Below the pieces are notes generated by a model. It worked only from the letters and a program-made list of their open reading frames with translations. It was not told where the DNA came from and made no database searches. Source: Microcaldota archaeon (GTDB lineage Archaea > Micrarchaeota > Micrarchaeia > Micrarchaeales > Micrarchaeaceae). Taken from it: a stretch of 64,000 bases of DNA. How positions within the stretch are numbered: position 1 is the first letter of the stretch; every line of letters begins with the position of its first letter. Positions 1 to 64,000 of this stretch are shown piece after piece. Both the position numbers and the translations under genes were made by a program. The stretch lies in contig JAJZAJ010000002.1 in assembly GCA_021799475.1 (NCBI GenBank), forward strand, positions 1 through 64,000. The letters run 5' to 3'.

Positions 1-450
1 ATAGTCAGCCACAGTGAAGAGAATCTCGAAGAAAGGAGGAAGTACCTTGAACTAGACAAGAAAAGGTTCATAGAACTGATACTGAAGTGTCCTCCAATAA
101 TCAGCCACAGCGAAGAGAATCTCGAAGGAAGAAGGAAGTATCTTGAATTAGACAAGAAAAGGTTCATAGAACTGATACTGAAGTATCCTCCAATAGTCGG
201 TCTCAGCGAAGAGAATCTCGAAGGAAGAAGGAAGTACCTTGAACTAGACAAGAAAAGGTTCATAGAACTGATACTGAAGTGTCCTCCAATAGTCGGCTAC
301 GGTGAAGAGAATCTCGAAAGAAGGAGGAAGTACCTAGAACTAGACAAGAAGAAATTCATAGAACTGATACTCAAATTCCCTCCAATAGTCGGCTACAGCG
401 AAGAAAATCTAGAAAGGAAATTCAGCTATTATGAGCGGCATTTTGGGGAA
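1..450 (+). repeat. Tandem 96-bp coding repeats
   Basis: Units begin at 1, 97, 193, 289 and 385, exactly 96 bp apart and in frame; the fifth breaks down after about 40 bp. Copies differ at only a few bases each, far fewer than expected for old protein repeats, which implies recent expansion or gene conversion. Copy number upstream of the window is unknown. Confidence 0.95.
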
Positions 451-726
451 AGCAGAATGGATATCATAAATAGGGTGATTAACGGGCAGGTATTTCTCCT
501 GAGCTGTTCATTTTACACCAGGATACTGCTGCGCGTGAAATATGCTTCATGTTTCATGAACGAAAGAGTAGAGACACTGGATGATGTCATAAGACTCATT
601 AATCCGAAAGAAGACAAATTCCTGAAGATGCTCAGGGGAGCGGATCTTTCAGAATATGCTGAACTGAGAGGGATGTCGGAAGTCCTGAAAAACACAAACG
701 GTCCCGTAAAATCAAAGCAGAGATAA
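1..726 (+). CDS. mTERF-like repeat protein (5' end outside window)
   Basis: The reading frame is open from base 1 to the stop at 724-726, giving at least 241 residues, so the start lies off the left edge. The visible part opens with four complete 32-residue repeats and a fifth partial one. Each reads roughly P-P-I-V-G-x-S-E-E-N-L-E followed by a KYLELDKKRFIELILK helix pair. A 110-residue unique tail follows and ends in K-Q-R. The spacing of proline, the S-E-x-L turn and the two amphipathic helices resemble the mTERF nucleic-acid-binding repeat, and the tail (R-I-L-L-R-V near 'FYTR', then a short acidic helix ending 'KFLKML') resembles an mTERF C-terminus. mTERF proteins are mainly eukaryotic organelle factors, so the family call is an inference. 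A generic alpha-solenoid repeat protein is the alternative. Confidence 0.55.
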   Translation: MVSHSEENLEERRKYLELDKKRFIELILKCPPIISHSEENLEGRRKYLELDKKRFIELILKYPPIVGLSEENLEGRRKYLELDKKRFIELILKCPPIVGYGEENLERRRKYLELDKKKFIELILKFPPIVGYSEENLERKFSYYERHFGESRMDIINRVINGQVFLLSCSFYTRILLRVKYASCFMNERVETLDDVIRLINPKEDKFLKMLRGADLSEYAELRGMSEVLKNTNGPVKSKQR

Positions 727-830
727 TGGACCAGTGCTATATCATCGCATAGTACCATTTTGGCACGCAACCATCTGCTCAGTGCAGGCTGCGGCATCGG
801 CCTATAACGGAACAAACGGAAAAACGGGAA

Positions 831-1496
831 CTATCTATCTTTCTGCTCCGAGCCTCTGCGGGGCTTCATGTTAAATCCGTACACGCCGCCGCCCAATGGC
901 CTAGCGCCGGAGTTCAGCCATAAAGAACCTTCACCATCATGTCCACGGCCAACAGCGCTTTCCTCTTCCTGCTCTTTCGTCTTTTCATGTTCATCTGTTT
1001 TGTACGATACAAACTTGTAAAGGTAAACAGATATAGCCGAGACAATGATATCCAGCAGCTGCTCCACCTGCGCCACCGGCTCGGTTGCAGGAACCGAAGC
1101 CTTTATGCACACTCCGTTTTTGAACTTGAGCACCTCATCGCCTGATTTTATGCCGATGATATTATCGTAAATCTCTATTCTGACGTTTGTTTTCGGCACC
1201 AGCTCCAGCATTGCGGTCTTTTCCATATCGTCCAAAACGGGCTTTCTTATCATATCAAAGAGCGTCATCTTATTATCAGGGTCTATCTTCGTTCCTGCCG
1301 CTATGAGGATGTATTTCGACAGTTCGTTAAATATGCCGCTGAAGTGTGCCGTGCTGAGCGTTGCGACATATCTGTTCTCGTTTTTGTCGAATTTCAGGCT
1401 TTCCCCAAATAACCCAGATAGCTTCTCATTTGCCTGCCGGCTATCCAACGGCACGTCAAGTTTGTAGCTTGTATATTCTTTTTTTTGTGCGAACAT
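831..1496 (-). CDS. Hypothetical protein, 221 aa
   Basis: I do not recognise this protein. It is soluble, with a mixed alpha/beta N-terminal half (about residues 1-150), one hydrophobic helix around residues 145-160 (LLDIIVSAISVYLYKFV), then a low-complexity charged and glycine-rich tail (EEESAVGRGHDGEG, RPLGGGVYGF). The tail looks disordered. The ATG at 1496 is the only good start. It is convergent with the mTERF-like gene and stands alone, with an AT-rich stretch upstream (1510-1545) that could hold its promoter. There is no visible catalytic motif. A small archaeal accessory protein anchored by one helix is possible. Confidence 0.6.
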   Translation of the reverse strand: MFAQKKEYTSYKLDVPLDSRQANEKLSGLFGESLKFDKNENRYVATLSTAHFSGIFNELSKYILIAAGTKIDPDNKMTLFDMIRKPVLDDMEKTAMLELVPKTNVRIEIYDNIIGIKSGDEVLKFKNGVCIKASVPATEPVAQVEQLLDIIVSAISVYLYKFVSYKTDEHEKTKEQEEESAVGRGHDGEGSLWLNSGARPLGGGVYGFNMKPRRGSEQKDR

Positions 1497-1664
1497 GCAA
1501 GACCGCCTAACAATAATTTCTCTCCGAATTATTTATAGATATCTATTGACGTGTTTTGCCGATACTTCTTTCCAGGCATATATCTTTACTTCTTTACTGC
1601 AAACGTGAGGAGGAAGAAGTCTTTAACGCTAGATACGGATAAGATGTTTCCCACGCCGTAAAAG

Positions 1665-2672
1665 TCACTTCGCAGTACTAACTATCTTTATAACGTCATT
1701 ATCTTTCAGTACATAATCCTTCGAGACCCTCATCTTCGTCCTTGCATTGACCGCATAGAGCATGCCTTTCGCAATGTCTGTATGTATCTTCTCAGCCAGC
1801 TGCAGCGCCGTTGAGCCTCTCTTCAGGAGCACCGCATCAGGAAGCACATTGCCCGAATGATCGCTCCACTTATTTTCATCCTCTACAGGATACACAACAA
1901 TCAGGTCCAGCAGCTCGAATGCTGCCTTATTGAGCAGCTCCTGAACGTTCGTGCCTTTTTCTCTAATGAAATTCTGCATATATTTCAAAGCTTCCTGGCG
2001 CTCTTTTGATGGATCCTCTTTCAGCCATTTGAAGTCCCTGGCTCCCGGCATATAATCTATAAGCCCCTGCTTTGCCGCCTTCCGCAGCGCAAGCTCCATC
2101 GCACCAGAGCAGCCGATAACACTATCTTCACCAAATTCCTTCTTGAGCGCATCTACGTTCTTTTCAGAACCCGCGACATCGTATTTGTTCGCGGCGATGA
2201 ATACCTTCTTGTCAGATTTCTGCACTGTCCTGCTCGATATCCACTTGCTTATCTCCTGCTTGACCATCCTGACGTCAACTACCGGATCCGCTCCAACGGT
2301 TTTGCTTCCCGAAGGGTCCGTCCTGCCGCTCGCATCGGTAACGATGATAAGGCAGTCAGCATTCGCGAGATCATTCATGAACTGGTTGCCCATCCCCTTT
2401 CCTTCAGCAGCGCCTTCCACCAGCCCAGCCACATCCGTCACATTTATCGGAAGCAGCCTAGTCCCGTCAATGCACTGCGGATTCTTTTTGGAGCACCCGG
2501 CGCGCAGCTCCTGGTGTACGCACTTCTTCGTGGCATAAGCGACTCCTTTGTTCGGGTTTATAGTAGTAAACGGATAGTCTGCGATCTGCACTTCGTTCAG
2601 CGTCATTGCTGAGAAGAGCGTGCTCTTGCCCTTATTCGGCGCACCGACTAGACCTATTATCACTACAATCAT
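1665..2672 (-). CDS. ychF: YchF/Obg-family GTP-binding protein with TGS domain
   Basis: The protein is a P-loop GTPase of the Obg/YchF group, linked to ribosomes and translation in other organisms. Visible motifs are the G1 loop GAPNKGKST, the G3 region DVAGLVEGAAEGKGMGNQF, and the AANKYD base-recognition motif. Near the C-terminus is a TGS domain (about the last 75 residues, with VLKDNDVIKI at the end). The ATG at 2672 starts directly at the beta-strand before G1; a TTG at 2684 would add four residues and is less likely. At about 335 aa it is close to the archaeal form. It is followed on the same strand, upstream, by the permease gene. Confidence 0.9.
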   Translation of the reverse strand: MIVVIIGLVGAPNKGKSTLFSAMTLNEVQIADYPFTTINPNKGVAYATKKCVHQELRAGCSKKNPQCIDGTRLLPINVTDVAGLVEGAAEGKGMGNQFMNDLANADCLIIVTDASGRTDPSGSKTVGADPVVDVRMVKQEISKWISSRTVQKSDKKVFIAANKYDVAGSEKNVDALKKEFGEDSVIGCSGAMELALRKAAKQGLIDYMPGARDFKWLKEDPSKERQEALKYMQNFIREKGTNVQELLNKAAFELLDLIVVYPVEDENKWSDHSGNVLPDAVLLKRGSTALQLAEKIHTDIAKGMLYAVNARTKMRVSKDYVLKDNDVIKIVSTAK

Positions 2673-2709
2673 CCTTTTGTCCAACTCTCTATTTTATTTT
2701 TTTGAAGCT

Positions 2710-4032
2710 CTATCTGAAAAGTTTTATCCTGATTATCTTCTTCCCCTCAATTTCACGAAGCAGGTAATAGATAATGAGCAGAGATATTATTGCGGCTATC
2801 GCTATCTGCAGCGCTATCGATGGCAAAGACATTATCAGTATCAGTATGAAGACCATCGCAGCTATGCTCATGTACGGGTATAGCGGACGGCTTACTGCTC
2901 CCTTCCTTCCAAAATGCAGGACTGCAGCGCTCGCCATCAGGTATGAGAATAATGTGCCTATGTTGCTTATCGCGGCAATTATGTATATGTTTCCGGAAAA
3001 CAGCATCGTTATGCCTATAACTGATGAGAAGACTATACCGCTGATTGATACGTCTCTTCTCTTGTTGTAGTGTCTAAAGAGAGACGGCAACAGCCTGTCC
3101 TTGCTCATCTGATGCAATACGCGGGATGAGCCGAGCATTATCGACAGGGTAGCCGAAGCGGTTGCTACCAACGCCCCTATGCCTACGGCAATAACTATCC
3201 AGGAGGGAGCAGAAGAGCTGCCTAGAGCGAAATTCAGAGGATCGGCATTCACCGTATAGTTCCGCGCAGGCGCGAGGAAAATTAGCGAAAGCGCAATCAG
3301 TATGTAAAGTACCATGCTTATCACGACTGCTAAGGTGAGTGCTTTCGAAGCGCCCTGCGCCTTTCCCTTGATTCTTGTAGTCAGAGTAGTAATAGCTTGG
3401 AACCCCGTGTAGGCAAAGAATATGGCCAGGCATGCCGCGAAGAACGCGCTAGGAGTAGACTGCGCCGCAGTGGGCGCGAAATTAGACAGGCTTATATGCG
3501 AGAGGCCGAAAACGAAGTATAATGCGAAGCCGATGAATAGCAACAGCACAGCTATCTTTATCGCAACCAGCGCACTCTCTGTTCTTGTCGCCCCTTTCAC
3601 CCCAAGCAGGTTCACCACAGCGAGAAGCAATATCAGGGCGATGGCATAGCCGATTGCGCTTATGCCGAATTGGGTGCCTATCAATCCAAACAGATAGGAT
3701 CCGAATCCAAGCGCAATCGCCGATATAGTGGTAGAATATCCGAAATACTGCACGACACCGGTTATAAAACCGAGCTCGCTTCCGAATGCTTTGTAAACAT
3801 AAGAGTATGATGCCCCCTCTGCCTTCGGCATGATTGAGGTAAGAACGCCGAATTCGCGTGCCACCACAAGGGCAAGTATGCCCACAACAACAAAAGCAAG
3901 GAGCGAATACGGACCAGCTAGAGATATCGCGGTCCCGCTGAGCACGAATATCCCTGCTCCTATTATCCCGCCAAGCCCAACGGCCATGGCAGCCCACACG
4001 CTTATGTCCTTTCCAGCCAAATACTCTACCAT
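2710..4032 (-). CDS. APC-family amino acid permease
   Basis: This 440-residue membrane protein has about twelve hydrophobic segments and the APC-superfamily signature near the N-terminus (GLGGIIGAGIFVLSG, helix 1), followed by the conserved PKAEGASYSYV segment between helices 2 and 3. It should move an amino acid or polyamine across the cytoplasmic membrane by proton or sodium coupling; the substrate cannot be read from the sequence. The ATG at 4032 gives a short cytoplasmic N-terminus, as usual for the family. A charged C-terminal end (EIEGKKIIRIKLFR) lies in the cytoplasm. The gap to the GTPase gene is short, so the two may be co-transcribed. Confidence 0.88.
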   Translation of the reverse strand: MVEYLAGKDISVWAAMAVGLGGIIGAGIFVLSGTAISLAGPYSLLAFVVVGILALVVAREFGVLTSIMPKAEGASYSYVYKAFGSELGFITGVVQYFGYSTTISAIALGFGSYLFGLIGTQFGISAIGYAIALILLLAVVNLLGVKGATRTESALVAIKIAVLLLFIGFALYFVFGLSHISLSNFAPTAAQSTPSAFFAACLAIFFAYTGFQAITTLTTRIKGKAQGASKALTLAVVISMVLYILIALSLIFLAPARNYTVNADPLNFALGSSSAPSWIVIAVGIGALVATASATLSIMLGSSRVLHQMSKDRLLPSLFRHYNKRRDVSISGIVFSSVIGITMLFSGNIYIIAAISNIGTLFSYLMASAAVLHFGRKGAVSRPLYPYMSIAAMVFILILIMSLPSIALQIAIAAIISLLIIYYLLREIEGKKIIRIKLFR

Positions 4033-4112
4033 TCCAAAAGCGGAACAGAATCTTAGTGGAAAGAAAAGCTATAAATCCGTGCTATATGATATTACTACCT
4101 ATCGCTTACTGT

Positions 4113-4200
4113 GCAGGGATGGCGGAGCTTGGTCAAACGCGCTAGGTTCAGGGCCTAGTCCTTTAGGGGTTCGAGAGTTCAAATCTCTCTCCCTGCACCA
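4113..4200 (+). tRNA. tRNA-Leu (CAG), CCA encoded
   Basis: The acceptor stem GCAGGGA pairs with TCCCTGC. The anticodon stem CTAGG/CCTAG encloses the loop TTCAGGG (anticodon CAG). There is a class II variable arm and the T-arm GAGAG-TTCAAAT-CTCTC. CCA is encoded at 4198-4200. No intron is seen. Its 3' part is repeated 680 bp downstream. Confidence 0.95.
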
Positions 4201-4240
4201 TTTCATCATTCTTGAAAATAGGAAGAGAAAGTTTTTTATA

Positions 4241-4260
4241 TATGTATGTGCATATACATA
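4241..4260 (+). promoter_or_regulatory. Palindromic operator candidate for vapBC
   Basis: This 20-bp stretch is an inverted repeat with one mismatched pair (TATGTATGTG / CATATACATA). It lies two bases before the vapB ATG and overlaps a TATA-like run (4235-4245). VapB proteins commonly bind such palindromes to repress their own operon; binding here is inferred. Confidence 0.5.
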
Positions 4261-4262
4261 GT

Positions 4263-4493
4263 ATGACAAAAATAATATCCTTAACAAATGAGGTTTACAT
4301 GAAGTTGAAAAAGCTGAAAAAGAACAGATCATTCTCGCAAGAGATAAACGAGCTTATAGAAAAATCCAGCAGGAAGGGCGATGTTAAAACCCTTAGAAAC
4401 TTCTTGGGTGCATGGACCAAAGAAGAGGCAGCGACCGTCCAAAAAGAAATTGCTGCAGGCAGGAAGAATGCAAAACCAAGGGTCTTTTCATGA
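4263..4493 (+). CDS. vapB: VapB-type antitoxin (DUF217 family)
   Basis: This 76-residue protein starts with a ribbon-helix-helix-like segment (KIISLTNEVYMKLKKLKK) that should dimerise and bind DNA. The family-typical SFSQEINELIE helix follows, then a basic tail (AAGRKNAKPRVFS) that would thread over the toxin active site. The ATG at 4263 sits just after the palindrome; a longer frame upstream runs into the promoter and is unlikely. The stop overlaps the vapC start as ATGA (4490-4493), the usual translational coupling of toxin-antitoxin pairs. As the antitoxin it should neutralise VapC and repress the operon. Confidence 0.85.
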   Translation: MTKIISLTNEVYMKLKKLKKNRSFSQEINELIEKSSRKGDVKTLRNFLGAWTKEEAATVQKEIAAGRKNAKPRVFS

Positions 4494-4846
4494 TACTGGA
4501 TACAAGCATTTTGATAGAGATATTGGGAAATAACGTTGCGCTCCAAGATAAACTCGAACGATTAAATCAACAGGTGTCAACTACTGCGGTCACAAAATAC
4601 GAACTATTGCGAGGTCAGAGACACGAAAGCGCAATCGAAATGCTAGCAAATATGGAAATTTATGAATTTGATGGCAAAACGGCTGAGAGATGCGCCAAGA
4701 TTTTCAGAGACTTGAAGGGAAGGGGAAAATTGATAAATGAGCTTGATATTCTTATTGCGTCGATAGCGATAGCGCATGATGAACTGCTGGTGACCAGGGA
4801 TAACGATTTCAAGAGTGTGGATCATTTAAAGCTGCTAGTCCTTTAG
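4490..4846 (+). CDS. vapC: VapC-type PIN-domain toxin ribonuclease
   Basis: The 118-residue PIN domain shows the expected acidic residues: Asp4 in MILDTSILIE, the glutamate in TKYELLRG, the aspartate in NELDILIASIA and the last in TRDNDF. In this family they bind magnesium or manganese and cleave RNA, often tRNA or rRNA. The start overlaps the vapB stop. The final codons (LLVL, then TAG) fall inside the duplicated tRNA-Leu 3' end, so the insertion junction supplies the stop codon. The length is a little short of typical VapC but the whole fold is present. Confidence 0.88.
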   Translation: MILDTSILIEILGNNVALQDKLERLNQQVSTTAVTKYELLRGQRHESAIEMLANMEIYEFDGKTAERCAKIFRDLKGRGKLINELDILIASIAIAHDELLVTRDNDFKSVDHLKLLVL

Positions 4847-4885
4847 GAGTTCGAGAGTTCAAATCTCTCTCCCTGCACTATTTCA
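4835..4885 (+). repeat. Second copy of tRNA-Leu 3' end (attR-like)
   Basis: It matches 4155-4205 with two substitutions, one in the T-stem side (G to A) and one in CCA (to CTA). The first bases also encode the last residues and TAG stop of VapC. Confidence 0.85.
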
Positions 4886-4887
4886 AA

Positions 4888-5082
4888 TCGACGGCAAAGC
4901 CGGAGTCCGAATCCGTAGAGCAATTCCTAGCCTCTATTGAGGAACAGAGCAAGTCTATATCATTCCATCAGATGATAGAACCGAAGTCAAGAATACACAA
5001 AATCTACGTCTACGGCAATTGCAACTATGACTTTGTCGCTCTTTGGTGCAGAAAAGAACGGCCCACACAAAGCGCTACTTAA
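4888..5082 (+). pseudogene. Reading-frame remnant without a start
   Basis: A 64-residue open stretch ends at TAA 5080-5082 and has protein-like composition (e.g. FLASIEEQSKSISFHQ, HKIYVYGNCNYDF). It has no start codon after the tRNA-derived repeat; upstream the frame continues only through that repeat. It may be the 3' end of a gene whose front was lost when the neighbouring cassette arrived. I do not recognise the family. Confidence 0.35.
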
Positions 5083-5129
5083 GAGCACTTGCTTATTTAT
5101 AAGTTGCATGTGTTAATCTTGCGGTTTCT

Positions 5130-5741
5130 ATGGAGTATGTCTACAAGAAAGGAGAGATAATATACCCTGACAAGACGCTCACAATGCTTGACAAGCTGGT
5201 TCTCAAGTTCATTAATGCTATCGATTTCAAATATGTCATAGTAAGCGGATATATCGCAATACTTTTCGGAAGAAGCAGAGATACCGAAGACGTCGACATG
5301 TTCATAGAGAAAATTTCCACGAAAGACTTTAGCTTATTCTGCGAGAAGATTCGCTCGTGCGGTTTCTATCTTCTCGATGCGGAAAACTCCGCAGATGCTT
5401 ACAATAGGCTGCAAGAAGGGCTTTCAGTCAGGTTTGCTGAAAATGATACAGCAGAACCGAATTTTGAGCTAAAATTCCCTAAAAAAGACACTGATTACTA
5501 CAGCATAGAACACCCGATAAAAGTGATACTAGGCAAAAAGAACATGTTCATTATTTCTCCTTTAGAACTTCAGATTGCATTCAAACTATATCTTGGCAGC
5601 GAAAAAGATGAGCTTGACGCAAGGCATTTATACGGTATCTTCAAAAATGATATTGATATCAGGCTGCTGAAAACCTTTATAGGAAAACTAAATGTTAAAC
5701 GGAAATATACTGAGGAAGTACTGGGCGAGAAACTTGATTAA
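5130..5741 (+). CDS. Nucleotidyltransferase-like protein (DUF6036/MNT-type)
   Basis: The N-terminal half carries a DNA-polymerase-beta-type nucleotidyltransferase core: a hydrophobic strand then SGYIAILFGRSRDTEDVD, where the G-R-S-R-x-T-x-D-V-D block holds the first metal-binding aspartates. A later hydrophobic helix (SPLELQIAFKLYLGS) and KDELDARHLYGI fit the DUF6036 / AbiEii-like families. Many members are toxins or tRNA-modifying enzymes of toxin-antitoxin or defence modules. It starts at the ATG at 5130 after a TATA-like stretch (5093-5102) and overlaps the next gene by 50 bp. Its exact reaction is unknown. Confidence 0.7.
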   Translation: MEYVYKKGEIIYPDKTLTMLDKLVLKFINAIDFKYVIVSGYIAILFGRSRDTEDVDMFIEKISTKDFSLFCEKIRSCGFYLLDAENSADAYNRLQEGLSVRFAENDTAEPNFELKFPKKDTDYYSIEHPIKVILGKKNMFIISPLELQIAFKLYLGSEKDELDARHLYGIFKNDIDIRLLKTFIGKLNVKRKYTEEVLGEKLD

Positions 5742-5940
5742 ATGGAACAAGAAGAAGCTTCTGAGAGATCTTAAAGAGGCCAGACAGAAGAATCGCATTG
5801 GAAATCTAGCGTTCATAGACTTATATGTAGCTTGGCTGAAAAGAACGAGCAACAAAGACTGGAGCAAACGCCAAAAGGTGTTCTCTGACAGCATATACAA
5901 GGCCAACAAACGGCTGAAATTAAACCAGACGCATTCTTAA
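5692..5940 (+). CDS. Small basic partner of the nucleotidyltransferase
   Basis: This lysine/arginine-rich 82-residue helical protein (KKLLRDLKEARQKNRIGN, WLKRTSNKDWSKRQK) overlaps the 3' end of the nucleotidyltransferase gene by 50 bp. A TTG at 5734 would shorten it and reduce the overlap. Position and size suggest a partner of the upstream gene, perhaps an antitoxin or accessory subunit. No family is recognised, so this rests on context alone. Confidence 0.5.
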   Translation: MLNGNILRKYWARNLIKWNKKKLLRDLKEARQKNRIGNLAFIDLYVAWLKRTSNKDWSKRQKVFSDSIYKANKRLKLNQTHS

Positions 5941-6167
5941 CCATCAAGCACTATTGGAGTTAGTTGCAAGAGGACTTCAAGTACAGCTTGACTCTATAAG
6001 AGCGCAATTCAGAGGGTAATAGCTAAACTGCCCTTAATTGCTTCTTTGGAAACTTGAGCCCGGGAGCGTCCGGAAGCGCCTACTGCGTCGGCAGGAGCTG
6101 GGCTGGAGGGAAGTGGATGGGCGAAACAACAAAATTTTATCCTGATTTCGCCTGTTTTCGACAGGTG

Positions 6168-6205
6168 TATATATTTCATAAAGCTTTAGTTATTACAGTG
6201 AGTGA
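6168..6205 (+). promoter_or_regulatory. Promoter and leader twin of the DGR variable gene
   Basis: It contains the TATA box TATATATTT at 6168-6176 and a ribosome-binding-like GTGAG close to the ATG. Box-to-start spacing equals that at 51058-51095, and the 3' part of the leader is nearly the same. Confidence 0.5.
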
Positions 6206-6334
6206 ATGGTAGTATCAAAGGCAGATGCTCGAAGAATGCAGAAGCAGCCAGTAGCACCATCAATGAGTTTGGCAAAATCGAATGACGTAGTGCAAAATGT
6301 CAGCGAGGCCGGGCATGAAATCCCGAAGCCATGA
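6206..6334 (+). CDS. 42-residue reading frame with a DGR-gene-like promoter
   Basis: The ATG at 6206 opens a short frame (MVVSKADARRMQKQ...) ending at TGA 6332. The 38 bases before it match those before the DGR variable-protein gene at 51096. Both have TATATATTT, then exactly 29 bases ending in TTATTACAGTGA plus five bases, then ATGGTAG. It may be the surviving front of a second target-type gene, or a small protein with the same promoter. The stretch 5941-6205 before it holds no gene I can support. Confidence 0.4.
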   Translation: MVVSKADARRMQKQPVAPSMSLAKSNDVVQNVSEAGHEIPKP

Positions 6335-6363
6335 CTGCTGTAGTTTTCCTGCAACCAATGCGT

Positions 6364-7149
6364 CTAATCCGCCCCATGCGGGCGGGTCCTAAACCCGTCT
6401 GTCGGAAGCAGCTGCATTATTTCATCGATATTTTCATACTGCAATATTTTCCCTATCTTTTTTGCTGCATCGGATTTCCTGTCATTGCCCTGCGATATCC
6501 TTACATACATTTCCGGTTTCTCAAGCTTTTCAAACATGATTTCCGGTACAACATTCAGCGTGCCGTCTTTGATGAATGCGACCAGGGCAAGCACCATATC
6601 TCTATACCATTCTCTTTCTCCAGATAGGAGGAAGCTTCCGGTTCCCAATGTACCTTTAGCCTGCGACTTGCTGACCTGGTCCCTTCTCATTGCATATACA
6701 TCAACAGTTCTCTGCCCTTCCTTCCAAGCGCTTGAATGGCATGCGGCGAATTGTGCCGCTTCCTCCCTTACTCCTTTCTCTGCACTCATGCCTGCCTTCA
6801 ATATCGTAACCTGAGCTCCGAATATGTCTGCATGGAAGAACAGGTCATTATCTTCAAAATGCCTTGCATTGAGCAGCTCGTTCTGGTGAGCATCCCTGCC
6901 TCCTATAACAAGATGCCCATCACTGGTGAAGAACCAGCGGAACTTTTCATACCATCCTTTATCTCTTTTGACTATTATGCGCCTGCCATCTTTAGGCACA
7001 AAATCCTTTTTCGCCTTCTCAAGCCTCTTCCTCAACTCTGTTATTGCCTTCTCTGCGCCCTCTTTCTTTTGCTTAAGCTTCTTTGCCCTGCTGAAATATG
7101 CATCTGCATTCTGCTGCGCGGACTTCGTGAAGTCTATCTTTGTGCGCAT
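6364..7149 (-). CDS. NFACT-R domain protein (C-terminal half of an RqcH/Rqc2-like protein)
   Basis: Residues 1-60 form a charged coiled coil (NADAYFSRAKKLKQKKEGAE). They lead into an NFACT-R/DUF814 domain with FTSDGHLVIGGRDAHQNELL and a downstream DLFFHADIFGAQVTIL. In full-length RqcH proteins (about 600-700 aa) this is the second half; the NFACT-N and helix-hairpin-helix parts that bind stalled large subunits are absent here. Full-length relatives add C-terminal tails to stalled nascent chains. The ATG at 7149 lies five bases after the secE stop, so the two form an operon. Whether the N-terminal half is encoded elsewhere cannot be seen. Confidence 0.85.
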   Translation of the reverse strand: MRTKIDFTKSAQQNADAYFSRAKKLKQKKEGAEKAITELRKRLEKAKKDFVPKDGRRIIVKRDKGWYEKFRWFFTSDGHLVIGGRDAHQNELLNARHFEDNDLFFHADIFGAQVTILKAGMSAEKGVREEAAQFAACHSSAWKEGQRTVDVYAMRRDQVSKSQAKGTLGTGSFLLSGEREWYRDMVLALVAFIKDGTLNVVPEIMFEKLEKPEMYVRISQGNDRKSDAAKKIGKILQYENIDEIMQLLPTDGFRTRPHGAD

Positions 7150-7154
7150 GGCAA

Positions 7155-7349
7155 TCAGATCGAGGAGCCTGTCAGGAACCCTATTATTAGCGATATTATG
7201 AAACCTAGCAGGCCTATCCCGAGTATCCCAAAGAGGATTATTTTTGCAGTCTTGCTAAACTCCACCATTCCGGGCTTGTAGCTGACGCTCATCACGTGCT
7301 TGGAGTTTTCCCTGAAAGTCTTGAATTTTCCGATTAAGTCTATTTTCAT
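7155..7349 (-). CDS. secE: Preprotein translocase subunit SecE (Sec61 gamma)
   Basis: This 64-residue protein has a short amphipathic N-terminus (KFKTFRENSKHVMSVSYKPG) that lies on the membrane surface and a single C-terminal membrane helix (IILFGILGIGLLGFIISLIIGF). It is the usual archaeal SecE/Sec61-gamma layout, clamping the SecY channel. The ATG at 7349 gives the family-typical start; an ATG at 7379 would add ten residues. It is followed closely by the NFACT-R gene. SecD and SecF lie 2.5 kb away on the other strand. Confidence 0.85.
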   Translation of the reverse strand: MKIDLIGKFKTFRENSKHVMSVSYKPGMVEFSKTAKIILFGILGIGLLGFIISLIIGFLTGSSI

Positions 7350-7417
7350 CAGATCAGACCAAATATTATTAAGGGGCATTCAATATAAATCTTACCATAA
7401 TGGTTGCAAGATGATAT

Positions 7418-8569
7418 ATGATGAAGCCTGGCAATGTTATCGTTGTGCATTTCGGCGAGATATGGCTCAAAGGTCGAAACAGGAGCTATTTTGTCGGAAT
7501 CCTGCTTGAGAACATACGCGGAGCGCTAAAAGGCACAGGATGCGTCGTCCAGAAGATGAGAGACAGGTTCATAGTAAAAATTGAGAAGAAGGCTGATAAG
7601 GAGAAGGCAATGGATTTGCTTTCGACTGTTTTTGGAATATCGTGGTATGCGCCAGTGACTACTGTCGGGAATGATATGGAGGAAATAGTAAAGACCGCAG
7701 TTTCGATGATGGACAAAAAGAAGACCTATCGAGTTGCAGCCAGCAGGACATATAAACAGCTGCAGTATAATTCGATGGATATAACGAGAGAGGTAATAAA
7801 GGAAGCGATTGCAAAGGGATATAACGTCGACAAGGATGCAGCTGACACAATATACATAAATGTCATGAAAGGAGAGACGATGCTGTACAGCGACAAGAGG
7901 CAGGGGGCTTATGGGCTTCCTGTAGGATGCTCCGGTAAGGCAATAGTGCTTCTTTCAGGAGGGATAGACTCCCCGGTAGCTGCGGTATACGCGATGAAGA
8001 GGGGGCTGCTGCCAATATACCTGCATATACACGCATTTCCAAAGAACAGCACCGCAGAAACGTCAAAAATGAGAAATATATTGCAGGCGCTAAGCAGGTA
8101 CTCCGGGCAATCGAAATGCTATTATGCGCCTGCCCATATGTTCCAGGCCGCAGTGCTTGGCAAGGCCGATAGGCTAGAGCTCGTGCTCTTCAAGAGGTTT
8201 GCATATAAGCTTGCGGAAGAGGTGGCGAAGTCGGAAAAAGCCAAGGTGATAGTAACCGGAGAAAGCTTGGGCCAGGTCGCATCACAGACTGCATCCAATC
8301 TTATCGCAACGGAACATCTATCTGAATTTTTCATGATGCGGCCGCTGATAGGCTTTGACAAGCAGGAGATAGTAAACGAAGCGAAAAGGCTCGGGACTTA
8401 CGAGCTATCGATAAAGGAGTATCCGGACGTCTGCTCTATAAACGCAAAGAACCCGTTGACATCAGCAAGAAGGAACATCGTAGACAGGCTCTATGAAGAA
8501 TGCGGCCTGGACGAAGCGCTGGAAAGGACCATCGAGAAAAGCACCGCAGTCACGATATCTAAGAGATGA
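7418..8569 (+). CDS. thiI: tRNA 4-thiouridine synthetase ThiI
   Basis: The 383-residue protein has an N-terminal ferredoxin-like region and THUMP domain (to about residue 160) that holds tRNA. A PP-loop ATPase domain follows, with the signature LLSGGIDSPVA and the later VTGESLGQVASQTASNL. It adenylates U8 of tRNA, which then receives sulfur to become 4-thiouridine. The paired cysteine in YPDVCSINAKNP fits the family, and there is no rhodanese domain, as normal in archaea. Two ATGs (7418, 7421) stand in tandem. It converges on the Rio1 gene with an 11-bp overlap and diverges from secE. Confidence 0.93.
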   Translation: MMKPGNVIVVHFGEIWLKGRNRSYFVGILLENIRGALKGTGCVVQKMRDRFIVKIEKKADKEKAMDLLSTVFGISWYAPVTTVGNDMEEIVKTAVSMMDKKKTYRVAASRTYKQLQYNSMDITREVIKEAIAKGYNVDKDAADTIYINVMKGETMLYSDKRQGAYGLPVGCSGKAIVLLSGGIDSPVAAVYAMKRGLLPIYLHIHAFPKNSTAETSKMRNILQALSRYSGQSKCYYAPAHMFQAAVLGKADRLELVLFKRFAYKLAEEVAKSEKAKVIVTGESLGQVASQTASNLIATEHLSEFFMMRPLIGFDKQEIVNEAKRLGTYELSIKEYPDVCSINAKNPLTSARRNIVDRLYEECGLDEALERTIEKSTAVTISKR

Positions 8570-9347
8570 CGGTTTTGATCGCTTCCTCATAGCTCATTTT
8601 CGTCTTGTACCTTTTTGCGAAATAACTTACTATATTCCTGATGTCGCGTTTCAGGAATGTGCTTGCATTCGGATGCTCAAGCGTAACAGCCTGCCCAAAA
8701 TCTATGAAATACGGAATCCGGCCCTCATCCTTGACAAGAATATTGTACTCGCTGACATCCGCATGCACAAGCTCTCTTAGGTACAGCTTCCTGATGTTAT
8801 CGAGTATGTCAGCCAGCATCCTATCCGGATCATAAACATCCACATCCCTGAGCTGCGGTGCCGGAGCGCCATCCTCCTCTATCAGTTCCATCGCAAGTAT
8901 GCTGCCGTGCGACATTATCGGCTTTGGCGCATTCACCCCCGCCTTGGCGGCAATCTCAAGGTTTCCAAACTCCTTCTGGCACCATACCTGCGCAATCCCT
9001 ACCTTTTTCTTCCTCGATATCTTTTTCGAGAAGCGCGGATCCCCAGTTATATAGTCCGCCATCGTGAAAAATGAGGTGGTTTCAATCCTGAAGAATTTCA
9101 GCACCAGCATTCCGATATCTTTTACGAGATCCGAGTTTCCAGGGACAGCCAGATATATGTCAGCTTCCTTCCCTCTAGCTATAATCGATTCTAATTTCTC
9201 CACCACTCCCTTGTTATAGAATTTGCTCAGGTATTTCATTGTCCTTTCATCAAATATTCCGGAATCTACCTTGCGTTGTTCCTTCAGCATATATTTGTCC
9301 CTTGACGGTGACTTTCTCTTTCCAAGACGCCTTGCCATAAATTCCAT
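8559..9347 (-). CDS. rio1: RIO1-type atypical serine kinase/ATPase
   Basis: This 262-residue kinase has the glycine-poor RIO ATP loop IIARGKEADIYLAV, the lysine in MLVLKFFRI, the catalytic loop HADVSEYNIL and the metal-binding IDFGQAV. Those are the RIO1 signatures. Rio1 acts in late maturation of the small ribosomal subunit. The ATG at 9347 is taken as start; MARRLGKRKS at 9338 is nearly as good and would give the usual basic N-terminus. The gene's 3' end overlaps that of thiI on the other strand. Confidence 0.93.
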   Translation of the reverse strand: MEFMARRLGKRKSPSRDKYMLKEQRKVDSGIFDERTMKYLSKFYNKGVVEKLESIIARGKEADIYLAVPGNSDLVKDIGMLVLKFFRIETTSFFTMADYITGDPRFSKKISRKKKVGIAQVWCQKEFGNLEIAAKAGVNAPKPIMSHGSILAMELIEEDGAPAPQLRDVDVYDPDRMLADILDNIRKLYLRELVHADVSEYNILVKDEGRIPYFIDFGQAVTLEHPNASTFLKRDIRNIVSYFAKRYKTKMSYEEAIKTVIS

Positions 9348-9430
9348 CTGCTTTGCCGCTTACTGCTTTACTGCTTACTGCTTTACATTACCTTTTTATT
9401 GCTTCTCTTCTTATTGATATCGGTGTCGCG

Positions 9431-9733
9431 ATGCCGAAATCTAACCCGAAAATGCAAAAACAGATAATGGTCATAGATCCAACGCTCCAGTACGAAAGGA
9501 GGCTGAAATATCTCGAAAAGCACGGGGGCTGGGAGGTATTCAAGATGATATTCTGGGGTTCCTACATATTTATAATCGGCATGATACTGCTAATATTCTA
9601 TAAGACTTCGCCGACGCAAACGATAAGCCTGTACGCTTTCTTTGGCTGGTCGCTGATAATATTTGCCATGTTCTACATAGTATACGGATTTGCTCTCTCT
9701 CTGCACTACAAGCTTATGAGGAAGTACGCGTAG
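9431..9733 (+). CDS. Small membrane protein with two helices, upstream of SecF
   Basis: The 100-residue protein has a basic, soluble first half (KQIMVIDPTLQYERRLKYLEK) and two membrane helices (about residues 42-60 and 70-90). The ATG at 9431 starts a clean basic N-terminus; the longer frame upstream is hydrophobic by chance in an intergenic stretch of repeats (TGCTTTACTGCTTAC). It lies 107 bp before secF on the same strand. No family is recognised; a link with secretion is only suggested by position. Confidence 0.65.
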   Translation: MPKSNPKMQKQIMVIDPTLQYERRLKYLEKHGGWEVFKMIFWGSYIFIIGMILLIFYKTSPTQTISLYAFFGWSLIIFAMFYIVYGFALSLHYKLMRKYA

Positions 9734-9840
9734 CCTTGCGGGAAGAAAGCGACAGAAAGCAGTGTTTTTAAAGCCTTGCGTCAGATATTAAAATCCGTAC
9801 ATCTGTATAGTGGGAGAACTGCGCATCGAACGCTGATTTT

Positions 9841-11007
9841 ATGGCATTCGGCAACATCTACGAAAGCAAGAATTACAAGTTATTGGCTCTTGTACCAATA
9901 GCCCTGCTGCTGATAAGCCTTTATTTCGTACAGCAGATTCCCCTGGATTCATCTCTAAAAGGAGGCATAAACCTGCAGCTCCAGACCAACAGCGTGGTGG
10001 ACACAAGGGTGCTTACCACAGCTATCAACTCACACATATCCGGCGCACAGGCCAGCGTTTCTACCGCTCCAGGAGGAATATCAGTTACAATAGCAACAAA
10101 TTCCAGTCTTTCAACCGCGCAGAACCTTCTTGTTTCCGTGTATGGCGCATATAGCAACTATACCACGGCACAGGCAAGGACCGCGACACTCCAATCGATA
10201 CTGGCCCAACCAAACCAGACAGGCAACCAGACGATAGCCGCGGAAATCTCTGCGGCACAACGCAACCAGACTATTTCACTGGGTCAGATGAGCAATTATA
10301 CATCCGAGATGCTTTCAGTATTAAAGCCATTGACAAGCAAAACCTATCAGTACAACTCCAGCAACCCCTCCTCTATCATCAGCGCAGCAAAAGAGGCACA
10401 GGCAAACGCATCGCAGAACTACGAGAGTTATATCCTGTCGATAATGAAATCCATTGTCCCGTACACTTCATATTCGTATAACGAAGTTACACCGACGCTC
10501 GGCGCATTTTTCCTAAGCCAGATAGTATCTATAATCCTGATATCTTTCATAATCATAGCCCTTGCCGTATTCGTGATATTCAGGACTCCCGTTCCCTCAT
10601 TTTCCGTTGTCTTTGGCGCAGGCAACGACATCATAGTAGCCCTTGGCATGATGGGCCTATTCGGCATACCTCTCGGCGTGGCTTCGGTAGGAGGGTTGCT
10701 GATGCTCATAGGCTATTCTATAGACACAGACATGCTTTCAGCAATCAGGATAATCAAGAGAGGCGAAGGGACTCCATCGGAAAGGGCTTTCTCCACAATG
10801 AAAACAGGGCTTACGATGACATTCGCTGCAATCATATCGTTTTCCATACTGCTGATAGTCTCATACCTGGCGTTCATACCGACGTATTTTGAAATATCCA
10901 GCGTCGTTCTGTTCGGGCTGATAGCCGACATATTCACCACATGGTTCGGCAATACTGTAATGGTGCTCTGGTACAAGCAGAGGAAAGACACAAGGTTGCA
11001 TTCATGA
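9841..11007 (+). CDS. secF: Protein-export membrane protein SecF
   Basis: The protein has an N-terminal membrane helix, then DSSLKGGINLQL, typical of SecD/F. A long extracytoplasmic loop rich in Asn, Gln and Ser with many N-x-S/T sites follows (about residues 55-215). The C-terminal membrane domain carries LIGYSIDTDMLSAIRIIKR and MKTGLTMTFAAI, matching archaeal SecF. With SecD it uses the ion gradient to pull secreted proteins outward. At 388 aa it is longer than the roughly 290 of most archaeal SecF because of the enlarged loop. Its stop overlaps the secD start (ATGA at 11004-11007). Confidence 0.88.
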   Translation: MAFGNIYESKNYKLLALVPIALLLISLYFVQQIPLDSSLKGGINLQLQTNSVVDTRVLTTAINSHISGAQASVSTAPGGISVTIATNSSLSTAQNLLVSVYGAYSNYTTAQARTATLQSILAQPNQTGNQTIAAEISAAQRNQTISLGQMSNYTSEMLSVLKPLTSKTYQYNSSNPSSIISAAKEAQANASQNYESYILSIMKSIVPYTSYSYNEVTPTLGAFFLSQIVSIILISFIIIALAVFVIFRTPVPSFSVVFGAGNDIIVALGMMGLFGIPLGVASVGGLLMLIGYSIDTDMLSAIRIIKRGEGTPSERAFSTMKTGLTMTFAAIISFSILLIVSYLAFIPTYFEISSVVLFGLIADIFTTWFGNTVMVLWYKQRKDTRLHS

Positions 11008-12578
11008 GCGTAATTGCTTACTTGAAGGACAGGAGGATACTCACACTCATCATAGTGGTTCTGCTGCTCGGCGCACTCGATGCTGCCTACGGGCTGCATT
11101 TCGGAATAGAGTTCATAGGCGGCACGCAGATACCGATAACGCTGGAGCATAGCGTTAACGTATCCGCAATGGGAACGCTGATAGGCGCTCTTGACCAAAG
11201 GCTTTCCACATTCGGGCTTCAGCAGGTGACTGTTGAGGGCATAGGCGATTCTGAAGTATATGTCGTGATCCCGACAGTCTCCGCTTCCGAAGTAAACCAG
11301 ACTATAAGCATAATCAACAGCCAGGGAAGGTTCGAGGGCATAGTTAACGGTAGAGAGGCGATAAACGGGAGTGGCATAGTGAAGGGAAGCATCGGAGCAT
11401 CGCCTCCACAGACTTTCAATAATACAGTGAGCTGGGAGGTTAGCTTCTACATAACGCAGCCGGCAGAGAAGACATTCGCCGCGGCAGTCTTCGGCCAGGG
11501 AAACAAACCCCTGTACATGTATCTTGATAGGCCAACCTCTTCCGCCGTGCTGATCAACGCATCGCTGTTGGGCAACAGCAGCCTCGGATTAACAGCAGCA
11601 CAGTCCCTGAAGGCAATGCAGAATTCTCTCCAATTTGGGAACCAGACAATTCCTGTCATATCATTCACGAATACGCAGTCAAGCATGCAGAACGCGGAAT
11701 CGTATTTCCTTGCAAACAAGGGCAAGTATACTACGGTAATAACGGGCAAGGACACCAATAGCTCTCTGGTATCATATCTGCGTTCGCTTAACTATACTAT
11801 AAAGGAGGTCAGCAGATCAAATATGACACCGACATACATACAGCAGTCGTTCAACGAAACGATTATAGATTCGTGGACTGCCGTCGGCCTGCTTTCATCA
11901 CCCATACTTAACCCGGCGCTTGCTAACGGCAACGTGTCGAACAGCTACCTGATAAGCGGAGCAAGCCCCCCAACCCTGCCATTTGACCAGAGGCTCGCGT
12001 ATGCTCAGAATAAGACAAAGACAATAACGAGCATACTCAGCGGCGGCGCTTTGCCTGTTGCTGTAATACCGGGCACTCCTACGACAATACCTCCGACTCT
12101 CGGCAGCAAGTTCCTGCTGGTCAGCGGAGAGGCCGGGCTCATTGCGATACTGGCGGTATCTGTATTCATCGTGCTCAGATACAGGAAAGCATTCCTGATT
12201 GCGCCAATCCTTATCACTACGGTAATGGAGCTGTTCATCATACTTTCGATAATAGGGCTTATAGGCACCATAGATCTCGCAGCCGTAGCCGGGATGATAG
12301 CCGTAATAGGCACAGGTGTCGACGCGCAAGTAATCATAACTGACGAAATAGTCGCAAAGAAGAGCGACTCTACGGCAAAGACGCTGCTTGGCAATGCCTT
12401 CTACATAGTATGGACTGACGCTTTGCTGCTTGTAATAGCTATGATGCCTTTGTTCTTCTCTACCTCGCTTGTAGATGTCATCGGATTCTCGGAAGCGACT
12501 ATCATAGGCGCATTGCTATCAGTTTTGATAACAAGGCCAGCATACGGCGCGATAGTGAGCAGGAGGTATTCGAACTGA
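11004..12578 (+). CDS. secD: Protein-export membrane protein SecD
   Basis: The 524-residue protein has a first membrane helix, FGIEFIGGTQIPI at the start of the extracytoplasmic part, a long P1-type domain to about residue 370, and a C-terminal membrane domain. That domain includes AGMIAVIGTGVDAQVIITDEI, the archaeal SecD signature in helix 4. The start at ATG 11004 is fixed by its overlap with the secF stop; a longer frame upstream lies inside secF. It works with SecF as a secretion motor next to the SecYE channel. Asn-rich segments and N-x-S/T sites suggest glycosylation outside the cell. Confidence 0.88.
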   Translation: MSVIAYLKDRRILTLIIVVLLLGALDAAYGLHFGIEFIGGTQIPITLEHSVNVSAMGTLIGALDQRLSTFGLQQVTVEGIGDSEVYVVIPTVSASEVNQTISIINSQGRFEGIVNGREAINGSGIVKGSIGASPPQTFNNTVSWEVSFYITQPAEKTFAAAVFGQGNKPLYMYLDRPTSSAVLINASLLGNSSLGLTAAQSLKAMQNSLQFGNQTIPVISFTNTQSSMQNAESYFLANKGKYTTVITGKDTNSSLVSYLRSLNYTIKEVSRSNMTPTYIQQSFNETIIDSWTAVGLLSSPILNPALANGNVSNSYLISGASPPTLPFDQRLAYAQNKTKTITSILSGGALPVAVIPGTPTTIPPTLGSKFLLVSGEAGLIAILAVSVFIVLRYRKAFLIAPILITTVMELFIILSIIGLIGTIDLAAVAGMIAVIGTGVDAQVIITDEIVAKKSDSTAKTLLGNAFYIVWTDALLLVIAMMPLFFSTSLVDVIGFSEATIIGALLSVLITRPAYGAIVSRRYSN

Positions 12579-12677
12579 CCAGTATAGACAAAAGACAGAA
12601 AGAAGGCAGAAGTCAAAACCAACAGAAAACCAAAAAAGCAACAGACAAAAACAGGAATCAGACAGTAGGTAGTATGA

Positions 12678-13319
12678 ATGATAAAGCATTGCCCAACATG
12701 CAACAGGACGAGCGACAAGACCCGTTTCATCGGAGAGTTTTGCGAATTTTGCGTTACCGATAGGCTTAGGAAGCATGTCCCTGACATAATAAAGCTGTCA
12801 TACTGCAAGAGGTGTGGGCGGATAAGGATACCGGGAAGGCATTCGGAGATAGACAGGATGTCCCTTATGTCAGCGATAAAAATGCAGCTGCCAAAAATAA
12901 AGATGGAGTCTGAGGTTCTCAGCTATGATGAAAAGAGCGCCAACATAGAGTTTATGGTTGCTGTCCCAGGAGGGTTCGCCAAATTCACAAAGGACATAGG
13001 GCTCAAGATGAAACACGAGATATGCAAGGACTGTCTCAGGAAAAGCTCCGGTTATTTCGAAGCCACAGTGCAGCTCAGGGGCGATGCCGAAGTAATACAG
13101 AGAGTGATGAGAAAGCTAACCACCTTCCTCGAAGAGCGGGATGCCTTTGTGGCAAAAGCGGAGAAAGTCCAGGGAGGATGGGATATATACACGAGCGACA
13201 AGAGGCTTACCAACGTGTTCTTCCGGCTTCATGAACTCAATCCAAAGAAGTCTTATACGCTGTTCACAGTCAGGGAAGGCAAGCCGGTCTACAGGGACAC
13301 TTATGCCATCAGAGTATGA
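12678..13319 (+). CDS. nmd3: NMD3-family ribosomal 60S adaptor protein
   Basis: The N-terminus has two zinc-finger cysteine pairs (HCPTCNRT and EFCEFCV), then another CKRCGRIR and later EICKDCLRK, as in NMD3. The rest fits the conserved NMD3 beta-rich core, including GYFEATVQLRG near residue 125, and it ends without the nuclear-transport tail of eukaryotes. At 213 aa it is shorter than yeast NMD3, as in other archaea. It is thought to bind the large ribosomal subunit during maturation. The region before it (12579-12677) is lysine/glutamine-rich in one frame but shows no gene. Confidence 0.88.
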   Translation: MIKHCPTCNRTSDKTRFIGEFCEFCVTDRLRKHVPDIIKLSYCKRCGRIRIPGRHSEIDRMSLMSAIKMQLPKIKMESEVLSYDEKSANIEFMVAVPGGFAKFTKDIGLKMKHEICKDCLRKSSGYFEATVQLRGDAEVIQRVMRKLTTFLEERDAFVAKAEKVQGGWDIYTSDKRLTNVFFRLHELNPKKSYTLFTVREGKPVYRDTYAIRV

Positions 13320-13370
13320 TGCATTCCTGCAGACCATAAATACCTATATGCTGTCGCAGAGGCATATCTC

Positions 13371-13823
13371 TTATGTCGCTGACAGGTATACGCATGAAAT
13401 GGCAGAATTGAGCGGGCATCTGGCCTGTGCGCTCACGTTCACCAGATACGTGCCCTGCCCTATATCTGCCTGCAGAGACCCAGTTATGTTAACCGGTGAA
13501 TATGCGGATATGTAGTCAGGTCCGGCATTTGTATTCACGACGAAAATGATCTCATGGCCAAGCCCATTGGTTGCCGTACCGACATAAATGTTTGATACTG
13601 ATTGCGGGACGTCTATCACAACCTCCTGCTTGGCCGGAGCCCCTTCCGATCCTACCGATGTGGCTGCAGCCGCAAGCTTGCTCGCTGCTGACAGCGCCTG
13701 GGTTGTTGTAAGAGTGGAAGTAGAGTTAGCTACCTGGAGCAAAGCCAGGGCTACTACCGGTATGAGTATTATCAATCCGAAAGCAACCGTTATCAGCAGT
13801 TCAAGGCTGGACTGCGCTTTCAT
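13371..13823 (-). CDS. Class III signal-peptide pilin-like protein
   Basis: The N-terminus MKAQSSLELLITVAFG carries the class III (prepilin/archaellin-like) cleavage region: a short basic leader, then the Q-S-S-x-E-L-L motif and a hydrophobic helix. After it comes a Thr/Ala/Ser-rich coiled stretch (TTTQALSAASKLAAAATS), then a beta-rich domain. The protein would be processed by a prepilin peptidase and displayed in a surface filament. The ATG at 13823 fits this leader; 13841 would add six residues. It converges with nmd3 and follows the LamG-like protein gene. Confidence 0.75.
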   Translation of the reverse strand: MKAQSSLELLITVAFGLIILIPVVALALLQVANSTSTLTTTQALSAASKLAAAATSVGSEGAPAKQEVVIDVPQSVSNIYVGTATNGLGHEIIFVVNTNAGPDYISAYSPVNITGSLQADIGQGTYLVNVSAQARCPLNSAISCVYLSAT

Positions 13824-13895
13824 ATGACCATGCGCGGGCATAGTGATCTCTTAACTAAAGCATGGAAACACTAAAAAGCTTTGGCACCGGAAGCA

Positions 13896-14747
13896 TCACG
13901 GCGGTGTATATCCGCTCTGCCATGTGCCGTTGAAGGATATGCTCCCATACACCTGGCCGTTGTTGTTGTTTCCTGAGTAATCATTCAAATTGCCGTTAAG
14001 CGGCCACCATCCTACAAGGTTCTGTATCTTGATAGGAGCGCCTCCTATTCCTTCTAGATACAGCGCCTGAACCTCATTGGCAGACAGCGAAGTGTTGTAC
14101 AGCTGGATGTTTGCCAGTGCACCGATGAATCTATTTCCATTGTCAGGGTTTTGGCCGATGAAAAGCTCCGTAGAGGAAGGTGTTGTTGCAGTTGCAACCT
14201 GCGTCGCGGAGAAAATAGTGCCTCCAACTCCGACATAACCGGACTCGGCTATGCCATTGTATGTTTCTGCTATGAACTGCCAGGATCCCGGTATTGCGCA
14301 CGCCCCACAAACAACAAGGTCGCTGTCGAACGTTGTGACCAAAGCCTGGCTTGTTGGTCTTATGAACGGATATACTGCATTGAAGGGGGAGGAATAGCCA
14401 TAGCTTGCTATCGCATAGCCTCCAGTTGCCTGGCCGCTCGTGTAATACCAGCCAAGTAGCGTCCTTGGTTGCGATCCGCTTGGATATGCTATTTGATTTG
14501 CTGTGAAAATGTAGCCGAAGCCAGTGAACTGCGCGACGAACTGCGGTAGTTGTCCCTGGCATATGCCCTCCAACGAGACCTGCCCTGCAAACCTCTGCAC
14601 CGTGCATGACCCGGGCTGCGCCCTCGGCGCCAACGCCGAACCCGAGAAGACACCCAACTGGAACAGCACACCCAGAACGACTGCGATAATGAGTATCGCC
14701 CATCCGTAGGTCATCAGATATTCCATCGCGGACTGCGATTTCATCAT
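13896..14747 (-). CDS. Class III signal-peptide protein with LamG-like domain (copy 1)
   Basis: After the leader MMKS comes the pilin-type motif QSAMEYLMTYGWAILIIAVV, a long helix with LGVFSGSAL. A roughly 240-residue beta-sandwich like a laminin-G/concanavalin-type domain follows. Near the end are LYLEGIGGAPIKIQNL and GWWPLNGNLNDYSGNNNNG, features of LamG-type glycan-binding domains. The last residues are a T-P-P end. It should be exported and assembled in, or attached to, the surface. A paralogue with near-identical ends lies at 17943. Confidence 0.8.
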   Translation of the reverse strand: MMKSQSAMEYLMTYGWAILIIAVVLGVLFQLGVFSGSALAPRAQPGSCTVQRFAGQVSLEGICQGQLPQFVAQFTGFGYIFTANQIAYPSGSQPRTLLGWYYTSGQATGGYAIASYGYSSPFNAVYPFIRPTSQALVTTFDSDLVVCGACAIPGSWQFIAETYNGIAESGYVGVGGTIFSATQVATATTPSSTELFIGQNPDNGNRFIGALANIQLYNTSLSANEVQALYLEGIGGAPIKIQNLVGWWPLNGNLNDYSGNNNNGQVYGSISFNGTWQSGYTPP

Positions 14748-14785
14748 TGGAATCTCATCTATCTCTCAAGTAAGCGTTAAATACT

Positions 14786-15790
14786 TTACAGCAGTTTCTG
14801 CCGGTCTGAGTCGGAGGAAATCAGCTGTTTCAGCTTGTTGAAATCTTTTTCCATTATTGGTACATTGGCCTTTATCCTGACGGCTGCCGCAGGATGCAGC
14901 GTGATGAACACCTCGCAGCCGTACTTTTCCATATATTTATGTGTGCCGTGGTTCTTCATCACCTGACCGATTCCCGCAACATTCATTGCAGAGAATGAAC
15001 CGAGCAACACAAGAATCTTTGGTTTTATGATTTCTATTTCTTTTAGAAGATACGGCATTTCCAATGCGGCTTCTTCTTCCGTAGGCAGCCTGTTTCCGGG
15101 AGGGAAGAAATGCACTATGTTCGATATGTAGACATCCTTCCTCTTCATGCCTGCCAGGTGGATTAATTGATCAAGAAGTTTTCCCGCCATCCCTATAAAC
15201 GGCCTTCTTTCTATGTCCTCGTTCTTCCCGGGTGCCTGGCCGATGAACATCACAGTTGCGCTGAGGCTGCCTTCCCCAGGCACAAATGTTCTGCTGAGGT
15301 TCCATCCATCGTGCAGTTGCGGCAGTTTGGCATGTTCCTTGTTAATTTTATGGAGCATCTCAAGCTTTTCTATGTAACTGTCAGCAGCCTTAAGAACATC
15401 TATTACGTTTAGCTTACTGTTATCGTTATCGTGTGTTAGTTTCACGAGCAGCTCTTCAACGCTTAGCCATTCTACACCAACATGCTCGCTGCTTGATACT
15501 GCATTGCTGCCCCCGCTCTTGCCGATAAAGAAAATTACTTTCTTATTTATCGTTTTGCCATTATCCTCATATGAATACTCCGCTACATAACGGAAGAACC
15601 TGTGCGGGTGCACCTCAAGCCCTGTTTCTTCCCTCGTTTCCCTTTTCGCCGCTTCGTACTCGTCTTCTTTTTCCTCGATATGGCCCTTTGGCAGGTCAAG
15701 CCAGCCTTCTTTCCTTTTAAGCAAAAGATATTCTCTCTTACCTGCATTATTCCTGTATACAACTATCCCGGCAGCCAACACTGTTCCCAT
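14786..15790 (-). CDS. Nudix hydrolase fused to a family-4-like uracil-DNA glycosylase
   Basis: Residues 1-130 are a Nudix domain with an intact box GHIEEKEDEYEAAKRETREE, which hydrolyses nucleoside-diphosphate compounds. Residues 160-334 match a family 4 uracil-DNA glycosylase: VPGEGSL, FIGQAPGKNEDIERRPFIG, AGKLLDQL, NRLPTEEEA and ITLHPAAAVR. The four cysteines that hold the 4Fe-4S cluster in that family are missing. The first pair is replaced by an L-H-D-G stretch and the second pair lies in HFFPPGNR and ALEMPYL. The ATG at 15790 is preferred to TTG 15793. A role in DNA or nucleotide-pool repair is inferred. Confidence 0.85.
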   Translation of the reverse strand: MGTVLAAGIVVYRNNAGKREYLLLKRKEGWLDLPKGHIEEKEDEYEAAKRETREETGLEVHPHRFFRYVAEYSYEDNGKTINKKVIFFIGKSGGSNAVSSSEHVGVEWLSVEELLVKLTHDNDNSKLNVIDVLKAADSYIEKLEMLHKINKEHAKLPQLHDGWNLSRTFVPGEGSLSATVMFIGQAPGKNEDIERRPFIGMAGKLLDQLIHLAGMKRKDVYISNIVHFFPPGNRLPTEEEAALEMPYLLKEIEIIKPKILVLLGSFSAMNVAGIGQVMKNHGTHKYMEKYGCEVFITLHPAAAVRIKANVPIMEKDFNKLKQLISSDSDRQKLL

Positions 15791-15926
15791 CAAACCACAA
15801 AATGAGAATGTCCTCCGCCGATATGGTCTTCATCACACATCAGTAGTTACTCTTTTCTTCATCGGACATATAGCATTATTTAAACAGGTTTAATAAGCTA
15901 TCTTGTCATAGCAGAAAGGTGAGACC

Positions 15927-16370
15927 TTGCCGAAGAAGATGCGATACAGGTTTATCGAACACACAGCGGACGTTGAATTCGTAGCCTATGGCGAAACGAT
16001 AGAGCAGCTTTTTGTAAATGCTCTGACTGCAATGTTCGACACTGTTGCGGATATAAAAAAATTAAAGAACTTAAAGGAACAGAAGAGAAAATTGGAACTG
16101 TTTGAGAAAGCTCCTGAACTTGAGGACCTGCTATGGTTCTCGCTGCAGGATGCACTCTCGCTTATAGATTCCAATGGGCTGCAGGGATTCTCGGTTGACA
16201 GCCTTAAGATACGAAAAAATGGGCCTGACTATGTGCTCGCGGCATGGCTGGAAGGAAGAAAGAAAAACCAGAAATTAGCGAAACTTGACGTGAAAGGAGT
16301 ATCACGCTTTGATATGCATATAGAGTTGGGCAGGAAAGGTTACACTGCCACTGTAGTGCTGGATGTGTGA
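15927..16370 (+). CDS. Archease
   Basis: This 147-residue protein has the archease signature YRFIEHTADVEF near the start and a conserved LLWFSLQDAL (about residues 70-80). It ends in VKGVSRFDMHIE and a beta strand, where metal-binding residues lie. In other archaea, archease helps the RNA ligase RtcB to act many times during tRNA splicing. A ribosome-binding sequence GGTGA at 15918-15922 lies four bases before the TTG at 15927 and sixteen before the ATG at 15939, so the TTG start is favoured. A small zinc-ribbon gene follows directly. Confidence 0.9.
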   Translation: MPKKMRYRFIEHTADVEFVAYGETIEQLFVNALTAMFDTVADIKKLKNLKEQKRKLELFEKAPELEDLLWFSLQDALSLIDSNGLQGFSVDSLKIRKNGPDYVLAAWLEGRKKNQKLAKLDVKGVSRFDMHIELGRKGYTATVVLDV

Positions 16371-16374
16371 TGTT

Positions 16375-16497
16375 ATGGGGAATAGTTACCATTGCCCGAA
16401 ATGCGGAAATGGTATGGTTGAGATACAGGCATGCCATCTTAAGTGCATGAAGTGCGGGGCAGAGATGGACTGTTCAGACAAAGGTTTTGTGTGGTAA
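16375..16497 (+). CDS. Small zinc-ribbon protein, 40 aa
   Basis: This frame, four bases after the archease stop, encodes two zinc knuckles: CPKCGNGMVEIQAC, then CMKCGAEMDC and a short SDKGFVW end. The spacing suggests one zinc ribbon of the kind seen in small archaeal proteins and at the C-terminus of some larger enzymes. Its function is unknown. Placement behind archease and before tRNA-Arg hints at RNA processing, but that is weak. Confidence 0.7.
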   Translation: MGNSYHCPKCGNGMVEIQACHLKCMKCGAEMDCSDKGFVW

Positions 16498-16510
16498 TGC
16501 AAGATTCTGC

Positions 16511-16584
16511 GCCCCTGTAGTATAGCTTGGACAGTATGCGGGCTTCCGGAGCCTGAGACCCGGGTTCAAATCCCGGCAGGGGCG
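16511..16584 (+). tRNA. tRNA-Arg (CCG)
   Basis: The acceptor stem GCCCCTG pairs with CAGGGGC. The anticodon stem CGGGC/GCCTG has one G-U pair and encloses TTCCGGA (anticodon CCG). The T-arm is GGG-TTCAAAT-CCC. CCA is not encoded. No intron is seen. Confidence 0.93.
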
Positions 16585-16645
16585 GGTTGCTTTGGAGAAA
16601 GCAAAAGAAAAGACATGTCATTGGCTATGGGCGTAAAGACATCAG

Positions 16646-16716
16646 AGCCAGGAGAGGGAGTTGAACCCCCCTTTTCCGCTCTGCAGGCGGACGCATAGCC
16701 GATCTGCCATCCTGGC
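16646..16716 (-). tRNA. tRNA-Cys (GCA)
   Basis: On the minus strand, GCCAGGA pairs with TCCTGGC. The anticodon stem TCCGC/GCGGA encloses CTGCAGA (anticodon GCA). The T-loop TTCAACT follows. CCA is not encoded. It faces the tRNA-Arg gene tail to tail. Confidence 0.92.
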
Positions 16717-16786
16717 ACAGCGTTATAGTAGAGTTGATAGTATTTAAAGATTCTTGCTCCTTTATCTATGCAATTGTGGTGATTCG

Positions 16787-17938
16787 ATGGTAGAACAAAT
16801 AAGCATTCCGGAAGGACTCATTTCGAAGAGCGAGATCTTTGATTCAAAGACACAGATAACGAAAGTCATTCCCGCAGTAAAGCTGTATGACGCAGTCATA
16901 GTGAACAAGGGAGATGAGTATTATGGCATAATAGATTCACGGGCAATATACAGGTCGATACAGGGTCTAAGATCGCCCAAGAACCAGGCTGCCTCGAACT
17001 TTGTCGTTAAGGTACCGAAAATAACGGACAGCACTGCGATCGATGACGTGATTTATTATTTCTATAAGACCAGGGCAAGAGCGCTGCCGTATGTGAAGAA
17101 TGGGAAAGTGCTTGGAGTGCTGAAGCGGGTCACGCTGCTTAAAATGCTTCTGTCGGAGAGCAAAATCGACAGTATAAAGGCAGGCGATGCGATGGTGTCG
17201 CCCATCATAGGCATAAGTGTAGATTCTACTGTCGGACAGGCGCGGGCTGTGATGCGCGAGAACAAAATAAACAGGCTTGCTGTAGTCGACGGCGATAAAT
17301 TTGCCGGGATAATAACCAACTACGACCTGATCGACAGGTATGTCAAGACAGATGAAAGAAGGCCTGCCATGACAAGCACGGCGTTCAATGTATCTCAGCT
17401 CAAATTGGCTACGATACTGCAGAAGAACCCGTTAAGCATAGATGCGGCAGACAGCCTTGACAATGCAACCAGGCTTATGATCGAAAGAGGGGTCTCATCC
17501 CTGGTTGTGACGCACAAAGGGAAACCTGTAGGCATGCTGACGGAGCTTGATGTGGTAGAGAATGCGATGGGTAGGGGAAGACAGGAGGACAACCAAATAT
17601 TCATATCGGGGCTTGATTCCCAGACCTATGAATATGAAGATGAGACAAGGGAGATGGTGCGCAGCTTCATGGGAAAGATACAGAAGATGAACCATATTAC
17701 AGTTGATTATGTCAGCATTGTAGTGAAGCACTTCAGGCTGAATTCGTATGAATTGCATGCAAGGCTTGCACTTGCAGGGTCTGGAGGGATTATCAATGCA
17801 CATGTTACGGGGCATCTTTTTGAGAGAACAATAAGCGATCTGCTTGGTGTATTGGAAAACGAAGTAAAAAAGAAAAAGGGACAGTATCTCACAATGAGAA
17901 AAATACTCAACATGCAGCATGCTGAGGATGAGGAATGA
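16787..17938 (+). CDS. Four-CBS-domain protein with hibernation-factor-like tail
   Basis: The first 270 residues hold four CBS repeats in two pairs (e.g. ARALPYVKNGKVLGVLKR, INRLAVVDGDKFAGIITNYD, VSSLVVTHKGKPVGMLTELD), which usually bind adenine nucleotides. The last 110 residues have a pattern like the ribosome-hibernation HPF fold (QIFISGLDSQ, HITVDYVSIVVKHF, ELHARLALAGSGG). Archaeal ribosome-silencing factors with CBS domains are known, so nucleotide-controlled ribosome hibernation is a reasonable guess. A GGTGAT site at 16778-16783, three bases before the ATG, fixes the start at 16787. Confidence 0.75.
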   Translation: MVEQISIPEGLISKSEIFDSKTQITKVIPAVKLYDAVIVNKGDEYYGIIDSRAIYRSIQGLRSPKNQAASNFVVKVPKITDSTAIDDVIYYFYKTRARALPYVKNGKVLGVLKRVTLLKMLLSESKIDSIKAGDAMVSPIIGISVDSTVGQARAVMRENKINRLAVVDGDKFAGIITNYDLIDRYVKTDERRPAMTSTAFNVSQLKLATILQKNPLSIDAADSLDNATRLMIERGVSSLVVTHKGKPVGMLTELDVVENAMGRGRQEDNQIFISGLDSQTYEYEDETREMVRSFMGKIQKMNHITVDYVSIVVKHFRLNSYELHARLALAGSGGIINAHVTGHLFERTISDLLGVLENEVKKKKGQYLTMRKILNMQHAEDEE

Positions 17939-17942
17939 GATA

Positions 17943-18833
17943 ATGAACAGGCTGGTGTCGGGATACCGATCGCAGTCCGCGATGGAATATCTGATGACCT
18001 ACGGATGGGCGATACTCATTATCGCCGTCGTTCTGGGTGTGCTGTTTCAGTTGGGCGTCTTCTCAGGCAGCGCTCTGACGCCGAAGGCAGCTCCTGGTTC
18101 ATGTCAGGTGATAAGGCTTGGAGGTCAGACCTCTATCGAAGGAGAATGCCAGGGGCAGCTGCCCCAGTACGTGGCAAGCTTTAACGGAGTCAATTCTGGT
18201 ATCACAATCCCCGGACTTACTAACTTCAACATTAACACGCAGTCATATACGATGTGCGCTTGGGCTGACGTGCCAGCTTATGTTTCCAATTCTTACTACG
18301 GTCCAGTATTGGTAGCGATTCACTATGCCTCTTCTGGTCTTACTGCATATACACAGAATCCTACTGGCCTCAATGTACTCGGATGGCTTGATGGGGCTTT
18401 CAGCTTGGTGCAAGGATCAGCCACATGGAACGCATGGCACTATTACTGTGTTGCTTATGCGGGTCAGGGCAGCACATCGCGGACAGTCTACATAGATGCG
18501 AATTCTCTCGGCGTCATATCCAGCGGGACCGCAGGCGCATACACCGGATACTCGCAGATCGGCAACGAAGGTGCAACATGCTGCGGCGACACGGCTATAC
18601 CTCCGTATTACGAGAGCAATGTACAGATATACAATACAACACTCTCGACAAACGATATTCATGCTTTATATCTGGAAGGCATAGGGGGTGCGCCGGTAAA
18701 GATACAGAACCTTATAGGATGGTGGCCGCTGAACGGCAACCTGAATGACTATAGCGGAAACAACTACAACGGGCAGCTATGGGCCGGGGTTTCTTTCGAT
18801 GGAAACTGGAGCTCAGGCTACACTCCGCCGTGA
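17943..18833 (+). CDS. Class III signal-peptide protein with LamG-like domain (copy 2)
   Basis: The leader MNRLVSGYRS precedes the same QSAMEYLMTYGWAILII motif and helix as the protein at 13896. The middle differs fully, with Asn/Thr/Tyr-rich strands and cysteine pairs (TMCAWADV, YYCVAYAG, GATCCGDT). The end is again shared: LYLEGIGGAPVKIQNL and GWWPLNGNLNDYSGNNYNG. It should be an exported beta-sandwich surface protein. The start at 17943 avoids overlap with the CBS gene; other ATGs lie at 17919 and 17928. It ends one base before the stop of the convergent dnaJ. Confidence 0.8.
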   Translation: MNRLVSGYRSQSAMEYLMTYGWAILIIAVVLGVLFQLGVFSGSALTPKAAPGSCQVIRLGGQTSIEGECQGQLPQYVASFNGVNSGITIPGLTNFNINTQSYTMCAWADVPAYVSNSYYGPVLVAIHYASSGLTAYTQNPTGLNVLGWLDGAFSLVQGSATWNAWHYYCVAYAGQGSTSRTVYIDANSLGVISSGTAGAYTGYSQIGNEGATCCGDTAIPPYYESNVQIYNTTLSTNDIHALYLEGIGGAPVKIQNLIGWWPLNGNLNDYSGNNYNGQLWAGVSFDGNWSSGYTPP

Positions 18834-19946
18834 TCAGAACCATTTCTTCCTGCTGCTTGCATGCCCTTTTTCTATGCCAGCGAACTTCTCAAGCAGCTCC
18901 CTCTGCTCCGCGCTCAGCTTCGTCGGCGTATCCACTATTACGTGCACGACCTCGTTTCCGTACTTTGCTGAATCGAATACAGGCATGCCCTTCCCCTTGA
19001 GCGATATTATCGAACCTGTCTGTGTGCCCTCGGGTATTGTTATCTTCTCTTCGCCGTCGAGCGTCGGGACAGTTACATCTCCACCAAGTGCTGCGGTGTA
19101 GAACGGAACATGTACGTCTACGTGCAGGTCGTCTCCGTCTCTGTTGAAGGTTTTGTCGTTTTGCACATGTATATCTAAATAAAGGTCGCCTGCGCCGTCC
19201 ATGCCCATATCGCCCATTCCCCTTACTCTGAGCCTGGAACCTGTCGAAACACCCTTTGGTATCTTGACGTCTATCTTGTCCTGGCCTCGTATGACCCCCC
19301 TGCCGCCGCACTTCCTGCACGGTTTCTCAAAATCCTTTCCACTGCCTCCGCATTTCGAGCACGTCGATATGGACTGCATTATCCCGAAAGGCGTCTTTCT
19401 TGTCGTTTTCTGCTGTCCTGTGCCGTTGCATCTTTCGCACCTTATTATCCTGCTGCCCTTCTCAGCCCCGCTGCCGGAACAGGAGTCGCATGCTTTTATG
19501 TGGTTTACCGCTATCTTCTTTTCTGTGCCCTTTGCGGCTTCCTTAAGGGTTACGCTGATATGCTCCAATATGCTGCTTCCTATGTCTGCAGCCCTGCCTT
19601 TCTGCGTCCCAAACCCGAACATATCGAATACTGTTCCTTCGTTCCCGAAACCGAAGTTGAATCCCATATTCCTCAGCACTTCGTCTATGTCGAAGTTCCT
19701 GAATATGTCTTCCTGGGTAAAGTGCTGGCTGAAGCTATCTGGCCCGTACATGTCGTACTGCTTCCTTTTCTCAGGATCGCTGAGCACCGCGTAGCTTTCG
19801 TTGATTTTTTTGAATTTCTCGGTAGCTTCCTTAGATGGGTTCCTGTCGGGGTGCAGCTCCATAGCAAGCTTCCTGTACGCTCGCTTTATCTCGTCCTGAG
19901 ATGCGTTCTTGCTGACGCCTAATATGTCGTAATAGTCCTCAGCCAT
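18834..19946 (-). CDS. dnaJ: Chaperone DnaJ (Hsp40)
   Basis: The 370-residue type I J-protein has an N-terminal J domain with the HPD motif ([10 protein letters not shown], about residues 30-40) and a short Gly/Phe-rich part. A zinc-binding domain with four C-x2-C-x-G-x-G type repeats follows ([40 protein letters not shown]), then C-terminal substrate-binding domains. It hands unfolded proteins to DnaK and stimulates its ATPase. It is the last gene of the regulator-grpE-dnaK-dnaJ operon; its start lies four bases after the dnaK stop. Confidence 0.97.
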
Positions 19947-19950
19947 TCAA

Positions 19951-21801
19951 TTACTTTTCTACCTTGAATTCAGCGTCGGTAGTTCCGTCATCGCCTTTTG
20001 CATCGCTTCCGGCTCCACCATCCTGTCCTGGCATACCCTGTCCCGCCTGGCCCTGCCCTTTATATACGCTAGCACCTATTTCTTCCAGCACTTTCTTAAG
20101 GGCTTCGGTCTTTTCCTTTATAGCGTCGAAGTCGTCCTTCGATATGGCATCCTTAAGTTCATCCTTGGCCTTGGTTATCTTATCGGATATATCCTTCGGT
20201 ATCTTGTCTTTGTATTCATCCAAAGAGTTTTCTGCCGTATATACAAGGGATTCCGCAGCATTCCGCGTCTCTATGTTCTCCTTTATCTTCCTGTCCTGCT
20301 CCGCGTACTGCTCAGACTCCTTCATCTTCTTTTCTATATCCTGCTTGCTCATCTTGTGTGGCGCGACAATGTCCATGCTCTGCGATTTTCCTGTCCCGAG
20401 GTCCTTTGCGGTTACATGCAATATCCCGTTCGCATCTATGTCGAATGAAACCTCTATCTGCGGCACGCCCCTTCTTGCAGGCGGTATGCCTGTCAAGGAA
20501 AACCTCCCGAGCTGAACATTGTCTTTCGAGAGGGCTCGCTCTCCCTGTGTCACTACTATGTCAACACTGGGCTGGTTGTCCGCCGCGGTTGTAAACACCT
20601 GCGACTTCTTTATAGGGATCGTAGTGTTCTTTTCTATGATCTTTGTTGCCACGCCTCCGAGCGTCTCTATGCTGAGGGACAACGGGGTAACATCGAGCAG
20701 CAATATATCCTTCACGTCTCCTGACAGCACACCTGCCTGTATGGCAGCGCCAAGCGCCACCGCCTCCATAGGATCCACTCCTCTCTCTATTTTTTTGCCG
20801 AGCAACTGTTCAACGTACCTCTGCACTATCGGCATCCTAGTAGGGCCGCCTATAAGGACTACTTTATCGAGCTGTTCAGGCTCGATTTTCGCATCTTTGA
20901 GCGCCTGCCTTACTGGCATGGCAGATCTTTCTATTATCGGCAGCACCAAGCTCTCAAGTTTCGCCCTTGTGAAGCTGTATTCGAAGTTGATTGGGTTACC
21001 GGACGAGTCCTTCGCAAGGAACGGAAGGCTTATGTTGGTGGTAAGCGTAGTCGAAAGCTCTATCTTAGCCTTTTCCCCGGCTTCCCTTAGCCTCTGCATC
21101 GCCTGAGGATCCTTGGTGACATCCACTTTCAGCTTCGCCTTTATCTCATCAGCAAGGAACTTCACTATCGTATTGTCCATATCCGTGCCTCCGAGCTGCG
21201 TATCTCCGTTGGTGGATTTTACCTCAAAAACGCCGTTGCCGAATTCCATTATAGTAACATCGAGCGTTCCGCCTCCAAGGTCATATATTATTATCTTCAT
21301 TTCCTTCGTTCCCTTATCAAGACCGTAAGCCAGCGCCGCAGCCGTCGGCTCGTTTACAAGCCTCGACACATTGAAACCGGCTATTTGCGCCGCGTCCTTT
21401 GTGGCCTGGCGTTGGTTGTCGTTGAAGTAAGCAGGTACGGTGATGACTGCCTCTTTCACCTCTTCTCCAAGGAAAGCTTCCGCATCACGCTTTATCTTCT
21501 GCAGCAGCATTGCTGAGAGTTCCTGCGGCGTGTAGCTGTTACCGAATATCTCATATTTGTAATCAGTACCCATCTTTCTCTTGAATGCGGTTACTGTTCC
21601 GGTCGGGTTTGCGACTGCCTGCCTCTTCGCAGGTTCTCCCACCAGCCTCTGTTTGTCTTTCGTGAAAGCAACATAGCTTGGGAATGCCTTGCCGTATAGC
21701 GAGGCTCCTTCGCTGCTTGGTATTATTGTCGGTCTTCCTCCTTCCAGCACTGCGGCTGCCGAATTGCTTGTCCCCAGGTCTATTCCGATTATCTTTGCCA
21801 T
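19951..21801 (-). CDS. dnaK: Chaperone DnaK (Hsp70)
   Basis: The 616-residue protein begins [16 protein letters not shown] (phosphate loop 1) and contains [18 protein letters not shown] and [14 protein letters not shown] of the nucleotide-binding domain. The substrate-binding domain and a helical lid with a Gly/Gln-rich tail ([15 protein letters not shown]) follow. It is an ATP-driven folding chaperone. The ATG at 21801 has GTGATTGA just before it as a possible ribosome-binding site. It is sandwiched between grpE and dnaJ. Archaeal hsp70 genes are often thought to come from bacteria; this one has a regular bacterial-type layout. Confidence 0.97.
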
Positions 21802-21826
21802 TCAATCACTTTTCATTTTTTATTTT

Positions 21827-22378
21827 TTATTTTTCCTTTTCTTTATCATCATGTTCCTGCATTTCCCTGCTTTTACTATCAGACTCTTTTGCCACTATCA
21901 CAGAAGAATGCCTTAGTATTATGCCATTAAGCGTGTATCCTTTTTTCAGCACTTCTATTATCGTTCCGGGTTTTTTCGTCGCGTCATCTACAGCAAGCAC
22001 GACTTCATGCCTGTATGGATCTACCATCCCCTTTGTCTCAATCTCCTGCAGTCCCTGCTTCTTCAGTGTCTCAGCAAAGTTCGAGAAAAGGAGCTCAATG
22101 CCTTTGAGCGTGTTTCTATCGGTCGATTTCCCAACCGCGAGCATCGCAAGCTCGAACTCGTCAAGGATTGGGAGAATCTCTTTCATCATCTCTGCTTTTC
22201 CCATCTGTTTTGCGCTCTCAATCTCTGCTTTCGTCCTCTTCTTGTAATTGTCAAATTCCGCTGCAAGCCTTAACAGCCGGTCTTTCATCTCAGCGGCGTC
22301 ATCCTTCTGCTCAGTCTTTTCCTTCTTTTCTCCCTGCTCTGCATCTGCTTTACTATTCTCTCCCTTTCCTTCAGCCAT
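21827..22378 (-). CDS. grpE: Nucleotide exchange factor GrpE
   Basis: The N-terminal 40 residues are charged and disordered. A long coiled coil (LLRLAAEFDNYKKRTKAEI) follows, then the beta-wing head with GMVDPYRHEVVLAV and GYTLNGIILRHSSVIV, the GrpE signature. It exchanges ADP for ATP on DnaK. The ATG at 22378 starts MAEGKGENS; a longer frame from 22417 would overlap the upstream regulator gene by 35 bp and is unlikely. The end is rich in Lys/Glu/His (EMQEHDDKEKEK). It is second in the heat-shock operon. Confidence 0.93.
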   Translation of the reverse strand: MAEGKGENSKADAEQGEKKEKTEQKDDAAEMKDRLLRLAAEFDNYKKRTKAEIESAKQMGKAEMMKEILPILDEFELAMLAVGKSTDRNTLKGIELLFSNFAETLKKQGLQEIETKGMVDPYRHEVVLAVDDATKKPGTIIEVLKKGYTLNGIILRHSSVIVAKESDSKSREMQEHDDKEKEK

Positions 22379-22382
22379 AAAA

Positions 22383-22826
22383 TCACACCGTATCTTGCAT
22401 CGTCGGCTGGTGTCCATGCAGCCTTCCCCTTGCTCTTGCGTTCATCGCCCTGTCAAACTCCATCGCCGCAAGCATCATCTTTCTCATCTCACGCTCTATA
22501 TCAAGCTGCATCTCCTCTATTGCTTTTGAGAGCTCGTTGGCCCGTAGATAGTACCTCCTACCCCTTTTGACTAGGAGGCCTGTTTCTATGAGTCTATTTA
22601 GGTGATAGATCACAGTACTGCGCGCAAGTTCGTGCTCAGAGCTAAGCTCCGTGCTCGAAAGACCGTGGTTGTTATAAGCCGCGTTCACGAATTCCTTCAA
22701 TATCTGCTCCTCCATGCTAATATTGTTCTCATCTGATAGGTTAAACTCGGCACAGAACCAGTGTATAAGAGCCTCGGGGCTGTTATAGTTGGGTCTCTGT
22801 ACCGAACGTATGATTATCTTTACCAT
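22383..22826 (-). CDS. Winged-helix regulator heading the heat-shock operon
   Basis: The 147-residue protein has a winged helix-turn-helix (about residues 35-95) with GLSSTELSSEHELARSTVIY as recognition part and TGLLVKRGRRYYLRA as wing, like ArsR/MarR-type archaeal regulators. A C-terminal helical stretch of 45 residues follows (IEEMQLDIEREMRKMMLAAM), perhaps for dimers. It is the first gene of the grpE-dnaK-dnaJ operon and lies downstream of a perfect 25-bp palindrome, so it likely controls the operon. It may respond to heat or misfolded protein; this is inference from position. Confidence 0.75.
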   Translation of the reverse strand: MVKIIIRSVQRPNYNSPEALIHWFCAEFNLSDENNISMEEQILKEFVNAAYNNHGLSSTELSSEHELARSTVIYHLNRLIETGLLVKRGRRYYLRANELSKAIEEMQLDIEREMRKMMLAAMEFDRAMNARARGRLHGHQPTMQDTV

Positions 22827-22873
22827 GATATTATTTAGTAGCTATATATTTAAATATGTTTCGTTTCATTTTG

Positions 22874-22898
22874 ATATGTCAAATATTATTTGACATAT
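22874..22898. promoter_or_regulatory. Perfect 25-bp palindrome upstream of the heat-shock operon
   Basis: Twelve bases each side of one central base are exactly complementary (ATATGTCAAATA-T-TATTTGACATAT). It lies 48-72 bp upstream of the regulator ATG, just behind a TATA-like stretch (about 22840-22856, TTAAATATATA on the minus strand). This is a likely operator for the regulator at 22383. Confidence 0.75.
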
Positions 22899-22969
22899 TG
22901 AAAAATATTTTCCTATCATAATTCTTAGCTTTCAAGGAAACAGCAATTTCTTTCCTGCGACAGCGCAGC

Positions 22970-23197
22970 TCAGCGCAGCAGATGGTTCTCAGCCGCATCT
23001 GTGGCCCTCCTTAGAAGAGAACTACCTATCTTTTCGTTTCCGTTACCGAAACTCCTGAGAATTCCAGAAATCCTCGGAGAATTTTTAATCCTGTCAAGGC
23101 AGTTTCTGATAGTTATATAATCAAGGATCCTTGTGACATGCGTCTGCATTTCCTGACTTGCATGCAAATGCTGCTTGTCCGGAGTTTTCGAGAGCAT
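22970..23197 (-). CDS. Small hypothetical protein, 75 aa
   Basis: This frame from ATG 23197 (an in-frame start at 23254 would give 94 aa) encodes a basic helical protein (MLSKTPDKQHLHASQEM, GSSLLRRATDAAENHLLR). No family is seen. It is the only coding candidate in the stretch 22899-23331 between the heat-shock promoter and the ThrRS stop. It may be spurious. Confidence 0.35.
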   Translation of the reverse strand: MLSKTPDKQHLHASQEMQTHVTRILDYITIRNCLDRIKNSPRISGILRSFGNGNEKIGSSLLRRATDAAENHLLR

Positions 23198-23331
23198 TCC
23201 AATCAGGGTATAGAGGCTGTTTCTGATATAAAAGCATCGAAAGGATATTGACAATCGTCAAACTGCGCCAGCTGTATTTATAATATAATCTGGTGCTTTT
23301 CCGCTATCTTTCTATCTCACGTCTTATGCGG

Positions 23332-25281
23332 TCAGCCAAAGAATATCGGTCTTTTCGAGAGCTGCATTGGCACAGTGAGGGGCGCCCTCGGCATATTTCC
23401 CAGCTTCTTGTTTATCTCGTCAACAAGCACGCTCTGCGGCATATTCTGCTGCCTTTTTCCTTCTCTTATTCTGACAGCCAGCTCTCCCGATGCGATTTCT
23501 TTTTCTCCAATAACCGCAACATATGGGATCCATTCCTTCTCAGCGCTGCTTATCTTCTTTCCCAGCGTATCGTCGCTGTCATCCACATCGGCTCTTATTC
23601 CGAGAGCTTTTAGCTCTTCCGCTACAGAGAGGCACTTGCTGAGGTATTTTTCTGACAAGGGCAATACTCTTACCTGTGTTGGTGAAAGCCAGAGCGGCAG
23701 CGACTGTATCTCTCCCTTTTTCTGTTTTATCGCATCAAGCTCCAGGAACGCATGCACCACGCGTTCTATCGCACCGCTTGGGGAGCAGTGCAGCAGCACC
23801 GGCGTCTTCTTCAAACCTTCCTTATCCGTATACTTGATGTCGTATCTGCTGCCGTTCTCGTGGTCTATCTGCACCGTCGAAAGGGCAGCAGCCTTTCCTG
23901 ATGCATCTATCACATTGAACTCGAATTTGGGATCAAAATATGCATAGCGGAAGCTCCACATCTCTATAAGCGCAGGCCTTCTCAGGTAGTCCTTTACCAG
24001 TCTCATAACGAAGTCGGTATTCTCTTTCCAGAACTGCTCCGTGCACCTGAATGCCGCTTCATAATCCTTCTCTCCTATGCCTATTTCCGCGAGTACGGAC
24101 TGGCAGAACCTGAACTGTTTGTCAAATTCCTCTTCAGCCTGCTTCAGGTCGGCGCACATCGTGTGCATATCTGGCATAGTAAAGGCACGCATCCTCTTTA
24201 TCCCCGCAAGTTCCCCGCTCTTCTCCCTCCTGAAGGCATATCTCGCGAGTTCATAGACTTTGAGCGGCAGGTTCCTGTAAGAAATCGTCGCATCGTGCAT
24301 CATCAGGAACTGGCCGAAGCATGCCGCGAAGCGGAGGAAATACTCCTTATCCTCTGATTTTACTATATAGTGCCTTGCGGGAAATCTTTCAAGATAGTCC
24401 TTCAGCGCAGGGTGCTCGTAATCGTACATTATCGGCGTTTCGACTTCGACGGCGCCGTAATCTATTACCCTGCTTGTGACATAGCGTTCCAGCAGGCTCT
24501 TTATCAGCCTTCCATTCGGGTAGTGCCTCATATTTCCCGCATCTGATCCAGGTTCGTAGTCTATCAGCTGCAGCTTTTTCATCAGAGCGATATGCGGCGG
24601 GGCTTCGGCATAGCTCCGCACTTTCTTTATTTCATAGTCTGCCAGTTTCTTCAGGTTATCGTATCCTTTGAAGTTGAACTTATCTGCATCGACAAGCCCA
24701 TGCACAGGATCGAGTATGTACCACTTCGACACTACCTTCTCTTCTTCTTTTAGCGATCCCGATTCCTGCATCTCTTCTTTCTTCCCTTTCTCTTCTCCTT
24801 TTTCTCCCTTCCTTTCTTTTCCTGACTCCTTCTCCTTACTTTTTTCCAATATCTCTTTTCCGTGCTCTGACGATACGCCATAGCTCCTGTACATCTCTGC
24901 CAATGGGTGTCCTTTTATTTCGAAACCGAACTTCTTGTTCCAGCCGAACGGCGCCTTATTGACCAAAAGCTTGCTTTTGCCAGCCTCCTTTGCCATTATA
25001 TCGAACAGCTCCATCGCTCTCTTCGGGCTTTCGAGTCTATCGCTAAGGTGTGCGAAAGGATACAGTATAAGATTCTTTATTTTCTGTTTCGATGCGAACT
25101 CTACCGCTTCCTTCACAGCGTTGACGGCAGTATCTTCGTTGTCGCCCTTTTCGATAGCGACAAGAAGAACCAAGGCATTTCTGACATCAACCCTCTTTTT
25201 CTCTGCTTTTTCGTAAACAGGCGACTCTGGCTCCATCGGCTCGTAATTGAAGCTCTCAGTATCAAGCTGTATTATTCTCAT
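23332..25281 (-). CDS. thrS: Threonyl-tRNA synthetase, archaeal type
   Basis: The ATG at 25281 begins MRIIQLDTESFNYEP, the start of the archaeal N2 editing domain (about residues 1-140), which resembles D-aminoacyl-tRNA deacylase and removes mischarged serine. After a very acidic and basic linker (residues about 155-195) come the class II catalytic core and an anticodon-binding domain. The core includes FLRFAACFGQFLMMHD, YRNLPLKVYELARYAFRRE and PVLLHCSPSGAIERVV. It charges tRNA-Thr; a tRNA-Thr gene lies 950 bp away. The frame upstream of 25281 is open but not conserved in character. Confidence 0.93.
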   Translation of the reverse strand: MRIIQLDTESFNYEPMEPESPVYEKAEKKRVDVRNALVLLVAIEKGDNEDTAVNAVKEAVEFASKQKIKNLILYPFAHLSDRLESPKRAMELFDIMAKEAGKSKLLVNKAPFGWNKKFGFEIKGHPLAEMYRSYGVSSEHGKEILEKSKEKESGKERKGEKGEEKGKKEEMQESGSLKEEEKVVSKWYILDPVHGLVDADKFNFKGYDNLKKLADYEIKKVRSYAEAPPHIALMKKLQLIDYEPGSDAGNMRHYPNGRLIKSLLERYVTSRVIDYGAVEVETPIMYDYEHPALKDYLERFPARHYIVKSEDKEYFLRFAACFGQFLMMHDATISYRNLPLKVYELARYAFRREKSGELAGIKRMRAFTMPDMHTMCADLKQAEEEFDKQFRFCQSVLAEIGIGEKDYEAAFRCTEQFWKENTDFVMRLVKDYLRRPALIEMWSFRYAYFDPKFEFNVIDASGKAAALSTVQIDHENGSRYDIKYTDKEGLKKTPVLLHCSPSGAIERVVHAFLELDAIKQKKGEIQSLPLWLSPTQVRVLPLSEKYLSKCLSVAEELKALGIRADVDDSDDTLGKKISSAEKEWIPYVAVIGEKEIASGELAVRIREGKRQQNMPQSVLVDEINKKLGNMPRAPLTVPMQLSKRPIFFG

Positions 25282-25355
25282 AAATACACCGAAAAAATCG
25301 GAGGCGCATTTGGCTTCCAAGAATATTAATTGCGGAAACATTAATAACTTGATGT

Positions 25356-25442
25356 ATGATGGGCAGGCGCCGTGAGCTCCTGAATGTTGCGCCAAAAAAT
25401 CCATATGAGGAGAGCCTGCCGGTCGCGGAGGGAAAGACGTAG
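25356..25442 (+). CDS. Tiny basic reading frame, 28 aa
   Basis: The ATGs at 25356 and 25359 open MMGRRRELLNVAPKNPYEE..., ending at TAG 25440. The codon pattern looks protein-like and it stands between divergent thrS and a downstream co-directional gene. No family is recognised and the length makes it uncertain. Confidence 0.3.
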   Translation: MMGRRRELLNVAPKNPYEESLPVAEGKT

Positions 25443-25493
25443 GCAACCATCGTGTTTTATATATTATTTGCTACTGACAATTTTAGGGATGAA

Positions 25494-26192
25494 ATGGTAT
25501 CTAAATCGAAGAAGAAGAAAGGTATACCGCTCGCAGAACCATCAGATATTTCTGCGGGAGGAATGCCGCAGGGCAGAACGATCTATGATATTGGACGTGG
25601 CATCACCATGCCTGACGATACGATATACGAGCATGATATCCCGGTATATGAACCGGATGAGAGGCAACTGAAAGAAATACAGAATGTGCTTGAGGCATTG
25701 GTGCCACTGAATCCTGATGCGGCATTGCAGCTCGCCAATACTGTAGCTGCATTTTTAGGCACCGCGACAGGAGTAGCAAAGTTTATAGAGTACCTGAAGA
25801 AACACCTCGGAAATGGGGCGCAGGCGGCAACCGCGAGCATTACTTTTGAGGATTTTAGGAGGGAGGCAACGTCGCTGGCCAAGAAAACAAAGGAAAATGA
25901 GACAGGCAAGCATATTAAAGACATCGCAAAGGTTGTGCAGGAGCACTCCGACTTCCTGCTTAGGAACGTCCTCGCTATGCACGAAGCAGTTGGTAGCTTC
26001 AAAGTAGTGGTCCAGATGCAGCTCTTCATATACCGCGCAAGCATCCTCGCCGGTAACGTGCTGAAAGGTATATACATCGAAAGCGAGGCGCAGGATGTCC
26101 TTGACATGGAAAACCATCTAAGCAAGCTGCTCAACCAGAAGGAAGACAAAAGCAACCGTGATAATATAATTGACAACACAGGTTACAACTGA
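25494..26192 (+). CDS. Hypothetical protein, 232 aa
   Basis: I do not recognise this protein. From ATG 25494 it has a Lys-rich front (MVSKSKKKKGIPLAEP), an acidic segment (PDDTIYEHDIPVYEPDERQL), a helical part with ALVPLNPDAALQLANTVAAF (residues about 75-95), and a long helical C-terminal half ending in a charged Asn/Asp-rich tail. The pattern suggests a soluble, mostly alpha-helical protein that could form coiled coils. It lies between thrS and tRNA-Thr. There are no membrane segments and no catalytic motif. Confidence 0.65.
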   Translation: MVSKSKKKKGIPLAEPSDISAGGMPQGRTIYDIGRGITMPDDTIYEHDIPVYEPDERQLKEIQNVLEALVPLNPDAALQLANTVAAFLGTATGVAKFIEYLKKHLGNGAQAATASITFEDFRREATSLAKKTKENETGKHIKDIAKVVQEHSDFLLRNVLAMHEAVGSFKVVVQMQLFIYRASILAGNVLKGIYIESEAQDVLDMENHLSKLLNQKEDKSNRDNIIDNTGYN

Positions 26193-26228
26193 TAAAGCCT
26201 CGGCGCAGCTGCATCCGGCACTGGAAAA

Positions 26229-26301
26229 AGCCTCGGATGGGAGTCGAACCCATGACCTATAGTTTACGAAACTATCGCTCTGCCAACTGAGCTACCGAGG
26301 C
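26229..26301 (-). tRNA. tRNA-Thr (CGT)
   Basis: On the minus strand, GCCTCGG pairs with CCGAGGC. The anticodon stem ATAGT/ACTAT encloses TTCGTAA (anticodon CGT). The T-arm is CATGGG-TTCGACT-CCCAT. CCA is not encoded. It lies near thrS. Confidence 0.94.
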
Positions 26302-26578
26302 ACGCATGCAAGCGCTGCCGTCTGGCAAGCGCGGCGTTATTACATGCAAGAAAGCGGCACGGGGTTTTGCGTTAACGCGACTGCCGCATCCTGCAGGGTG
26401 CCTTGCTTTCATCTGCCTGCGTATCTCTTGATTAGTGCATCTTATATATATCTATCGGCACTATACTTCCTATGACAGTGATTTGCGTTCATTGCCTGCG
26501 GGAGAACGCGGGAGTTCCGCTTACGCTGTAAGTATTAATCAGCAACAATTCAACAGTCATATGCTTTCGAGTGTTGGC

Positions 26579-29566
26579 ATGGCAGACAATATTCCAAACG
26601 ATCAATCACAGGAAACGTCAGGCATGAAGGTTGATGTGACTCCTTCAACAAGCCCTATCGGCACACCGCAGCCGGCTTCATCTGTTCCTGGCCAGAGATC
26701 AAACATCCTCAGTGACCACAAGGTGAACCTGAAATACATAGGAATAGCCGCAATAGCGCTTATAATCATAATAGGGATTGTTGCAATAGGTCTTCCCGGC
26801 ATGCACTCTACAACTACCACACAGCAAACAACTACTACAATAAGCCAGTCTGGTAGCTATCTTTCAAGCTGCCAGAATGTCGCATCGCCAGGAAAATACA
26901 CGATGCAGTCTACTATAAGGACAAGCACTACTGACGGAGCATGCATAAACGTGACAGCTGACAACGTGGCAATAAACTGCTCGGGTCAGTCAATACTGGG
27001 CTCAGGCCCATACACGGGAGTGCCTCCGTTCAGCTACGGGATATATGCGTATAACAGAAGCAATGTAACAGTAACCGATTGCGGAATAGGCAATTTCTCA
27101 TTCGGCGTTTATATGGACAGGGTCAAGGGCTTTAGCATAACACAGACAAACATGTCCCACAATTATATGTCAAGCCTGTATCTGGGAAACAGCTCATCCG
27201 GAAGGGTATCCGATAACTACATATCAAACTCTACAAGCCCGAATGGAGCAGTATATATAAACAACGGCACAACGAATGTTGTAATAGACAACAACACCCT
27301 CAAGCTCAATTCGGTATACGGATTCAGGATAGGAGGCAGCACTGGTCTCAGCTTCTTCAGCAACCACGTATCGCTTTCGCAATCATCTTTCTATTGTTCT
27401 GGCCAGGCAGGATTCCCGAGCAGCAGCAGGGCATCGGGCAATATCTGCACAAATGACACAGGATGCGGATTCCTGGAATGCAACGGAACCAACAAAGCGA
27501 CAAATCTTACGCAGGTTGTCCTGCGATACGGCGTTTCATCCTGCGGCTCTATAGAAAACCCCGGAACATATAACCTGGGAGGTAACATAAATGTCTTCGA
27601 TTATATAGATCCGAAACTGAAGAGCAACGATGGCGCGTGTATAAGAGTCAACACCAGCAATGTCAAGCTGGACTGCAACGGCTATTCGATAAACAATGCG
27701 GGCATCGCCATCTCGGCTTCCGGTGTCGGAAACCTTACGGTATCAAACTGCACGATAACAAACTCATCGACAGGAGTCAGACTGCAGTCGGTAAAAACGG
27801 CAAAGATAATGAAAAGCAATATGCTATCTGACGGAACCGGATTAGCCGTCTACAACGTCAGCGGTATGGTTGTTACAAACCTGACTGCATCGAACGGAAC
27901 GGTAGGCATACAACTAACGAATTCATCCTCAAACATCTTCCAGAGAGTGAGCGCATTGCGGAATAGCAACTACGGTATATACATAAGCAACTCACTGGGC
28001 AACGATTTCAATTTCGGCACCGCATCAGGCAACAGGGAGTTTGACGTGTATACTGATAACAGCTCGTCGGCAGCCGGGGATGGCCTGATGTCAAATTACA
28101 ATTGCGGGGTATCAGATGCGCTTTGGGCAACATGCACATCATACGTGCTCGCAAACCATACATCAACGCCGGTAAACGGGTGCACAGACCTCCTCTATCC
28201 CGGTTCATACATTATGCAGAGCAACGTGATATCCGCGCCTTCAGACTGCATACAGGTAAGCAGCAATAATGTAACTCTAAACTGCAACAACCAGATAGTA
28301 AGCTCCTCAAGCAGCGTAAGCGGCCCCGCCATACTGGTCGATGGACGCAGGAATGTCACACTCGAGAACTGCAGGGTGGAGGGCTACGGCACCGGCATAC
28401 TGGTGCAAAATTCAAAAGGGATCACTCTCAACTATTCCCATGACAACGCAACAGGGAATTACGGTATAGTGCTGTCGAATGTAAGCAATGCAGTGGTGGC
28501 GCACAACTTCGCTTCTGCGCAGAACGGCGCAAGCATATATCTGTATAATGTCACAAAGAGCACAATAATCCATAACAACATGACGCTCAGCGAGGGCAGC
28601 GGCGCGACGGCAATGCTGGTTGATAACTCCATGAGCAACCTTATTGCTGACAACTATGGTGCAGTAAATAACAACGGCTTTACTCTTGCCGGGCTATCCC
28701 ACAACAACACCATAATAAACAACTGGTTCACTTCAGATAAGGGCACGGACTATGTCTGCAATGGTTACAACAGCGCACTCTCAGCGGAGAACGGGGGAAA
28801 GAACAGCGGAAGCAGCAAGAGCGGCTGCAAATGGCTTGCTGTAATACCACAGAACGCGAATCCGCTCGCATGCCAGTCTGCTTACAATCCAACAATACAG
28901 AGCCTATCGCAGGATTTCATATATGCATACAACAGCACCTGCTTCCTCATCAGCGGCAGCGGCTCATCTTCGACGATAAACTGCAATGGACATACTATAC
29001 TGGCGCCAAACGGGGGCAGCCTAGTCTGGATCGATGGAACCCACAGCGTAACGCTTGAGAACTGCTACCTGAAAGGGTTCACCAAGCCGGTAGTGGTTAC
29101 GAACAGCTACGGCGACTTGATAACAAACACGACCATGCTGGACAACAATACCGCACTGACGACAAATACGAGCACTGCTGCTGTCGGAATATACTCAACA
29201 TCCTCAGCAACAGTGTCAAAGCTGAACATAACAACCAAGTTCGATGGAATATACGCGAGCAATTCAGTAAGCCTGAGGATATCGAACAACACTGTAAATG
29301 CAACCGGCACAGCTTATGGTCTATACTCTGTCAACTCAAGCGTGATAAACGGAGATGCATCAGTATCAGGATCGGGAACGGGCATAACAGTGTCAAACTC
29401 GGTCAACAACCAGTTCTCGGAGGACAATTTCTCAGCAATCGCCAACGGCATGCTCTGCCTGTTCAGCAGCCAGAAGAATAGCAGCAACAGCGACATCGGC
29501 GGCAACTCCTGCAGCAGCAACAACGGATGCAGCTGGATCGAAGGTTCTTCGGCTTCATGCCCCTAA
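26579..29566 (+). CDS. Large surface protein with right-handed beta-helix repeats
   Basis: The protein has about 995 residues. A Gln/Ser/Pro-rich cytoplasmic N-terminus is followed by one membrane helix near residue 60 (YIGIAAIALIIIIGIVAIGL) and a Thr-rich linker. Some 800 residues of parallel beta-helix (PbH1/NosD-like) come next, with repeated short units such as NVTVTDCGIGNF, NLTVSNCTITNS and NVTLENCRVEGY. Cysteines recur and N-x-S/T sites are dense, fitting a glycosylated surface protein. Four related blocks begin C-x-N-P-G-x-Y/T-like. A TATA-like box lies at 26445-26455; ATG 26561 is an alternative start. It may bind or cleave polysaccharide. Confidence 0.8.
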   Translation: MADNIPNDQSQETSGMKVDVTPSTSPIGTPQPASSVPGQRSNILSDHKVNLKYIGIAAIALIIIIGIVAIGLPGMHSTTTTQQTTTTISQSGSYLSSCQNVASPGKYTMQSTIRTSTTDGACINVTADNVAINCSGQSILGSGPYTGVPPFSYGIYAYNRSNVTVTDCGIGNFSFGVYMDRVKGFSITQTNMSHNYMSSLYLGNSSSGRVSDNYISNSTSPNGAVYINNGTTNVVIDNNTLKLNSVYGFRIGGSTGLSFFSNHVSLSQSSFYCSGQAGFPSSSRASGNICTNDTGCGFLECNGTNKATNLTQVVLRYGVSSCGSIENPGTYNLGGNINVFDYIDPKLKSNDGACIRVNTSNVKLDCNGYSINNAGIAISASGVGNLTVSNCTITNSSTGVRLQSVKTAKIMKSNMLSDGTGLAVYNVSGMVVTNLTASNGTVGIQLTNSSSNIFQRVSALRNSNYGIYISNSLGNDFNFGTASGNREFDVYTDNSSSAAGDGLMSNYNCGVSDALWATCTSYVLANHTSTPVNGCTDLLYPGSYIMQSNVISAPSDCIQVSSNNVTLNCNNQIVSSSSSVSGPAILVDGRRNVTLENCRVEGYGTGILVQNSKGITLNYSHDNATGNYGIVLSNVSNAVVAHNFASAQNGASIYLYNVTKSTIIHNNMTLSEGSGATAMLVDNSMSNLIADNYGAVNNNGFTLAGLSHNNTIINNWFTSDKGTDYVCNGYNSALSAENGGKNSGSSKSGCKWLAVIPQNANPLACQSAYNPTIQSLSQDFIYAYNSTCFLISGSGSSSTINCNGHTILAPNGGSLVWIDGTHSVTLENCYLKGFTKPVVVTNSYGDLITNTTMLDNNTALTTNTSTAAVGIYSTSSATVSKLNITTKFDGIYASNSVSLRISNNTVNATGTAYGLYSVNSSVINGDASVSGSGTGITVSNSVNNQFSEDNFSAIANGMLCLFSSQKNSSNSDIGGNSCSSNNGCSWIEGSSASCP

Positions 29567-29605
29567 CCTTTTATTCCTTTGTAGCTCTATAACCTAAGGC
29601 TCATC

Positions 29606-31954
29606 ATGAATGTATTGATAATAGCGGAGAAGCCAAGTGTCGCAAGGAAGATAGCAGCGGCTCTTGGCGAGCCTAAGCAGGAGAGCATCGACGGGGAAGT
29701 AAGCTATTTCGAAGTAAAGAAGGGAAACGATACGATATATGTGGCCGCAGCCGTGGGCCATCTCTTTACGATAAAGCAGAGCTCAAAAGGGCGGGAGATT
29801 CCTGTGCTTGATGTGGAATGGGCGCCCTCATACGAAGTGAACAAGATATCGGCGCATACAAAGCCCTACCTTAATACCATCGCATCCCTGTCGAAGAAAT
29901 GCGACAAGTTTATCAATGCATGCGACTTTGATCTGGAAGGAACAGTGATCGGGACAAACATAATAAAATTCGTCAATAGCGGCAAGATTGCGCAGAATAG
30001 CGCAAGGATGAAGTTTTCCACTACTACGGAAGAAGACCTGAGATACGCATACGAGCACCAGATGCCGCTCGACATAAACAACTATTATGCTGGAGAAGCA
30101 AGACATATGCTTGACTGGCTCTGGGGAATAAATCTGAGCAGGGCATTGACATCAGCGGTTTATGGCAAAAAATTTGTAAAAATGCTCAGCATAGGCAGGG
30201 TGCAGGGGCCGACACTGGCTGTGCTAGCGAAGCGCGAGATAGAAATAAGCAAGTTCATTCCAAAGCCTTTCTGGAGGCTTATTGCGCTTGTCGGAGATAC
30301 GGAATTCGGGAGCAAGAGGGGCGATATATTCGAGAAAGAGCTGGCGCGCAAAGCATTCGAAGAGGCGAGCGCGCACAAATCATCCGGGAGGATAGATGAT
30401 GTGGAAACAAAGGAGCAGGAGGTCCAGCCTTACCCTCCGTTCGACCTTACTTCATTGCAGCTGGAGGCGAGCAGGGCGCTGCATATAGACCCGTCGATGA
30501 CGCTCTCGTTGGCGCAGTCGCTTTATGAAAAATCCTACATATCATACCCGAGGACATCATCGCAAAAGCTGCCTTCCGCTCTTGGGCTGCCTAAAATAAT
30601 CGACGCATTATCGAAGAACCCGCAGTACAGGGACCTTGCGGAGTCTCTTGTCAAAAACAAGAGGTTTATCCCTCTGGAAGGCGCGAAGGAAGACGAGGCC
30701 CACCCGGCAATATATCCAACCGGTGTGGTTCCGGAAAGGCTTGGGGCGCACGAGTCGAAACTTTACGACATGATAGCGAGAAGGTTCATGGCATGCTTTG
30801 CGGAACGGGCAAAAGTAGAGCGCGGAAAGATCACAGTATCGTTCGGCAGCGAGTTATTCATCGCAAGAGGATCGAGAATAATGAGCAAGGGGTGGCTAAG
30901 CTACTATACTTACGCGAAGATAGATGAGGTAATGCTGCCGCGCCTTAACAAGGGTGCCAACGCAGCTGCAACAAGCATCAAGCTGGATGAAATGGAAACG
31001 CAACCTCCGAAGAGATACGGAAAGGCGGGGTTGATTGCGGAGCTGGAGAAAAAGAATCTAGGAACCAAGGCGACCAGGGCCTCGATAATAGACACACTAT
31101 TCAAAAGAAACTATATAGAAGGGACGAGCATAAAGGTCACAAAATTCGGGATGAGCGTATACGAGACTCTCAGGAAAAACGCCGAGATGATTACCGATGA
31201 AGAGACGACGGAGCGCCTGGAAGAGGACACCGACAAGATATCAAAAGGCAAGCTTTCCGAGAGCGATGTGATCGACGAAGGAAAAAAGATGCTGCTGGAT
31301 GCTCTTGCTTTGTTCGAAAAAAACAAGACCCAGATAAGCGAGTCGATGCGCGCGGCCCTGAAGGAAAGCGAGCCCGTATTGGGAAAATGCCCGAAGGATG
31401 GAGGCGACCTGGTAATAAAACGGTCAAGGTTCGGCAAGAATTTTGTCGCATGCAAGAACTACCCTAACTGCACGCAGACGTACTCGCTGCCTCAGCAGGC
31501 GCTGATAGAAGCGACAGGGAAAACATGTGAGATCTGCCATACTCCTATAATAAAGGTAATACGCAGGGGGAGGAGGCCGTTCACGATGGACCTGGATCCG
31601 AACTGCGTGACAAAGAAGGATTGGAAGAAAAAGGAGCCGGAAACGGAAACAATTCCCCAAAAAGGCTTGCAGGAAATCAAGAGAGCAAAGGTGGTGCAGC
31701 ATGGAGGCAGTATCGCGAAGAAAAGCAAAGAGGAAGATAAAGAAATAAGGGAAGAGGGCAAAGCGGCGGGCAAAACAGAAAGCAAAGAAGAAGGCAAAAC
31801 AGAAGGCAGGACAGAAGGAAAGAAGGAAGGCAAAAAAAGAAAGACTGCAGGAAAAGAAAGGAAGCAGATGAAACAGAAGCCTTTAAAACCGGCGAAGAAG
31901 AAGAAAACAGAAACAGGCGGCGGAAAGGAAGCTATAGAAGGAGAAGCGGTTTAG
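29606..31954 (+). CDS. topA: DNA topoisomerase I (type IA)
   Basis: The 782-residue enzyme begins MNVLIIAEKPSVARKIAAAL (Toprim) and has NACDFDLEGTVIG, where acidic residues bind metal. The catalytic tyrosine is in KSYISYPRTSSQKL. The C-terminus carries zinc-finger cysteines (CPKDGGDLV, CKNYPNCTQ, CEICHTPIIK) and then a Lys/Glu/Gly-rich tail of about 110 residues. It relaxes negative supercoils through a covalent 5'-phosphotyrosine. The tail is low in complexity and probably binds DNA or RNA loosely. The tRNA methyltransferase gene follows eight bases later. Confidence 0.95.
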   Translation: MNVLIIAEKPSVARKIAAALGEPKQESIDGEVSYFEVKKGNDTIYVAAAVGHLFTIKQSSKGREIPVLDVEWAPSYEVNKISAHTKPYLNTIASLSKKCDKFINACDFDLEGTVIGTNIIKFVNSGKIAQNSARMKFSTTTEEDLRYAYEHQMPLDINNYYAGEARHMLDWLWGINLSRALTSAVYGKKFVKMLSIGRVQGPTLAVLAKREIEISKFIPKPFWRLIALVGDTEFGSKRGDIFEKELARKAFEEASAHKSSGRIDDVETKEQEVQPYPPFDLTSLQLEASRALHIDPSMTLSLAQSLYEKSYISYPRTSSQKLPSALGLPKIIDALSKNPQYRDLAESLVKNKRFIPLEGAKEDEAHPAIYPTGVVPERLGAHESKLYDMIARRFMACFAERAKVERGKITVSFGSELFIARGSRIMSKGWLSYYTYAKIDEVMLPRLNKGANAAATSIKLDEMETQPPKRYGKAGLIAELEKKNLGTKATRASIIDTLFKRNYIEGTSIKVTKFGMSVYETLRKNAEMITDEETTERLEEDTDKISKGKLSESDVIDEGKKMLLDALALFEKNKTQISESMRAALKESEPVLGKCPKDGGDLVIKRSRFGKNFVACKNYPNCTQTYSLPQQALIEATGKTCEICHTPIIKVIRRGRRPFTMDLDPNCVTKKDWKKKEPETETIPQKGLQEIKRAKVVQHGGSIAKKSKEEDKEIREEGKAAGKTESKEEGKTEGRTEGKKEGKKRKTAGKERKQMKQKPLKPAKKKKTETGGGKEAIEGEAV

Positions 31955-31961
31955 TGACATA

Positions 31962-32525
31962 ATGTACATACCACAGCATTATAGGAGGCTGAAACGGGTG
32001 CCGCAGGTAATAGTGCCAAAGGACATAGGCATGATCCTCGCGTATTCCGGAGTCAACAGGGATAGCGTATGCGTAGACGCAGGAGCAGGCAGCGGATGGC
32101 TTGCCATCGCCTTGGCAAGGGTGGCAAAACAGGTCTACAGCTATGACATAAGAGAAGATTTTCTAGAGGTATCGGAAAAGAACAGGAAGAACGAAGGTCT
32201 TGATAATCTTACATTCAAGAAGGGAGACGTTACGAAGAAGATAAAGGAAAATAATGTCGATGTAGTGACTCTAGACATGCCAGATTCGGACAAGGCGATT
32301 AAGAACGCGCAGAAGGCTCTGAGAGAGGGAGGCTGCATAGTAGGATACATGCCGCATATGGAGCAGGTAAAGAAGTTTGTCGAGACGCTGGAAAAGCGGA
32401 AATTTGTCGACGTGGTCGTCATGGAGAGTATAGTGAGGGATATGCTGGTGAGGGAGCAGGGAATGCGCCCGTCTACAAAAGGAGTATGGCACACCGGATA
32501 TCTTGTTTTTGCGAGAAAGCAGTAG
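31962..32525 (+). CDS. tRNA (adenine-N1) methyltransferase TrmI-like
   Basis: This 187-residue class I methyltransferase has the SAM loop VDAGAGSGWLAIALA, an acidic end of strand 2 (VYSYDIREDFL) and the motif VTLDMPDSDK in the position of the TrmI catalytic LDxP. In archaea TrmI makes m1A at 57/58 of tRNA. The N-terminal beta-barrel of full-length TrmI (about 250 aa) is reduced to a short stub (MYIPQHYRRLKRVPQV). Ends such as VREQGMRPSTKGVWHTGYL fit. A related small methyltransferase is possible. Confidence 0.85.
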   Translation: MYIPQHYRRLKRVPQVIVPKDIGMILAYSGVNRDSVCVDAGAGSGWLAIALARVAKQVYSYDIREDFLEVSEKNRKNEGLDNLTFKKGDVTKKIKENNVDVVTLDMPDSDKAIKNAQKALREGGCIVGYMPHMEQVKKFVETLEKRKFVDVVVMESIVRDMLVREQGMRPSTKGVWHTGYLVFARKQ

Positions 32526-32540
32526 CCTTATTTTAAAATC

Positions 32541-32657
32541 ATGGAGCTAAAGCCCCCGCAACACAAAAAGAAAGAAATTGTGAGGCGTATGCGATGCATA
32601 CGCCCCGGGTGGATGAGAATAGGGTTGTTCCGTAAAACAAGCGTCATCTCCGCATAA
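32541..32657 (+). CDS. Tiny basic reading frame, 38 aa
   Basis: The ATG at 32541 opens MELKPPQHKKKEIVRRMRC..., ending at TAA 32655. It contains a strong DNA inverted repeat (GGCGTATGC-GAT-GCATACGCC, near 32584), so an RNA with a hairpin or a transcription stop is as likely as a protein. The stretch to 32732 holds nothing else that I can support. Confidence 0.25.
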   Translation: MELKPPQHKKKEIVRRMRCIRPGWMRIGLFRKTSVISA

Positions 32658-32732
32658 AATGCGTGCTACATTATTTGATAACAGCTTATAAAAAGCTTTC
32701 TGTCTTCTGAAAATTCGACGAACACGACTTCG

Positions 32733-33062
32733 TTACTTTGCCGCTTTGGAGCCCTTCAGCGTTGATTTGTATTTCTTTATAAGCAGTACTGCCTGATCTA
32801 CTGCCCTCCTGACGTCAGCCGGAGTCCGTGTGCCCGTGCATATTATCTTTCCATTCTTGAAGAGCAGCAGCGCCGCCTTTGGATCGTGCACTTTGAATAT
32901 CGCTCCCGGAAACTGCTCCGGCTCATAGTCTACGTCGTGGCTCATCTTTGCAAGACCGTATAAGTCAAGATCAAGCTGCAGGTCTGCACTGGCCACTATG
33001 TTTACCACTATATAAGTTGGTTTTAGTATTACTCTTTTGTGAGGAGGGGAAGAAGCCGCCAT
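32733..33062 (-). CDS. Single-repeat TATA-binding-protein homologue
   Basis: The 109-residue protein contains one TBP repeat: VVNIVASADLQLDLDLYGLA, YEPEQFPGAIFKVHDPKAAL, then LLLFKNGKIICTGTRTPADV and an amphipathic helix. Archaeal TBP has two such repeats (about 180 aa); here there is only one, with a complete gene, a start and a basic tail (KSTLKGSKAAK). Two copies might pair to form a saddle. Conserved Phe in EQFPG and LLFKNGK, which kink DNA in TBP, are kept. The ATG at 33062 is chosen over TTG 33068. A divergent gene, eL21, lies upstream. Confidence 0.85.
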   Translation of the reverse strand: MAASSPPHKRVILKPTYIVVNIVASADLQLDLDLYGLAKMSHDVDYEPEQFPGAIFKVHDPKAALLLFKNGKIICTGTRTPADVRRAVDQAVLLIKKYKSTLKGSKAAK

Positions 33063-33186
33063 ATTCAAACACCAATCGATTATGGTTAGAGAATGAACGT
33101 TTAAATAGCTTACGGCGATAATATTATTGGCTACGACTGCTTACATCTCGTTTACAGCTTGTTTGCAGTCTGTCCCAAGTGTTCAT

Positions 33187-33492
33187 ATGACAAAGAAATC
33201 AGCAGGCTTATTTTCAGGAAGGACAAGGCACCTGGCGAGGCATCACAAGCCATCGCAGCTAAGCGTCGGCACCTATATAAAGGAATTCAATGTGGGGGAA
33301 AAGGCGGCAATAGTGCAGAAAGGGAACAGGAGCAATATTCCACACCCAAGATATAGGGGCAAAATAGGCACAGTTGTCGAAAGACGGGGCTCCGCATATG
33401 TCGTTGAAGTAAGGACATTCAATGCGATAAGGAAGCTTACCGTGCCCGTGGAGCATATGGAGAAAGTCACTACGGGAACGAAAGCGCAGTGA
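33187..33492 (+). CDS. rpl21e: Ribosomal protein eL21
   Basis: The 101-residue protein (MTKKSAGLFSGRTRH) has the family's basic front, LSVGTYIKEFNVGEKAAIV, then PRYRGKIGTVVERRG and YVVEVRT, as in archaeal/eukaryotic L21e. It belongs to the large ribosomal subunit. The start at ATG 33187 is supported by the conserved N-terminus; a longer frame from 33127 is not. In many archaea this gene heads a cluster with rpoF and DUF655; here those are 1.4 kb away on the other strand. Confidence 0.95.
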   Translation: MTKKSAGLFSGRTRHLARHHKPSQLSVGTYIKEFNVGEKAAIVQKGNRSNIPHPRYRGKIGTVVERRGSAYVVEVRTFNAIRKLTVPVEHMEKVTTGTKAQ

Positions 33493-33551
33493 AGCACAAG
33501 GCTCTGTATCCTATCCCAGGCAATGAAATACGGTGAAACGAGCAGCGTAGT

Positions 33552-34145
33552 ATGATTGGCATGCCAAACTACTATTTCAAAAGGATAACATCAAGAACAG
33601 CACTGCCTACGGATAATGATGATGGTTCAAGCTTACTGTTCAATAGGAACGGCCAAGCCAATGATACTGCTTTGAGCTTCCTGTTCATGGATGAAGAGGA
33701 AAATAAGAAAAGAAAGGAACTTATAGAATCGCAGGTATTGCGCACCGGGTTCTCCCGTTTTAATTGGTATACTCCAGAGAGGGTGGAGTTCATGCTAAGG
33801 GTATTTACGGCTTTGGACAGCGAAGAGGGAAAGGGCTTCAAATGCGTCTTCCAGTCAGAAAACGGCAGGGCGTACAGAAGCAAGCATCTGTATCTGATTC
33901 CCGTGGGTTTTGGTCTCATAGCGGGCAGCTTCGCATTGGCAGACGCTTTAGAACCTTATGTCGGGAGCCTTCTTTCTCAGGCAGTATCGGCGGCATCTTT
34001 ACTAACCGCTGGAGTTGCGATAGCGCTCACTCTCAGGAAGAAGCATACCAGATTCTGCAATAATGCCGTAGAAAGCCTCAAGGGATTCATTGAACAGTAT
34101 TTCACTGAGCATCCGGAAAGGCAGCCGCGCGCAGAAAAGGCCTGA
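33552..34145 (+). CDS. Hypothetical membrane protein, 197 aa
   Basis: I do not recognise this family. Residues 1-110 look soluble (e.g. FLFMDEEENKKRKELIESQV and GKGFKCVFQSENGRAYRSKH). Two adjoining hydrophobic helices follow at about residues 115-160 (LIPVGFGLIAGSFALADAL and SLLTAGVAIALTLR), and the last 35 residues are charged. This suggests a cytoplasmic domain attached to a hairpin membrane anchor. It comes 59 bp after eL21 on the same strand, but an AT-rich gap does not prove co-transcription. Confidence 0.65.
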   Translation: MIGMPNYYFKRITSRTALPTDNDDGSSLLFNRNGQANDTALSFLFMDEEENKKRKELIESQVLRTGFSRFNWYTPERVEFMLRVFTALDSEEGKGFKCVFQSENGRAYRSKHLYLIPVGFGLIAGSFALADALEPYVGSLLSQAVSAASLLTAGVAIALTLRKKHTRFCNNAVESLKGFIEQYFTEHPERQPRAEKA

Positions 34146-34282
34146 TGCTTTAGCAATATGAGCATGGAACCATCACATTTCAGTGATAGGATATTATCAT
34201 GCAGGTTAAAAATAGTTAAAATATATGCAAAATACGGATCTTAGCATATGCAACTCGCAACTCAACAGAAACGCATAACAGA

Positions 34283-34864
34283 TCAATACCTGCCATATCC
34301 CTCTCTCTTGACGTATGGCTTGGTGAACATGTAGAATCTGCCGGTTCCCTGCAGCTCTTCTATTATCCTGTCTCTTATGAGCTTTGCCGGTTCCTGCATC
34401 AGCGCCACCCTGTCCGTTATATCCTTGAAACTTTCGAATTTCTTCTCCTGTCTTGCCTTGAGTATTGCATCTAGGTGTTTTTTCCCGATACCTGGCAGCA
34501 GCTCCAGGCTATGTTCCCTTATGTTGACCGGCCCGGCAGTATTGAAAAGAGCAACAAACTTGTCCTCGTGCTCGACTATTATCTTCATTATTATGTTAGG
34601 GAGCTCATTTTTTGCTGTCTGTGTCAGCTCATTGTATGTTATCCTGGTCTTTATGAGCGATATCTTGTCCCTCTCTCCCCTTCCTATATAGACCTTGTCG
34701 CCCGCTTTGAGAGTAATGCCTTCTTTAGGGACCGCTTCTAAAAGCGTAAAGTACACCTCACCCATCAGCTGTGCCAGTGGTTCGCTCCTTCCAGAATGAG
34801 ACTTTCCGCTAACCATGAAGTCAAGAACGACTGCGTTTTCCTCACGTTTTTCTTCCATCGGCAT
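34283..34864 (-). CDS. DUF655 family helix-hairpin-helix RNA-binding protein
   Basis: The protein's N-terminal half is an OB-like fold (VYFTLLEAVPKEGITLKAGD, VYIGRGERDKISLIK). The second half is a helix-hairpin-helix (SLELLPGIGKKHLDAILKAR) typical of DUF655 (COG1491). The family is archaeal and commonly found next to rpoF and rpl21e. Nucleic-acid binding is expected; the precise role is unknown. The gene begins 23 bases downstream of the rpoF stop, so the two form an operon. The C-terminal FYMFTKPYVKREGYGRY is conserved in character. Confidence 0.92.
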   Translation of the reverse strand: MPMEEKREENAVVLDFMVSGKSHSGRSEPLAQLMGEVYFTLLEAVPKEGITLKAGDKVYIGRGERDKISLIKTRITYNELTQTAKNELPNIIMKIIVEHEDKFVALFNTAGPVNIREHSLELLPGIGKKHLDAILKARQEKKFESFKDITDRVALMQEPAKLIRDRIIEELQGTGRFYMFTKPYVKREGYGRY

Positions 34865-34887
34865 AGCAGATCAGTTTTCTTAATCAT

Positions 34888-35220
34888 TCAACCATGTTCT
34901 TTTATTGTCGCAACAATCTTACTTATCTCTTCATCTGTGAAAGCCCTGTTCTCCTTCATCAGTATCTGTCTTAGCGTGAATGGAGTTTTAGGCATTATGT
35001 CAATTATCTTGAGCAGCGCCTTGTCGCTGAGGTTAAAACCCTCAAGAGCTTTCCTGAGCTTCTCCTCCTTGGCAACATCTTTAATGGCAAATTTGCTGGC
35101 GTGCTCGTATGCCAGCTGCTGCTCGTATGTAAGCTCCTTGACCTTTTTTCTCTCCTCCAGTATCTCCTTTACACGCGCAAGCGACACTGCTTCTTCTCCT
35201 TTCGATGTCTTTCCTATCAT
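34888..35220 (-). CDS. rpoF: RNA polymerase subunit Rpo4 (RpoF)
   Basis: The 110-residue helical protein resembles archaeal Rpo4/Rpb4: a leading loop (MIGKTSKGEEAVSLARV), then EILEERKKVKELTYEQQLAYEHA and an HRDC-like end with IIDIMPKTPFTLRQIL and EISKIVATIKEHG. With Rpo7 it makes the stalk of RNA polymerase that helps open DNA and bind RNA. It is followed by the DUF655 gene. The ATG at 35220 gives the normal length. Confidence 0.9.
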   Translation of the reverse strand: MIGKTSKGEEAVSLARVKEILEERKKVKELTYEQQLAYEHASKFAIKDVAKEEKLRKALEGFNLSDKALLKIIDIMPKTPFTLRQILMKENRAFTDEEISKIVATIKEHG

Positions 35221-35447
35221 TTACATCACTATACGTAAGCTCAATTCCTGCCTACACCCAACCGAGTTATATTGCGCAGTACAGGTATATTAAGGTTTTC
35301 TTTGCCCGTATTTTGCATCCTAATGGCAAAATCCTCATTTGCCGGTGTTTGCTGCCGGCGTCCACAGAAATGCCTGTTACTCTTTTCTCTCTTTTGTTAT
35401 GGCAAATGTATTTAAAACCGTGATAACTTATAGTATCAGGTGATCAG

Positions 35448-35744
35448 ATGAAAATATCAGACGTCTACAACATGGACATATATAGCGATGCCGGGCAATA
35501 CTTAGGAGAAGTCCGCGATGCTATAGTTGATTTGGAGAAGGGAGAGGTAAGCAGGCTTCTCATGGATGAATGGAGGAGCTCTGACAGGGAAGACGTAAAA
35601 AGGATGCTGCAGCAAAAAAGCATACTCTTCAAGAACATCAAGAACATAGGCGATGTAGTCCTTGTCTCAGCAACAGGCCAGAACCAGAGGACGCCGGAGA
35701 GTGCGGCAAGCACCGAAGTCTCGGATCTCGCTTCCAGGAGATAA
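35448..35744 (+). CDS. PRC-barrel domain protein
   Basis: Residues 1-75 form a PRC-barrel: MKISDVYNMDIYSDAGQYLG with the V-x-D-x-x-x-G-E-V turn (VDLEKGEVSRLL). The rest is a Gln/Ser-rich tail. Small PRC-barrel proteins are common in archaea and may take part in RNA metabolism or cell division. A perfect archaeal ribosome-binding sequence GGTGATCA (35439-35446) lies one base before the ATG. It stands alone between rpoF and tRNA-Glu. Confidence 0.85.
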   Translation: MKISDVYNMDIYSDAGQYLGEVRDAIVDLEKGEVSRLLMDEWRSSDREDVKRMLQQKSILFKNIKNIGDVVLVSATGQNQRTPESAASTEVSDLASRR

Positions 35745-35837
35745 TTAAATTTTCTTTTCTCTTTTTCTTTTGTCGCGTCAGCAGCCCCGGCAGCATGCGT
35801 TATAAATATTTATGCGCTCCATCGTTGCATTATAAGC

Positions 35838-35912
35838 GCTCCCTTCGTCTAGCTCGGCCAAGGACACGGGGCTTTCAACCCCGCAACTCGGGTTCAAATC
35901 CCGAAGGGAGCA
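35838..35912 (+). tRNA. tRNA-Glu (TTC)
   Basis: GCTCCCT pairs with AGGGAGC. The anticodon stem CGGGG/CCCCG encloses CTTTCAA (anticodon TTC). The T-arm is TCGGG-TTCAAAT-CCCGA. CCA is not encoded. An integrase gene begins 73 bp after it, and the last 11 bases recur at 53301-53311. Confidence 0.95.
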
Positions 35913-35985
35913 TTTTCATTTACGAGGAGGGCAGGTTCATAGCTCATACCAAAAGCTATATAAAGAGGGGCTTTCATAAGCTATT

Positions 35986-37188
35986 ATGCCATACGTGGAA
36001 GACCAGGCGACGCTCGATGGCGTGTTCGCCCGCGTGACGAAAGACCCGCTCATATCCAGGCAGAACGCCAAATACATAGAGGCGCATATCGAATTTCTTA
36101 AGGCCAAGCAGTCGAACATAAGAACACTGATCAAGCACCTCTATCACTTAAGGAGATTCTTCAGGGTGCTGAAGAACCCCAAAAAGGATTTCAAGCGGAT
36201 TACAAGGGCGGACATGCAGGCCGCAATGGCCGAGATGGAAGGCACCGAATACAGCAGCGAGACGAAAAGGAACATAAAGGTCGTTGTCAAGTACTTCTGG
36301 AAGCACCTGAAAGGCGACGACGAATTCTATCCGGTCGAGGTCAGGTGGATTGACACGTCAGGAGACAGGAAGAACAGGAAGATGCCGGAAGACCTGCTCA
36401 CCGAAGAGGAGATCAGAAGGATGATAGACTCAGCGACCACCCTCAGGAACAAGGCGATCATTGCAATCCTGTACGACACCGGGTGCAGGATAGGCGAATT
36501 GCTCAATATGAGAAAGAAGGACGTAAACCTGATTACCATGCCGGCGCACGTCCTTTTGGACGGTAAAACTGGGCAGAGGCAGGTTCCGGTCATATTCAGC
36601 GCGCCCTATGTGGCGCAGTACCTGAACTTCATAAAGGAAAAAAGGCCGAACGAGCCCATGTGGACATCGTACAACAACGGCAGGGATACGGACAGAAAGA
36701 CGGATTACAGGGGCATATCAAAGATGCTCAAGGTTGCCGCAAAGAAGGCGAAGATAGAGAAGAGGGTGCATCCGCATCTCTTCAGGCACAGCAGGGCAAC
36801 GGCATACGCCAACAAGCTCACGGAGCAGCAGCTGAAGAACATGTTCGGATGGACCAACAGCTCCACCATGGCGGCTACCTACGTTCACCTGAGCGGCAGG
36901 GACATAGACAGCGCGGTAATGCAGGCAAACGGGCTAAAGCCGCGCGAGGAGGCTACAGAGCCAAAATTAAAGGCGAAAGTGTGCGAAAGATGCCAGTTTC
37001 CCAATACCGTGGATTCGAGGTACTGCAACAGATGCGCCCTGCCGCTGGACGCCGAGCTTGCGGCGGAAACGCAGAATAAGGAAGGCAGCATGAAGCAGGC
37101 GATAGCCGACGCCCTGAAGGACCCGAAGATCATGGAGGACATAATCCATAACTACCTATTGCTGAAGGCGAAGAAAGGAAAGGTATAA
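35986..37188 (+). CDS. Tyrosine recombinase/integrase with zinc-ribbon tail
   Basis: The 400-residue protein has an N-terminal SAM-like core-binding domain (to about residue 115, with TLIKHLYHLRRFFRVL) and a catalytic domain. That domain holds the conserved Arg in DTGCRIGELLNM, HLFRHSRAT (His-x-x-Arg) and the nucleophile Tyr in AATYVHLSG. Near the C-terminus is a zinc ribbon (CERCQFPNTVDSRYCNRC), also found in haloarchaeal and methanogen integrases. It would recombine DNA at an attachment site. Lying directly downstream of tRNA-Glu in the same direction, it probably integrated the island there. Confidence 0.92.
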   Translation: MPYVEDQATLDGVFARVTKDPLISRQNAKYIEAHIEFLKAKQSNIRTLIKHLYHLRRFFRVLKNPKKDFKRITRADMQAAMAEMEGTEYSSETKRNIKVVVKYFWKHLKGDDEFYPVEVRWIDTSGDRKNRKMPEDLLTEEEIRRMIDSATTLRNKAIIAILYDTGCRIGELLNMRKKDVNLITMPAHVLLDGKTGQRQVPVIFSAPYVAQYLNFIKEKRPNEPMWTSYNNGRDTDRKTDYRGISKMLKVAAKKAKIEKRVHPHLFRHSRATAYANKLTEQQLKNMFGWTNSSTMAATYVHLSGRDIDSAVMQANGLKPREEATEPKLKAKVCERCQFPNTVDSRYCNRCALPLDAELAAETQNKEGSMKQAIADALKDPKIMEDIIHNYLLLKAKKGKV

Positions 37189-37264
37189 AGGCTATCTCTA
37201 TATACCAAAAGGCTTAAATATTTAGTAGACTATAATAGTGTATACTAAAGTAAAAGGTCTTAGG

Positions 37265-37432
37265 ATGAAGAAATTCGCAAATACGATAATGGTCGCCCTT
37301 GACGATCAGCTTTCGGACTGGCTCAACGAGAAGGTCAGCCAGGGATACAAGAAGGCTACGTTTATCCGAAAGGTGCTTGAGGATTACCGCAAGGCAGAGG
37401 TGATACGCAATGGTAACGCGAGTTCAAACTGA
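37265..37432 (+). CDS. Ribbon-helix-helix-like DNA-binding protein
   Basis: The 55-residue protein (MKKFANTIMVALDDQLSDWL) has a short beta strand then two helices (ATFIRKVLEDYRKAEVI), the CopG/Arc pattern. It probably represses nearby genes. An ATG at 37265 with GG nearby is preferred over GTG 37238. The upstream region contains TTAAATATTTAG and an imperfect inverted repeat (TAGTA...TACTA, 37222-37246), perhaps its own operator. It overlaps the next gene by 23 bp. Confidence 0.65.
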   Translation: MKKFANTIMVALDDQLSDWLNEKVSQGYKKATFIRKVLEDYRKAEVIRNGNASSN

Positions 37433-37631
37433 GGAAGAGAAGTACGCCGCCAGAATCCAGGCGTATGCCGAGGCCTTTGATTTCTTCATAGAAGAGCCCG
37501 AGGCTGTTTCAGACCACACGCTCAAGATTTTCCTTGACTACTTCAAGCAGAGGGCGGAACAGGAGCGAGAAAGGCAGGCCAAAGATCCGGGAACGCAGAA
37601 ATCGCTATATAACGCCCATAAGAGGAGCTGA
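37410..37631 (+). CDS. Small charged helical protein, 73 aa
   Basis: This helical acidic/basic protein (EEEKYAARIQAYAEAFDFFI, IFLDYFKQRAEQERERQAK) begins inside the end of the ribbon-helix-helix gene, so the two are translated together. I do not recognise the family. It is the last gene before convergent AbiE-type genes. It may be an element accessory protein. Confidence 0.55.
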   Translation: MVTRVQTEEEKYAARIQAYAEAFDFFIEEPEAVSDHTLKIFLDYFKQRAEQERERQAKDPGTQKSLYNAHKRS

Positions 37632-37725
37632 AGCGCAAGATATTCTGACTTTCGTGTATACTCCCTATACAGACCAAAACCAAGTTAGAACTCAAATATA
37701 GGCAAATGATGGCATTTCTAGCTAT

Positions 37726-38655
37726 CTAGGCCCAGCCCGTAAATTTCTGCAATAATCTGTTAGAGTAAGCCTCTAGCTTCTTCTTGAACGCATAAAAATC
37801 CTCATTATTGATGTTTTCCAACAGCATCTCGTCTTCACTTTTTGTATCATTAAGGGTTATGCCTGATTTTGCCTTTTCAGTCATATTGGCTCTGTATTTA
37901 TCGTACATGTTCGCTGCGAATTTTATCTTTCTAACTGCCTCTTTTTCAACATCTTTTGGTTCCATCTTGAATTTCTTATGGAGCATGTAGAGGTCAAAGA
38001 AGTCCCTGGCCTTTATGCCTCTTCTTGTCAGTATCGCCCTTACCTTTTCTGCGGCTATCTCACGTTTGTCATAAACAACGAAGTGTAATGGTTTGATATA
38101 CTCCTTGTACTCCGGATACAACAGTCCAATATCTTTCTTCGAGTCGATTACGAGTGTTTTCAATCTTTTTCTTGTTGTTTTGAAACACATCTCCTCTACA
38201 AAGTTTATCTGCACTTTTATGAAAGTCCTTCTCTTAAGCACGGCTGAATCATACCATATCTTGTAAGTAACAAACCTATTGCTGCCTCCGAATTCCATAT
38301 ACTCCCTGTTGCCTTTCTGATTTTTGAAGTCAAATCCTCTTTTTGCCGCTATGCCAACGAAAACATCGGCTATTTCTGTTTCAAGCTTGGAAAGTGTGGC
38401 GCTGACCTTCTTTTTGCTTATTCCGGTTAATTTCTTCTGATGCAAATATGTAAAATCAATGTCTTCTGAGAACCTAAAATAACCAGTATAAGCCTTTATC
38501 AGGCATGTTCCTCCCTTAAATGCGAAGTTTTTTGAGAAAAGCTGGTTTGAGGATAGATCGCTGAGCAGCTGCTGCAAGATTAAGTCTTTTTCAATAAGAT
38601 CGGTTCTTTTGTAATCTAATGCTTTGCCGATGTCATTTATCAGGTTTATATTCAC
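37726..38655 (-). CDS. AbiEii-type nucleotidyltransferase toxin
   Basis: The 309-residue protein contains the AbiEii/AbiGii signature: NFAFKGGTCLIKAYTGYFRF then SEDIDFTYL, with the aspartates binding metal for nucleotide transfer. A conserved basic segment KREIAAEKVRAILTRRGIKA and DFFDLYMLHKKF follow later. AbiE toxins transfer nucleotides to tRNA or a similar target and cause abortive infection. Its start overlaps the antitoxin-like gene by four bases (ATGA), so they form a type IV-like toxin-antitoxin pair. The length is normal. Confidence 0.9.
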   Translation of the reverse strand: MNINLINDIGKALDYKRTDLIEKDLILQQLLSDLSSNQLFSKNFAFKGGTCLIKAYTGYFRFSEDIDFTYLHQKKLTGISKKKVSATLSKLETEIADVFVGIAAKRGFDFKNQKGNREYMEFGGSNRFVTYKIWYDSAVLKRRTFIKVQINFVEEMCFKTTRKRLKTLVIDSKKDIGLLYPEYKEYIKPLHFVVYDKREIAAEKVRAILTRRGIKARDFFDLYMLHKKFKMEPKDVEKEAVRKIKFAANMYDKYRANMTEKAKSGITLNDTKSEDEMLLENINNEDFYAFKKKLEAYSNRLLQKFTGWA

Positions 38656-39287
38656 TTTAGCACCTTTTCTACCATGTTACTGACTGCCTTTGGATAATTC
38701 TTAGAGTATTTTCTTAAAGTCTCTTTTTTTACACCGCTGGCCCATTCGGCCACATCTATTAATATCCTTTCCTCTGGGACTCCATTATATCTCCAGAAGT
38801 ATATGAAATCCAGTATGGTCTTTTCACGATCAGAGTATCTTAAAGCTCCATTTTCTACAATTCCGAAACCAAGAAGTTTCTTAGATACCTTATTAAATTT
38901 AAATTTATGCCCATCTATCTCGATCGGCTTAGCCCTGAATATCTCAGAGCTGATCACCTCATCTATCCCAAACTCCTCGTGGGTCATATTGTTGATTTTT
39001 AGCGCGCTATGAAGGCCAAAATACCAGTCTTTAACCCCTTTAAGCGCGATTCCCCTTGCAACTAACTCCATATAGCTGTAATGCTCATTGCCCAATTTGG
39101 TCTCATCAATACTCTTAAGGTAAAAAATACCCCTGAATATCCGTATAAGATAGTCGTTCCTTAGCAGATAATTAACAATGCTGTCATAATTAAATTTAAA
39201 TATTTTAGCGTAAGTATGCAATTCCTTTTCAGTAACAAACTCTTTCTTCTCCAGATAGAGTTTTTTTAACATTAGATTCATTGTCAT
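38652..39287 (-). CDS. AbiEi-type antitoxin/transcription regulator
   Basis: The 211-residue protein has an N-terminal winged-helix region (ELHTYAKIFKFNYDSIVNYL, then YLIRIFRGIFYLKS). A domain follows with WYFGLHSALKINNMTHEEFG and later DREKTILDFIYFWRYNGVPE, as in AbiEi/AbiGi relatives. It is expected to repress the operon and protect against the toxin. It precedes the toxin gene with an ATGA overlap. Upstream is a short, very AT-rich stretch (39296-39332, ATATTAAGATATATAAAG) that could hold the promoter. Confidence 0.8.
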   Translation of the reverse strand: MTMNLMLKKLYLEKKEFVTEKELHTYAKIFKFNYDSIVNYLLRNDYLIRIFRGIFYLKSIDETKLGNEHYSYMELVARGIALKGVKDWYFGLHSALKINNMTHEEFGIDEVISSEIFRAKPIEIDGHKFKFNKVSKKLLGFGIVENGALRYSDREKTILDFIYFWRYNGVPEERILIDVAEWASGVKKETLRKYSKNYPKAVSNMVEKVLK

Positions 39288-39393
39288 TCATATCACAATA
39301 TGATATAAATAGACATATTAAGATATATAAAGCTATCTGCTTTATTTGTGTTTTACAACAAATTTAAGGTTATATTAGAATGTCTGCCTCAAT

Positions 39394-42324
39394 TTAGTAT
39401 TCTTTATCCCCTACATACTCTCTGAGTGTTCCTTTTACTTTAGATTTGTTAAGTTTTGCATATTCCAGTATTTCTTCTGTAGTGGCTCCCTGTTTACTCA
39501 TACTATAGAATGTATCTTGTCCTAGTAAGACATAACTCCATTCACTGCTCATTCTGTCATCCACTTTCAATTCATTTACCTTATCCACCCAATCAATAGC
39601 CGCAAGTCTCTTGCTTCTAACATTCCGATTATCTAAATCTCTATCAGATTTTGTTTCTACAAGGTAAATTTTATTACCAATTTTTACAATAAAATCAGGA
39701 TAATAATGAGCAAGTAGGCCATCTTCACGTATATAAACTATATTGGCAAATTCGTGGTAATACTCGTTTATTTTTATGAATGCCTTCACTTTTGAGTCCG
39801 CGTCAATAAATTGCATGAAAGCTTTTTCAAGGCCACCACCATTTGAGGGGTAAGATATTTTTTCATAGATGGTCTTAGATAAAGTTAGTGCATACGTCTC
39901 TCTTACTTTAGTTTCACTAATTTCTGAGAAGTATCTCTTGATAATGGTTGCTTCGGTTATCTTCAAATCATTCTGCAGATCGTATACTGATTTTGCTATG
40001 TTTTTTACAATGTGTTGGGTTATTCCTTTTTGTGCTATTAACAAAATGCGCCAGTTGTTATCTTCTAATGGGTCAAAGCTCTTGCCGAAAAGTTTATGCC
40101 GTATATAGTCATCAGTTAATTTTGCAACTACTGCTTTATTTATTTGCATGACGGGGAACTTCTTTTGGGATTTCTTACCAACCCTCACGTGAATTACTGA
40201 AACCGCATCAACTATTTTTTCGATGAACGAATTATAGCTCTTTGCAGTAAATAATGTAGGCGGAACAGTATATTCACCAAATTTCGTTTTTACTGTAAGC
40301 TCCTCACCGTAAAATACATCGCCCTTCATTTTGCTAATCAATGGCATTAGTTCTTCGATTGTTACTGGAGAGGGTTCTAGCTTTTCAACTGAAAGTTTGG
40401 CTTCTGCAAACTCTTCCTCCTTATCATGTATTATTATTATCCAGAAAAGGTCATAATCTTTGTAATTCGATTTAAGCCCAACATTTATTATATCTCCAAC
40501 TACTCTATCCTTCTTTGTTAGCTCGTCTACCTTACCTACCATTCCTTTCAGAACTCTGTCGTAATACTCGATAAAGTTCGGATGCTCTATTATACTCAAT
40601 ATGTCCATGTAATTGTTAGGTTCTTCCTTTTTAACAAGAAGCCTTTCTCTGTTTTCTGCTTTAATTTCATCATATTGGTGCTCTCTCCACATGAGTCTTA
40701 AGCCCCTACCTATAAGCTGCTCCAAAAGAACATAAGAGGAACTGGACCGCAGCGGAACAATTACACATATATTATTTACATCGAATCCTTCTCTCAACAT
40801 AAGAACTGAAACTATTATCTTTGGCTTGTCGTGTCTATCAATATTGAAAAGCTTCTGTTTTATCTCCTCCCATTCACCTTCGTTAACATCACCTTTCTTG
40901 TTAGAATGAATTTCCATTAACTCCTCATCCGAATAGCCTTCTTTCTTAAGAAAGTCTATCACATATGGTACGACAAATGTGTTCTCACAAACAATTAGCA
41001 TTTTAGGGTACTTTGTCTTGTCTAGCCTTGTAAATCCGTCCTCCAGTATTTTTAATTTCGTTATCCCCGCTCTTATCATTACTTTCTGTCCGTCAGAAAG
41101 ACTGGTTACGCTTCTCCCTTCCCTTTCTGCCTTAAAATCTAAATCTTCCAATGGCACAGATGCAAATTCCTTTCGTTTATCAATAGCTACGGTCTTTACC
41201 AGCCCCTGCTTTATTGCCTCGACTAGCTCAAAGTTTATTATAATATGTGGGAAGTGATTTTGAACTCTGTTCTGGCCGCTACCGGTTACGATATATGGAG
41301 TTGCTGAGAAATCGATCTGCACAAATCTACTTTTTTTATTAGCGGATATCGTATCTATAGCTTGTTGCCATTTTTTTTCAAGAACTTCATCAGAAACTTT
41401 CATTTCTCCTAAATGATGTGCTTCGTCATTGAAAATAAGAAGGTTTCCCAAATTTTTAAGATAATCCAGCTCCATTCCCCTCAGATATTGATTATCAAGT
41501 TCTTCAAGTGAATGTCCTGCAGAAGTACCTGGAGTTATAGGTAATAGCCGTTTGACAGCTGCTTGTGGATTATCTAAAGGGGTATCTAACTCGCTATTAT
41601 ACTCTTCATCTTCAGCCAGTAAATGCCAGTTAGTTATGGCTATTAATCCATCGCCAGTCACCTTTTTGCCGATTTCCTCTTTCTGTGCAACACAGCTTTG
41701 AAGAAATCCGAATATTTCCGCCTTGTAAGATGATGGTAAAAACAATTTTTCGAATCTCTTAAAGTCTGATTGCTCAAAATCTCTAGCACCATCTTCTTTC
41801 CTTTTACCAAGATAAGCATCAAGAAGTCTTTCATAAACTATAATACCTGGTGCTACCAACAGAAAGTTTTTTGTGAATTTATCATTTGCAATCTCTTCAT
41901 ATTTCGAATTAAGGTACTGCCAAATAAGTAAAGCATCAAGCACCCATGTTTTCCCAGTGCCTGTGGCCATCTTTATGCAGTATTTTGGGTAATCATATTT
42001 CCCTTTCTTTAAATCGAGCACGTCCATCTCTTGTAACAGTTCAGGATAAATAGACATATACATGTCCTTAACGCCACTGACTTTAAGGATTTCATGGACA
42101 TATATTGTGTTTAGCACTGCCTGCCATTGGCCTTCGTGAAAATTAATGTCTCTTACATCAGAGAAGTTACCTTTAGGATCCCACCACTTCAAGAGTTCTT
42201 TTGTTACTGGCGTTACCTTTTCAATAAAACTTCCATCGTTCCATGCTTTATTTACTAATTCTGTAATTCGTGCAGCGAGCTTTAGAGGTATATCCCTTGT
42301 TCCAGATGATTTTACATTTACCAT
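39394..42324 (-). CDS. Type III restriction enzyme, Res subunit
   Basis: The 976-residue protein is a DEAD/H-box helicase-nuclease. Walker A is in KMATGTGKTWVLDALL (about residue 120), Walker B in IFNDEAHHLGE, and helicase motif VI in EQLIGRGLRLM. The C-terminus has a PD-(D/E)xK nuclease site (HYYPDFIVKIGNKIYLVETK). Type III enzymes cut after meeting inversely oriented sites. It begins at an ATG overlapping the methyltransferase stop by one base (TAATG). Codon usage is AT-rich. The length is about as expected for a Res subunit. Confidence 0.92.
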   Translation of the reverse strand: MVNVKSSGTRDIPLKLAARITELVNKAWNDGSFIEKVTPVTKELLKWWDPKGNFSDVRDINFHEGQWQAVLNTIYVHEILKVSGVKDMYMSIYPELLQEMDVLDLKKGKYDYPKYCIKMATGTGKTWVLDALLIWQYLNSKYEEIANDKFTKNFLLVAPGIIVYERLLDAYLGKRKEDGARDFEQSDFKRFEKLFLPSSYKAEIFGFLQSCVAQKEEIGKKVTGDGLIAITNWHLLAEDEEYNSELDTPLDNPQAAVKRLLPITPGTSAGHSLEELDNQYLRGMELDYLKNLGNLLIFNDEAHHLGEMKVSDEVLEKKWQQAIDTISANKKSRFVQIDFSATPYIVTGSGQNRVQNHFPHIIINFELVEAIKQGLVKTVAIDKRKEFASVPLEDLDFKAEREGRSVTSLSDGQKVMIRAGITKLKILEDGFTRLDKTKYPKMLIVCENTFVVPYVIDFLKKEGYSDEELMEIHSNKKGDVNEGEWEEIKQKLFNIDRHDKPKIIVSVLMLREGFDVNNICVIVPLRSSSSYVLLEQLIGRGLRLMWREHQYDEIKAENRERLLVKKEEPNNYMDILSIIEHPNFIEYYDRVLKGMVGKVDELTKKDRVVGDIINVGLKSNYKDYDLFWIIIIHDKEEEFAEAKLSVEKLEPSPVTIEELMPLISKMKGDVFYGEELTVKTKFGEYTVPPTLFTAKSYNSFIEKIVDAVSVIHVRVGKKSQKKFPVMQINKAVVAKLTDDYIRHKLFGKSFDPLEDNNWRILLIAQKGITQHIVKNIAKSVYDLQNDLKITEATIIKRYFSEISETKVRETYALTLSKTIYEKISYPSNGGGLEKAFMQFIDADSKVKAFIKINEYYHEFANIVYIREDGLLAHYYPDFIVKIGNKIYLVETKSDRDLDNRNVRSKRLAAIDWVDKVNELKVDDRMSSEWSYVLLGQDTFYSMSKQGATTEEILEYAKLNKSKVKGTLREYVGDKEY

Positions 42325-44441
42325 TAGCTCACTTCTCTAATAGAATCGCTCTCAAAACCAAAAACATCAACAGCTCTTACGCATACTTTTCTCTTTCCTT
42401 TAATTTTTGGAACCAGAAGTTTGGTCTTTCTATCTACTCTTAATTTATCCTCATGGTTCTCTCTGTAATCTTGCCATTTACTCTTGAAAATCTCTCCGTC
42501 ATATTCAGGATCTATGCTCCAGTATTCTATAAGACTCAATGGATCCTTTTCTATTACCTTTTCAAGCTTCTCCTTATCTTCTTTGTCTAACGGAAGTGCA
42601 TCCGGAGACAAAAGTACATAGTTATCCAACTCTACCTCTAATATATCGTTTTCTTTATCCGATTCAATCTTCTTAATTGGTTTTATGGTCAAATATTGTA
42701 GGGATGAGAATCTGACTTTGCCGTCTTTTATGAGCTTTTCATAATCTGCCTTGTGTCTCAGTTTTTCTAAAATATCAGCAGGTATTACTAACACCTGCAT
42801 CTTTTCAGATTCCATGTCCTTCTTAAAGTTTTCTATTATCCTGCTTATGTTAAGATCGAAGTTCCAACCTAAAACAACTACCTTTTCCCACCCTCCCATG
42901 TAAGACGCTCTTAGTTCCTGGGCTTTTTTAAGTGTTGCGTTTCCCGTCATTCTTGTAGGTGAGTCTACATAAACAAGAGTTTTGCTCTGTTTAATATAAC
43001 CAAGATTATTCGGAGTGCCTTCCTGCATTGGAAAAGGTAATGCGCCATATAGATTTATTATGACATGCGCAAGGTCTCCTATGCTTTTGAATTGAGATCG
43101 TTCAAACTGTTCTTTCTGATAATCACCAATCGATTGGTACAAAAATGGATCTGCTTCTTGGTCGATGAGACTTTTCCTAGTAATCATACATGCGGGTTTA
43201 CCTAAGTCGGATATAACCCACTGTCTTCCTAATCTTTCTGCTACTTCTGCAGTTGTTCCTGACCCAACAAAAAAGTCACCCACTATCGAATTTTTATTTG
43301 AAGACGTTTCAATAATCCGCTCGAGCAATGCTTCTGGTTTTTGAGTTGGATATTTTACCTTTTCTTTGGCTTGTGAATTTACAGGGTAAATATCATCCCA
43401 CAGGGTACCTATCTTTACACCTTCCATATTCTCAAAATATTGTTTTTTTAACGGCATGGCGCCTGGCGAAGTCTGAACGATTAAACCTTGCGCCTCATAG
43501 TCCAGCATTTTTTCTTTGGTGGTTGCCCAAGTTTCCAAGAAACCTTTATACTCATATTTTAAGTTCGGTCTGTTCTTATTCAAATTCAACAATGGAATCA
43601 ATGCAAACCGCTTCCCAGCTGGAATTTTCTTCGATTCTCTAAACGATTTCATTTCTGACTTCGTAAATTTCAAATAACTTCCATCTTCCTGTTCAAAAAA
43701 ACAATAGTATCTATCAACTTTATCCTCGTCATACTCTTTATATTGCATATTCCATATAAAGTCATTCGATTTCGTGTAAAAAAATATATTGTTATGTTCC
43801 AAACCGTAATTCTTGAAACCTGTGCTTTTTGCTCTAGTCTGCTTCCAAATAATCTCGTTCTGAAATTTATCCTTTCCAAATATTTCGTCCATAATGACCT
43901 TTACGTAGTGTCCTACCCGCGAGTCTATGTGTACATAAATAGAGCCTCGCTCGCTTAGAAGCTCCCTCATCATTATTAGTCTTGGGACTATCATTTCGAG
44001 GTATGATTTTGTTCCGTCTTTCCATGTGTCAGAATATGCAAATTGTTCTATAACCGTAGGTTTTTGCTCTATGTCAATAGTGGGCAGGTGTATTTTCATC
44101 CTATAATCTGTTTTGCTATCATACGGCGGGTCTATATATATTAGATCGACCATACCGCGCATTGATGGTAATTCGGTTGTTGGGTCCCCTGCCAAGAGCG
44201 CCTGTATTGTTAGTAAGTTATCCCCGTAAATTAGCCTATTCAAAAGACCATTAACCATCGATTTCTTTACAACTTGACCAGTAAACGCAGCTAGGCCGCC
44301 TTTAGCTTTTGTCGGAAGCACTAGCTCATTAGTTTGCAGTGTTACTCTTTGTGATTTCGACAATCCATCAAGCAAGCGCTGCGCTTCCTTTTTCCCACTT
44401 TCGACTATTTTAGGAAGTTCTTCTATCAACGAATCCCTCAT
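42324..44441 (-). CDS. Type III DNA methyltransferase, Mod subunit
   Basis: This beta-class methyltransferase has the catalytic motif DLIYIDPPYDSKTDYRM near residue 115. Further on it has VGDFFVGSGTTAEVAERLGR, the SAM-binding FxGxG motif, in the beta-class order, and a target-recognition region lies between them. It should add a methyl group to adenine or cytosine N4 at a recognition site that cannot be read from sequence. The C-terminal half (after about residue 470) is typical for Mod proteins. It precedes res with a TAATG overlap and lies 81 bp after the Argonaute gene on the same strand. Confidence 0.92.
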   Translation of the reverse strand: MRDSLIEELPKIVESGKKEAQRLLDGLSKSQRVTLQTNELVLPTKAKGGLAAFTGQVVKKSMVNGLLNRLIYGDNLLTIQALLAGDPTTELPSMRGMVDLIYIDPPYDSKTDYRMKIHLPTIDIEQKPTVIEQFAYSDTWKDGTKSYLEMIVPRLIMMRELLSERGSIYVHIDSRVGHYVKVIMDEIFGKDKFQNEIIWKQTRAKSTGFKNYGLEHNNIFFYTKSNDFIWNMQYKEYDEDKVDRYYCFFEQEDGSYLKFTKSEMKSFRESKKIPAGKRFALIPLLNLNKNRPNLKYEYKGFLETWATTKEKMLDYEAQGLIVQTSPGAMPLKKQYFENMEGVKIGTLWDDIYPVNSQAKEKVKYPTQKPEALLERIIETSSNKNSIVGDFFVGSGTTAEVAERLGRQWVISDLGKPACMITRKSLIDQEADPFLYQSIGDYQKEQFERSQFKSIGDLAHVIINLYGALPFPMQEGTPNNLGYIKQSKTLVYVDSPTRMTGNATLKKAQELRASYMGGWEKVVVLGWNFDLNISRIIENFKKDMESEKMQVLVIPADILEKLRHKADYEKLIKDGKVRFSSLQYLTIKPIKKIESDKENDILEVELDNYVLLSPDALPLDKEDKEKLEKVIEKDPLSLIEYWSIDPEYDGEIFKSKWQDYRENHEDKLRVDRKTKLLVPKIKGKRKVCVRAVDVFGFESDSIREVS

Positions 44442-44522
44442 CTAGCTACCCTCTTATAATTATGACACTCTAAGTAAGCCTTCTTTAGCAACCTAACCTT
44501 AAAAAGCTTGCACATTTGACTG

Positions 44523-46058
44523 TTACATATAGAATCTATAATGTGGCTGCAATGGTATGTCCTTGCTTGCCTCTGATAATATTTCACCCACTTTTTCTGA
44601 AAATTCCAAAGTTATCGGCAGATATGTTGAAAAGGCAGTAGTATTCCAATTAAGTTTTGTCAGGCCTATTATTTCATCACATATTTCTGATACTTCAGAA
44701 TCGCCTATATGTGTGATAAGTAGAGGCTGTGGTATGCTATGACCTGGATACGTTCTTATTCTTGGAGTATAACCAGATGTGAAAAGTATGTGTTCTTTAT
44801 CAGTAAGATGTACCAAAGTTCCTCTCAAAACAGGATACGATCCCATTCTCATGAATCGAATACCTTTTCTTTTGCTAATTGTAACAAAATCATGCTTAAC
44901 CATGCCTATTGCAGTATTCAGCCCCTTAATTTCATCATTACTAAATAGTGTTGATTTATGTATCACAACACGAGCAGGCGTACGATGTGCTTTCTCAGTA
45001 TATTTCTCTATTGCTTCCTTTAGTAATGTCTCTGCTTGTTTTTCAGACAGATGTGGTTCTTTCGTAATCGTATCTACATATACCTCGCTACCGCGTAATA
45101 CTAAACCCTGTCCATCGTGTGTGAATACTTGTGCCATCGAGGTTTGAATATCTATGTTGAAAGCTAGCTTATCTCTGTAGAAAGATATTCCGACATAACA
45201 CGTATCGTCCCTTAATTTAGCAAGTCGCCAAGGCTTACCATTTGCCTTGTAGAACAAAGCGGTTGAGAAGTTCCAAGCAAATGACGCTGGTTCTTGTTTC
45301 ATTCCTCCCTTTTCCTTATTGTAGTTCAATACTGCATCCATAGTAGATTCTCTGAGGATTTGGATAGGTATGGCCGGCTTTATGCCCATGTTTTTGCCTT
45401 TTAGAGCATTTCTAAAATCGTAACCTTTGGGTTTTTCCGCTAATTTTTCACTTACGGCTGCTCCCCAGTCAGATAAAAACCTTTGCTTGTTCTTCCATCC
45501 TGCTATCTCGCGCTCCAATTCTGTAGGTTTTGGAGTTTTTGCACCTCTGGTAAAACGAGATATTCCGCAATGTTCCTCAATCTCTTTTGGCAAACAGCAG
45601 AGGATGGCACTTGGCGGGTTGTCTTCACTTGCAATATTACGGATTTTTGTAAGATAAAGTTCTACTGCTGCACCTATTCTTTCGTTAGTATTAGTAATTT
45701 TTAGTATGCTGTCTATTTCAGACTGGAGAATAGTATCTTGCCATGTGCCAGATATGTCTATATCACATCCAAATTTCGTGTCCTTAGATATACCCGGGAA
45801 GTCCGGATATAGCCACTTATTAGCACCAGCACTTACTATTGGCTCTTTTATCATAGATAATATTGCTTTGGTCTTTTCTAGTGTAGATTTATCACCTATA
45901 ATCCCTAATCCTATTTTGTCTAAAGGCTTTGTCTCAGATTCATGCGTATATGGCCCAAAATACTTAAGTCCTATTCGTGGATCTTTCTCTTCGCGAAGTC
46001 CTCCGAAGATTAGGTTCCGTTCCATAATATAGTCGGTCTTAAACTCCATTATTATCAT
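44523..46058 (-). CDS. Short prokaryotic Argonaute (MID-PIWI)
   Basis: The 511-residue protein has the front end typical of short Argonautes (MERNLIFGGLREEKDPRIGL then KYFGPY). A MID-like region includes FRNALKGKNMGIKPAIPIQI, and a PIWI fold runs to the end (CYVGISFYRDKLAFNIDIQT, ARVVIHKSTLFSNDEIKGL, VHLTDKEHILFTSGYTPRI). PAZ and N domains are absent. Residues at the usual catalytic Asp positions are Ser (G-I-S) and Lys/Ser (I-H-K-S), so it is probably a guide-directed sensor without slicing. ATG 46058 and 46049 both fit. It overlaps the Schlafen-like gene by 20 bp. Confidence 0.88.
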   Translation of the reverse strand: MIIMEFKTDYIMERNLIFGGLREEKDPRIGLKYFGPYTHESETKPLDKIGLGIIGDKSTLEKTKAILSMIKEPIVSAGANKWLYPDFPGISKDTKFGCDIDISGTWQDTILQSEIDSILKITNTNERIGAAVELYLTKIRNIASEDNPPSAILCCLPKEIEEHCGISRFTRGAKTPKPTELEREIAGWKNKQRFLSDWGAAVSEKLAEKPKGYDFRNALKGKNMGIKPAIPIQILRESTMDAVLNYNKEKGGMKQEPASFAWNFSTALFYKANGKPWRLAKLRDDTCYVGISFYRDKLAFNIDIQTSMAQVFTHDGQGLVLRGSEVYVDTITKEPHLSEKQAETLLKEAIEKYTEKAHRTPARVVIHKSTLFSNDEIKGLNTAIGMVKHDFVTISKRKGIRFMRMGSYPVLRGTLVHLTDKEHILFTSGYTPRIRTYPGHSIPQPLLITHIGDSEVSEICDEIIGLTKLNWNTTAFSTYLPITLEFSEKVGEILSEASKDIPLQPHYRFYM

Positions 46059-47478
46059 CAATGCTTATCGCTAATTCCTCTGGTTCCTCTTCAATTTCAA
46101 GTTTGAACTCTGATGAAGGAATGTCAAATAGAATGCCATAAGCCATTTTAGCCGCTACAGGAGTGGGGTCTACCTCAATGTAGTCGTTTACATTGATACT
46201 CGCTCCTCCGCCTAATTTGTATATCCAGAACAAAATTGTATTTAGGTAGTTGCCGTTGTATTTGTCATAAGAAAGTCTCGTTATAACAGTGCCTTCTTCT
46301 GCTCCTGCAATTACACGTTTCCCATCTTCAGTGAGAATAAATGTCGGTTTGATTCTTAGGAATATTCTTTCGCCCAATCTGATAAAATCTGCAAAGAAAG
46401 CAGGGTGGCAGTAAATATCCCTATTAAGCTGAGCAGTCCACATTTTCGCCGCTACCTGCCTTGTCGCTTTTCCATACCTAGCTTGCCACGATTCTTCTCT
46501 TCTTTCAGTATCAGTTGAATAGAAAAATTTGTGCCTGTCTAAACTATAATAGAGGTGAATATTTGAAATTGCATGATGTCTTAATTCTCTATTCAGCAAA
46601 TCGATTATTATTCTTGCCTTATCAGCATCCTTTAGCCACGAATCTAGAGATTCTTTCTTAATTGTTCTACTATCGACAAGGCCAGAGTATAGGTTTCCTG
46701 AATCTTGTAGGTTTTCAAATGTTACTATATTGCCGTTCCACTCTCTAAATTTGAAAACCCACTCGGGAAAAACATTGTTCTGTTTAAGGAAGGCTTTCTT
46801 TGAGTCTTTATCTCCCAACTTATCCGTTCCAAAATACACGCATTGCGGTAGTTTTTTAAGTTCAAACAAGTTGCTATATATCTCCTCATTTATTTCGTCA
46901 GGATCACCGCTCAGTAAAGAGATTCTATAGTTTTCGATTTCCAGCCTCTTTTTCATTATTTGCTCTTCTTGCTTAGACGGATGAATGCTTTGTGTTCCTC
47001 TCCTATAGAAAACCTCATCGACTTTAAAGACGATCCTTTCTTTATTGCCTTTGTTGTATTTGCCTTCTTTCTTAGGTGTCAGGATCTTGTGTGAAGGAGG
47101 AATATAAATATAAGCAAACCTTAAGCCTTGGGCATCTTTCACTTCTCTATAAAGCAATTCTATAGGCTCATCTACATAGGAATTAAATTTCTCTTGTAGG
47201 CTAGCTTGGTCTACATTATATTCGTCTGGTAAACCCACAGGTGAATATTGACTATTCGTTATTTCTTTCCAACCTAGGAGTAACCATCCAACGCCATAGT
47301 TACTAAATGCAAAAATATCCTTTGCTATTTCTGGAAAAGCAGAGTCTGAGATATCCATTGTCCATTTGAAATCAAGAAACGGAGCCTCACTTTTCCTCTG
47401 TTTAAGGAAATCTATTACATAATCACTAAGCGGCTCAGACTCAACTTCGTTTATTACTACCTGGGCTTCATGTCGCAT
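46039..47478 (-). CDS. Schlafen/AlbA_2-type protein, putative Argonaute partner
   Basis: Residues 20-130 look like an AlbA_2 (Schlafen-type) domain: EAPFLDFKWTMDIS, then EIAKDIFAFSNYGVGWLLLG. Some members bind nucleotides or cleave RNA. After a linker, the 190 C-terminal residues have a conserved-looking block with SWQARYGKATRQVAAKMW, FADFIRLGERIFLRIKPTFI and LTEDG. It might play the part of the APAZ domain that pairs with short Argonautes, but I cannot prove homology. It is upstream of and overlaps the Argonaute gene. The mature system would be a two-gene defence operon. The AT-rich promoter lies at about 47480-47520. Confidence 0.78.
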   Translation of the reverse strand: MRHEAQVVINEVESEPLSDYVIDFLKQRKSEAPFLDFKWTMDISDSAFPEIAKDIFAFSNYGVGWLLLGWKEITNSQYSPVGLPDEYNVDQASLQEKFNSYVDEPIELLYREVKDAQGLRFAYIYIPPSHKILTPKKEGKYNKGNKERIVFKVDEVFYRRGTQSIHPSKQEEQIMKKRLEIENYRISLLSGDPDEINEEIYSNLFELKKLPQCVYFGTDKLGDKDSKKAFLKQNNVFPEWVFKFREWNGNIVTFENLQDSGNLYSGLVDSRTIKKESLDSWLKDADKARIIIDLLNRELRHHAISNIHLYYSLDRHKFFYSTDTERREESWQARYGKATRQVAAKMWTAQLNRDIYCHPAFFADFIRLGERIFLRIKPTFILTEDGKRVIAGAEEGTVITRLSYDKYNGNYLNTILFWIYKLGGGASINVNDYIEVDPTPVAAKMAYGILFDIPSSEFKLEIEEEPEELAISIDDNNGV

Positions 47479-47522
47479 AAAGATATTATTACTCTCTAAT
47501 AATACTTAACTTTATCGTATTT

Positions 47523-48155
47523 TCATGCATTTACACATTTCAGCATCCCATTCGACAGTAGAAACAGCAAATAACCCCCTTTAACGTCATAAGAATACGC
47601 CTTCTTTCGCATCGAATTCGCCTGCTCAAGACCAAGCGTTACTATCGAGATGTCAGAGTCCTTAGTTGTGTGAGCCTCCTGTTCCCAGTGCTCCATGCTC
47701 CTGAAGGCAATTATGTTATTTGCCTTGAGCATTTTCTTATAATCGTCCTCTATTACATGGGAGTTTTCCTTCATGGCCAGCTCGTAGATGTAGTATGCGC
47801 CTATGCTCTCCTCTCCGCCCTTTGCAGACGCTATAAGGTTCTTATACACAGTGATTTTACCTGCTTCAGATAACTGATTCAGCCCATAATCAACCTCGTC
47901 TGTTGTCAGCGTTACTTTGTTATTCTCCTGATTGAAGTTCAGCCCGTCGACTAAGACAGGCAGGCCTTTGGTAACGCGCTTTCCGTTGCTGGCCTCGTAC
48001 GCCTTCTCTATCACCCCCAGCAGCTCATCGTTGCTGAACTTCTTTGCAGTGCCTGATTCAGGCCTCTTCTCGAAGTCAATCGTGTAGTGCCTGCTGCTGG
48101 AGATGTAATCTGCTGCTATCCTGATGCCCACAAAGGCCACAGCTGCCACAATCAC
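47523..48155 (-). CDS. Hypothetical single-helix-anchored protein, 210 aa
   Basis: A GTG at 48155 opens a short hydrophobic segment (IVAAVAFVGIRIAADYI) and a soluble domain follows (KKFSNDELLGVIEKAYEA, NQENNKVTLTTDEVDYGLN, AYYIYELAMKENSHVI). No ATG is available in the upstream 36 bases before an in-frame stop, so GTG or an earlier non-standard start is needed. The protein is probably held in the membrane with its domain outside or inside. It belongs to a series of four co-directional unknown genes between the Argonaute pair and the IS. No family is recognised. Confidence 0.55.
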   Translation of the reverse strand: MIVAAVAFVGIRIAADYISSSRHYTIDFEKRPESGTAKKFSNDELLGVIEKAYEASNGKRVTKGLPVLVDGLNFNQENNKVTLTTDEVDYGLNQLSEAGKITVYKNLIASAKGGEESIGAYYIYELAMKENSHVIEDDYKKMLKANNIIAFRSMEHWEQEAHTTKDSDISIVTLGLEQANSMRKKAYSYDVKGGYLLFLLSNGMLKCVNA

Positions 48156-48196
48156 GTAAATGAATCCAGAATAGTCAAAAGTTTGCGTTCAAGCAC

Positions 48197-48859
48197 CTAT
48201 TTTGCCGCCTTTTTTGACAGCAATTCCAATATTTTGTCTCTTAGTTCGGAATCCACACCCAGCATATCCGCTGAGGATCTCGCCTCATCTCCCTTCATGC
48301 TGAACCTGTCTATTACCTCCTTTGCGAATTTCTCATAAACCGCAACCTTCTCATTCAGGATGCCTAGAGAACCTTCCATCTCCGTTATCTTGTTCGAAAG
48401 CGCAAGATTTGACTTTCCAAGCGAGTCCAGCAGGTCGTTGCTCCTGCTCTGTTCCATCTCGACGTACGGCTTATATCCTATCACGGCAGCGTAGCTTATC
48501 GACTCCACTATCTGCTCGTATAGCTCATCCAGCACTACTTCATAGCTACCCTTAAGATAGGCCAGCAGCGACATGAATCTCAGAAGGTTAAGCGTTTTCC
48601 CCGGCTTGCTCTTCTCGTCATAATAAAAGCCCAGGCTTAATCCCTCCTTTGTGCATTCCAGCAGCATCATATCCGACTTTTCCTTGCCTGGCTTGCAGAT
48701 TCTGTACTTTATCTCTGTTCCTTTTACCGTGCCTTCGGTCGCCTTTGCGAAAGGAAAGGCTGCAAGCCTCTTCTTCAGCTCTTCTGCCGTAACCTTCAGC
48801 GTAGCCTTGACGCTCATCGTATCCATCGGCTTTATGCTTTCCTTAGCGAGAATCCCCAT
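48197..48859 (-). CDS. Hypothetical protein with coiled coil, 220 aa
   Basis: The first 120 residues are a mixed fold with a repeat-like KATLKVTAEELKKRLAAFP and KYRICKPGKEKSDMMLLECT. A coiled-coil segment at about residues 140-190 (ALSNKITEMEGSLGILNEK) and a Lys-rich end (LELLSKKAAK) follow. The start of the gene overlaps the end of the next upstream gene by 17 bp, so they are translated together. I do not recognise the family. It could be a structural or partition protein of the integrated element. Confidence 0.6.
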   Translation of the reverse strand: MGILAKESIKPMDTMSVKATLKVTAEELKKRLAAFPFAKATEGTVKGTEIKYRICKPGKEKSDMMLLECTKEGLSLGFYYDEKSKPGKTLNLLRFMSLLAYLKGSYEVVLDELYEQIVESISYAAVIGYKPYVEMEQSRSNDLLDSLGKSNLALSNKITEMEGSLGILNEKVAVYEKFAKEVIDRFSMKGDEARSSADMLGVDSELRDKILELLSKKAAK

Positions 48860-49256
48860 GTTTTACCGCCCCTTCGTTGCACGCATGAAGTATGTCCATG
48901 TCGGTGACGCCCAGCATCCTGAGGTATCCCACCACCTCGCCCCTAGATAGCCCTTCATTCCTCAGGAAAGAGACAAAGGAAACAAGTTCGAGCTTCTTGC
49001 TGTTTGCGCCTGCAAAGGCCATCAGCTTGGCTCTCAGCGATCCGTCTCTTACACACTTTTCTGTTGTTTTAATGAATTCCTTGTCTGATATTTTCAGTTT
49101 CATTTTACCACCTTCAATAACATAAAGTCCGAGGTCTATCCCGTCTACAATTCTGATAAATGTCCTACTCGGATTTGATGCGAATTTAAGCGACGTCTGG
49201 ATTATGCAGCTTCCGATGCTCAGGTTTGCGATTCTTTTCGCCTCTTCCTCTCCCAT
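48843..49256 (-). CDS. Hypothetical protein, 137 aa
   Basis: The protein is soluble, with KIANL-type helices at the front (EEEAKRIANLSIGSCII), a central basic strand region (FIRIVDGIDLGLYVIEGGKM) and a Lys/Arg-rich rear with SRGEVVGYLRMLGVTDMDIL, which may be a small helical DNA- or protein-binding domain. The ATG at 49256 is chosen. It overlaps the next gene by 17 bp. No recognised family. Confidence 0.58.
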   Translation of the reverse strand: MGEEEAKRIANLSIGSCIIQTSLKFASNPSRTFIRIVDGIDLGLYVIEGGKMKLKISDKEFIKTTEKCVRDGSLRAKLMAFAGANSKKLELVSFVSFLRNEGLSRGEVVGYLRMLGVTDMDILHACNEGAVKHGDSR

Positions 49257-49279
49257 GACTCCATTATCTATGAGCGCGG

Positions 49280-49621
49280 CTATGTCCTCGTTGTTCTGAA
49301 GCTTGAAAGTCTTCCCGATTTTATTTCTCCGATCTGCAGCGGCCGTGCCGCTATGTCATCCATCTTTTTCCTTATAATTTCAAGCTTATGATCGCTTAAG
49401 TCGGACAGGTCGTCCGCAAGCAGATTGGAGCCCAGCTGCCTGAAAGAAGTTGTTTTAGGCGGCAGCTCGTATGACCTTACGTCCCTTCTCTGCTCAAGGT
49501 AATTCCATTTACCCCGGCGATCCAGTTCCGTTCTCAGAAGCAGCCGTTCCACTCCACCATCTATGGCCTTCTTTTCCTCCCTCACGGGAAGTTTTGTAAC
49601 ATGCCCCACTTGCCCACCCAA
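49280..49621 (-). CDS. Hypothetical protein, 113 aa
   Basis: A TTG at 49621 is the likely start, as no ATG is near the front of the frame. The sequence is charged and lacks hydrophobic helices (KKAIDGGVERLLLRTELDRR, ARPLQIGEIKSGRLSSF). It is the first of four co-directional genes and ends 23 bp before the next start. The region upstream (49622-49843) holds nothing I can name apart from the end of the IS110 gene. It may be partly disordered. Confidence 0.45.
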   Translation of the reverse strand: MGGQVGHVTKLPVREEKKAIDGGVERLLLRTELDRRGKWNYLEQRRDVRSYELPPKTTSFRQLGSNLLADDLSDLSDHKLEIIRKKMDDIAARPLQIGEIKSGRLSSFRTTRT

Positions 49622-49843
49622 TAGATATTACGTCGCAGGAAATATTTCTATGTTTCGTTTACCCCCTTTCGCAGCCATATCACGTTATATAATACTTTTC
49701 CAATCACCTTTTTATCTTTTCCCTTCAAAGTAATAACACATTTCTATCAACAGTCGATGCTGTATTTTGACTTCAGTTTAGCCGTGGAGATGTCGGTAAA
49801 TTTAAGCAAACAATGGATTCCATTGTAATATTTCCTGACCATA

Positions 49844-50824
49844 TCACCTCCCGGCCCCATACGGATTGAAAGGTTTATCCCGTATGAGCATGAAATAAAT
49901 AATTCTTGCAAGTCTCCTCGAACATGCAACAACAGCCTTCTTCGGTCCTATTCGTTTTGAAAGTTCGTAATACTTTTCTGTTATTATCGAATCTTTGCAG
50001 TGCATAACGTGCATCCATGTACATTCGATCAGAATTGTGCGCAGCGTTACATTTCCTGATTTAAGGTGTCCCTTCCATTCAACCGATCCTGATTGATGTG
50101 TCGATGGACACAGGCCGGCGTAAGAGAAGAGATGAAATTCTGTCGGAAATCTATGAACATTCCCTATCTGACTTGCGATAGTGAGTGCAGATGTGTAACC
50201 TACACCTGGAATAGTGTCTATTAATTTCGCGTAATGACTCTGCATTGCCTTTTCTTTTACTGCGCCATTGAAGTCCGAAATTCTTTCGGTATGTTCTTTG
50301 TATAGTTTTGCAAGTTCCCTCAATGACAGATGTTCCGACATCTCTAGTTCATTGACCGATTTCTTTGTCAACGAACCCAATTCTACTCCGTATTTGTGCA
50401 CCTCGTACCTTATCCTGTTCTTTGTCGCTGTCCTTTGCCTCACAAAGAAGTCTCTTGCGCTACAGAGGTTCCTGTCCTCCCTTATCTCCTTCGGCGGTAG
50501 ATAAGAGGTCGGAAGGTAATCCGCATTGTACGCGTCCAACAATTTGTGTGCATCATTCTTATCGGTCTTGTTCGGCGACTTTGCAATTAACCTCATCGCA
50601 GCTGGATGCGCAACAACTATTTTACCGCTGCGGCGTTCCAGTAGGTCCACAACGGGGTAAAGATTATTTCCCGCCTCTATTATGAAGGTGTTTCCTTCAC
50701 ATGCAGGTATTATCGAATCAAAACCTTCCTGTGTTGTATCCACATACCCCTCGTCTTCTACCATGTCGCCTTTCTGTACGACGACATAACTCCTTCTCTT
50801 TCCGATATCTATTGCTATCTCCAT
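49844..50824 (-). CDS. IS110-family transposase
   Basis: The 326-residue protein has the RuvC-like N-terminal domain of IS110 (MEIAIDIGKRRSYVVV, FIIEAG, SPNKTDKNDAHKLLDAY) and the C-terminal domain with LIDTIPGVGYTSALTIAS and STHQSGSVEWKGHLKSGNV, where a serine is thought to act. IS110 elements lack terminal inverted repeats and use a bridge RNA made from the non-coding end. The ATG at 50824 is preferred to GTG 50830. The gene is intact, so it could still be active. It sits between the unknown operon and the DGR. Confidence 0.92.
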   Translation of the reverse strand: MEIAIDIGKRRSYVVVQKGDMVEDEGYVDTTQEGFDSIIPACEGNTFIIEAGNNLYPVVDLLERRSGKIVVAHPAAMRLIAKSPNKTDKNDAHKLLDAYNADYLPTSYLPPKEIREDRNLCSARDFFVRQRTATKNRIRYEVHKYGVELGSLTKKSVNELEMSEHLSLRELAKLYKEHTERISDFNGAVKEKAMQSHYAKLIDTIPGVGYTSALTIASQIGNVHRFPTEFHLFSYAGLCPSTHQSGSVEWKGHLKSGNVTLRTILIECTWMHVMHCKDSIITEKYYELSKRIGPKKAVVACSRRLARIIYFMLIRDKPFNPYGAGR

Positions 50825-50830
50825 ATACAC

Positions 50831-50900
50831 ACCTTATCGTTATTCGGAGCCGCAACATATTGACTTGTTGCGGCGACGTGCGATATGGTGCTTAGGAAAA
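50831..50900 (-). ncRNA. Candidate bridge RNA region of the IS110 element
   Basis: The non-coding stretch just before the transposase start holds a strong hairpin: CCGCAACA (50850-50857) pairs with TGTTGCGG (50866-50873) around an eight-base loop. IS110-group bridge RNAs lie in this position relative to the gene. The extent and the loops that choose target and donor are unknown. Confidence 0.3.
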
Positions 50901-51057
50901 GGTAAACGAAAACATAGATGTCAAATTTAAACGTAGTTCCGGCCGAAAACTGCGAAGCAAGGTATAAGTATTATAGGAGCTCGGAATCCGCCGCCCGTTT
51001 GCCGTGCGTTACAAAATCACAAACTTTCTTCACGGAATTTTCATTTTCCACTACATT

Positions 51058-51095
51058 TATATATTTGAAATTACGCTACTTATTACAGTGATTAA
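51058..51095 (+). promoter_or_regulatory. Promoter and leader of the DGR variable-protein gene
   Basis: The TATA box TATATATTT (51058-51066) lies 29 bp before the ATG. GTGATTAA immediately upstream of the ATG may bind the ribosome. An almost matching 38-bp block is at 6168-6205. Confidence 0.6.
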
Positions 51096-51749
51096 ATGGT
51101 AGCACCAGCGGCTAAGATGGCAATGGCTCCACAGGCATCAGAGACGAGATTCGGCGACTTTAAGCCGATCGTAGGTTCAACGGGAGCGACGATATACGCC
51201 TTACAGGCGGGGGCAAATCATACTAAGTCTATGGCGCTTCTGTCAGAAGCGGGATTGAGACCTTTCAAGGAGAAAGAGATAATTTTGCTACTGATGAAGG
51301 ACGAGGTTCTAAAAACTGAGTTAAAAAACAAGTGGTTCTACATCGATGGTGTAGGCAGCGAAAAAAGCGGCCTGTTTACACTGAACGAGGAAGGCAAGCT
51401 TGTAAAAGTGGACTCACTTCCAAGAGCAGCAAGGAAGAAGGTTTCACCTGAAAATATCGTTCGTGCATATCCGGGACAGCAGCCGCTGTCGTTCCTCGTC
51501 GATTCGGACGACTACGCCGCCTACTATGGCAGGCGTTTCGACCTGCTTGCCTACTTCGGGCCTCATGTTGTCGCTCCGGTGGTGGTTGGCGTGCCTGCCG
51601 ACCGCGAAGCGGTCGCGCCGAAAACAAGCGCACAGCCTAATGTTCCAGCTCACCTACTTAGAAGAGCAAAGGATCAGTTCGTAGAGCTGAGAAAGCACCA
51701 GAAGCCTGAAACGATTGATGCAATCGAAGAGGTTCTGGGCAGCCTTTAA
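51096..51749 (+). CDS. DGR variable protein
   Basis: The 217-residue protein has an Ala/Met-rich front, then a soluble domain (ATIYALQAGANHTKSMALLS, KWFYIDGVGSEKSGLFTL). Its residues 130-163 are the variable region, in frame with the repeat (PLSFLVDSDDYAAYYGRRFD). Twelve codons in that segment differ from the template repeat, and every change is at a template adenine. Unlike the common form, the variable region is not at the extreme C-terminus; 54 residues follow, ending ETIDAIEEVLGSL. No signal peptide or membrane helix is visible. Its fold is not the usual C-type lectin as far as I can see. It would bind an unknown, changeable partner. Confidence 0.85.
   Translation: MVAPAAKMAMAPQASETRFGDFKPIVGSTGATIYALQAGANHTKSMALLSEAGLRPFKEKEIILLLMKDEVLKTELKNKWFYIDGVGSEKSGLFTLNEEGKLVKVDSLPRAARKKVSPENIVRAYPGQQPLSFLVDSDDYAAYYGRRFDLLAYFGPHVVAPVVVGVPADREAVAPKTSAQPNVPAHLLRRAKDQFVELRKHQKPETIDAIEEVLGSL
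51483..51583 (+). repeat. DGR variable region (VR)
   Basis: It is 101 bp long and aligns without gaps to 51989-52089. There are 17 differences, all where the template has A (to G, T or C); none of the 74 other template bases differs. This is the adenine-specific signature of mutagenic retrohoming. Confidence 0.95.
51599..51615 (+). promoter_or_regulatory. Hairpin just after the DGR variable region
   Basis: CGACCGC-GAA-GCGGTCG forms a seven-pair stem 16 bp past the VR end, still inside the gene. In the Bordetella phage DGR a comparable hairpin marks the target. It is missing after the template repeat. Confidence 0.65.
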
Positions 51750-51777
51750 ATATTATATTGAAGGCAACTCCTTTTAC

Positions 51778-51895
51778 CTGGGTTTGCTTGAGGGGTAAAA
51801 CCCTCCAAATTTGCGGGCATAAGCCCGCGGGATGCAAACCGAGGACCACACATCCGTCTATAGCGCCGGTAGTTCACGAACATACCGGACATGAA
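51778..51895 (+). ncRNA. Structured RNA leader between variable gene and template repeat
   Basis: GGTTTGC (51781-51787) pairs with GCAAACC (51834-51840), enclosing two hairpins: GAGGG/CCCTC (51790-51805) and GCGGGC-ATAA-GCCCGC (51813-51828). This gives a three-way junction. A further hairpin CCGGTA/TACCGG follows (51868-51889). No protein frame is present here, so a folded 5' part of the DGR template RNA is likely. There is no accessory (Avd-like) gene. Confidence 0.5.
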
Positions 51896-51988
51896 ATTCA
51901 GCAGCGACACTGAGTAGGCATTAGCTGAAACCGTGAAGCTGCGGTGTTGCCATGAAAATGGCGTTTTAGTAGATGGGTTACATTATCG

Positions 51989-52089
51989 CCGCTGTCGTTC
52001 AACGTCAATTCGGACAACAACGCCGCCAACTATGGCAGGCGTTTCAACCTGAATGCCAACAACGAGCCTCATAATGTCGCTCCAATGGT
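51989..52089 (+). repeat. DGR template repeat (TR)
   Basis: This is the gap-free partner of the VR at 51483-51583, rich in AAC/AAT codons in the matching frame (27 adenines in 101 bp). It ends 33 bp before the reverse-transcriptase ATG. It would be transcribed and copied with errors at adenines into the variable gene. Confidence 0.95.
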
Positions 52090-52122
52090 TCTCATTTGCA
52101 TCCTGGGTTTCATGGTAATGAC

Positions 52123-53230
52123 ATGGAAACCTACAGAAACCTGTATCCTGAACTGTGTTCTTACGATAATCTCGTACTTGCTTGGAAAAGGGCAAGGAAG
52201 GGCAAGACGAAGAAGGACTACGTCATAAAATTCGAGTCCGATCTTGAGAATAACCTACAGCAGCTTAAGCACGAGCTTGAGACTTTAGTGTATCTTCCGG
52301 CCCCCTTGACGACTTTTATAGTGAGGGATCCCAAAACAAGAAGGATAAGCGCATCGCATTTCAGGGACAGGGTTGTCCATCATGCTCTTTGCAACATCAT
52401 AGCCCCTATTTTTGAGAAGGATTTCATACATGATTCGTTTGCCAACCAGAAAGGCAAGGGCACTCACATGGCCATAAAAAGGATTGAGAAGTTCATGAGG
52501 GTTGTACGCGTTGCCACACCAGTCGGGGGGGGGGGCGCAAAAATTGCTGTTTGAAAAACAGGAAACCCTTGGATATGCGCTTAAGGCGGACATTAAGCAT
52601 TATTTCGACACGGTGGATCATGCAGTATTGCTCGGCATAATCGAAAGGAAAATAAAAGACGAAAATACCATCTGGCTGATAAAAACCATTCTCAATAACC
52701 ACAAAGTCGACGTTTCAGGTAAGGGGATGCCAATCGGCAATCTAACATCGCAGTTCTTTGCAAATGTCTACCTTAATGAGCTCGACCAATTTGTAAAGCA
52801 CATTTTGAAGGCCAAATATTATCTAAGATATGTCGACGATTTCACCATTTTTCACAGGGACAAGGCAATTCTTGGGAAGTGGAAAAGAGAGATAGAAGGC
52901 TTTCTGAACGGGGAGCTCAAAGTGGAGCTACATCCCCAAAAGTCAAGAATAATCGAGCTTAAAAGGGGCATAACGATGCTTGGTTTCAGGGTATTCTACC
53001 ATCACAGGCTTCTCAAGAAGAGCAATGCAAGACGGATATGGAAACGGCTAGAGCGCTTTAAGCAAAAGTACGACAGCGGTGAGCTCACCGCAGAAGAAGC
53101 GGCCCGTAGCATGGAGGGATGGATTGCCTATGCCAAGTTTGCAAACACATATAACTTTAGGCAGAGCGTTAACTCCAGATTCAGTGATCTGTTTAGCCCA
53201 GCCCGGACAGGGCGAAGAACCAGTGCCTGA
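52123..53230 (+). CDS. DGR reverse transcriptase, frame broken at an 11-G run
   Basis: The first part (METYRNLYPELCSYDNLVLA..., to the G-run at 52525-52535) has VVHHALCNII and SFANQKGKGTHMAI. The second part, in the next frame, has YALKADIKHYFDTVDH, the DGR-specific IGNLTSQ (52733-52753) and the catalytic YVDD (52829-52840), then a thumb region. Deleting one G from the run joins the parts into one 368-residue protein of normal DGR length. It is either phase-variable, inactive, or a sequencing error. DGR enzymes copy the template repeat with mistakes at A. No start other than 52123 (a TTG at 52096 is in frame) is needed. Confidence 0.9.
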
Positions 53231-53485
53231 TTCAATAGCCTAATATGTTAAAGCATATACATCAATAGTGTTTGGGCAGGGGTAATCCCTTACACGAGAA
53301 CGAAGGGAGCAAATGATATTTGGGGTTATATATAAGTCACTCAAATGCTCCCCTATTTTTGTCGTCGAAGCCAAAATCTGTCGTCGATAAATTTCGTATT
53401 TCTTAGAGATTGGATTCTAACATAGTTTTAGTATGAACAGAAAAGAGGGGGGTAAAGAGTACTTTGACTTTAAATATACTCAAAT

Positions 53486-53740
53486 CTAAATGACGTGAGG
53501 CAATATAGTGATTAATTGAAGGAGTATTACTAGTATCAACCAACCATATGCAATAATTATAGGCAATCTTCCCCAATAATCTGATAAAAATCTAAAAAGA
53601 ATTGCTAGTGGTAAGATTATTACCATAGAAAAGATAAACCACTGTGTGCCAGTTGGATGTAAATACATAATTATTACCATATAAAATATTGCAAGACCTA
53701 TCAAACTATCAAATAACCAATGTTCTGTTTTTTTATTCAT
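53486..53740 (-). CDS. Small three-helix membrane protein
   Basis: The 84-residue protein has three hydrophobic helices (SLIGLAIFYMVIIMYL, WFIFSMVIILPLAILFRFL, IIAYGWLILVILLQLITIL). Its start (ATG 53740) overlaps the stop of the upstream gene by four bases, so translation is coupled. It is not recognised. Very AT-rich. The region 53231-53485 before it holds an inverted repeat (GGGAGCAAATGA and TCAAATGCTCCC, near 53304 and 53343) and possible element end. Confidence 0.6.
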   Translation of the reverse strand: MNKKTEHWLFDSLIGLAIFYMVIIMYLHPTGTQWFIFSMVIILPLAILFRFLSDYWGRLPIIIAYGWLILVILLQLITILPHVI

Positions 53741-54207
53741 TTAATCACCATTAATTTATTTACCGTTTTCCTATTTAACACTATCTTCTTTCCTTCTTTT
53801 ATCTTTTTCTTCAGCCTGAACAAGTGTCTTTTCGACAATCCAACGTGTCTAGCGTCTTTTGTAGTCATATTCTTGATAACATCTGTTATCTTTTGCTCAG
53901 TTTTGTTATCATAGATAACGTAATCGTTATCTGAAACACCGATAACTTCTGTTTCTTCGAGGTTATTTGACTCTTTGCCGATGTGTTCAATGTCATTGAT
54001 AACAATTTGTTTCCTTCTTAGCTCTCCTATACCACCATCGTACTTGTTATCGTTATGATCCATGTAGCCAAAAAGGAATTCTGAAAACGGTTTCCAGTAG
54101 AATTTTGTGTTATCGTTGTACTCTTTGCCAGTTTTGTAATCAGTAAATGGACTAAACAGGACGATATCTTTGTTTTTGTTGAAGCCATGCCATTCGTTCT
54201 TGTTCAT
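53737..54207 (-). CDS. Hypothetical protein with basic C-terminal repeat-like region
   Basis: The 156-residue protein has an Asn/Asp/Lys-rich first half (NKNEWHGFNKNKDIVLFSPF, WKPFSEFLFGY). Its end is basic (TKDARHVGLSKRHLFRLKKK, EGKKIVLNRKTVNKLMVIK) and looks like a small DNA- or RNA-binding helix-turn-helix. It is coupled to the membrane protein gene. It may be the remaining C-terminal part of a longer protein, as no N-terminal domain is visible. No family is certain. Confidence 0.5.
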   Translation of the reverse strand: MNKNEWHGFNKNKDIVLFSPFTDYKTGKEYNDNTKFYWKPFSEFLFGYMDHNDNKYDGGIGELRRKQIVINDIEHIGKESNNLEETEVIGVSDNDYVIYDNKTEQKITDVIKNMTTKDARHVGLSKRHLFRLKKKIKEGKKIVLNRKTVNKLMVIK

Positions 54208-54396
54208 CGATGTGCCGTGGCACAGTATTAACCTCCCTTTGGCTTCCCTTTCGGCTTTGCAAGTATGTCACACGGCATTGCCCTATCCTCGCTTCTAAAA
54301 AGAACCTATATCATCGCGCTCCTCCTAAAACAAACGCCGGAGCAAGATATTTATTACTGTCATGTGCATACTTTCTCAATGAATTTTGGGGGTTGC

Positions 54397-55035
54397 ATGG
54401 CGAAAACGGCTATACTGATTGGAAATGGGATTTTCGACTCAAGCATAAAGGACTATAGGAATTATGTCGATGAATTTATAGATTTCGCAAATAGGAACAG
54501 GATGGATCGCGTGATAGTTTCTGGCGGCCATACGGATACGAATTCAATGCATTCTGAAGCCTCATCACTGAATAATTACATGAAGCCGCGCCTGGACAAG
54601 CGCATAAAACTCGTTACTGAAGAAAAATCGATTACTGCGTCTCAGTCTATAAAGTATATCAAACCAATCCTGAGGCTAAAACCACACGATGATGTAACGG
54701 TGTTCTGCGATTCCGCGATAGCTGTGAAAGTCATGTGGTTTGTCATGCACTACTGGTTCAGCATGAGCAAAAAAGAGATAGAAGGAGATGCTTTAAACTT
54801 TATATCAGCGCATTATTCAAGACGCAACGGGATCGATGATATGGGTAAATGGATAAGCGTAACTGGCGTGCTGTACAAGAATGTCGAGGTGCATCCATAC
54901 ATCATCAAGCCTTCGCTTCCGTCTGCTATAGCACAACAGCTCATCTCTATTATAGATATCGCTTCAATTTACAACCCAGCATTGTACAAAGATTTCATAT
55001 CTGCTACAAAACAAAGGTACGGGCTGAAAAAGTAG
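54397..55035 (+). CDS. DUF218/YdcF-like protein
   Basis: The 212-residue protein begins MAKTAILIGNGIFDSSIKDY and has a Rossmann-like alternation with MDRVIVSGGHTDTNSMHSEA, the family's V-S-G-G loop, then KLVTEEKSITASQSIKYI and DDVTVFCDSAIAVKVMWFV. It is related to DUF218 (YdcF/SanA) proteins, which probably bind a nucleotide or envelope precursor. A longer frame starting upstream covers non-conserved DNA, so ATG 54397 is chosen; ATG 54379 is possible. The xthA-like gene follows after ten bases. Confidence 0.75.
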   Translation: MAKTAILIGNGIFDSSIKDYRNYVDEFIDFANRNRMDRVIVSGGHTDTNSMHSEASSLNNYMKPRLDKRIKLVTEEKSITASQSIKYIKPILRLKPHDDVTVFCDSAIAVKVMWFVMHYWFSMSKKEIEGDALNFISAHYSRRNGIDDMGKWISVTGVLYKNVEVHPYIIKPSLPSAIAQQLISIIDIASIYNPALYKDFISATKQRYGLKK

Positions 55036-55045
55036 CTACAGTACA

Positions 55046-55804
55046 ATGATCCACATGAAAATAGTATCGTGGAATGTCAACGGTATAAACGCATGCATAA
55101 GGAAGGGGGCGAACAGCTTCTTCAGCTCGGAAAAAGCTGATATCTATTGTTTCCAGGAGATGAAAGCAACTAAGGAAAAACTGCCCGGGATCCTCGATGG
55201 CTACAACCAGTTTCATTCACACGCGAAAAAGAAGGGATACAGCGGCGTGTCAACTTTTTCTAGGATTGAGCCTCTGTCAGTTATTGACGGCATAGGATAC
55301 GAGGACATTGATAATGAAGGCAGGGTGCTAACATTAGAGTTTCCGGAATTTTTTCTTATCAACGCGTACTTTCCTCACACGCAAAGAGAACTAAAACGCC
55401 TTGACTACAAGATGAGATTCAACAGCAATTTCCTCAATTTCTGCCAGGAGCTTGATAAAACAAAACCGATAATCATCGCATCGGATTTCAATGTTGCACA
55501 TACTGAGCTAGACCTTGCGAATCCAAAGGAAAACCAGCAGAACGCAGGCTTTACCCAACAGGAAAGAGAATGGTTCGATTATTTTCTAAAAGAGGGCTTT
55601 ATCGATACCTTCAGGGAATTCGTCAAAGACGGAGGCCACTATACATGGTGGACTTATAGGAACAATGCCCGCGCCAGGAATATAGGTTGGAGGATAGACT
55701 ACTTCATTATAAGCAACAGGTTGAGGAGAAGGCTGCTCTCAAGCAAGATTCTCAGTGACGTGGCAGGCTCCGATCACTGCCCTATCGTTCTAGAGCTATT
55801 ATGA
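55046..55804 (+). CDS. xthA: Exodeoxyribonuclease III / AP endonuclease
   Basis: The 252-residue enzyme has MKIVSWNVNGINACIRKG at the start, YCFQEMKATKEKLP (metal-binding Glu), NAYFPHTQRELKRLDYKMRF, IASDFNVAHTELDLANPKE and a final GWRIDYFIIS plus GSDHCPIVLEL with the catalytic His. It cuts DNA at abasic sites and degrades 3' ends during base-excision repair. The ATG at 55046 gives three extra residues before MKIVSWN (55055). It follows the DUF218-like gene at a distance of ten bases. Confidence 0.95.
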   Translation: MIHMKIVSWNVNGINACIRKGANSFFSSEKADIYCFQEMKATKEKLPGILDGYNQFHSHAKKKGYSGVSTFSRIEPLSVIDGIGYEDIDNEGRVLTLEFPEFFLINAYFPHTQRELKRLDYKMRFNSNFLNFCQELDKTKPIIIASDFNVAHTELDLANPKENQQNAGFTQQEREWFDYFLKEGFIDTFREFVKDGGHYTWWTYRNNARARNIGWRIDYFIISNRLRRRLLSSKILSDVAGSDHCPIVLELL

Positions 55805-55827
55805 TGCCCGAATGCCTTTCTGCTTTT

Positions 55828-56643
55828 CTACTTCCTGTGATTTTTCTCCCATATTCTTTTGTCGCCCCAGAGGCCGTATCTCCACACATTGAACTCCACT
55901 ACCTGCGTATGGTCGATAAATAGGTTGGCATCCCTCGCGACATTCCTGAGGTACCATTTGAAGACAACAGGGTCTGCAGCTTCGAACATCCATCTCTTGT
56001 AGCCGTACCTGCCGAGCACCTTTTTCAGCAGGTCTATGCGCCATTCCTTTTCCGGCAGGTCTTCCGTAACACCCTCAGATTCGAACATGAGCATGTGCGC
56101 CCCTGCCTTTATCATCGCATCCGCTTCCTGGAAGAAATCCTTTACCGGTCTCATGACCCTCTTATATCCTGATACGTGTGTTCCCGCGCCAGTGCCTTCC
56201 ATCATCGTCACTTCTGGCTTAGGATCCATTCCAAGGTCAAGAACGCGCTCCACCAGATTTATCTTCTCATCAAGCGTCATCTTAGCAAGTCCTCTCGAGA
56301 TCTCCACGACATCGTAGCCGAGCCTATGTGCCTCCTCGAAATACTTCTGCACCGCCCTATCGCCCTCAACCCATACACGTTCCACGAAACCACCAGTTGA
56401 AACGTAGATGCCATGGTCATGGCATACTTTGATTATGTGCTTAACCTTATCCTTTGACAGCAGCATCGCGGAATATCCTGGCAGCTTTATCCCATCGAAA
56501 TATTCTCCCCAGTCCTCAACCATCTGCTCAAGATGTTTGACAGTAATCATATTGTAATACGGGCCCCTTACCTCTATTACCCCACTCTTCCTCGGCTTCT
56601 CCGGCACATCTGCCATCTTCAGAAAGTTAAAAATATGTTCCAT
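55828..56643 (-). CDS. comA: Phosphosulfolactate synthase family protein (ComA)
   Basis: The 271-residue TIM-barrel-like protein contains VIEVRGPYYNMITVKHLEQM, DGIKLPGYSAMLL, YVSTGGFVERVWVEGDRAVQ and GMDPKPEVTMMEGTGAG, matching the ComA/HSA32 family. In methanogens this enzyme joins sulfite to phosphoenolpyruvate for coenzyme M. Relatives in other organisms have other roles (heat tolerance in plants). Here it follows a TCA operon with no visible methanogen genes, so its substrate is uncertain. Its ATG (56643) lies four bases after the stop of the dehydratase gene. Confidence 0.88.
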   Translation of the reverse strand: MEHIFNFLKMADVPEKPRKSGVIEVRGPYYNMITVKHLEQMVEDWGEYFDGIKLPGYSAMLLSKDKVKHIIKVCHDHGIYVSTGGFVERVWVEGDRAVQKYFEEAHRLGYDVVEISRGLAKMTLDEKINLVERVLDLGMDPKPEVTMMEGTGAGTHVSGYKRVMRPVKDFFQEADAMIKAGAHMLMFESEGVTEDLPEKEWRIDLLKKVLGRYGYKRWMFEAADPVVFKWYLRNVARDANLFIDHTQVVEFNVWRYGLWGDKRIWEKNHRK

Positions 56644-56647
56644 GCAA

Positions 56648-58012
56648 TTACCAAAACCTCAATACTGAGAATAGTCTATCAATCCTTTTAATGTTTTGGA
56701 AGCTCCAGAGCATCTCCAATACAGTTTCCGCAGCATCTCTCTTTAAGTGTTTCTTAACAAGAGAAAAGAACTTCGTTTCGATTTCAAGATCGCTCATGGG
56801 ATTCATCGGATGCCCTTTCGGATGCCTGCACATCGAACTCAGGATTGTTCCGTCCTTCATTCTCACTATTACCTCATTTGCCTCAATGTGTACGTCTTTT
56901 GCGGTAAATTCCTTTGCAATAACGACCTTTGTCTTCCGCATCAGGGCAAGCCTATTCTTATCATTCAGCTTCCCGCTGCTGTATGATTCTGCCGTCACGG
57001 TTCCATCAACCAGCGCGGAAGCCACGACATACGGCAGGCTGTGGTCTGCCGTCTCCTTATTCTTCGGGGCCCATTTCATCCTGTCGCTGCCCAATATCTT
57101 GTACCCTCCCTCTGTGGTCTTTATCAAAATGCTTTCTATGCTGCTTATGCTGCTGGCGTCATGCAGTTTTTTCCTGATATCGAGGGCGCACGATACCGCG
57201 CTCTGTGCCCTCATCTCGACAGGATAGAACTTGAACGTAGTGTCATTTATCTTGAATTTATGGTCAGGCATGGAAAGTGAGAACTTCCCGCTTACTTCCT
57301 TGAAGAATCCCATCTCTCCTTCGAAAACCGGGCTAGGCCCTTCTACTCCGTTCTTTGCCAACCCTGCTGCAAACACGGCATTCCTCGCCGCGTTAGAAAA
57401 GGCGAAGGCTTTCCACATTGATATCCTGCCTGCCCTTACCTGGCGCAGGGAGAGGCTGGAACTCAGCGCTATGTTTATGGCTTCGGCAGTCTGTTTCTCT
57501 CCAAGTCCCATAAGCTTTGACGCGGCAGCGGCCACTGACACGAGCCCGTAGTTTACATGGTCCCACCCATTCCTCCATAGCGCTGCACTATCGGCGAGGC
57601 TGCACTGTATCTGATACGCAAGCACAACTGCAAGGATTATTTCCTTGCCGCTTTTCTTCTCTGCTTCGGCAACAGCCAAGATCGGCATGATATTGTCGCT
57701 GGGATGAGAGAATTCCTTTGCGTCGTAATCGTCGTTGTAATCGAGGTAGCGTGCCATTCCCCCATTGATGAACGCGGCCAATTGCGGCGACGTCGTTCTT
57801 TCCGTTCCAAGTATTGTCGATACAGAAGCCTTTTTTCCATCTCTATAATCAATAGATTTCATCGCCATTGCTATCGGAGGCTCCTTTGCTGCATTTACCG
57901 CACACCCAAAAGTATCAATCATTACGCGCTTTGCCGCATGCACGTCATGCTCGCCAAGATCTTCGTACTTTAACTTCACTGCGTATTTTGCAATCCTCTC
58001 AGCAAGTTCCAT
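56648..58012 (-). CDS. MmgE/PrpD-family dehydratase
   Basis: The 454-residue protein matches the MmgE/PrpD family: MIDTFGCAVNAAKEPPIAMA, YLDYNDDYDAKEFSHPSDNI, GEKQTAEAINIALSSSLSLR, FPVEMRAQ-like (FYPVEMRAQSAVSCAL), and HSLPYVVASALVDGTV. Members dehydrate 2-methylcitrate or cis-aconitate-type acids without an iron-sulfur cluster. Placed between isocitrate dehydrogenase and ComA, in the operon of citrate synthase, it may replace aconitase. It begins one base after the stop of the isocitrate-dehydrogenase gene. Confidence 0.93.
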   Translation of the reverse strand: MELAERIAKYAVKLKYEDLGEHDVHAAKRVMIDTFGCAVNAAKEPPIAMAMKSIDYRDGKKASVSTILGTERTTSPQLAAFINGGMARYLDYNDDYDAKEFSHPSDNIMPILAVAEAEKKSGKEIILAVVLAYQIQCSLADSAALWRNGWDHVNYGLVSVAAAASKLMGLGEKQTAEAINIALSSSLSLRQVRAGRISMWKAFAFSNAARNAVFAAGLAKNGVEGPSPVFEGEMGFFKEVSGKFSLSMPDHKFKINDTTFKFYPVEMRAQSAVSCALDIRKKLHDASSISSIESILIKTTEGGYKILGSDRMKWAPKNKETADHSLPYVVASALVDGTVTAESYSSGKLNDKNRLALMRKTKVVIAKEFTAKDVHIEANEVIVRMKDGTILSSMCRHPKGHPMNPMSDLEIETKFFSLVKKHLKRDAAETVLEMLWSFQNIKRIDRLFSVLRFW

Positions 58013-58013
58013 C

Positions 58014-59096
58014 TCATCCCTTTATCTTCCTTATTATCGCAATCGCCATTTCCTTCGTGCCTGCGGGGTTCTTCTCCTTGAGGTCGTAAGTAAGGTGCTT
58101 CCCTTCTTTTATTACAGAAGCAACTGCCTTTTCAATGTTCCGCGCTGCTTTTATCTTGCCCAGATGCTCTAGCATCATCGCAGCGCTCAGCACTGCCGCG
58201 GTAGGATTCACCTTGTCCATCCTGCTGTACTTAGGTGCGCTTCCATGAACGGGTTCAAAAATTGCATAGTGACTGCCTATATTCCCGCTTGGGGCTATGC
58301 CAAGTCCTCCTACAAGCCCCGAGCATAGGTCAGACAGTATATCTCCGTAAAGGTTTGGGCAGAGCAGCACATCATACAATTCCGGTTTGACCACCAACTG
58401 CATGCACATGTTGTCTATTATCCTGTCATCGAATTTTATGCTCTTGTGCTTGTCCGATATCTTCCTCGCCTCTCTCAGGAAGAGGCCATCTGTGAATTTC
58501 ATTATGTTGGCCTTGTGCACTGCCGTGACCAGCCTTCTCTTGTGGATCTTTGCATACTCGAAAGCGAATTCCGCTATCCTTCTGCTTCCGTATGGCGATA
58601 TAGGCTTGAAACCTATCGCACTGTCTTTCCGTATCGTCTTTCCAGTAGTCCTCTTTGCGAAGCGTATAAGCTTTCTTGCACTGCTTGTATTTGTATCATA
58701 TTCAATTCCTGCATATACGTCTTCCGTATTCTCCCTTATAACTACTATATCTACATTGCTGTATTTCGAGGCTATTCCGGATATCAGCTTTGCAGGTCTG
58801 ACATTGGCGAACAGGTCGAGCTGCTGGCGCAGTTCTACATTTATGCTTCTGAAACCGGTGCCTATCGGGGTAGTTACCGGCCCTTTTAATGCGACTCCGT
58901 TTCTTTTTATGGAGGCGATAGTCTTCTGGGGGAGCAGTGTGCCATGCTTGTTCATGGCCTCCTCTCCGGCAAGCTGTTCATCCCATTCCACGGAGAAGCC
59001 ATCGACATCCGCAGCAGCGTCAACGCATTTCCTTGCCGCATCAGCAACTTCCGGACCTATGCCATCGCCTGGTATGAAAGTAATAGCGTATTGCAT
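58014..59096 (-). CDS. icd: Isocitrate dehydrogenase
   Basis: The 360-residue protein has FIPGDGIGPEVADAARK, GFRSINVELRQQLDLFANVR (substrate loop), VIRENTEDVYAGIEY and IFEPVHGSAPKYS, as in the isocitrate/isopropylmalate dehydrogenase family. The Ser-x-Asn substrate loop points to isocitrate. It oxidises isocitrate to 2-oxoglutarate; NAD versus NADP preference is not clear. It lies in the order mdh-gltA-icd-prpD-comA, ten bases after the citrate synthase stop, so it is in an operon. Isopropylmalate dehydrogenase is less likely given the neighbours. Confidence 0.92.
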   Translation of the reverse strand: MQYAITFIPGDGIGPEVADAARKCVDAAADVDGFSVEWDEQLAGEEAMNKHGTLLPQKTIASIKRNGVALKGPVTTPIGTGFRSINVELRQQLDLFANVRPAKLISGIASKYSNVDIVVIRENTEDVYAGIEYDTNTSSARKLIRFAKRTTGKTIRKDSAIGFKPISPYGSRRIAEFAFEYAKIHKRRLVTAVHKANIMKFTDGLFLREARKISDKHKSIKFDDRIIDNMCMQLVVKPELYDVLLCPNLYGDILSDLCSGLVGGLGIAPSGNIGSHYAIFEPVHGSAPKYSRMDKVNPTAAVLSAAMMLEHLGKIKAARNIEKAVASVIKEGKHLTYDLKEKNPAGTKEMAIAIIRKIKG

Positions 59097-59105
59097 CTAA
59101 CCAGC

Positions 59106-60239
59106 TTATTGTCGCTTTTCTATAGGTATGAACTTTAAACCGGTCTTACCTATAAAGTTCTCCGCAGGCCTTATAAGCCTGTTGTCGCTGTACTGCTCAA
59201 GCATATGTGCGAGCCATCCGAATGACCTTGCTATGGCGAATATCGGCGAATAGAGCTCTACAGGCAGACCAAGGTGCTTGTAAACTATCGCGGAATAGAA
59301 ATCAACATTAGGGTAAAGATTCTTCTGCTCTCTCATCGTCCTTTCAAGCACATCTGCAATCTCTATATACTTCATGTTTCCTCTCATCTTGCTCAGCAGT
59401 ACCGCATTCTTCCTAAGCACCTTCGCGCGAGGGTCATAAGTCTTGTATATCCTGTGACCGTAGCCCATTACTCTTCCGTGGGTCTCGAGGATTTTCATCA
59501 CATACCTTTCCGCATCTTCCGGTTGCCTTATCTTATTATCGAGCATCTCGATGACTTCCTGCGCGGCGCCTCCATGCAACGGACCTTTCAGCGTTCCTAC
59601 CGCGCTGGTAAAGCCCGAGAACAGGTCGCTAAGCGTCGACACAGTGACTCTCGCGGAAAACGTAGAGGCGTTGAATCCGTGGTCAATATGCAGGAGGAAA
59701 TCGGTATCCATCGCTTTGGATGATATCTCATCAGGTATCTTTCCGGAAAGCATGTAGAGAAAATTTGCTGCATGATCGAGTTTGAGGTTTGGCGGCACTG
59801 GCTTCATTCCATGCCTGATTCTGTAGGAGTATGCTGCTATTGTGGCGAACTTTGCCGCTATAGAAAGCCCTGTCTTGAGCTTCATATGCGCATCGACATC
59901 CCTGGGATCCGGCTCATCCGAGCCCAACGCGCTGACAATGGTTCTGAGCGCTTCCATCGGCGTGGTTTTTTTATTAAGCTTTTTCATCAGCGCAACAGTG
60001 CCATCGGGCAGAGCCCGTTCTCTTTTCAGCTCCGCACTGAACGCGACAAGCTTCTTTCTGGTCGGCAGGCTGCCATTGACAATCAGATAAGCGGCTTCTT
60101 CAAAACTGCAATTCCCTGCTATGTCTTTGATATCATAACCCCTGTAGTAGAGATGGCCTTTCATCCCGGCAACGAAACTTATCTTTGTGTCTGCGACCGT
60201 CACTCCCTCAAGCCCCTTTCCAAAATTTTTTCCTGCCAT
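59106..60239 (-). CDS. gltA: Citrate synthase
   Basis: The 377-residue protein carries the family's GLEGVTVADTKISFVAGMKG and LYYRGYDIKDIAGNCSFEEA at the front and DHGFNASTFSARV, then VMGYGHRIYKTYDPRAKVLR near the active site with its His, and FYSAIVYKHLGLP with the final catalytic Asp in this region (NVDFYSAI). It joins oxaloacetate and acetyl-CoA; activity with propionyl-CoA (2-methylcitrate synthase) cannot be excluded, as a PrpD-family gene is in the same operon. It starts three bases after the mdh stop. Confidence 0.95.
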   Translation of the reverse strand: MAGKNFGKGLEGVTVADTKISFVAGMKGHLYYRGYDIKDIAGNCSFEEAAYLIVNGSLPTRKKLVAFSAELKRERALPDGTVALMKKLNKKTTPMEALRTIVSALGSDEPDPRDVDAHMKLKTGLSIAAKFATIAAYSYRIRHGMKPVPPNLKLDHAANFLYMLSGKIPDEISSKAMDTDFLLHIDHGFNASTFSARVTVSTLSDLFSGFTSAVGTLKGPLHGGAAQEVIEMLDNKIRQPEDAERYVMKILETHGRVMGYGHRIYKTYDPRAKVLRKNAVLLSKMRGNMKYIEIADVLERTMREQKNLYPNVDFYSAIVYKHLGLPVELYSPIFAIARSFGWLAHMLEQYSDNRLIRPAENFIGKTGLKFIPIEKRQ

Positions 60240-60241
60240 GC

Positions 60242-61174
60242 CTACACCTTATACAATAGCGGTTTTATCGACCTTTTTATCATTCCCGCCGACTTATTTA
60301 CCATATCTCTTTCCTTCCTATTCAGCTTAAGCTCTATAATCTTCTCTATACCTCTCTTTCCTAGTATGACAGGGACGCCCATGAAAATTCCATGCACGCC
60401 GTATTCTCCATCAAGATATGCGGAACAGGGGAAAATCCTTCTCCTGTCTTCCAATATCGATATTACCATAAGGCTTAGCGACGCCGCCGGGGCATAAAAC
60501 GCGCTCGAAGACTCGAGTTCTATGATTTCCGCACCAGCATTCCTCGTCCTCTTGATTATCTTATCTATCTTCTGTTTCGGCAGCAGTTCCACAAGCGGAA
60601 TTCCGGCCACACTGCTGTATCTTGGCAGCGGCACCATAAAGTCACCATGGCTTCCGAGAACTACGGCAAAAACGTCATCGGCTCCAATACCGAGCTCCAT
60701 AGCAATGAACTCCTCGAACCTTGCCGCATCAAGTATCCCTGCCATTCCAATCACTCTGTTCTTTTGGAATTTCGTCACTTTTTTTGCCATGTAGACCATT
60801 CCATCCAGCGGGTTGGTAAGTACTATAAGCTTGCAATCCGGCGCGTAACGCGCTATCCCCTCGCAAAGAGGCTTTATTATCTCCGCGTTGCTTATCAGAA
60901 GGTCGTCTCTCGACTGCCCCGCTTTCCTCTGTACTCCTGCGGTAAGCACAACAACATCACTGTTTTTGAGATCCCTTAAATTGCCGGTTCCCGTAATGGA
61001 TATATCGAACTTTTCAACAGGAGCGCTCTCTTTTATGTCAAGCGCAATGCCCTTGGCATGCTCCTCTTTCCTGTCCCATAGCACTACATCGCATACTCCT
61101 TTAAGCGCGAGTATCTGCGCCAGCGTGCTTCCAACCCTGCCTGCTCCTATTATCGATACTTTTTTTGATGACAT
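60242..61174 (-). CDS. mdh: Malate dehydrogenase
   Basis: The 310-residue protein is an LDH/MDH-family enzyme with SIIGAGRVGSTLAQILALKG for NAD binding, VVVLTAGVQRKAGQSRDDLL, VLTNPLDGMVYMAKKV and VVLGSHGDFMVPLPRYSSV with the catalytic His. The arginine of AGQSRDDLL and neighbours fit malate rather than lactate. It is the first gene of the operon with citrate synthase, isocitrate dehydrogenase, dehydratase and ComA. The promoter lies in the 154 bp before it (61175-61328), which also include the end of the convergent or opposite genes. Confidence 0.93.
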   Translation of the reverse strand: MSSKKVSIIGAGRVGSTLAQILALKGVCDVVLWDRKEEHAKGIALDIKESAPVEKFDISITGTGNLRDLKNSDVVVLTAGVQRKAGQSRDDLLISNAEIIKPLCEGIARYAPDCKLIVLTNPLDGMVYMAKKVTKFQKNRVIGMAGILDAARFEEFIAMELGIGADDVFAVVLGSHGDFMVPLPRYSSVAGIPLVELLPKQKIDKIIKRTRNAGAEIIELESSSAFYAPAASLSLMVISILEDRRRIFPCSAYLDGEYGVHGIFMGVPVILGKRGIEKIIELKLNRKERDMVNKSAGMIKRSIKPLLYKV

Positions 61175-61328
61175 TCAACCCGCTAAAGACAAATACATGA
61201 TAAGTTTTTAACATTACCGATGAATGATGAGGATTGCAGTGGATGGGGATGATTGCTTCCAGAATAGGAATCAGCTCTAATATTCGGCACCTGCTATGGA
61301 TTACGAACTTTTACAGAGGGTTTACTAT

Positions 61329-62723
61329 CTACCGTGCTCCGCATCCTTCACAGATAGAAGCAGTTGCATTAATCGCTGTCGTAGAAACGCCATGCTCTAT
61401 GTTATGCCCGGTACTGTTTCCCGTTGCATTCATAACGATGCCAGCTACAATATTCATGACGGCATTGCTTATCTCTGTTGCATTGGCGGATACTGCTGCC
61501 CCTCCGCCTTCTCTTCCGGTTATTATGCTGTTAATTATTGTGCTTACGGCATTGCCGATGCTCTCCCGCTCGCTTTCACTCTCGTTTGTCACTATTACAA
61601 GACTATTGTTGTAAGATATTATAGAGCTGAACGGCGTGTTGCTGGACTCCTCATGTATCATTGCATGCAGATGGCCTTCACGCCCAATGCCTGTCCCGAA
61701 ACCCCCACCAGCGCTTGCAGTTACGTTTAGCGCAGTATCTTCAGAAACCGGCACTTCTCCAGAGTGCATGCTCCCATTAAGATCCATGCCTGAAAGGATA
61801 TGGCTGTCAAGTTTTCCCTGTTTGTCTACTGTGATTATATCGTTGCTTTCTATGCTGATCATAGAGTGCTCAAAACCATTCATGTTTATCACAGGAAGCA
61901 ATATCACTTTTCCGTCTCCGGTAACATGTATTGAGCGGGCAAGGTCAAAATCTATGTTTATCCAGCTGTTTCCCGTGCTGTTTGCGCTAGCTCCCGCGCT
62001 CGACAATGTATTTTCCGATCCTGATATGTTCAGGTTGCCAAATATCTTGAGAGTGCCGCTAGGCACAAATACCGCAACCTCATTTCCATTGATTGCTGCT
62101 GTTGCATTGGATATTGTCAAAACCAGTTCGTCATAACTGCCAGCAGACAAGTTGGCTCCAGAGAGCAGCTGCGAGGTATTTCTGAGCTTTACCAGATCGA
62201 ATGTCTTGCTGCCGTTGAATATGACATACCACTTTCCTGTGGTTGTGCTATGTGCCTCAAGCTGCGATACCGTTATGTTTACCGATGTTATAGAGGATGC
62301 AGTAGGGGCATCGGACAGGCTGAATACAGTAATACCTGATGGCACAGCTCCCGGTGCCAGCTGTGCCTGTGCCTGTATCACTGAAGGGGAAAAGATTCCT
62401 GTGTTAAGAATAAGCGCAATAATCGCAGCTATTACTATGATTATCGGAACGAATCGCCATGTGGGCTGCATGGTAATGCTCGGAACCCTGATGGGCTTTT
62501 CAGTCTCTCTGCCACCGAATTCATGGGTTGTCTCATAATATTTCCATTTTACTACAAAAGGATTCGGAATCAGCCTTATAGCTTTGGCATCAAGCAACTC
62601 CTTTATATGCTGGTTGATAGTTGATGGAGCCAGATCAAGCTCTTTCGATATTTCTGTAAGTGTCATTTTCCTCTTTTTAAGCAGTTCCAGAATCTTTGTC
62701 TTAGTATCTCCTGTTTTGCTCAT
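61329..62723 (-). CDS. Membrane-anchored winged-helix regulator with extracellular DUF4382-like domain
   Basis: The 464-residue protein starts with an ArsR-like winged helix (residues 1-70: ILELLKKRKMTLTEISKELD, then STINQHIKELLDAKAIRL). One membrane helix follows near residue 95 (FVPIIIVIAAIIALILNTGI). The outside part has a DUF4382-like beta domain (ITVFSLSDAPTASSITSVNI, YDELVLTISNATAAI) and a Ser/Asn/Gly-rich end with many N-x-S/T sites and ECGCG-like cysteines at the end (SICEGCGAR). This is a one-component signal protein: an outside sensor joined to a DNA-binding domain. The start is ATG 62723. Confidence 0.8.
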   Translation of the reverse strand: MSKTGDTKTKILELLKKRKMTLTEISKELDLAPSTINQHIKELLDAKAIRLIPNPFVVKWKYYETTHEFGGRETEKPIRVPSITMQPTWRFVPIIIVIAAIIALILNTGIFSPSVIQAQAQLAPGAVPSGITVFSLSDAPTASSITSVNITVSQLEAHSTTTGKWYVIFNGSKTFDLVKLRNTSQLLSGANLSAGSYDELVLTISNATAAINGNEVAVFVPSGTLKIFGNLNISGSENTLSSAGASANSTGNSWINIDFDLARSIHVTGDGKVILLPVINMNGFEHSMISIESNDIITVDKQGKLDSHILSGMDLNGSMHSGEVPVSEDTALNVTASAGGGFGTGIGREGHLHAMIHEESSNTPFSSIISYNNSLVIVTNESESERESIGNAVSTIINSIITGREGGGAAVSANATEISNAVMNIVAGIVMNATGNSTGHNIEHGVSTTAINATASICEGCGAR

Positions 62724-62729
62724 GTTCAC

Positions 62730-62780
62730 ACAGAAATATCTGTAAATTTAATGATTTAAATACTTCCCAGATATTTCGGT
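62730..62780. promoter_or_regulatory. Paired operator-like repeats around the regulator promoter
   Basis: ACAGAAATATCTGT (62730-62743) is a near-perfect palindrome just before the regulator start. A half-matching CAGATATTTCGG (62768-62779) lies on the other side of a TATA-like TTAAATCATTAAAT (minus strand). Autoregulation by the membrane regulator is possible. Confidence 0.45.
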
Positions 62781-62805
62781 TTCATTTCGGTTTCCTTCAA
62801 GAAAA

Positions 62806-63123
62806 TTATTTTCCTGTATATATAAGCGAGACATGCGGAGACGTTATAGTTGTTGCAACTAAAGAACCTCCATAGAATGAGATATTGATGCCATCTGCAG
62901 CAGCAAGCGCACCAATCGGCATTGCATTGAATTGATACGGACCATTTTCAGAACCGTAATAGAAAGAGAAAGCAGAGGCAAGTGCGTCAATCTTCATAGT
63001 GTTTAGGTATTGCGTAGAATAAGAACTTGCAATTGCGGAATAATCCGAGTACTGCAGCGAGAAAGATAGTCCAATAAGGGCCAGTATGGCAGTTATTCCG
63101 GCAAGCAATCCGTAGAATGACAT
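62806..63123 (-). CDS. Pilin-like secreted protein, 105 aa
   Basis: The short protein has a hydrophobic N-terminal helix (MSFYGLLAGITAILALIGLS) and a Tyr/Ser-rich rest (YSDYSAIASSYSTQYLN, PYQFNAMPIGALAAADGIN). It resembles the small exported pseudo-pilin or archaellum-like proteins of archaeal membranes. It comes after two similar genes in the same direction (63130-64000). No family is certain. Confidence 0.5.
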   Translation of the reverse strand: MSFYGLLAGITAILALIGLSFSLQYSDYSAIASSYSTQYLNTMKIDALASAFSFYYGSENGPYQFNAMPIGALAAADGINISFYGGSLVATTITSPHVSLIYTGK

Positions 63124-63129
63124 GTAAGC

Positions 63130-63507
63130 TCAGCTGCAGAGATTTATACATATCAGCTCCTTTTCTTTCGGAAAGCACTCATAGGTGTATCTGGAGCAGG
63201 AGCTGGCATTTCCGTTGTATTCCGTAAGATTCCCGTTTGATATGCTTGAATATAATAGGCCATAATATGCGTTGATTGCATGAAGCAGCTGTTGCGTGCA
63301 CGAAGCGTTGTTGGCGCATGCCTGCATGCTTGTGTTTGCATGCAGCAGTTCATAAGTATCAAACACAGCACTTCCTTGAATGAATGGTTCCTGCGAGAAG
63401 CGCTGGGAGTTGGAATATGTTGATTGGTATATGGGAAGCAAAGCACCAGCCAGCAAAGAAGCGCAAAATGCCACCTCTAATATTGCAGCTCCTGCCATGA
63501 ACGTCAT
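63130..63507 (-). CDS. Pilin-like secreted protein, 125 aa
   Basis: The N-terminus (MTFMAGAAILEVAFCASLLA, then GALLPIYQSTY) is a hydrophobic helix with a glutamate at about position 11, as in type IV pilin-like proteins. The remainder has six to eight cysteines (HANTSMQACANNASCTQQLL, SCSRYTYECFPKEKELICIN) and Asn-x-Ser/Thr sites, suggesting disulfide-linked extracytoplasmic folding. It overlaps the next gene by four bases. Family unknown. Confidence 0.5.
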   Translation of the reverse strand: MTFMAGAAILEVAFCASLLAGALLPIYQSTYSNSQRFSQEPFIQGSAVFDTYELLHANTSMQACANNASCTQQLLHAINAYYGLLYSSISNGNLTEYNGNASSCSRYTYECFPKEKELICINLCS

Positions 63508-64000
63508 CTTATCTGTATGCTGGAACTTCCTATGTCAATCGTCTGGTTCTTTACCATAAACGTATTTGACGGCGCTATATCTATCCCATAACTAAACTGC
63601 GAGAAAGGGTTGCATACATAAGCAAGGCCATTAGTGATGCTTATCGCACACCCTGCGCTTTCAACAGGAGTAGCATTCACAAGCAGGCTCCATTCGTTGT
63701 TAGTGCTGTTAATAAGGCTCTTTATCATCTGCAGCGTGCTGTCCGATATCCTGCTCCTGTTGTATGCTGACATGTCCTGTATCAGCGTGGCAGCTATTCC
63801 AGTATAGTTTGAATAATACGTTTTGTTTATCTGATAGAAAGATCCGCTTTTGTTTAACACGGCTATCATGCTGCCAGGATCAGGAAGATAGCCGTATCCA
63901 GATACGTACTGCACAACCGAATTTCCAAAATAACCGCCATTTGCATCCGCCAGCGCACTGGAATTATCGTTTGATGAAAGATTCGAAGAGAGTTTCAACG
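63504..64000 (-). CDS. Secreted protein, N-terminus outside the window
   Basis: The frame is open to the right edge, so this is the C-terminal part of a longer protein. It is Ser/Asn/Tyr/Gly-rich (SSNLSSNDNSSALADANGGY, NSVVQYVSGYGYLPDPGSMI, INKTYYSNYTGIAATLIQDM) with many N-x-S/T sites and two cysteines, typical for the outside of an archaeal surface protein. It overlaps the downstream pilin-like gene by four bases. It belongs to an operon of three exported proteins. No family is recognised. Confidence 0.55.
   Translation of the reverse strand, partial: LKLSSNLSSNDNSSALADANGGYFGNSVVQYVSGYGYLPDPGSMIAVLNKSGSFYQINKTYYSNYTGIAATLIQDMSAYNRSRISDSTLQMIKSLINSTNNEWSLLVNATPVESAGCAISITNGLAYVCNPFSQFSYGIDIAPSNTFMVKNQTIDIGSSSIQIR

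Follow-up and report, generated by a model that had tools for sequence, protein, structure and literature searches.

How did two genes that carry no integrase come to lie between two copies of the 3' part of a tRNA gene? This question is raised by the tRNA-Leu(CAG) locus near the start of the window, the whole stretch of 64,000 nucleotides that was analysed, which belongs to genome G000, an 814-kb assembly in 3 contigs read in the stretches around its tRNAs. Our analysis favors, with a probability of roughly 70%, the view that vapBC forms a minimal non-autonomous integrative cassette, with its integrase supplied by another element. The features of the locus are as follows.

2710-4032, reverse strand: amino acid permease, conserved upstream chromosomal flank (domain search and locus comparison)
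4113-4200, forward strand: tRNA-Leu(CAG), intact target gene (ARAGORN)
4155-4205, forward strand: left repeat (attL), the 3' part of tRNA-Leu(CAG) (repeat search)
about 4171-4198, forward strand: core within the left repeat, T-arm and acceptor strand (scan of tRNA-Leu loci)
4231-4260, forward strand: predicted vapBC promoter/operator, TATA-like TTTTTTATATATG and imperfect inverted repeat TATGTATGTG/CATATACATA (from the sequence; putative function)
4263-4493, forward strand: vapB antitoxin, 76 aa, PF02697 VAPB_antitox (Pfam E 1.2e-14)
4490-4846, forward strand: vapC toxin, 118 aa, PIN domain PF01850 (Pfam E 4.5e-15)
4835-4885, forward strand: right repeat, read as the attR of the vapBC cassette, once the attL of an older element (repeat search, alignment)
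4903-5043, forward strand: remnant, N-terminal part of a tRNA-Leu tyrosine integrase (tblastn E 1e-15)
5130-5741, forward strand: nucleotidyltransferase-like gene, possible cargo of the older element (weak Pfam/NCBIfam matches only)
5692-5940, forward strand: 82-aa ORF overlapping the nucleotidyltransferase-like gene, possible partner (ORF list; weak GmrSD_C match, E 0.004)
6364-7149, reverse strand: NFACT-R domain gene, conserved downstream chromosomal flank (locus comparison)

The two repeats are 51 nt long, identical at 49 of 51 positions (96%) and spaced 680 apart. The next best match to the 51-mer in the remaining window has 24 mismatches, against 2 for the right repeat, which excludes chance as the cause; no third att copy was found further right within the window, where the best candidate has 13 mismatches in 30. 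ARAGORN, repeat search and Pfam thus confirm the layout described in an earlier sequence-only reading, with vapB and vapC alone between the copies, and its claim that the interval lacks an integrase also holds, the two genes being the whole gene content. Conjugation or mobilisation genes were not seen in the 680-bp unit, and Rfam searches of the window and of three other loci (L032, L037 and L083) returned tRNAs and RT-16 alone.

The vapB gene lies upstream of vapC and overlaps it by ATGA at 4490-4493. VapB scores 55.2 bits against PF02697 (cut-off 27.9), while VapC conserves the acidic PIN residues (D, E, D and D positions) and matches the NCBIfam VapC family with an E value of 2.2e-16, yet under the curated cut-off. 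With a PIN toxin that has its acidic residues and a small overlapping antitoxin gene upstream, the pair is predicted to be a VapBC type II toxin-antitoxin system. In alignments, a stretch resembling 4231-4260 is also found 5' of vapB in genomes G093 and G109. The second repeat copy had been thought to supply the last codons and the stop of vapC, and this claim stands only in part: the stop codon does lie inside the right repeat (CTA GTC CTT TAG), but VapC relatives free of the repeat have nearly identical C-termini (NLKLLVI-stop and NLKVLVL-stop), so the last codons are native to VapC and overlap the repeat rather than being added by the insertion. The closest VapC, with 65% identity, is found in G093, a member of another family, directly behind tRNA-Leu(CAG); a named match of the VapC search was a Micrarchaeota MAG. 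The G093 unit ends in CTAGTCCTTTAG, as in the window, and the contig breaks there; the tRNA of G093 itself reads TTTCCTTTGTGG, not CTAGTCCTTTAG, at the matching place. This difference suggests that the vapBC cassette carries its own att segment, although conserved codons could account for part of the match.

The DNA to the right of vapBC points to an earlier insertion. From the right repeat into the integrase remnant it is 88.6% identical to the tRNA-Leu(CAG)/integrase junction of congener G002, and in autonomous integrase-bearing elements the integrase lies directly right of attL. Because the remnant stands right of the second repeat in this same order, the second repeat was formerly an attL, with vapBC arriving later and in front of it. 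We regard this order of events, in which the left end of an older element received vapBC, as established from the arrangement of the DNA; the resident integrase of the older element may still have been intact when vapBC arrived. The distance from tRNA-Leu(CAG) to the end of the NFACT-R gene is 36 bp in G001 and 90 bp in G008, both congeners, and 2167 bp in the window, and congener G001 is, on this comparison, the empty site that was sought in close relatives.

The same layout recurs elsewhere with other contents. In a scan of 59 tRNA-Leu loci in 35 genomes of the Micrarchaeota-like order, whose frequencies are not unbiased since loci with visible partial copies were preferentially chosen, 17 integrase-less att-to-att intervals were found at tRNA-Leu, at least 14 of them with a toxin-antitoxin-type pair (several antitoxins being assigned by position and appearance only, in the absence of a Pfam hit) and eight in the size range of 0.7-0.8 kb. 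Most of the genomes are fragmented assemblies, probably metagenome-derived. The contents include:

VapBC: the window, 680 bp
MraZ/AbrB-like protein and PIN: G003, 716 bp; G005, 689 bp
small antitoxin-like protein and PIN: G009, 790 bp; second site of G003, 772 bp
PIN_2 and small antitoxin-like protein, then MntA-like protein and HepT: G024, 784 bp and 808 bp
DUF4258 and DUF2283, a putative pair: G015, 797 bp
AbiEi and AbiEii, three lineages: G000, G036 (twice), G028, G022 and G001, 1.4-1.6 kb, one of 4 kb with extra genes
archaeal ATPase: G000, 1232 bp
AlkZ-like protein: G012, 1393 bp
a set with DUF6155 and a RelE-like gene: G036, 2280 bp

The expectation that cassettes would be found between tRNA-derived repeats in other genomes is thus borne out in kind, by the G093 VapC and by many other toxin-antitoxin cassettes with the same layout. 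tRNA-Leu(CAG) and tRNA-Leu(TAG) are tandem insertion sites in this order, and tandem arrays on a shared att site occur at three loci (L032, L037 and L074). Extra copies of the tRNA 3' 30-mer at the 59 loci all lie on the tRNA strand, with none on the opposite strand; of the 21 repeats detected by BLAST, 20 reach the tRNA 3' end and none starts from the 5' end. The common att core comprises the T-arm and acceptor strand, and contains the palindrome GAGAG-TTCAAAT-CTCTC. A scan of 44 tRNAs in this genome yielded, besides the two tRNA-Leu genes, only tRNA-Ala(TGC) and a weak copy behind tRNA-Thr(TGT). At tRNA-Ala(TGC) (L162, G000:C3, 13479-13550), the next 817 bp form an integrase-less interval with a NUDIX gene; the copy of the tRNA 3' end has 4 mismatches in 28, and an ATPase gene comes next.

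The AbiE cassettes appear to move as units. AbiE-B of this genome and its counterpart in G036, a genome of another family, share 95.7% identity over 1548 bp; the similarity begins at the att core, with none left of the core, and the genes preceding the two tRNAs have 65-73% identity. A DNA search across 164 genomes detected AbiE-B in 14 of them and AbiE-A in 16. Eight AbiE-A copies start 3-25 bp past a tRNA-Leu core, at both CAG and TAG genes and in constant orientation (seven match the query copy at 82-100% identity and one at 69%), and five AbiE-B copies start within the same distance of a core, with at most 2 core mismatches. Both cassettes recur across genera and two families with mostly 81-97% DNA identity, as against 65-73% for the flanking genes compared. 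Some AbiE copies lie off tRNA-Leu cores (L206, L207, L210, L224 and L232) and are without a left att core; these start at nearly the same position as the copies next to tRNAs, which is unexplained. As a separate observation, the 1500-bp flanks of G119 and G074 (L207 and L208) are 99.7% identical despite the placement of these genomes in different families, which suggests that one of the two assemblies is probably contaminated.

The alternative that survives best is decay in place, whereby a larger integrase-bearing element lost all but the toxin-antitoxin pair and the att sites, the toxin punishing loss, so that the unit would be a CIME formed by deletion. Tandem integrations are known in archaea, and missing integrases there have usually been ascribed to loss after integration (PMC8371274). 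Decay is also visible nearby, both in the integrase remnant and in the G015 interval, which retains about 80-95 bp of an integrase-element left end and may therefore itself be a decayed element. However, the eight intervals of 0.7-0.8 kb contain differing gene pairs and span nearly core to core, integrase-less AbiE cassettes recur in many genera with high identity, the G093 vapBC relative likewise has no integrase between tRNA and vapB, and the sole integrase trace that the window holds at this locus lies outside the vapBC interval. On balance, decay in place seems unlikely. A second alternative, in which the tRNA-Leu and cassette DNA of a relative was taken up and recombined via the tRNA and its flanks without an integrase, could draw on the conservation of tRNA-Leu genes and on repeats that might act as short homology; it is nevertheless quite improbable, as the flanking DNA is just 65-73% identical, one cassette occurs at different isoacceptors, array positions and gene neighbourhoods, and left boundaries fall at the core and not at variable points. 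A simple local duplication of the tRNA, next to which vapBC would lie by chance, was named at the outset as a possible source of the repeat and would fit a partial tRNA copy in direct orientation, but it is refuted by the empty site of the congener, the absence of copies from the tRNA 5' end and the recurrence of the pattern with different genes in relatives.

Elements that encode an integrase also insert at this tRNA-Leu core, among them an intact one at tRNA-Leu(TAG) in this genome. Its integrase (G000:C1, 210045-210857, locus L032; PF00589, E 1.1e-12) is encoded behind the tRNA, and its nearest curated model is the archaeal XerA, far under the cut-off. Relatives are found in 99 of the 164 genomes, with up to 12 per genome, and the catalytic R, HxxR and Y positions are kept in at least 91% of 33 aligned integrases. 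At 26 of the 30 loci that were inspected, the integrase directly follows a tRNA gene (Leu, Glu, Asn, Ser, Arg, Pro, Asp, Lys, Gly and others), and at many integrase loci part of the tRNA recurs 2-14 kb downstream. Since the stretch CGAGAGTTCAAATCTCTCTCCCTGCAC is shared without a difference by the tRNA-Leu(TAG) core and the vapBC repeats, the tRNA-Leu(TAG) integrase could act on the vapBC cassette. One observation runs counter to this: the integrase-bearing elements have in common some 190 bp of non-coding sequence up to attR, 70-88% identical among the loci compared (L083, L138, L156, L136, L137, L142, L143, L145, L035 and L037), and a search of the minimal cassettes for this region did not find it. 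The region is possibly an arm-type integrase binding region and, if the integrase needs it as an arm site, cassettes with the core alone could not serve as substrates.

The integrase type at the tRNA-Glu site (35986-37185), which the sequence-only reading had suggested testing on this sequence, is unlikely to be the enzyme and was rejected; it has no significant similarity to the tRNA-Leu-site integrase (E 0.3), and no tRNA-Glu repeat was found in the remaining 28 kb. Carriers of viral or plasmid origin were rejected as well: close relatives of the tRNA-Leu integrase and of VapC, and one exact att core pattern, were not found in IMG/VR, and PLSDB held distant integrases only. The XerA-like tRNA-Glu integrase belongs to a defence island behind tRNA-Glu (35838-47500), which also contains an AbiEii gene (37726-38655) with a likely AbiEi, a type III restriction-modification pair (39394-44441) and an AlbA_2 protein. 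Further right, an IS110-family transposase (49844-50830; PF02371, PF01548) stands between the defence genes and a reverse transcriptase apparently split into two frames (52096-53230), which an RT-16 RNA (51777-51986; RF03019, 78.9 bits) precedes. At another locus (L046), this pair recurs, with an RT-16 RNA (9517-9699) and a reverse transcriptase (8295-9386) immediately beside the attR of a VapC cassette.

In the proposed mechanism, the cassette would consist of a complete toxin-antitoxin operon, with its putative own promoter/operator, and one copy of the tRNA-Leu attachment site. A tyrosine integrase from another element would act in trans on the att core, and a circular cassette would recombine core to core with the tRNA-Leu 3' end or with a resident att repeat, the crossover presumably falling within the T-arm. 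Such an event would keep the tRNA whole and leave the cassette flanked by two direct repeats, and repeated insertions would build stacked arrays. At the present locus, vapBC would have entered the left end of the older element, whose integrase is now a remnant, and the toxin may help to retain the cassette. Excision, integration and action in trans are inferred, and the original notion of a cassette moved in trans appears to fit best. At L032 (about 9042-9130), similarity to a longer cargo gene of L039 breaks off where an att core lies, and the matching position in L039 (+1700 to +1900 from the tRNA end) is occupied by the palindrome AGAGGC-ATAA-GCCTCT; this boundary could be a product of secondary-site recombination that makes a new cassette end.

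These observations suggest that toxin-antitoxin operons could travel between genomes as single integrase-free units, beyond their role as passengers of larger elements. Islander, a census of tRNA islands, discards candidates that lack an integrase or are shorter than 2 kb (PMC4383910), and such filters would cause these cassettes to be systematically overlooked. In addition, DPANN archaea gain a defined integrase family, att core and cassette set that are directly testable. More tentatively, and with less confidence than in the cassette itself, one may envisage an integron-like gene-cassette system of DPANN archaea, with a tRNA-Leu T-arm/acceptor site, a tRNA-Leu-specific tyrosine integrase acting in trans, and a pool made up mostly of individual toxin-antitoxin or defence operons that are exchanged among tRNA-Leu genes of different genera and families.

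Archaeal integrons have been described (PMC9668308), and their cassettes resemble the present ones in being small, with one or two genes and a single recombination site per cassette, arranged in arrays and served by a tyrosine recombinase. The present cassettes differ in that the shared site is a tRNA-Leu T-arm/acceptor segment and probably not attC, there is no single attI platform, and each appears to have its own promoter; the tRNA-Leu integrase scores 27 bits against the integron integrase model TIGR02249, where the cut-off is 265. Archaeal tRNA islands (SSV, pTN3 and thaumarchaeal elements; PMC8371274, PMC6563490) share the tRNA 3' target, att repeats, tyrosine integrase, tandem insertions, and VapBC and defence genes as cargo; among the cryptic elements of the thaumarchaeal census, the smallest measures 2.6 kb (PMC6563490). 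Unlike these islands, which carry their own integrase, the present cassettes are without one; the 680-bp unit has the direct flanking tRNA and 3' fragment of such an island, but no internal integrase. Tycheposons use tRNA att sites and have tRNA copies in their islands, but are larger and carry a tyrosine recombinase and characteristic modules. None of these modules was seen in the present cassettes, which would probably differ in this from the tRNA-site elements named tycheposons (PMC10872708).

The closest known kind are the CIMEs and accretion arrays at tRNA and tmRNA genes. Att-bounded integrase-less units stacked at a target gene are known from Streptococcus (PMC5704250), and the ssrA gene of Dehalococcoides has 15 islands without an integration module (PMC3146451). 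As in those systems, tandem att-bounded units without integration genes lie at the 3' end of a target gene beside integrase-bearing elements, and newcomers insert into an existing att site; the vapBC unit keeps attL and attR, lacks integration genes and stands in tandem with an integrase remnant. No description of such elements in Micrarchaeota or DPANN archaea was found in the open-access literature. CIMEs and accretion arrays are bacterial and represent decayed conjugative or mobilizable elements or large islands, whereas the present cassettes are archaeal, reach down to 0.7 kb and hold one toxin-antitoxin operon each, and it is this small form that seems to spread. What is new here is thus the archaeal host group, the gene-cassette size and the mostly toxin-antitoxin cargo.

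Follow-up and report, generated by a model that had tools for sequence, protein, structure and literature searches.

The window, i.e. the whole stretch of 64,000 nucleotides analysed here, carries a short Argonaute gene overlapped by the gene of a partner protein, in which a Schlafen-type AlbA_2 domain is followed by an APAZ domain (Table 1). We propose, with a probability of about 0.6, that this pair belongs to the SPARxA class of short-Argonaute immune systems, is triggered by a guide and acts through a Schlafen-type (AlbA_2) ribonuclease, which probably attacks tRNA and leads to abortive infection.

Table 1 Features of the Argonaute/partner pair and of the surrounding island (window coordinates).
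Feature	Position	Strand	Basis or remark
Short Argonaute (MID-PIWI)	44523..46058	-	511 aa from ATG at 46058; 512 aa from TTG at 46061
AlbA_2-APAZ partner, 479 aa	46039..47478	-	Upstream of the Argonaute gene, overlapping
N-terminal Schlafen-type AlbA_2 effector domain, residues 1-184	46927..47478	-	Pfam PF04326, AlphaFold, Foldseek
C-terminal APAZ domain, residues 189-437	46168..46914	-	PADLOC and structure-sequence profiles
Glu31	47386..47388	-	Aligned with rat SLFN13 catalytic Glu205 (profile alignment to 5yd0)
Asp36	47371..47373	-	Aligned with rat SLFN13 catalytic Glu210 (profile alignment to 5yd0)
Glu72	47263..47265	-	Aligned with rat SLFN13 catalytic Asp248 (profile alignment to 5yd0)
Type III restriction-modification pair: Res 39394-42324, Mod 42324-44441	39394..44441	-	Pfam ResIII 1e-14, N6_N4_Mtase 6e-40; PADLOC MTase_III
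AbiEii-type toxin gene 37726-38655 and upstream neighbour 38652-39287 in the place of an AbiEi antitoxin	37726..39287	-	Pfam AbiEii 3.7e-29 (toxin gene); island context
tRNA-Glu 35838-35912 and tyrosine integrase 35986-37188	35838..37188	+	ARAGORN; Pfam Phage_integrase 8.9e-23

Both reading frames are open and complete, and they overlap by 20 bp when the Argonaute gene starts at its ATG, as given in the preliminary description, or by 23 bp with the TTG. The 512-aa form of the Argonaute matched the PADLOC short/class-I pAgo models (pAgo_I) from end to end (residues 7-512, E = 7e-147). Comparison with the Argonautes of the solved SPARHA (9om4), SPARDA (9jsb, 9qbp) and SPARTA (8fex, 8ifk) complexes, which are 471-507 aa long, gave E-values of 1e-54 to 1e-67, the closest being that of SPARHA 9om4 (1.4e-67). 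Neither the PADLOC models nor the solved-structure comparison revealed a PAZ domain, and only MID and PIWI are present, as had been read from the sequence at first sight. In the PIWI alignment, D546 of TtAgo corresponds to Lys369 and D660 to a non-conserved Glu489, while the position of D478 lies outside the profile alignment, the window protein having there a GIS motif, with a serine, in place of GFD. The lack of Asp reported earlier at two visible catalytic positions is confirmed. Judged by these residues, the PIWI domain is catalytically dead and cannot cut.

The C-terminal part of the partner, previously left unassigned, is an APAZ domain. Its comparison with APAZ, which the preliminary description had suggested, was positive with the PADLOC Aga PNTD1-PNTD2 models (best E = 1.8e-29) and with the HNH-APAZ protein 9om4_A (E = 4.5e-14), and the APAZ profile of the family described below matched HNH-APAZ 9om4, the closest solved APAZ by sequence, with an E-value of 3e-37 and DREN-APAZ 9jsb with 3.5e-12. 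These matches rule out a wholly new C-terminal domain. In SPARTA, SPARSA, SPARDA and SPARHA, the short Argonaute is bound by APAZ. The Argonaute half of a model of the fused form also matched the fold of the solved SPARDA, SPARHA and SPARTA complexes (best E = 1.4e-35, TM by target 0.83); the model of the complex presents a pTM of 0.68 and a mean pLDDT of 76.7, which we count against our explanation. That the Argonaute and its partner make up a SPARxA-type complex is, in our view, very probable.

Searches that included a scan of genome contigs with the Argonaute alignment yielded 24 loci encoding an AlbA_2-APAZ protein and a short Argonaute, adjacent or fused in every case; a scan of the contigs with the partner as single query, which picks up near-identical peptides, gave no match. 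Their hosts are mainly archaeal (Methanoperedens, Methanophagales, Bathyarchaeota, Thorarchaeota, DPANN, Thermoplasmata and Thaumarchaeota, plus one gammaproteobacterial MAG), and all of the separately encoded partners that were compared with Pfam (16/16) contained AlbA_2 (PF04326). The partners of haloarchaeal and Nostoc Argonautes, which contain APAZ and no AlbA_2, were rejected as family members. At five loci the two proteins form a single polypeptide, namely L025 (982 aa), L030 (969 aa), L139 (981 aa), L140 (1005 aa) and L141, which is cut by the contig end; these loci sit in two separate parts of the Argonaute tree, and such single-chain forms of sensor and effector occur in several Asgard genomes. 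In this tree, 23 of the 24 AlbA_2-linked Argonautes fall in one group (SH-aLRT 82), with a core of 21 supported at 100, and a single clade for all 24 was not rejected (AU p = 0.4). Argonaute distances correlate with those of AlbA_2 (r = 0.92) and of APAZ (0.88), neither value being reached in 5000 permutations. The two genes, sought together in other genomes as had been advised, thus recur, fuse and diverge in parallel, which refutes their non-conservation. No relatives of the window Argonaute were found in phage records; in viral contigs the Argonautes detected had partners of other types, and AlbA_2 gave a single weak match; plasmid relatives of the partner were absent except for one weak DUF4365-APAZ match.

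The AlbA_2-type domain already recognised at the N-terminus of the partner was recovered with Pfam as SLFN_AlbA_2 (PF04326, residues 32-166, E = 2.4e-11). Its AlphaFold model has a mean pLDDT of 90.8, and the top Foldseek matches were the SAMD9 tRNase 9o0d (1.7e-5) and SLFN13 5yd0 (4e-4), followed by SLFN14, SLFN11 and SLFN12, with moderate TM values of 0.42-0.47. The second match by sequence was 9ylu, a solved AlbA_2 protein named CbCash. The partner contains a single AlbA_2 stretch, followed by APAZ. The vertebrate SLFN core is made of two lobes, the N-lobe and the C-lobe, and with its one AlbA_2 lobe the partner is therefore not a Schlafen proper.

Three acidic residues of the domain align with the catalytic site of rat SLFN13 (Table 1), in which mutants of E205, E210 and D248 show lowered or lost tRNA cleavage, the E205A variant being inactive (PMC5862951). 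In the family, E31, D36 and K38 are invariant (24/24), and the position of Glu72 is acidic in 20 of the 24 members; in L020, L029, L136 and L137 this third acid is missing where it would be expected. The motif E-x4-(E/D)-F/Y-K...GG...G is shared by AlbA_2 proteins in general, and L131 and L132, plain AlbA_2 proteins of the same phylum, have it too, so that its conservation alone is no proof of catalysis. The fold and the conserved acids together make it rather likely that AlbA_2 acts as a nuclease; the fold also points, more tentatively, to tRNA as its substrate.

The same complex could instead use AlbA_2 as a collateral DNase, or as a mixed DNase/RNase, in a DREN-like manner, and destroy invader and host DNA in place of tRNA. 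The nearest APAZ relatives by sequence indeed carry the DNA-cutting HNH (9om4) or DREN/DUF4365 (9jsb, 9qbp) domains, and DREN cuts DNA collaterally once filaments form (PMC12205087). However, the closest solved AlbA_2 folds are tRNA-cutting or RNA-acting (SAMD9 tRNase, SLFN13, SLFN14), and neither HNH nor PD-(D/E)XK is related in fold to AlbA_2, which makes a DNase unlikely.

It is also quite improbable that AlbA_2 only binds nucleic acid or nucleotides, helping to load the guide or to hold the target, with silencing or the recruitment of another nuclease as the outcome. The AlbA_2 domain of pAgo operons was described as DNA-binding, a label that counts against the ribonuclease, and some long-B pAgos carry it as a fusion (PMC6299218); the generality of the acidic motif would fit a binder too. 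On the other hand, characterised APAZ proteins carry their toxic effector at the N-terminus (PMC10810196), the two acids E31 and D36 matching SLFN13 catalysis are invariant, and no second nuclease is common to the 24 neighbourhoods, where even the most frequent Pfam families of 100 neighbouring proteins occur in no more than 6.

The pair lies in a block of about 37.5-47.5 kb with a GC content of 32-41%, against 44-54% in the flanks. The tRNA-Glu and the integrase gene likely mark the insertion point of this island; no duplicated tRNA end was found within the window. Together with the low GC, these two genes, the AbiEii gene and the type III restriction-modification genes bear out the archaeal defence island proposed at the outset. 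The restriction-modification pair, downstream of the Argonaute gene, is island context and lies outside the Argonaute system; such genes recur around the loci of the family. A role of the AlbA_2-APAZ/Argonaute pair in defence is probable.

The overlapping two-gene layout and the AbiEii toxin gene in the same island would also suit a toxin-antitoxin or a housekeeping RNA-processing module, in which the Argonaute keeps an AlbA_2-APAZ RNase inactive and no guide is involved. This we hold to be very improbable: the one-chain form of both proteins at five loci does not allow a conventional antitoxin with separate turnover, the AlbA_2-linked Argonaute retains the residues conserved across short Argonautes with other partners, and the APAZ relatives are guide-triggered (PMC10810196, PMC12205087). 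Finally, a decayed Argonaute lying by chance next to an unrelated AlbA_2 gene, as the presence of the pair in only 1 of 301 genomes searched in its phylum (that of the window) might suggest, is refuted by the intact reading frames, the APAZ domain, the 24 loci, the fusions and the congruent divergence, the single occurrence being explained by horizontal transfer of the low-GC island. In two other genomes of the phylum (L003, L004), a TIR-domain partner adjoins a short Argonaute.

In the guide-triggered ribonuclease system that we favour, the MID-PIWI Argonaute, with its non-cutting PIWI, and APAZ would form one two-protein complex around a short guide. Pairing of this guide with invader nucleic acid (by analogy, an RNA guide and a DNA target) would alter the assembly state of the complex, and the tethered AlbA_2 domains, then switched on, would cut cellular RNA, most likely tRNA, so that translation stops in the cell and the invader is not propagated. 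The guide and target chemistry, the activation by oligomerisation and the collateral killing are modelled on relatives such as SPARDA, in which collateral nuclease activity follows guide/target-driven assembly (PMC12205087). At its broadest, and still more tentatively than the choice of tRNA, the pair may represent a widespread, mainly archaeal guide-programmed immunity, in which invader recognition by a dead Argonaute activates a Schlafen/SAMD9-like ribonuclease and halts translation.

If this is true, an Argonaute would control, in archaea, a tRNase fold known from antiviral proteins of animals, and two antiviral themes so far separate, sensing by guided Argonautes and killing by tRNases of the Schlafen/SAMD9 kind, would be joined. 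To our knowledge, the short-Argonaute systems characterised so far kill either by depleting NAD(P) or by cutting DNA, and we know of few that have been characterised in archaea; a Schlafen-type effector would add translation shutdown to these modes. The single-chain Asgard forms lend themselves to structural and activity studies, and the effector, if it is a guide-triggered RNase, could serve as a programmable detector.

SPARDA (short pAgo with DREN/DUF4365-APAZ) shares with the present system the dead-PIWI MID-PIWI Argonaute, the adjacent nuclease-APAZ gene, homologous APAZ and Argonaute, and the fold of the Argonaute half, whereas its effector is the PD-(D/E)XK-like DREN; here AlbA_2 is found, in mostly archaeal hosts and with some single-chain members. 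SPARHA (short pAgo with HNH-APAZ, 9om4) provides the closest solved APAZ and Argonaute, with HNH where AlbA_2 stands here. SPARTA and SPARSA have the same Argonaute-APAZ architecture, but their TIR-APAZ and SIR2-APAZ effectors deplete NAD(P) and AlbA_2 has no such fold. The vertebrate Schlafens SLFN11/13/14, of which SLFN13 is a tRNase (PMC5862951), and SAMD9, whose domain is named tRNase in entry 9o0d, present the AlbA_2 fold and the three-acid site; unlike them, the partner has only one AlbA_2 lobe, which is linked to APAZ and would be driven by the Argonaute. Schlafen was sighted near pAgos before, in APAZ orthogroup og_40, listed by Ryazansky 2018 as SIR2_1 fused with Schlafen (PMC6299218), a description that would set it apart from the present family. 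The long-B pAgos with fused AlbA_2 (PMC6299218) have PAZ, in contrast to the Argonaute described here, which has an APAZ partner instead.

In the Pfam scan of the partners no TIR, SIR2, DREN/DUF4365 or HNH effector was found, and with SLFN_AlbA_2 as the sole effector match the system is not SPARTA, SPARSA, SPARDA or SPARHA. The AlbA_2-APAZ protein as a stand-alone effector has no description in the Pfam, PADLOC and NCBIfam models or in the literature found. The preliminary description could not place the pairing among the named systems, which holds for the AlbA_2 effector, found in no named subtype, but not for the class, since the known APAZ domain of the partner makes the system a member of the short-pAgo/APAZ class, in which the effector is new. 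The AlbA_2-APAZ/short Argonaute pair thus appears to form a branch, not described before, within an already known type of immune system.

Both genes of the pair are present and intact in the window, as seen from an ORF check, in the orientation given by the preliminary description, and they overlap by the 20 bp stated there with an ATG start at 46058, or by 23 bp with a TTG at 46061. The partner carries an SLFN_AlbA_2 domain at residues 32-166 (E 2.4e-11), which agrees with the earlier N-terminal assignment, whereas the C-terminal part, then left unassigned, is APAZ: residues 189-437 match PADLOC APAZ-protein models (best E 1.8e-29). Comparison with APAZ, the check proposed there, was also positive with a family profile, which matched HNH-APAZ (3e-37), then SPARDA DREN-APAZ (3.5e-12) and TIR-APAZ (1.7e-5), and in a single-sequence comparison, which matched the HNH-APAZ of SPARHA (E 4.5e-14). 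With SLFN_AlbA_2 at the N-terminus and APAZ at the C-terminus, the partner is thus built like the known effectors of short Agos, AlbA_2 occupying the position of TIR, SIR2, DREN or HNH.

The Ago matches class-I short pAgo models along its entire length (E 7e-147). It also matches, at E 1e-54 to 1e-67, the Agos of three kinds of solved complex, SPARHA, SPARDA and SPARTA. No PAZ is found, and the reported loss of catalytic Asp residues holds when the protein is profile-aligned to Thermus TtAgo: D546 corresponds to Lys369 and D660 to Glu489, a non-conserved residue; from these replacements, the PIWI domain is predicted to be non-cutting. In lieu of the two-chain complex, a natural fusion of 982 aa (L025) was folded, with the alignment registration checked. 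The resulting model is of moderate quality (pTM 0.68, mean pLDDT 76.7). Its Ago half matches the Agos of SPARDA, SPARHA, SPARTA and SPARSA, with a best E of 1.4e-35 and TM scores by target that reach 0.84. From homology and the existence of fusions, we infer an APAZ-Ago interface.

Close relatives of the window Ago, mostly 47-69% identical to it and nearly all archaeal, came out of an alignment-based scan across the species genomes of GTDB. Their neighbourhoods, together with samples of four further phyla around these genomes, gave 24 loci including the window, so that the pair does recur in other genomes. Among the named hosts are Methanophagales, Methanoperedens, Woesearchaeota, Nanoarchaeota, Bathyarchaeota, Thermoplasmata, Methanomassiliicoccaceae, Thaumarchaeota, Thorarchaeota and one gammaproteobacterial MAG; this last member (L020) lies on a 36-kb contig and could reflect transfer into bacteria or a binning error. 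All four matches in the Thorarchaeal (Asgard) phylum encode AlbA_2-APAZ-MID-PIWI in a single open frame, as does one Bathyarchaeal genome. Within the window's own phylum the pair is present in its genome only (1 of 301). Two other genomes of this phylum, L003 and L004, have a SPARTA-like TIR-domain partner with the short Ago in place of AlbA_2-APAZ.

In a tree of 103 Ago sequences, 23 of the 24 AlbA_2-linked Agos group together (SH-aLRT 82; a core of 21 at 100), fusion loci occupying two places. The exception, L138, is placed apart from this group and has a very long branch, for which a second origin or fast evolution is possible; a single clade of all AlbA_2-linked Agos is not rejected (AU p 0.4), nor thereby proven. 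Pairwise distances of Ago correlate with those of AlbA_2 (r 0.92) and of APAZ (0.88), and those of AlbA_2 with those of APAZ (0.87), none of 5000 permutations being as high. Effector and sensor have moved together as one unit.

The AlphaFold model of the AlbA_2 domain (mean pLDDT 90.8) has as best Foldseek match in the PDB the SAMD9 tRNase domain (E 1.7e-5), followed by SLFN13, SLFN14, SLFN11 and SLFN12, with moderate TM scores of about 0.3-0.5. Its sequence profile matches rat SLFN13 at 4.7e-7 (5yd0, under the name Schlafen 8), and this alignment places E31, D36 and E72 on SLFN13 E205, E210 and D248, which carry tRNA cleavage; mutating any of them diminished activity and E205A and E210A were inactive (PMC5862951). 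E31 and D36 are invariant in the 24 members, the third position being acidic in 20. This conservation is compatible with catalysis without proving it, because the motif is common to AlbA_2 proteins at large, e.g. L131 and L132 from the window's phylum.

Known relatives bind a short RNA guide and recognise DNA, upon which they assemble and so activate the effector joined to APAZ. The nuclease domains of SPARDA tetramerise when the target drives filament formation, and then cut collaterally (PMC12205087). By analogy with these relatives, target recognition would lead the complex to release or assemble its AlbA_2 domains, which would then cut RNA, most likely tRNA. tRNA is the established target of the animal SLFN/SAMD9 relatives, and its cleavage by the AlbA_2-APAZ/Ago complex would follow by inference. 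The main rival reading is a DNase-type effector.

Between about 37.5 and 47.5 kb the GC content is 32-41%, against 44-54% in the background, and the pair sits within this block, which adjoins tRNA-Glu and a tyrosine integrase. The block has the look of a defence island gained by horizontal transfer, and it bears out the proposed setting with its AbiEii toxin gene and type III restriction-modification pair, and restriction-modification families are also the commonest neighbours of the pair's relatives. No attachment-site copy of the tRNA-Glu end was found within the window. A diversity-generating retroelement (51096-53230) adjoins the island, all 17 mismatches between its repeats falling at template adenines.

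Coordinates of the gene pair, its surroundings and its relatives
Feature	Locus	Position	Strand	Remarks
Integrated low-GC island, whole	window	35838-49256		tRNA-Glu first, then integrase
Tyrosine integrase	window	35986-37188
AbiEii toxin gene and neighbour	window	37726-39287
Type III restriction-modification pair	window	39394-44441
Short Argonaute gene	window	44523-46061		downstream of partner gene
AlbA_2-APAZ partner gene	window	46039-47478	minus	479 aa; upstream of Ago gene
Three genes without assignment	window	47523-49256		past Ago pair; host-like GC
IS110/IS116-type transposase gene	window	49844-50830		between defence island and retroelement
Retroelement variable repeat	window	51482-51583		in 3' part of ORF 51096-51749(+)
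Retroelement template repeat	window	51988-52089
Retroelement reverse transcriptase ORF	window	52502-53230	+	RVT_1 7.5e-16
Divergent AlbA_2-APAZ/Ago pair	L138	5790-8791
Single-polypeptide locus, Thorarchaeal phylum	L030	4585-7494
Single-polypeptide locus, Thorarchaeal phylum	L139	7597-10542
Single-polypeptide locus, Thorarchaeal phylum	L140	2281-5298
Single-polypeptide locus, Thorarchaeal phylum	L141	1-2751
All 24 AlbA_2-APAZ/Ago loci	window; L013-L022, L024, L026, L027, L029, L032; L136-L138; fusions L025, L030, L139, L140, L141

One published list of APAZ effectors (PMC10810196) comprises DUF4365, HNH, SMEK, REase, TIR, SIR2 and two combinations, SIR2 with histidine kinase and REase with TIR; Pfam, NCBIfam and PADLOC have no model for AlbA_2-APAZ. 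In the open full texts searched, Ryazansky 2018 alone was relevant to APAZ or Argonaute with Schlafen/AlbA_2, describing the APAZ orthogroup og_40 as SIR2_1 fused with Schlafen and regarding AlbA_2 as DNA-binding (PMC6299218); an earlier description in subscription papers or preprints is possible. In all features tested, the AlbA_2-APAZ/Ago pair agrees with the short-pAgo/APAZ class, and it differs from each of the named subtypes, SPARTA, SPARSA, SPARDA and SPARHA, in its effector.

Follow-up and report, generated by a model that had tools for sequence, protein, structure and literature searches.

How can a diversity-generating retroelement (DGR) have been at work if its reverse transcriptase (RT) cannot be read through in the assembled DNA? 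This question is raised by a locus in a stretch of 64,000 nucleotides from an archaeal genome (the window), in which a run of eleven guanines separates the two halves of the RT. That the element itself is a DGR is supported by differences between its variable region (VR) and template region (TR) that fall on adenines only, by an RT-16 RNA, by a hairpin that follows the VR, and by the likeness of the RTs of its in-frame relatives to a known DGR RT. Between TR and VR, 17 of the 27 template adenines are changed (to T in 8 cases, to G in 7, and to C in 2), as are 0 of 74 other bases; the tally of 17 and 0 is exactly that given in an earlier note on this DNA, whose coordinates for both repeats were exact as well; one further matching base on the upstream side brings the repeat to 102 nt. 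On the plus strand, the order of the parts is target gene with internal VR, hairpin, RT-16 RNA, TR, and RT (Table 1). The RT-16 RNA reached the cut-off at 28 of 33 RT loci, the window counted, and its end was no more than 4 bases away from the start of the TR in all four loci compared.

Table 1. Features of the DGR locus, in positions of the window
Feature	Position	Strand	Remarks
DGR target gene	51096..51749	+	217 aa; Micrarchaeota protein family, several copies in some genomes
VR	51483..51583	+	target residues 130-163 (first residue 129/130)
Inverted repeat CGACCGC-GAA-GCGGTCG	51599..51615	+	starts 16 nt past the end of the VR
RT-16 RNA (Rfam RF03019)	51777..51986	+	78.9 bits, E 1.3e-10; adjoins the TR
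TR	51989..52089	+	single TR in the genome by pattern search
RT, N-terminal part	52123..52554	+	first ATG at 52123; stop just past the G run; PHROG 1423, E 1e-46
G11 run, candidate phase-variation tract	52525..52535	+	in the linker that joins motifs 2 and 3 of the RT
RT, C-terminal part (contains IGNLTSQ, YVDD)	52536..53230	+	frame one base off that of the N-terminal part

A hairpin or cruciform that follows the VR and is missing after the TR is a feature of DGRs known from work on Bordetella phage. The hairpin 3' of the window's VR has a 7-bp stem and a GAA loop (8 of 200 shuffled sequences equaled this), and a hairpin scan gave hairpins of 6 to 7 bp after the VR at 9 of 14 loci and none at the other 5. 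After the window's TR, a hairpin of the VR type is absent, and the scan gave only a different, 5-bp hairpin ~40 nt further on; across the scanned loci, the only hairpin after a TR was a different 5-bp one, present at two loci. Both motifs that had been reported for the downstream RT, IGNLTSQ and YVDD, were found in its open reading frame. The DGR RT 8ub7 was the best match for a profile built from the RTs of ten in-frame relatives (E = 2.3e-62) and also for a structural model of the RT of one in-frame relative, L280 (E = 8e-20), in which the loop that holds the tract (residues 146 to 160) is of low confidence. In contrast to 8ub7, a solved structure, the RT of the window is out of frame, and in its family the repeat sits in a linker that joins motifs 2 and 3 and varies in length. 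An Avd-type accessory protein was not among the Pfam matches of ten neighboring open reading frames; such a protein is not universal among DGRs. The assignment of the host to the DPANN archaea was borne out: it is a Micrarchaeon, RTs of several genomes of the same class are identical to those in public records of Candidatus Micrarchaeota, although one genome of the same order (L289) is the Candidatus Marsarchaeota record L153. The description of the DGR as complete, on the other hand, had missed that the assembled frame of the RT is broken.

The two halves of the RT lie in different frames, each of them open, and the break is at the G11 run. This is the sole run of nine or more guanines (G9+) found in the 95%-complete genome, in which the C-terminal half of the RT has no second match besides the window's own. 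From base composition, ~1.2 G9+ runs are expected per genome, and therefore, it is the location of the tract that is unusual and not its mere presence. Among the matches listed for 100 genomes, that of the window included, 42 G9+ runs were found, 9 of them at this very site of the RT; in 7 of the 9 genomes that have it, the run in the RT is the genome's only one among the matches listed.

The site proved to be a recurrent one in a census of 33 distinct Micrarchaeota RTs with both halves. Some RT match was present in 45 of 301 genomes, of which a subset was used: partial, short, or distant matches were dropped before counting, as were L153 (the same record as L289) and L081 and L245 (no N half). 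A repeat is present at the junction of motifs 2 and 3 in 25 of the 33 RTs (18 G, 2 C, and 5 AG), and no such repeat was found elsewhere in the aligned Micrarchaeota RTs. The carriers are out of frame in 22 of 25 cases, counting L077, where a scaffold N gap lies between two tract copies, G9 and G11, and the frame cannot be judged; the three in frame are L280 (G10) and L082 and L286 (both AG). The frame is intact in all eight RTs that lack a repeat (Fisher P = 1.2e-5 for repeat versus frame break, relatedness ignored). Three in-frame genes of 25 are fewer than the one-third expected (P = 0.015), and this reflects either a bias toward the OFF state or that in-frame DNA is not needed. The N frame is open for 100 or more codons ahead of the tract in 23 of the 25 carriers, the C frame has no stop between the tract and the end of the alignment in 20, and both sides are open in 20. 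In L283, L285, and L083, the C frame stops 9 to 20 codons short of the aligned end; L285 and L288 are at contig edges; and L289 and L290 are decayed, with a stop after the tract and a match to RT over only ~137 residues of the C half. On a tree of the C halves (16 of 43 inner branches well supported, 14 open), the type of tract changed at least 12 times; on the well-supported branches alone, a separate count for each type requires 4 changes for G, 2 each for AG and C, and 5 for no tract. One genome, G113, has two DGR RT paralogues with different flanks, one with (AG)9 out of frame (L080) and one with (AG)10 in frame (L082). The RT of an IMG/VR contig (L155) falls inside the Micrarchaeota RT clade.

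At the junction of motifs 2 and 3, neither a repeat nor a frame break was found in 65 other archaeal RTs or in 76 distinct RTs from IMG/VR, and for both sets, the frame test detects breaks at this junction only. Repeats elsewhere in the gene are present in 7 of the 65 archaeal RTs and, in the form of T8, C8, or (GC)5, in seven RTs from IMG/VR. Those of the Aenigmatarchaeota lie near the N terminus of the RT (G9 and G10 out of frame in L093 and L127, G11 in frame in L110), and among the Pacearchaeota records, L105 and L144 have an in-frame tract (G9 and G10) and L151 has an out-of-frame G9. A frame break without any repeat occurs in L142, L148, L150, L152, and L342. In the order to which the Pacearchaeota record L144 belongs, at least 80 of 200 genomes have RT matches, and 40 regions were picked, among the matches listed, for a split-looking RT, so that a fraction of ON genes is not derivable from them. 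Both RT parts are present in 38 of the 40, and all 38 are frame-broken; a repeat lies within 70 nt of the break in 35 (21 G and 14 AG) and within 45 nt in 34, and the remaining 3 breaks have no repeat by the thresholds used. In alignment coordinates, the repeats are mostly before KGMPLGN, with three after YVDD. Four of the 29 best-matching RTs of this order have an in-frame repeat. Among 23 RTs from the phylum of G303 (Aenigmatarchaeota), a repeat without a visible break was found in 7 (in one of them, L351, the contig edge cuts the tract), a repeat with a break in 2, and a break without a repeat in 1.

Are the out-of-frame genes still intact? In the closest pairs listed with finite dS, dN/dS was 0.03 to 0.23 for the N half and 0.04 to 0.16 for the C half, and in eight listed pairs in which both genes are out of frame, it was 0.04 to 0.19, all of these values being rough with dS near saturation. 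This set excludes L274, L285, L288, L289, L290, and L153, and the stop was masked in L283 and L083. Furthermore, 38 of 57 out-of-frame loci gave a gapless repeat pair, chosen regardless of A and with the copy that has more A at the mismatches taken as the template, and in these pairs, mismatches fall on 518 of 1038 template A and on 83 of 2441 other bases. Five best pairs (L271, L076, L411, L416, and L425), which were kept in but are probably not VR/TR, account for 55 of the 83 mismatches outside A; the other 19 of the 57 loci gave no repeat pair. Judged by these comparisons, selection on the out-of-frame RTs is purifying, and most of the out-of-frame RT genes are not decayed. The low dN/dS, combined with VR/TR differences concentrated at A, argues that most such DGRs worked not long ago despite an RT that is out of frame in the assembly.

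Our model explains how this could come about. The RT of the window's DGR is probably a phase-variable (contingency) gene, as far as its sequence and those of its relatives tell. Replication slippage at the repeat in the RT would add or remove units, and a minority of cells would thereby come to make full-length RT. In these ON cells, the RT would act with the RT-16 RNA and the TR, and errors would be made at A during copying of the TR; the error-bearing copies would then rewrite the VR of the local target and that of a distant paralogue. With the next slip, the RT would be off again and the chosen variant would be kept. We also consider it fairly likely that this is a stochastic switch on targeted hypermutation throughout the DPANN archaea. 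Repeats would have emerged time and again, at more than one loop of the DGR RTs: Micrarchaeota have them in the linker of motifs 2 and 3, the Pacearchaeota-containing order before KGMPLGN or after YVDD, and Aenigmatarchaeota near the N terminus; rare ON cells would diversify the targets, and a slip to OFF would lock the winner. We infer that the use of such a switch would be a two-tier bet hedging.

It is imaginable that the out-of-frame genes are expressed without any change of the DNA. If the RNA polymerase stutters at the tract, some transcripts would be in frame at any tract length, resulting in a constant, low level of RT and no heritable switch. Transcriptional slippage of this kind would tolerate the out-of-frame state of 22 of the 25 tract genes of Micrarchaeota, and slippage at homopolymers is a classical phenomenon. 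However, the same sites are also occupied by C tracts and by AG repeats of up to 54 nt, dinucleotide repeats are poor substrates for stuttering of the RNA polymerase, and in-frame tract genes exist; we therefore regard transcriptional slippage as unlikely. Programmed ribosomal frameshifting at the G run would be in line with a slippery run that sits within one gene at a recurrent position, but out-of-frame G tracts show both offsets (7 and 10 genes), C and AG repeats are found at the same place, and the in-frame tract genes would be mis-framed by it, which makes it extremely improbable. It is the mixture of offsets and the interchangeability of G, C, and AG repeats that speaks for slippage on the DNA over frameshifting on the ribosome.

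The RT could also be split, with two polypeptides that assemble, or be dying, as a pseudogene left by mutation at a hotspot. L289 and L290 indeed appear decayed, other RTs have frame breaks free of repeats, and a start codon is possible in 18 of 22 out-of-frame C parts, in 4 of them an ATG. Against this, the remaining 4 of the 22 C parts have neither ATG nor GTG nor TTG as a start, dN/dS between out-of-frame genes is low, the VR/TR differences at out-of-frame loci are concentrated at A, and the tracts recur in different loops of different lineages. A split or dying RT is thus very unlikely. Next to no weight can be given to an artifact of sequencing or assembly: the length of homopolymers is error prone, the tract of L077 holds a scaffold gap, the contig of L351 starts with the tract, and the contigs of L412 and L418 end near the expected tract, but the same loop holds a tract in many genomes, and AG repeats are not prone to the error mode of homopolymers.

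As to the replication slippage that we favor, a difference in tract length is seen between the near-identical loci L289 and L290, with G10 and G8 and flanks that are 97% and 99.7% identical; both genes are decayed, and all tract lengths are taken from assemblies, which are prone to homopolymer miscounts. Otherwise, direct evidence of a length change is limited to the G9 and G11 copies on either side of the L077 scaffold gap. L077 and L248 were rejected as a length-variant pair, being overlapping stretches round two tract copies of one record, and further candidate pairs, with an identity of only 87 to 91%, were too distant. MutS_V and NucS_C had matches in 0 of 31 genomes (controls, 11/14 and 7/14), which fits a high rate of slippage. 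In genomes of relatives, other runs of at least nine G (or C, on the opposite strand) between long open stretches were observed at L039, L044, L051, and L023; these are possible phase-variable genes.

A pattern search of the 814-kb genome, with each template A left free and up to 3 mismatches allowed elsewhere, matched three places, the TR and two VRs. The second VR (G000:C1:306258-306359, minus strand) is ~255 kb away, inside a 214-aa paralogue of the target; in this VR, 19 of the 27 template A and 2 of the 75 other positions are changed. Matches to the target family occur in 49 of the phylum's 301 genomes, with a maximum of ten in a single genome, TR pieces included. The internal position of the VR, which had been taken as unusual, is real, but it is shared by 14 of 14 targets examined, a set derived from VR/TR pairs filtered for A. 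The window's target gene has no counterpart in Pfam, NCBIfam, or PHROG: searches with P0001 and P0002 gave no match there with an E value of 1 or less, and the 14 targets gave single weak matches only (E of 0.11 at best in Pfam and of 0.011 in PHROGs). A sequence search of the PDB returned nothing at E up to 1 with a target profile of 5 rows and unrelated proteins, at E of 0.077 and worse, with one of 33 rows. The AF2 model of the target is poor (pLDDT 52); with this model, Foldseek gave titles of C-type-lectin domains in 44 of the best 50 rows (best E 0.069, none at 0.001), and VIA gave Z values up to 6.7, a level at which the tool's label is a possibly just common arrangement. Apart from C-type lectins, hardly any family turns up in VIA, and none is excluded thereby. 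The modeling thus weakly favors a C-type-lectin-like domain in the target, and the earlier proposal of a non-lectin fold and possibly a new class of targets, against which this evidence leans, is unsupported. A VR protein of another locus (L287:2054-2758, minus strand) seems by eye to possess both a signal peptide and a transmembrane stretch at its C terminus, in contrast to the target in the window.

Some cassettes were observed apart from an RT. L291 (G011:C22) has a VR, an RT-16 RNA, and a TR, with 11 of 11 mismatches at A and no RT match within the 6 kb examined; the RT match of this genome lies on a different contig, and the cassette may be served in trans. L295 and L296 have matches to the RT-16 RNA (that of L296 just under the cut-off) and neither an RT match nor a VR/TR pair in the stretch examined. 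In the window, an IS110-family transposase gene (49844-50830, minus strand) lies directly upstream of the DGR target gene. Further upstream, at 44523-47478 (minus strand), a short prokaryotic Argonaute (PADLOC pAgo_I, E = 7e-147) is encoded beside an SLFN_AlbA_2 protein, which has matches to Argonaute-associated families as well; these two genes, ~4 kb upstream of the DGR, are likely a defense pair.

DGRs and phase variation by simple repeats are each known already. The archaeal DGRs described in the main texts of PMC4372165 (Paul et al. 2015) and PMC8144416 (Roux et al. 2021) are alike in their TR, VR, A-specific changes, DGR-type RT, and small targets without recognized domains; unlike in those accounts, the RT here is split by a hypermutable repeat. 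The word "frameshift" is absent from both main texts, and "homopolymer" is absent from that of PMC4372165. In bacterial contingency genes with poly-G/C, as outlined for Campylobacter, Neisseria, and others, a G/C homopolymer or short repeat within the gene likewise sets the frame, and relatives occur in and out of frame, but here the gene under the proposed switch is one that makes targeted mutations itself, and it resides in DPANN archaea. In the open-licence literature, including the portions of PMC8144416, PMC4372165, PMC12926258, PMC10053308, and PMC12135933 available there, no report of a phase-variable DGR RT was found, which does not prove its absence from print; nor was there, among the titles listed, one on archaea for phase variation by simple repeats.

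According to the main text of PMC8144416, some nonstructural or cellular targets of DGRs may change more in episodes of stress, and the cause, control of the RT activity or selection on the targets, is left open there. If true, switching of the RT by slippage would offer a concrete mechanism for the control of its activity, and it would be a case of simple-repeat phase variation in archaea that acts on a mutation-making gene.
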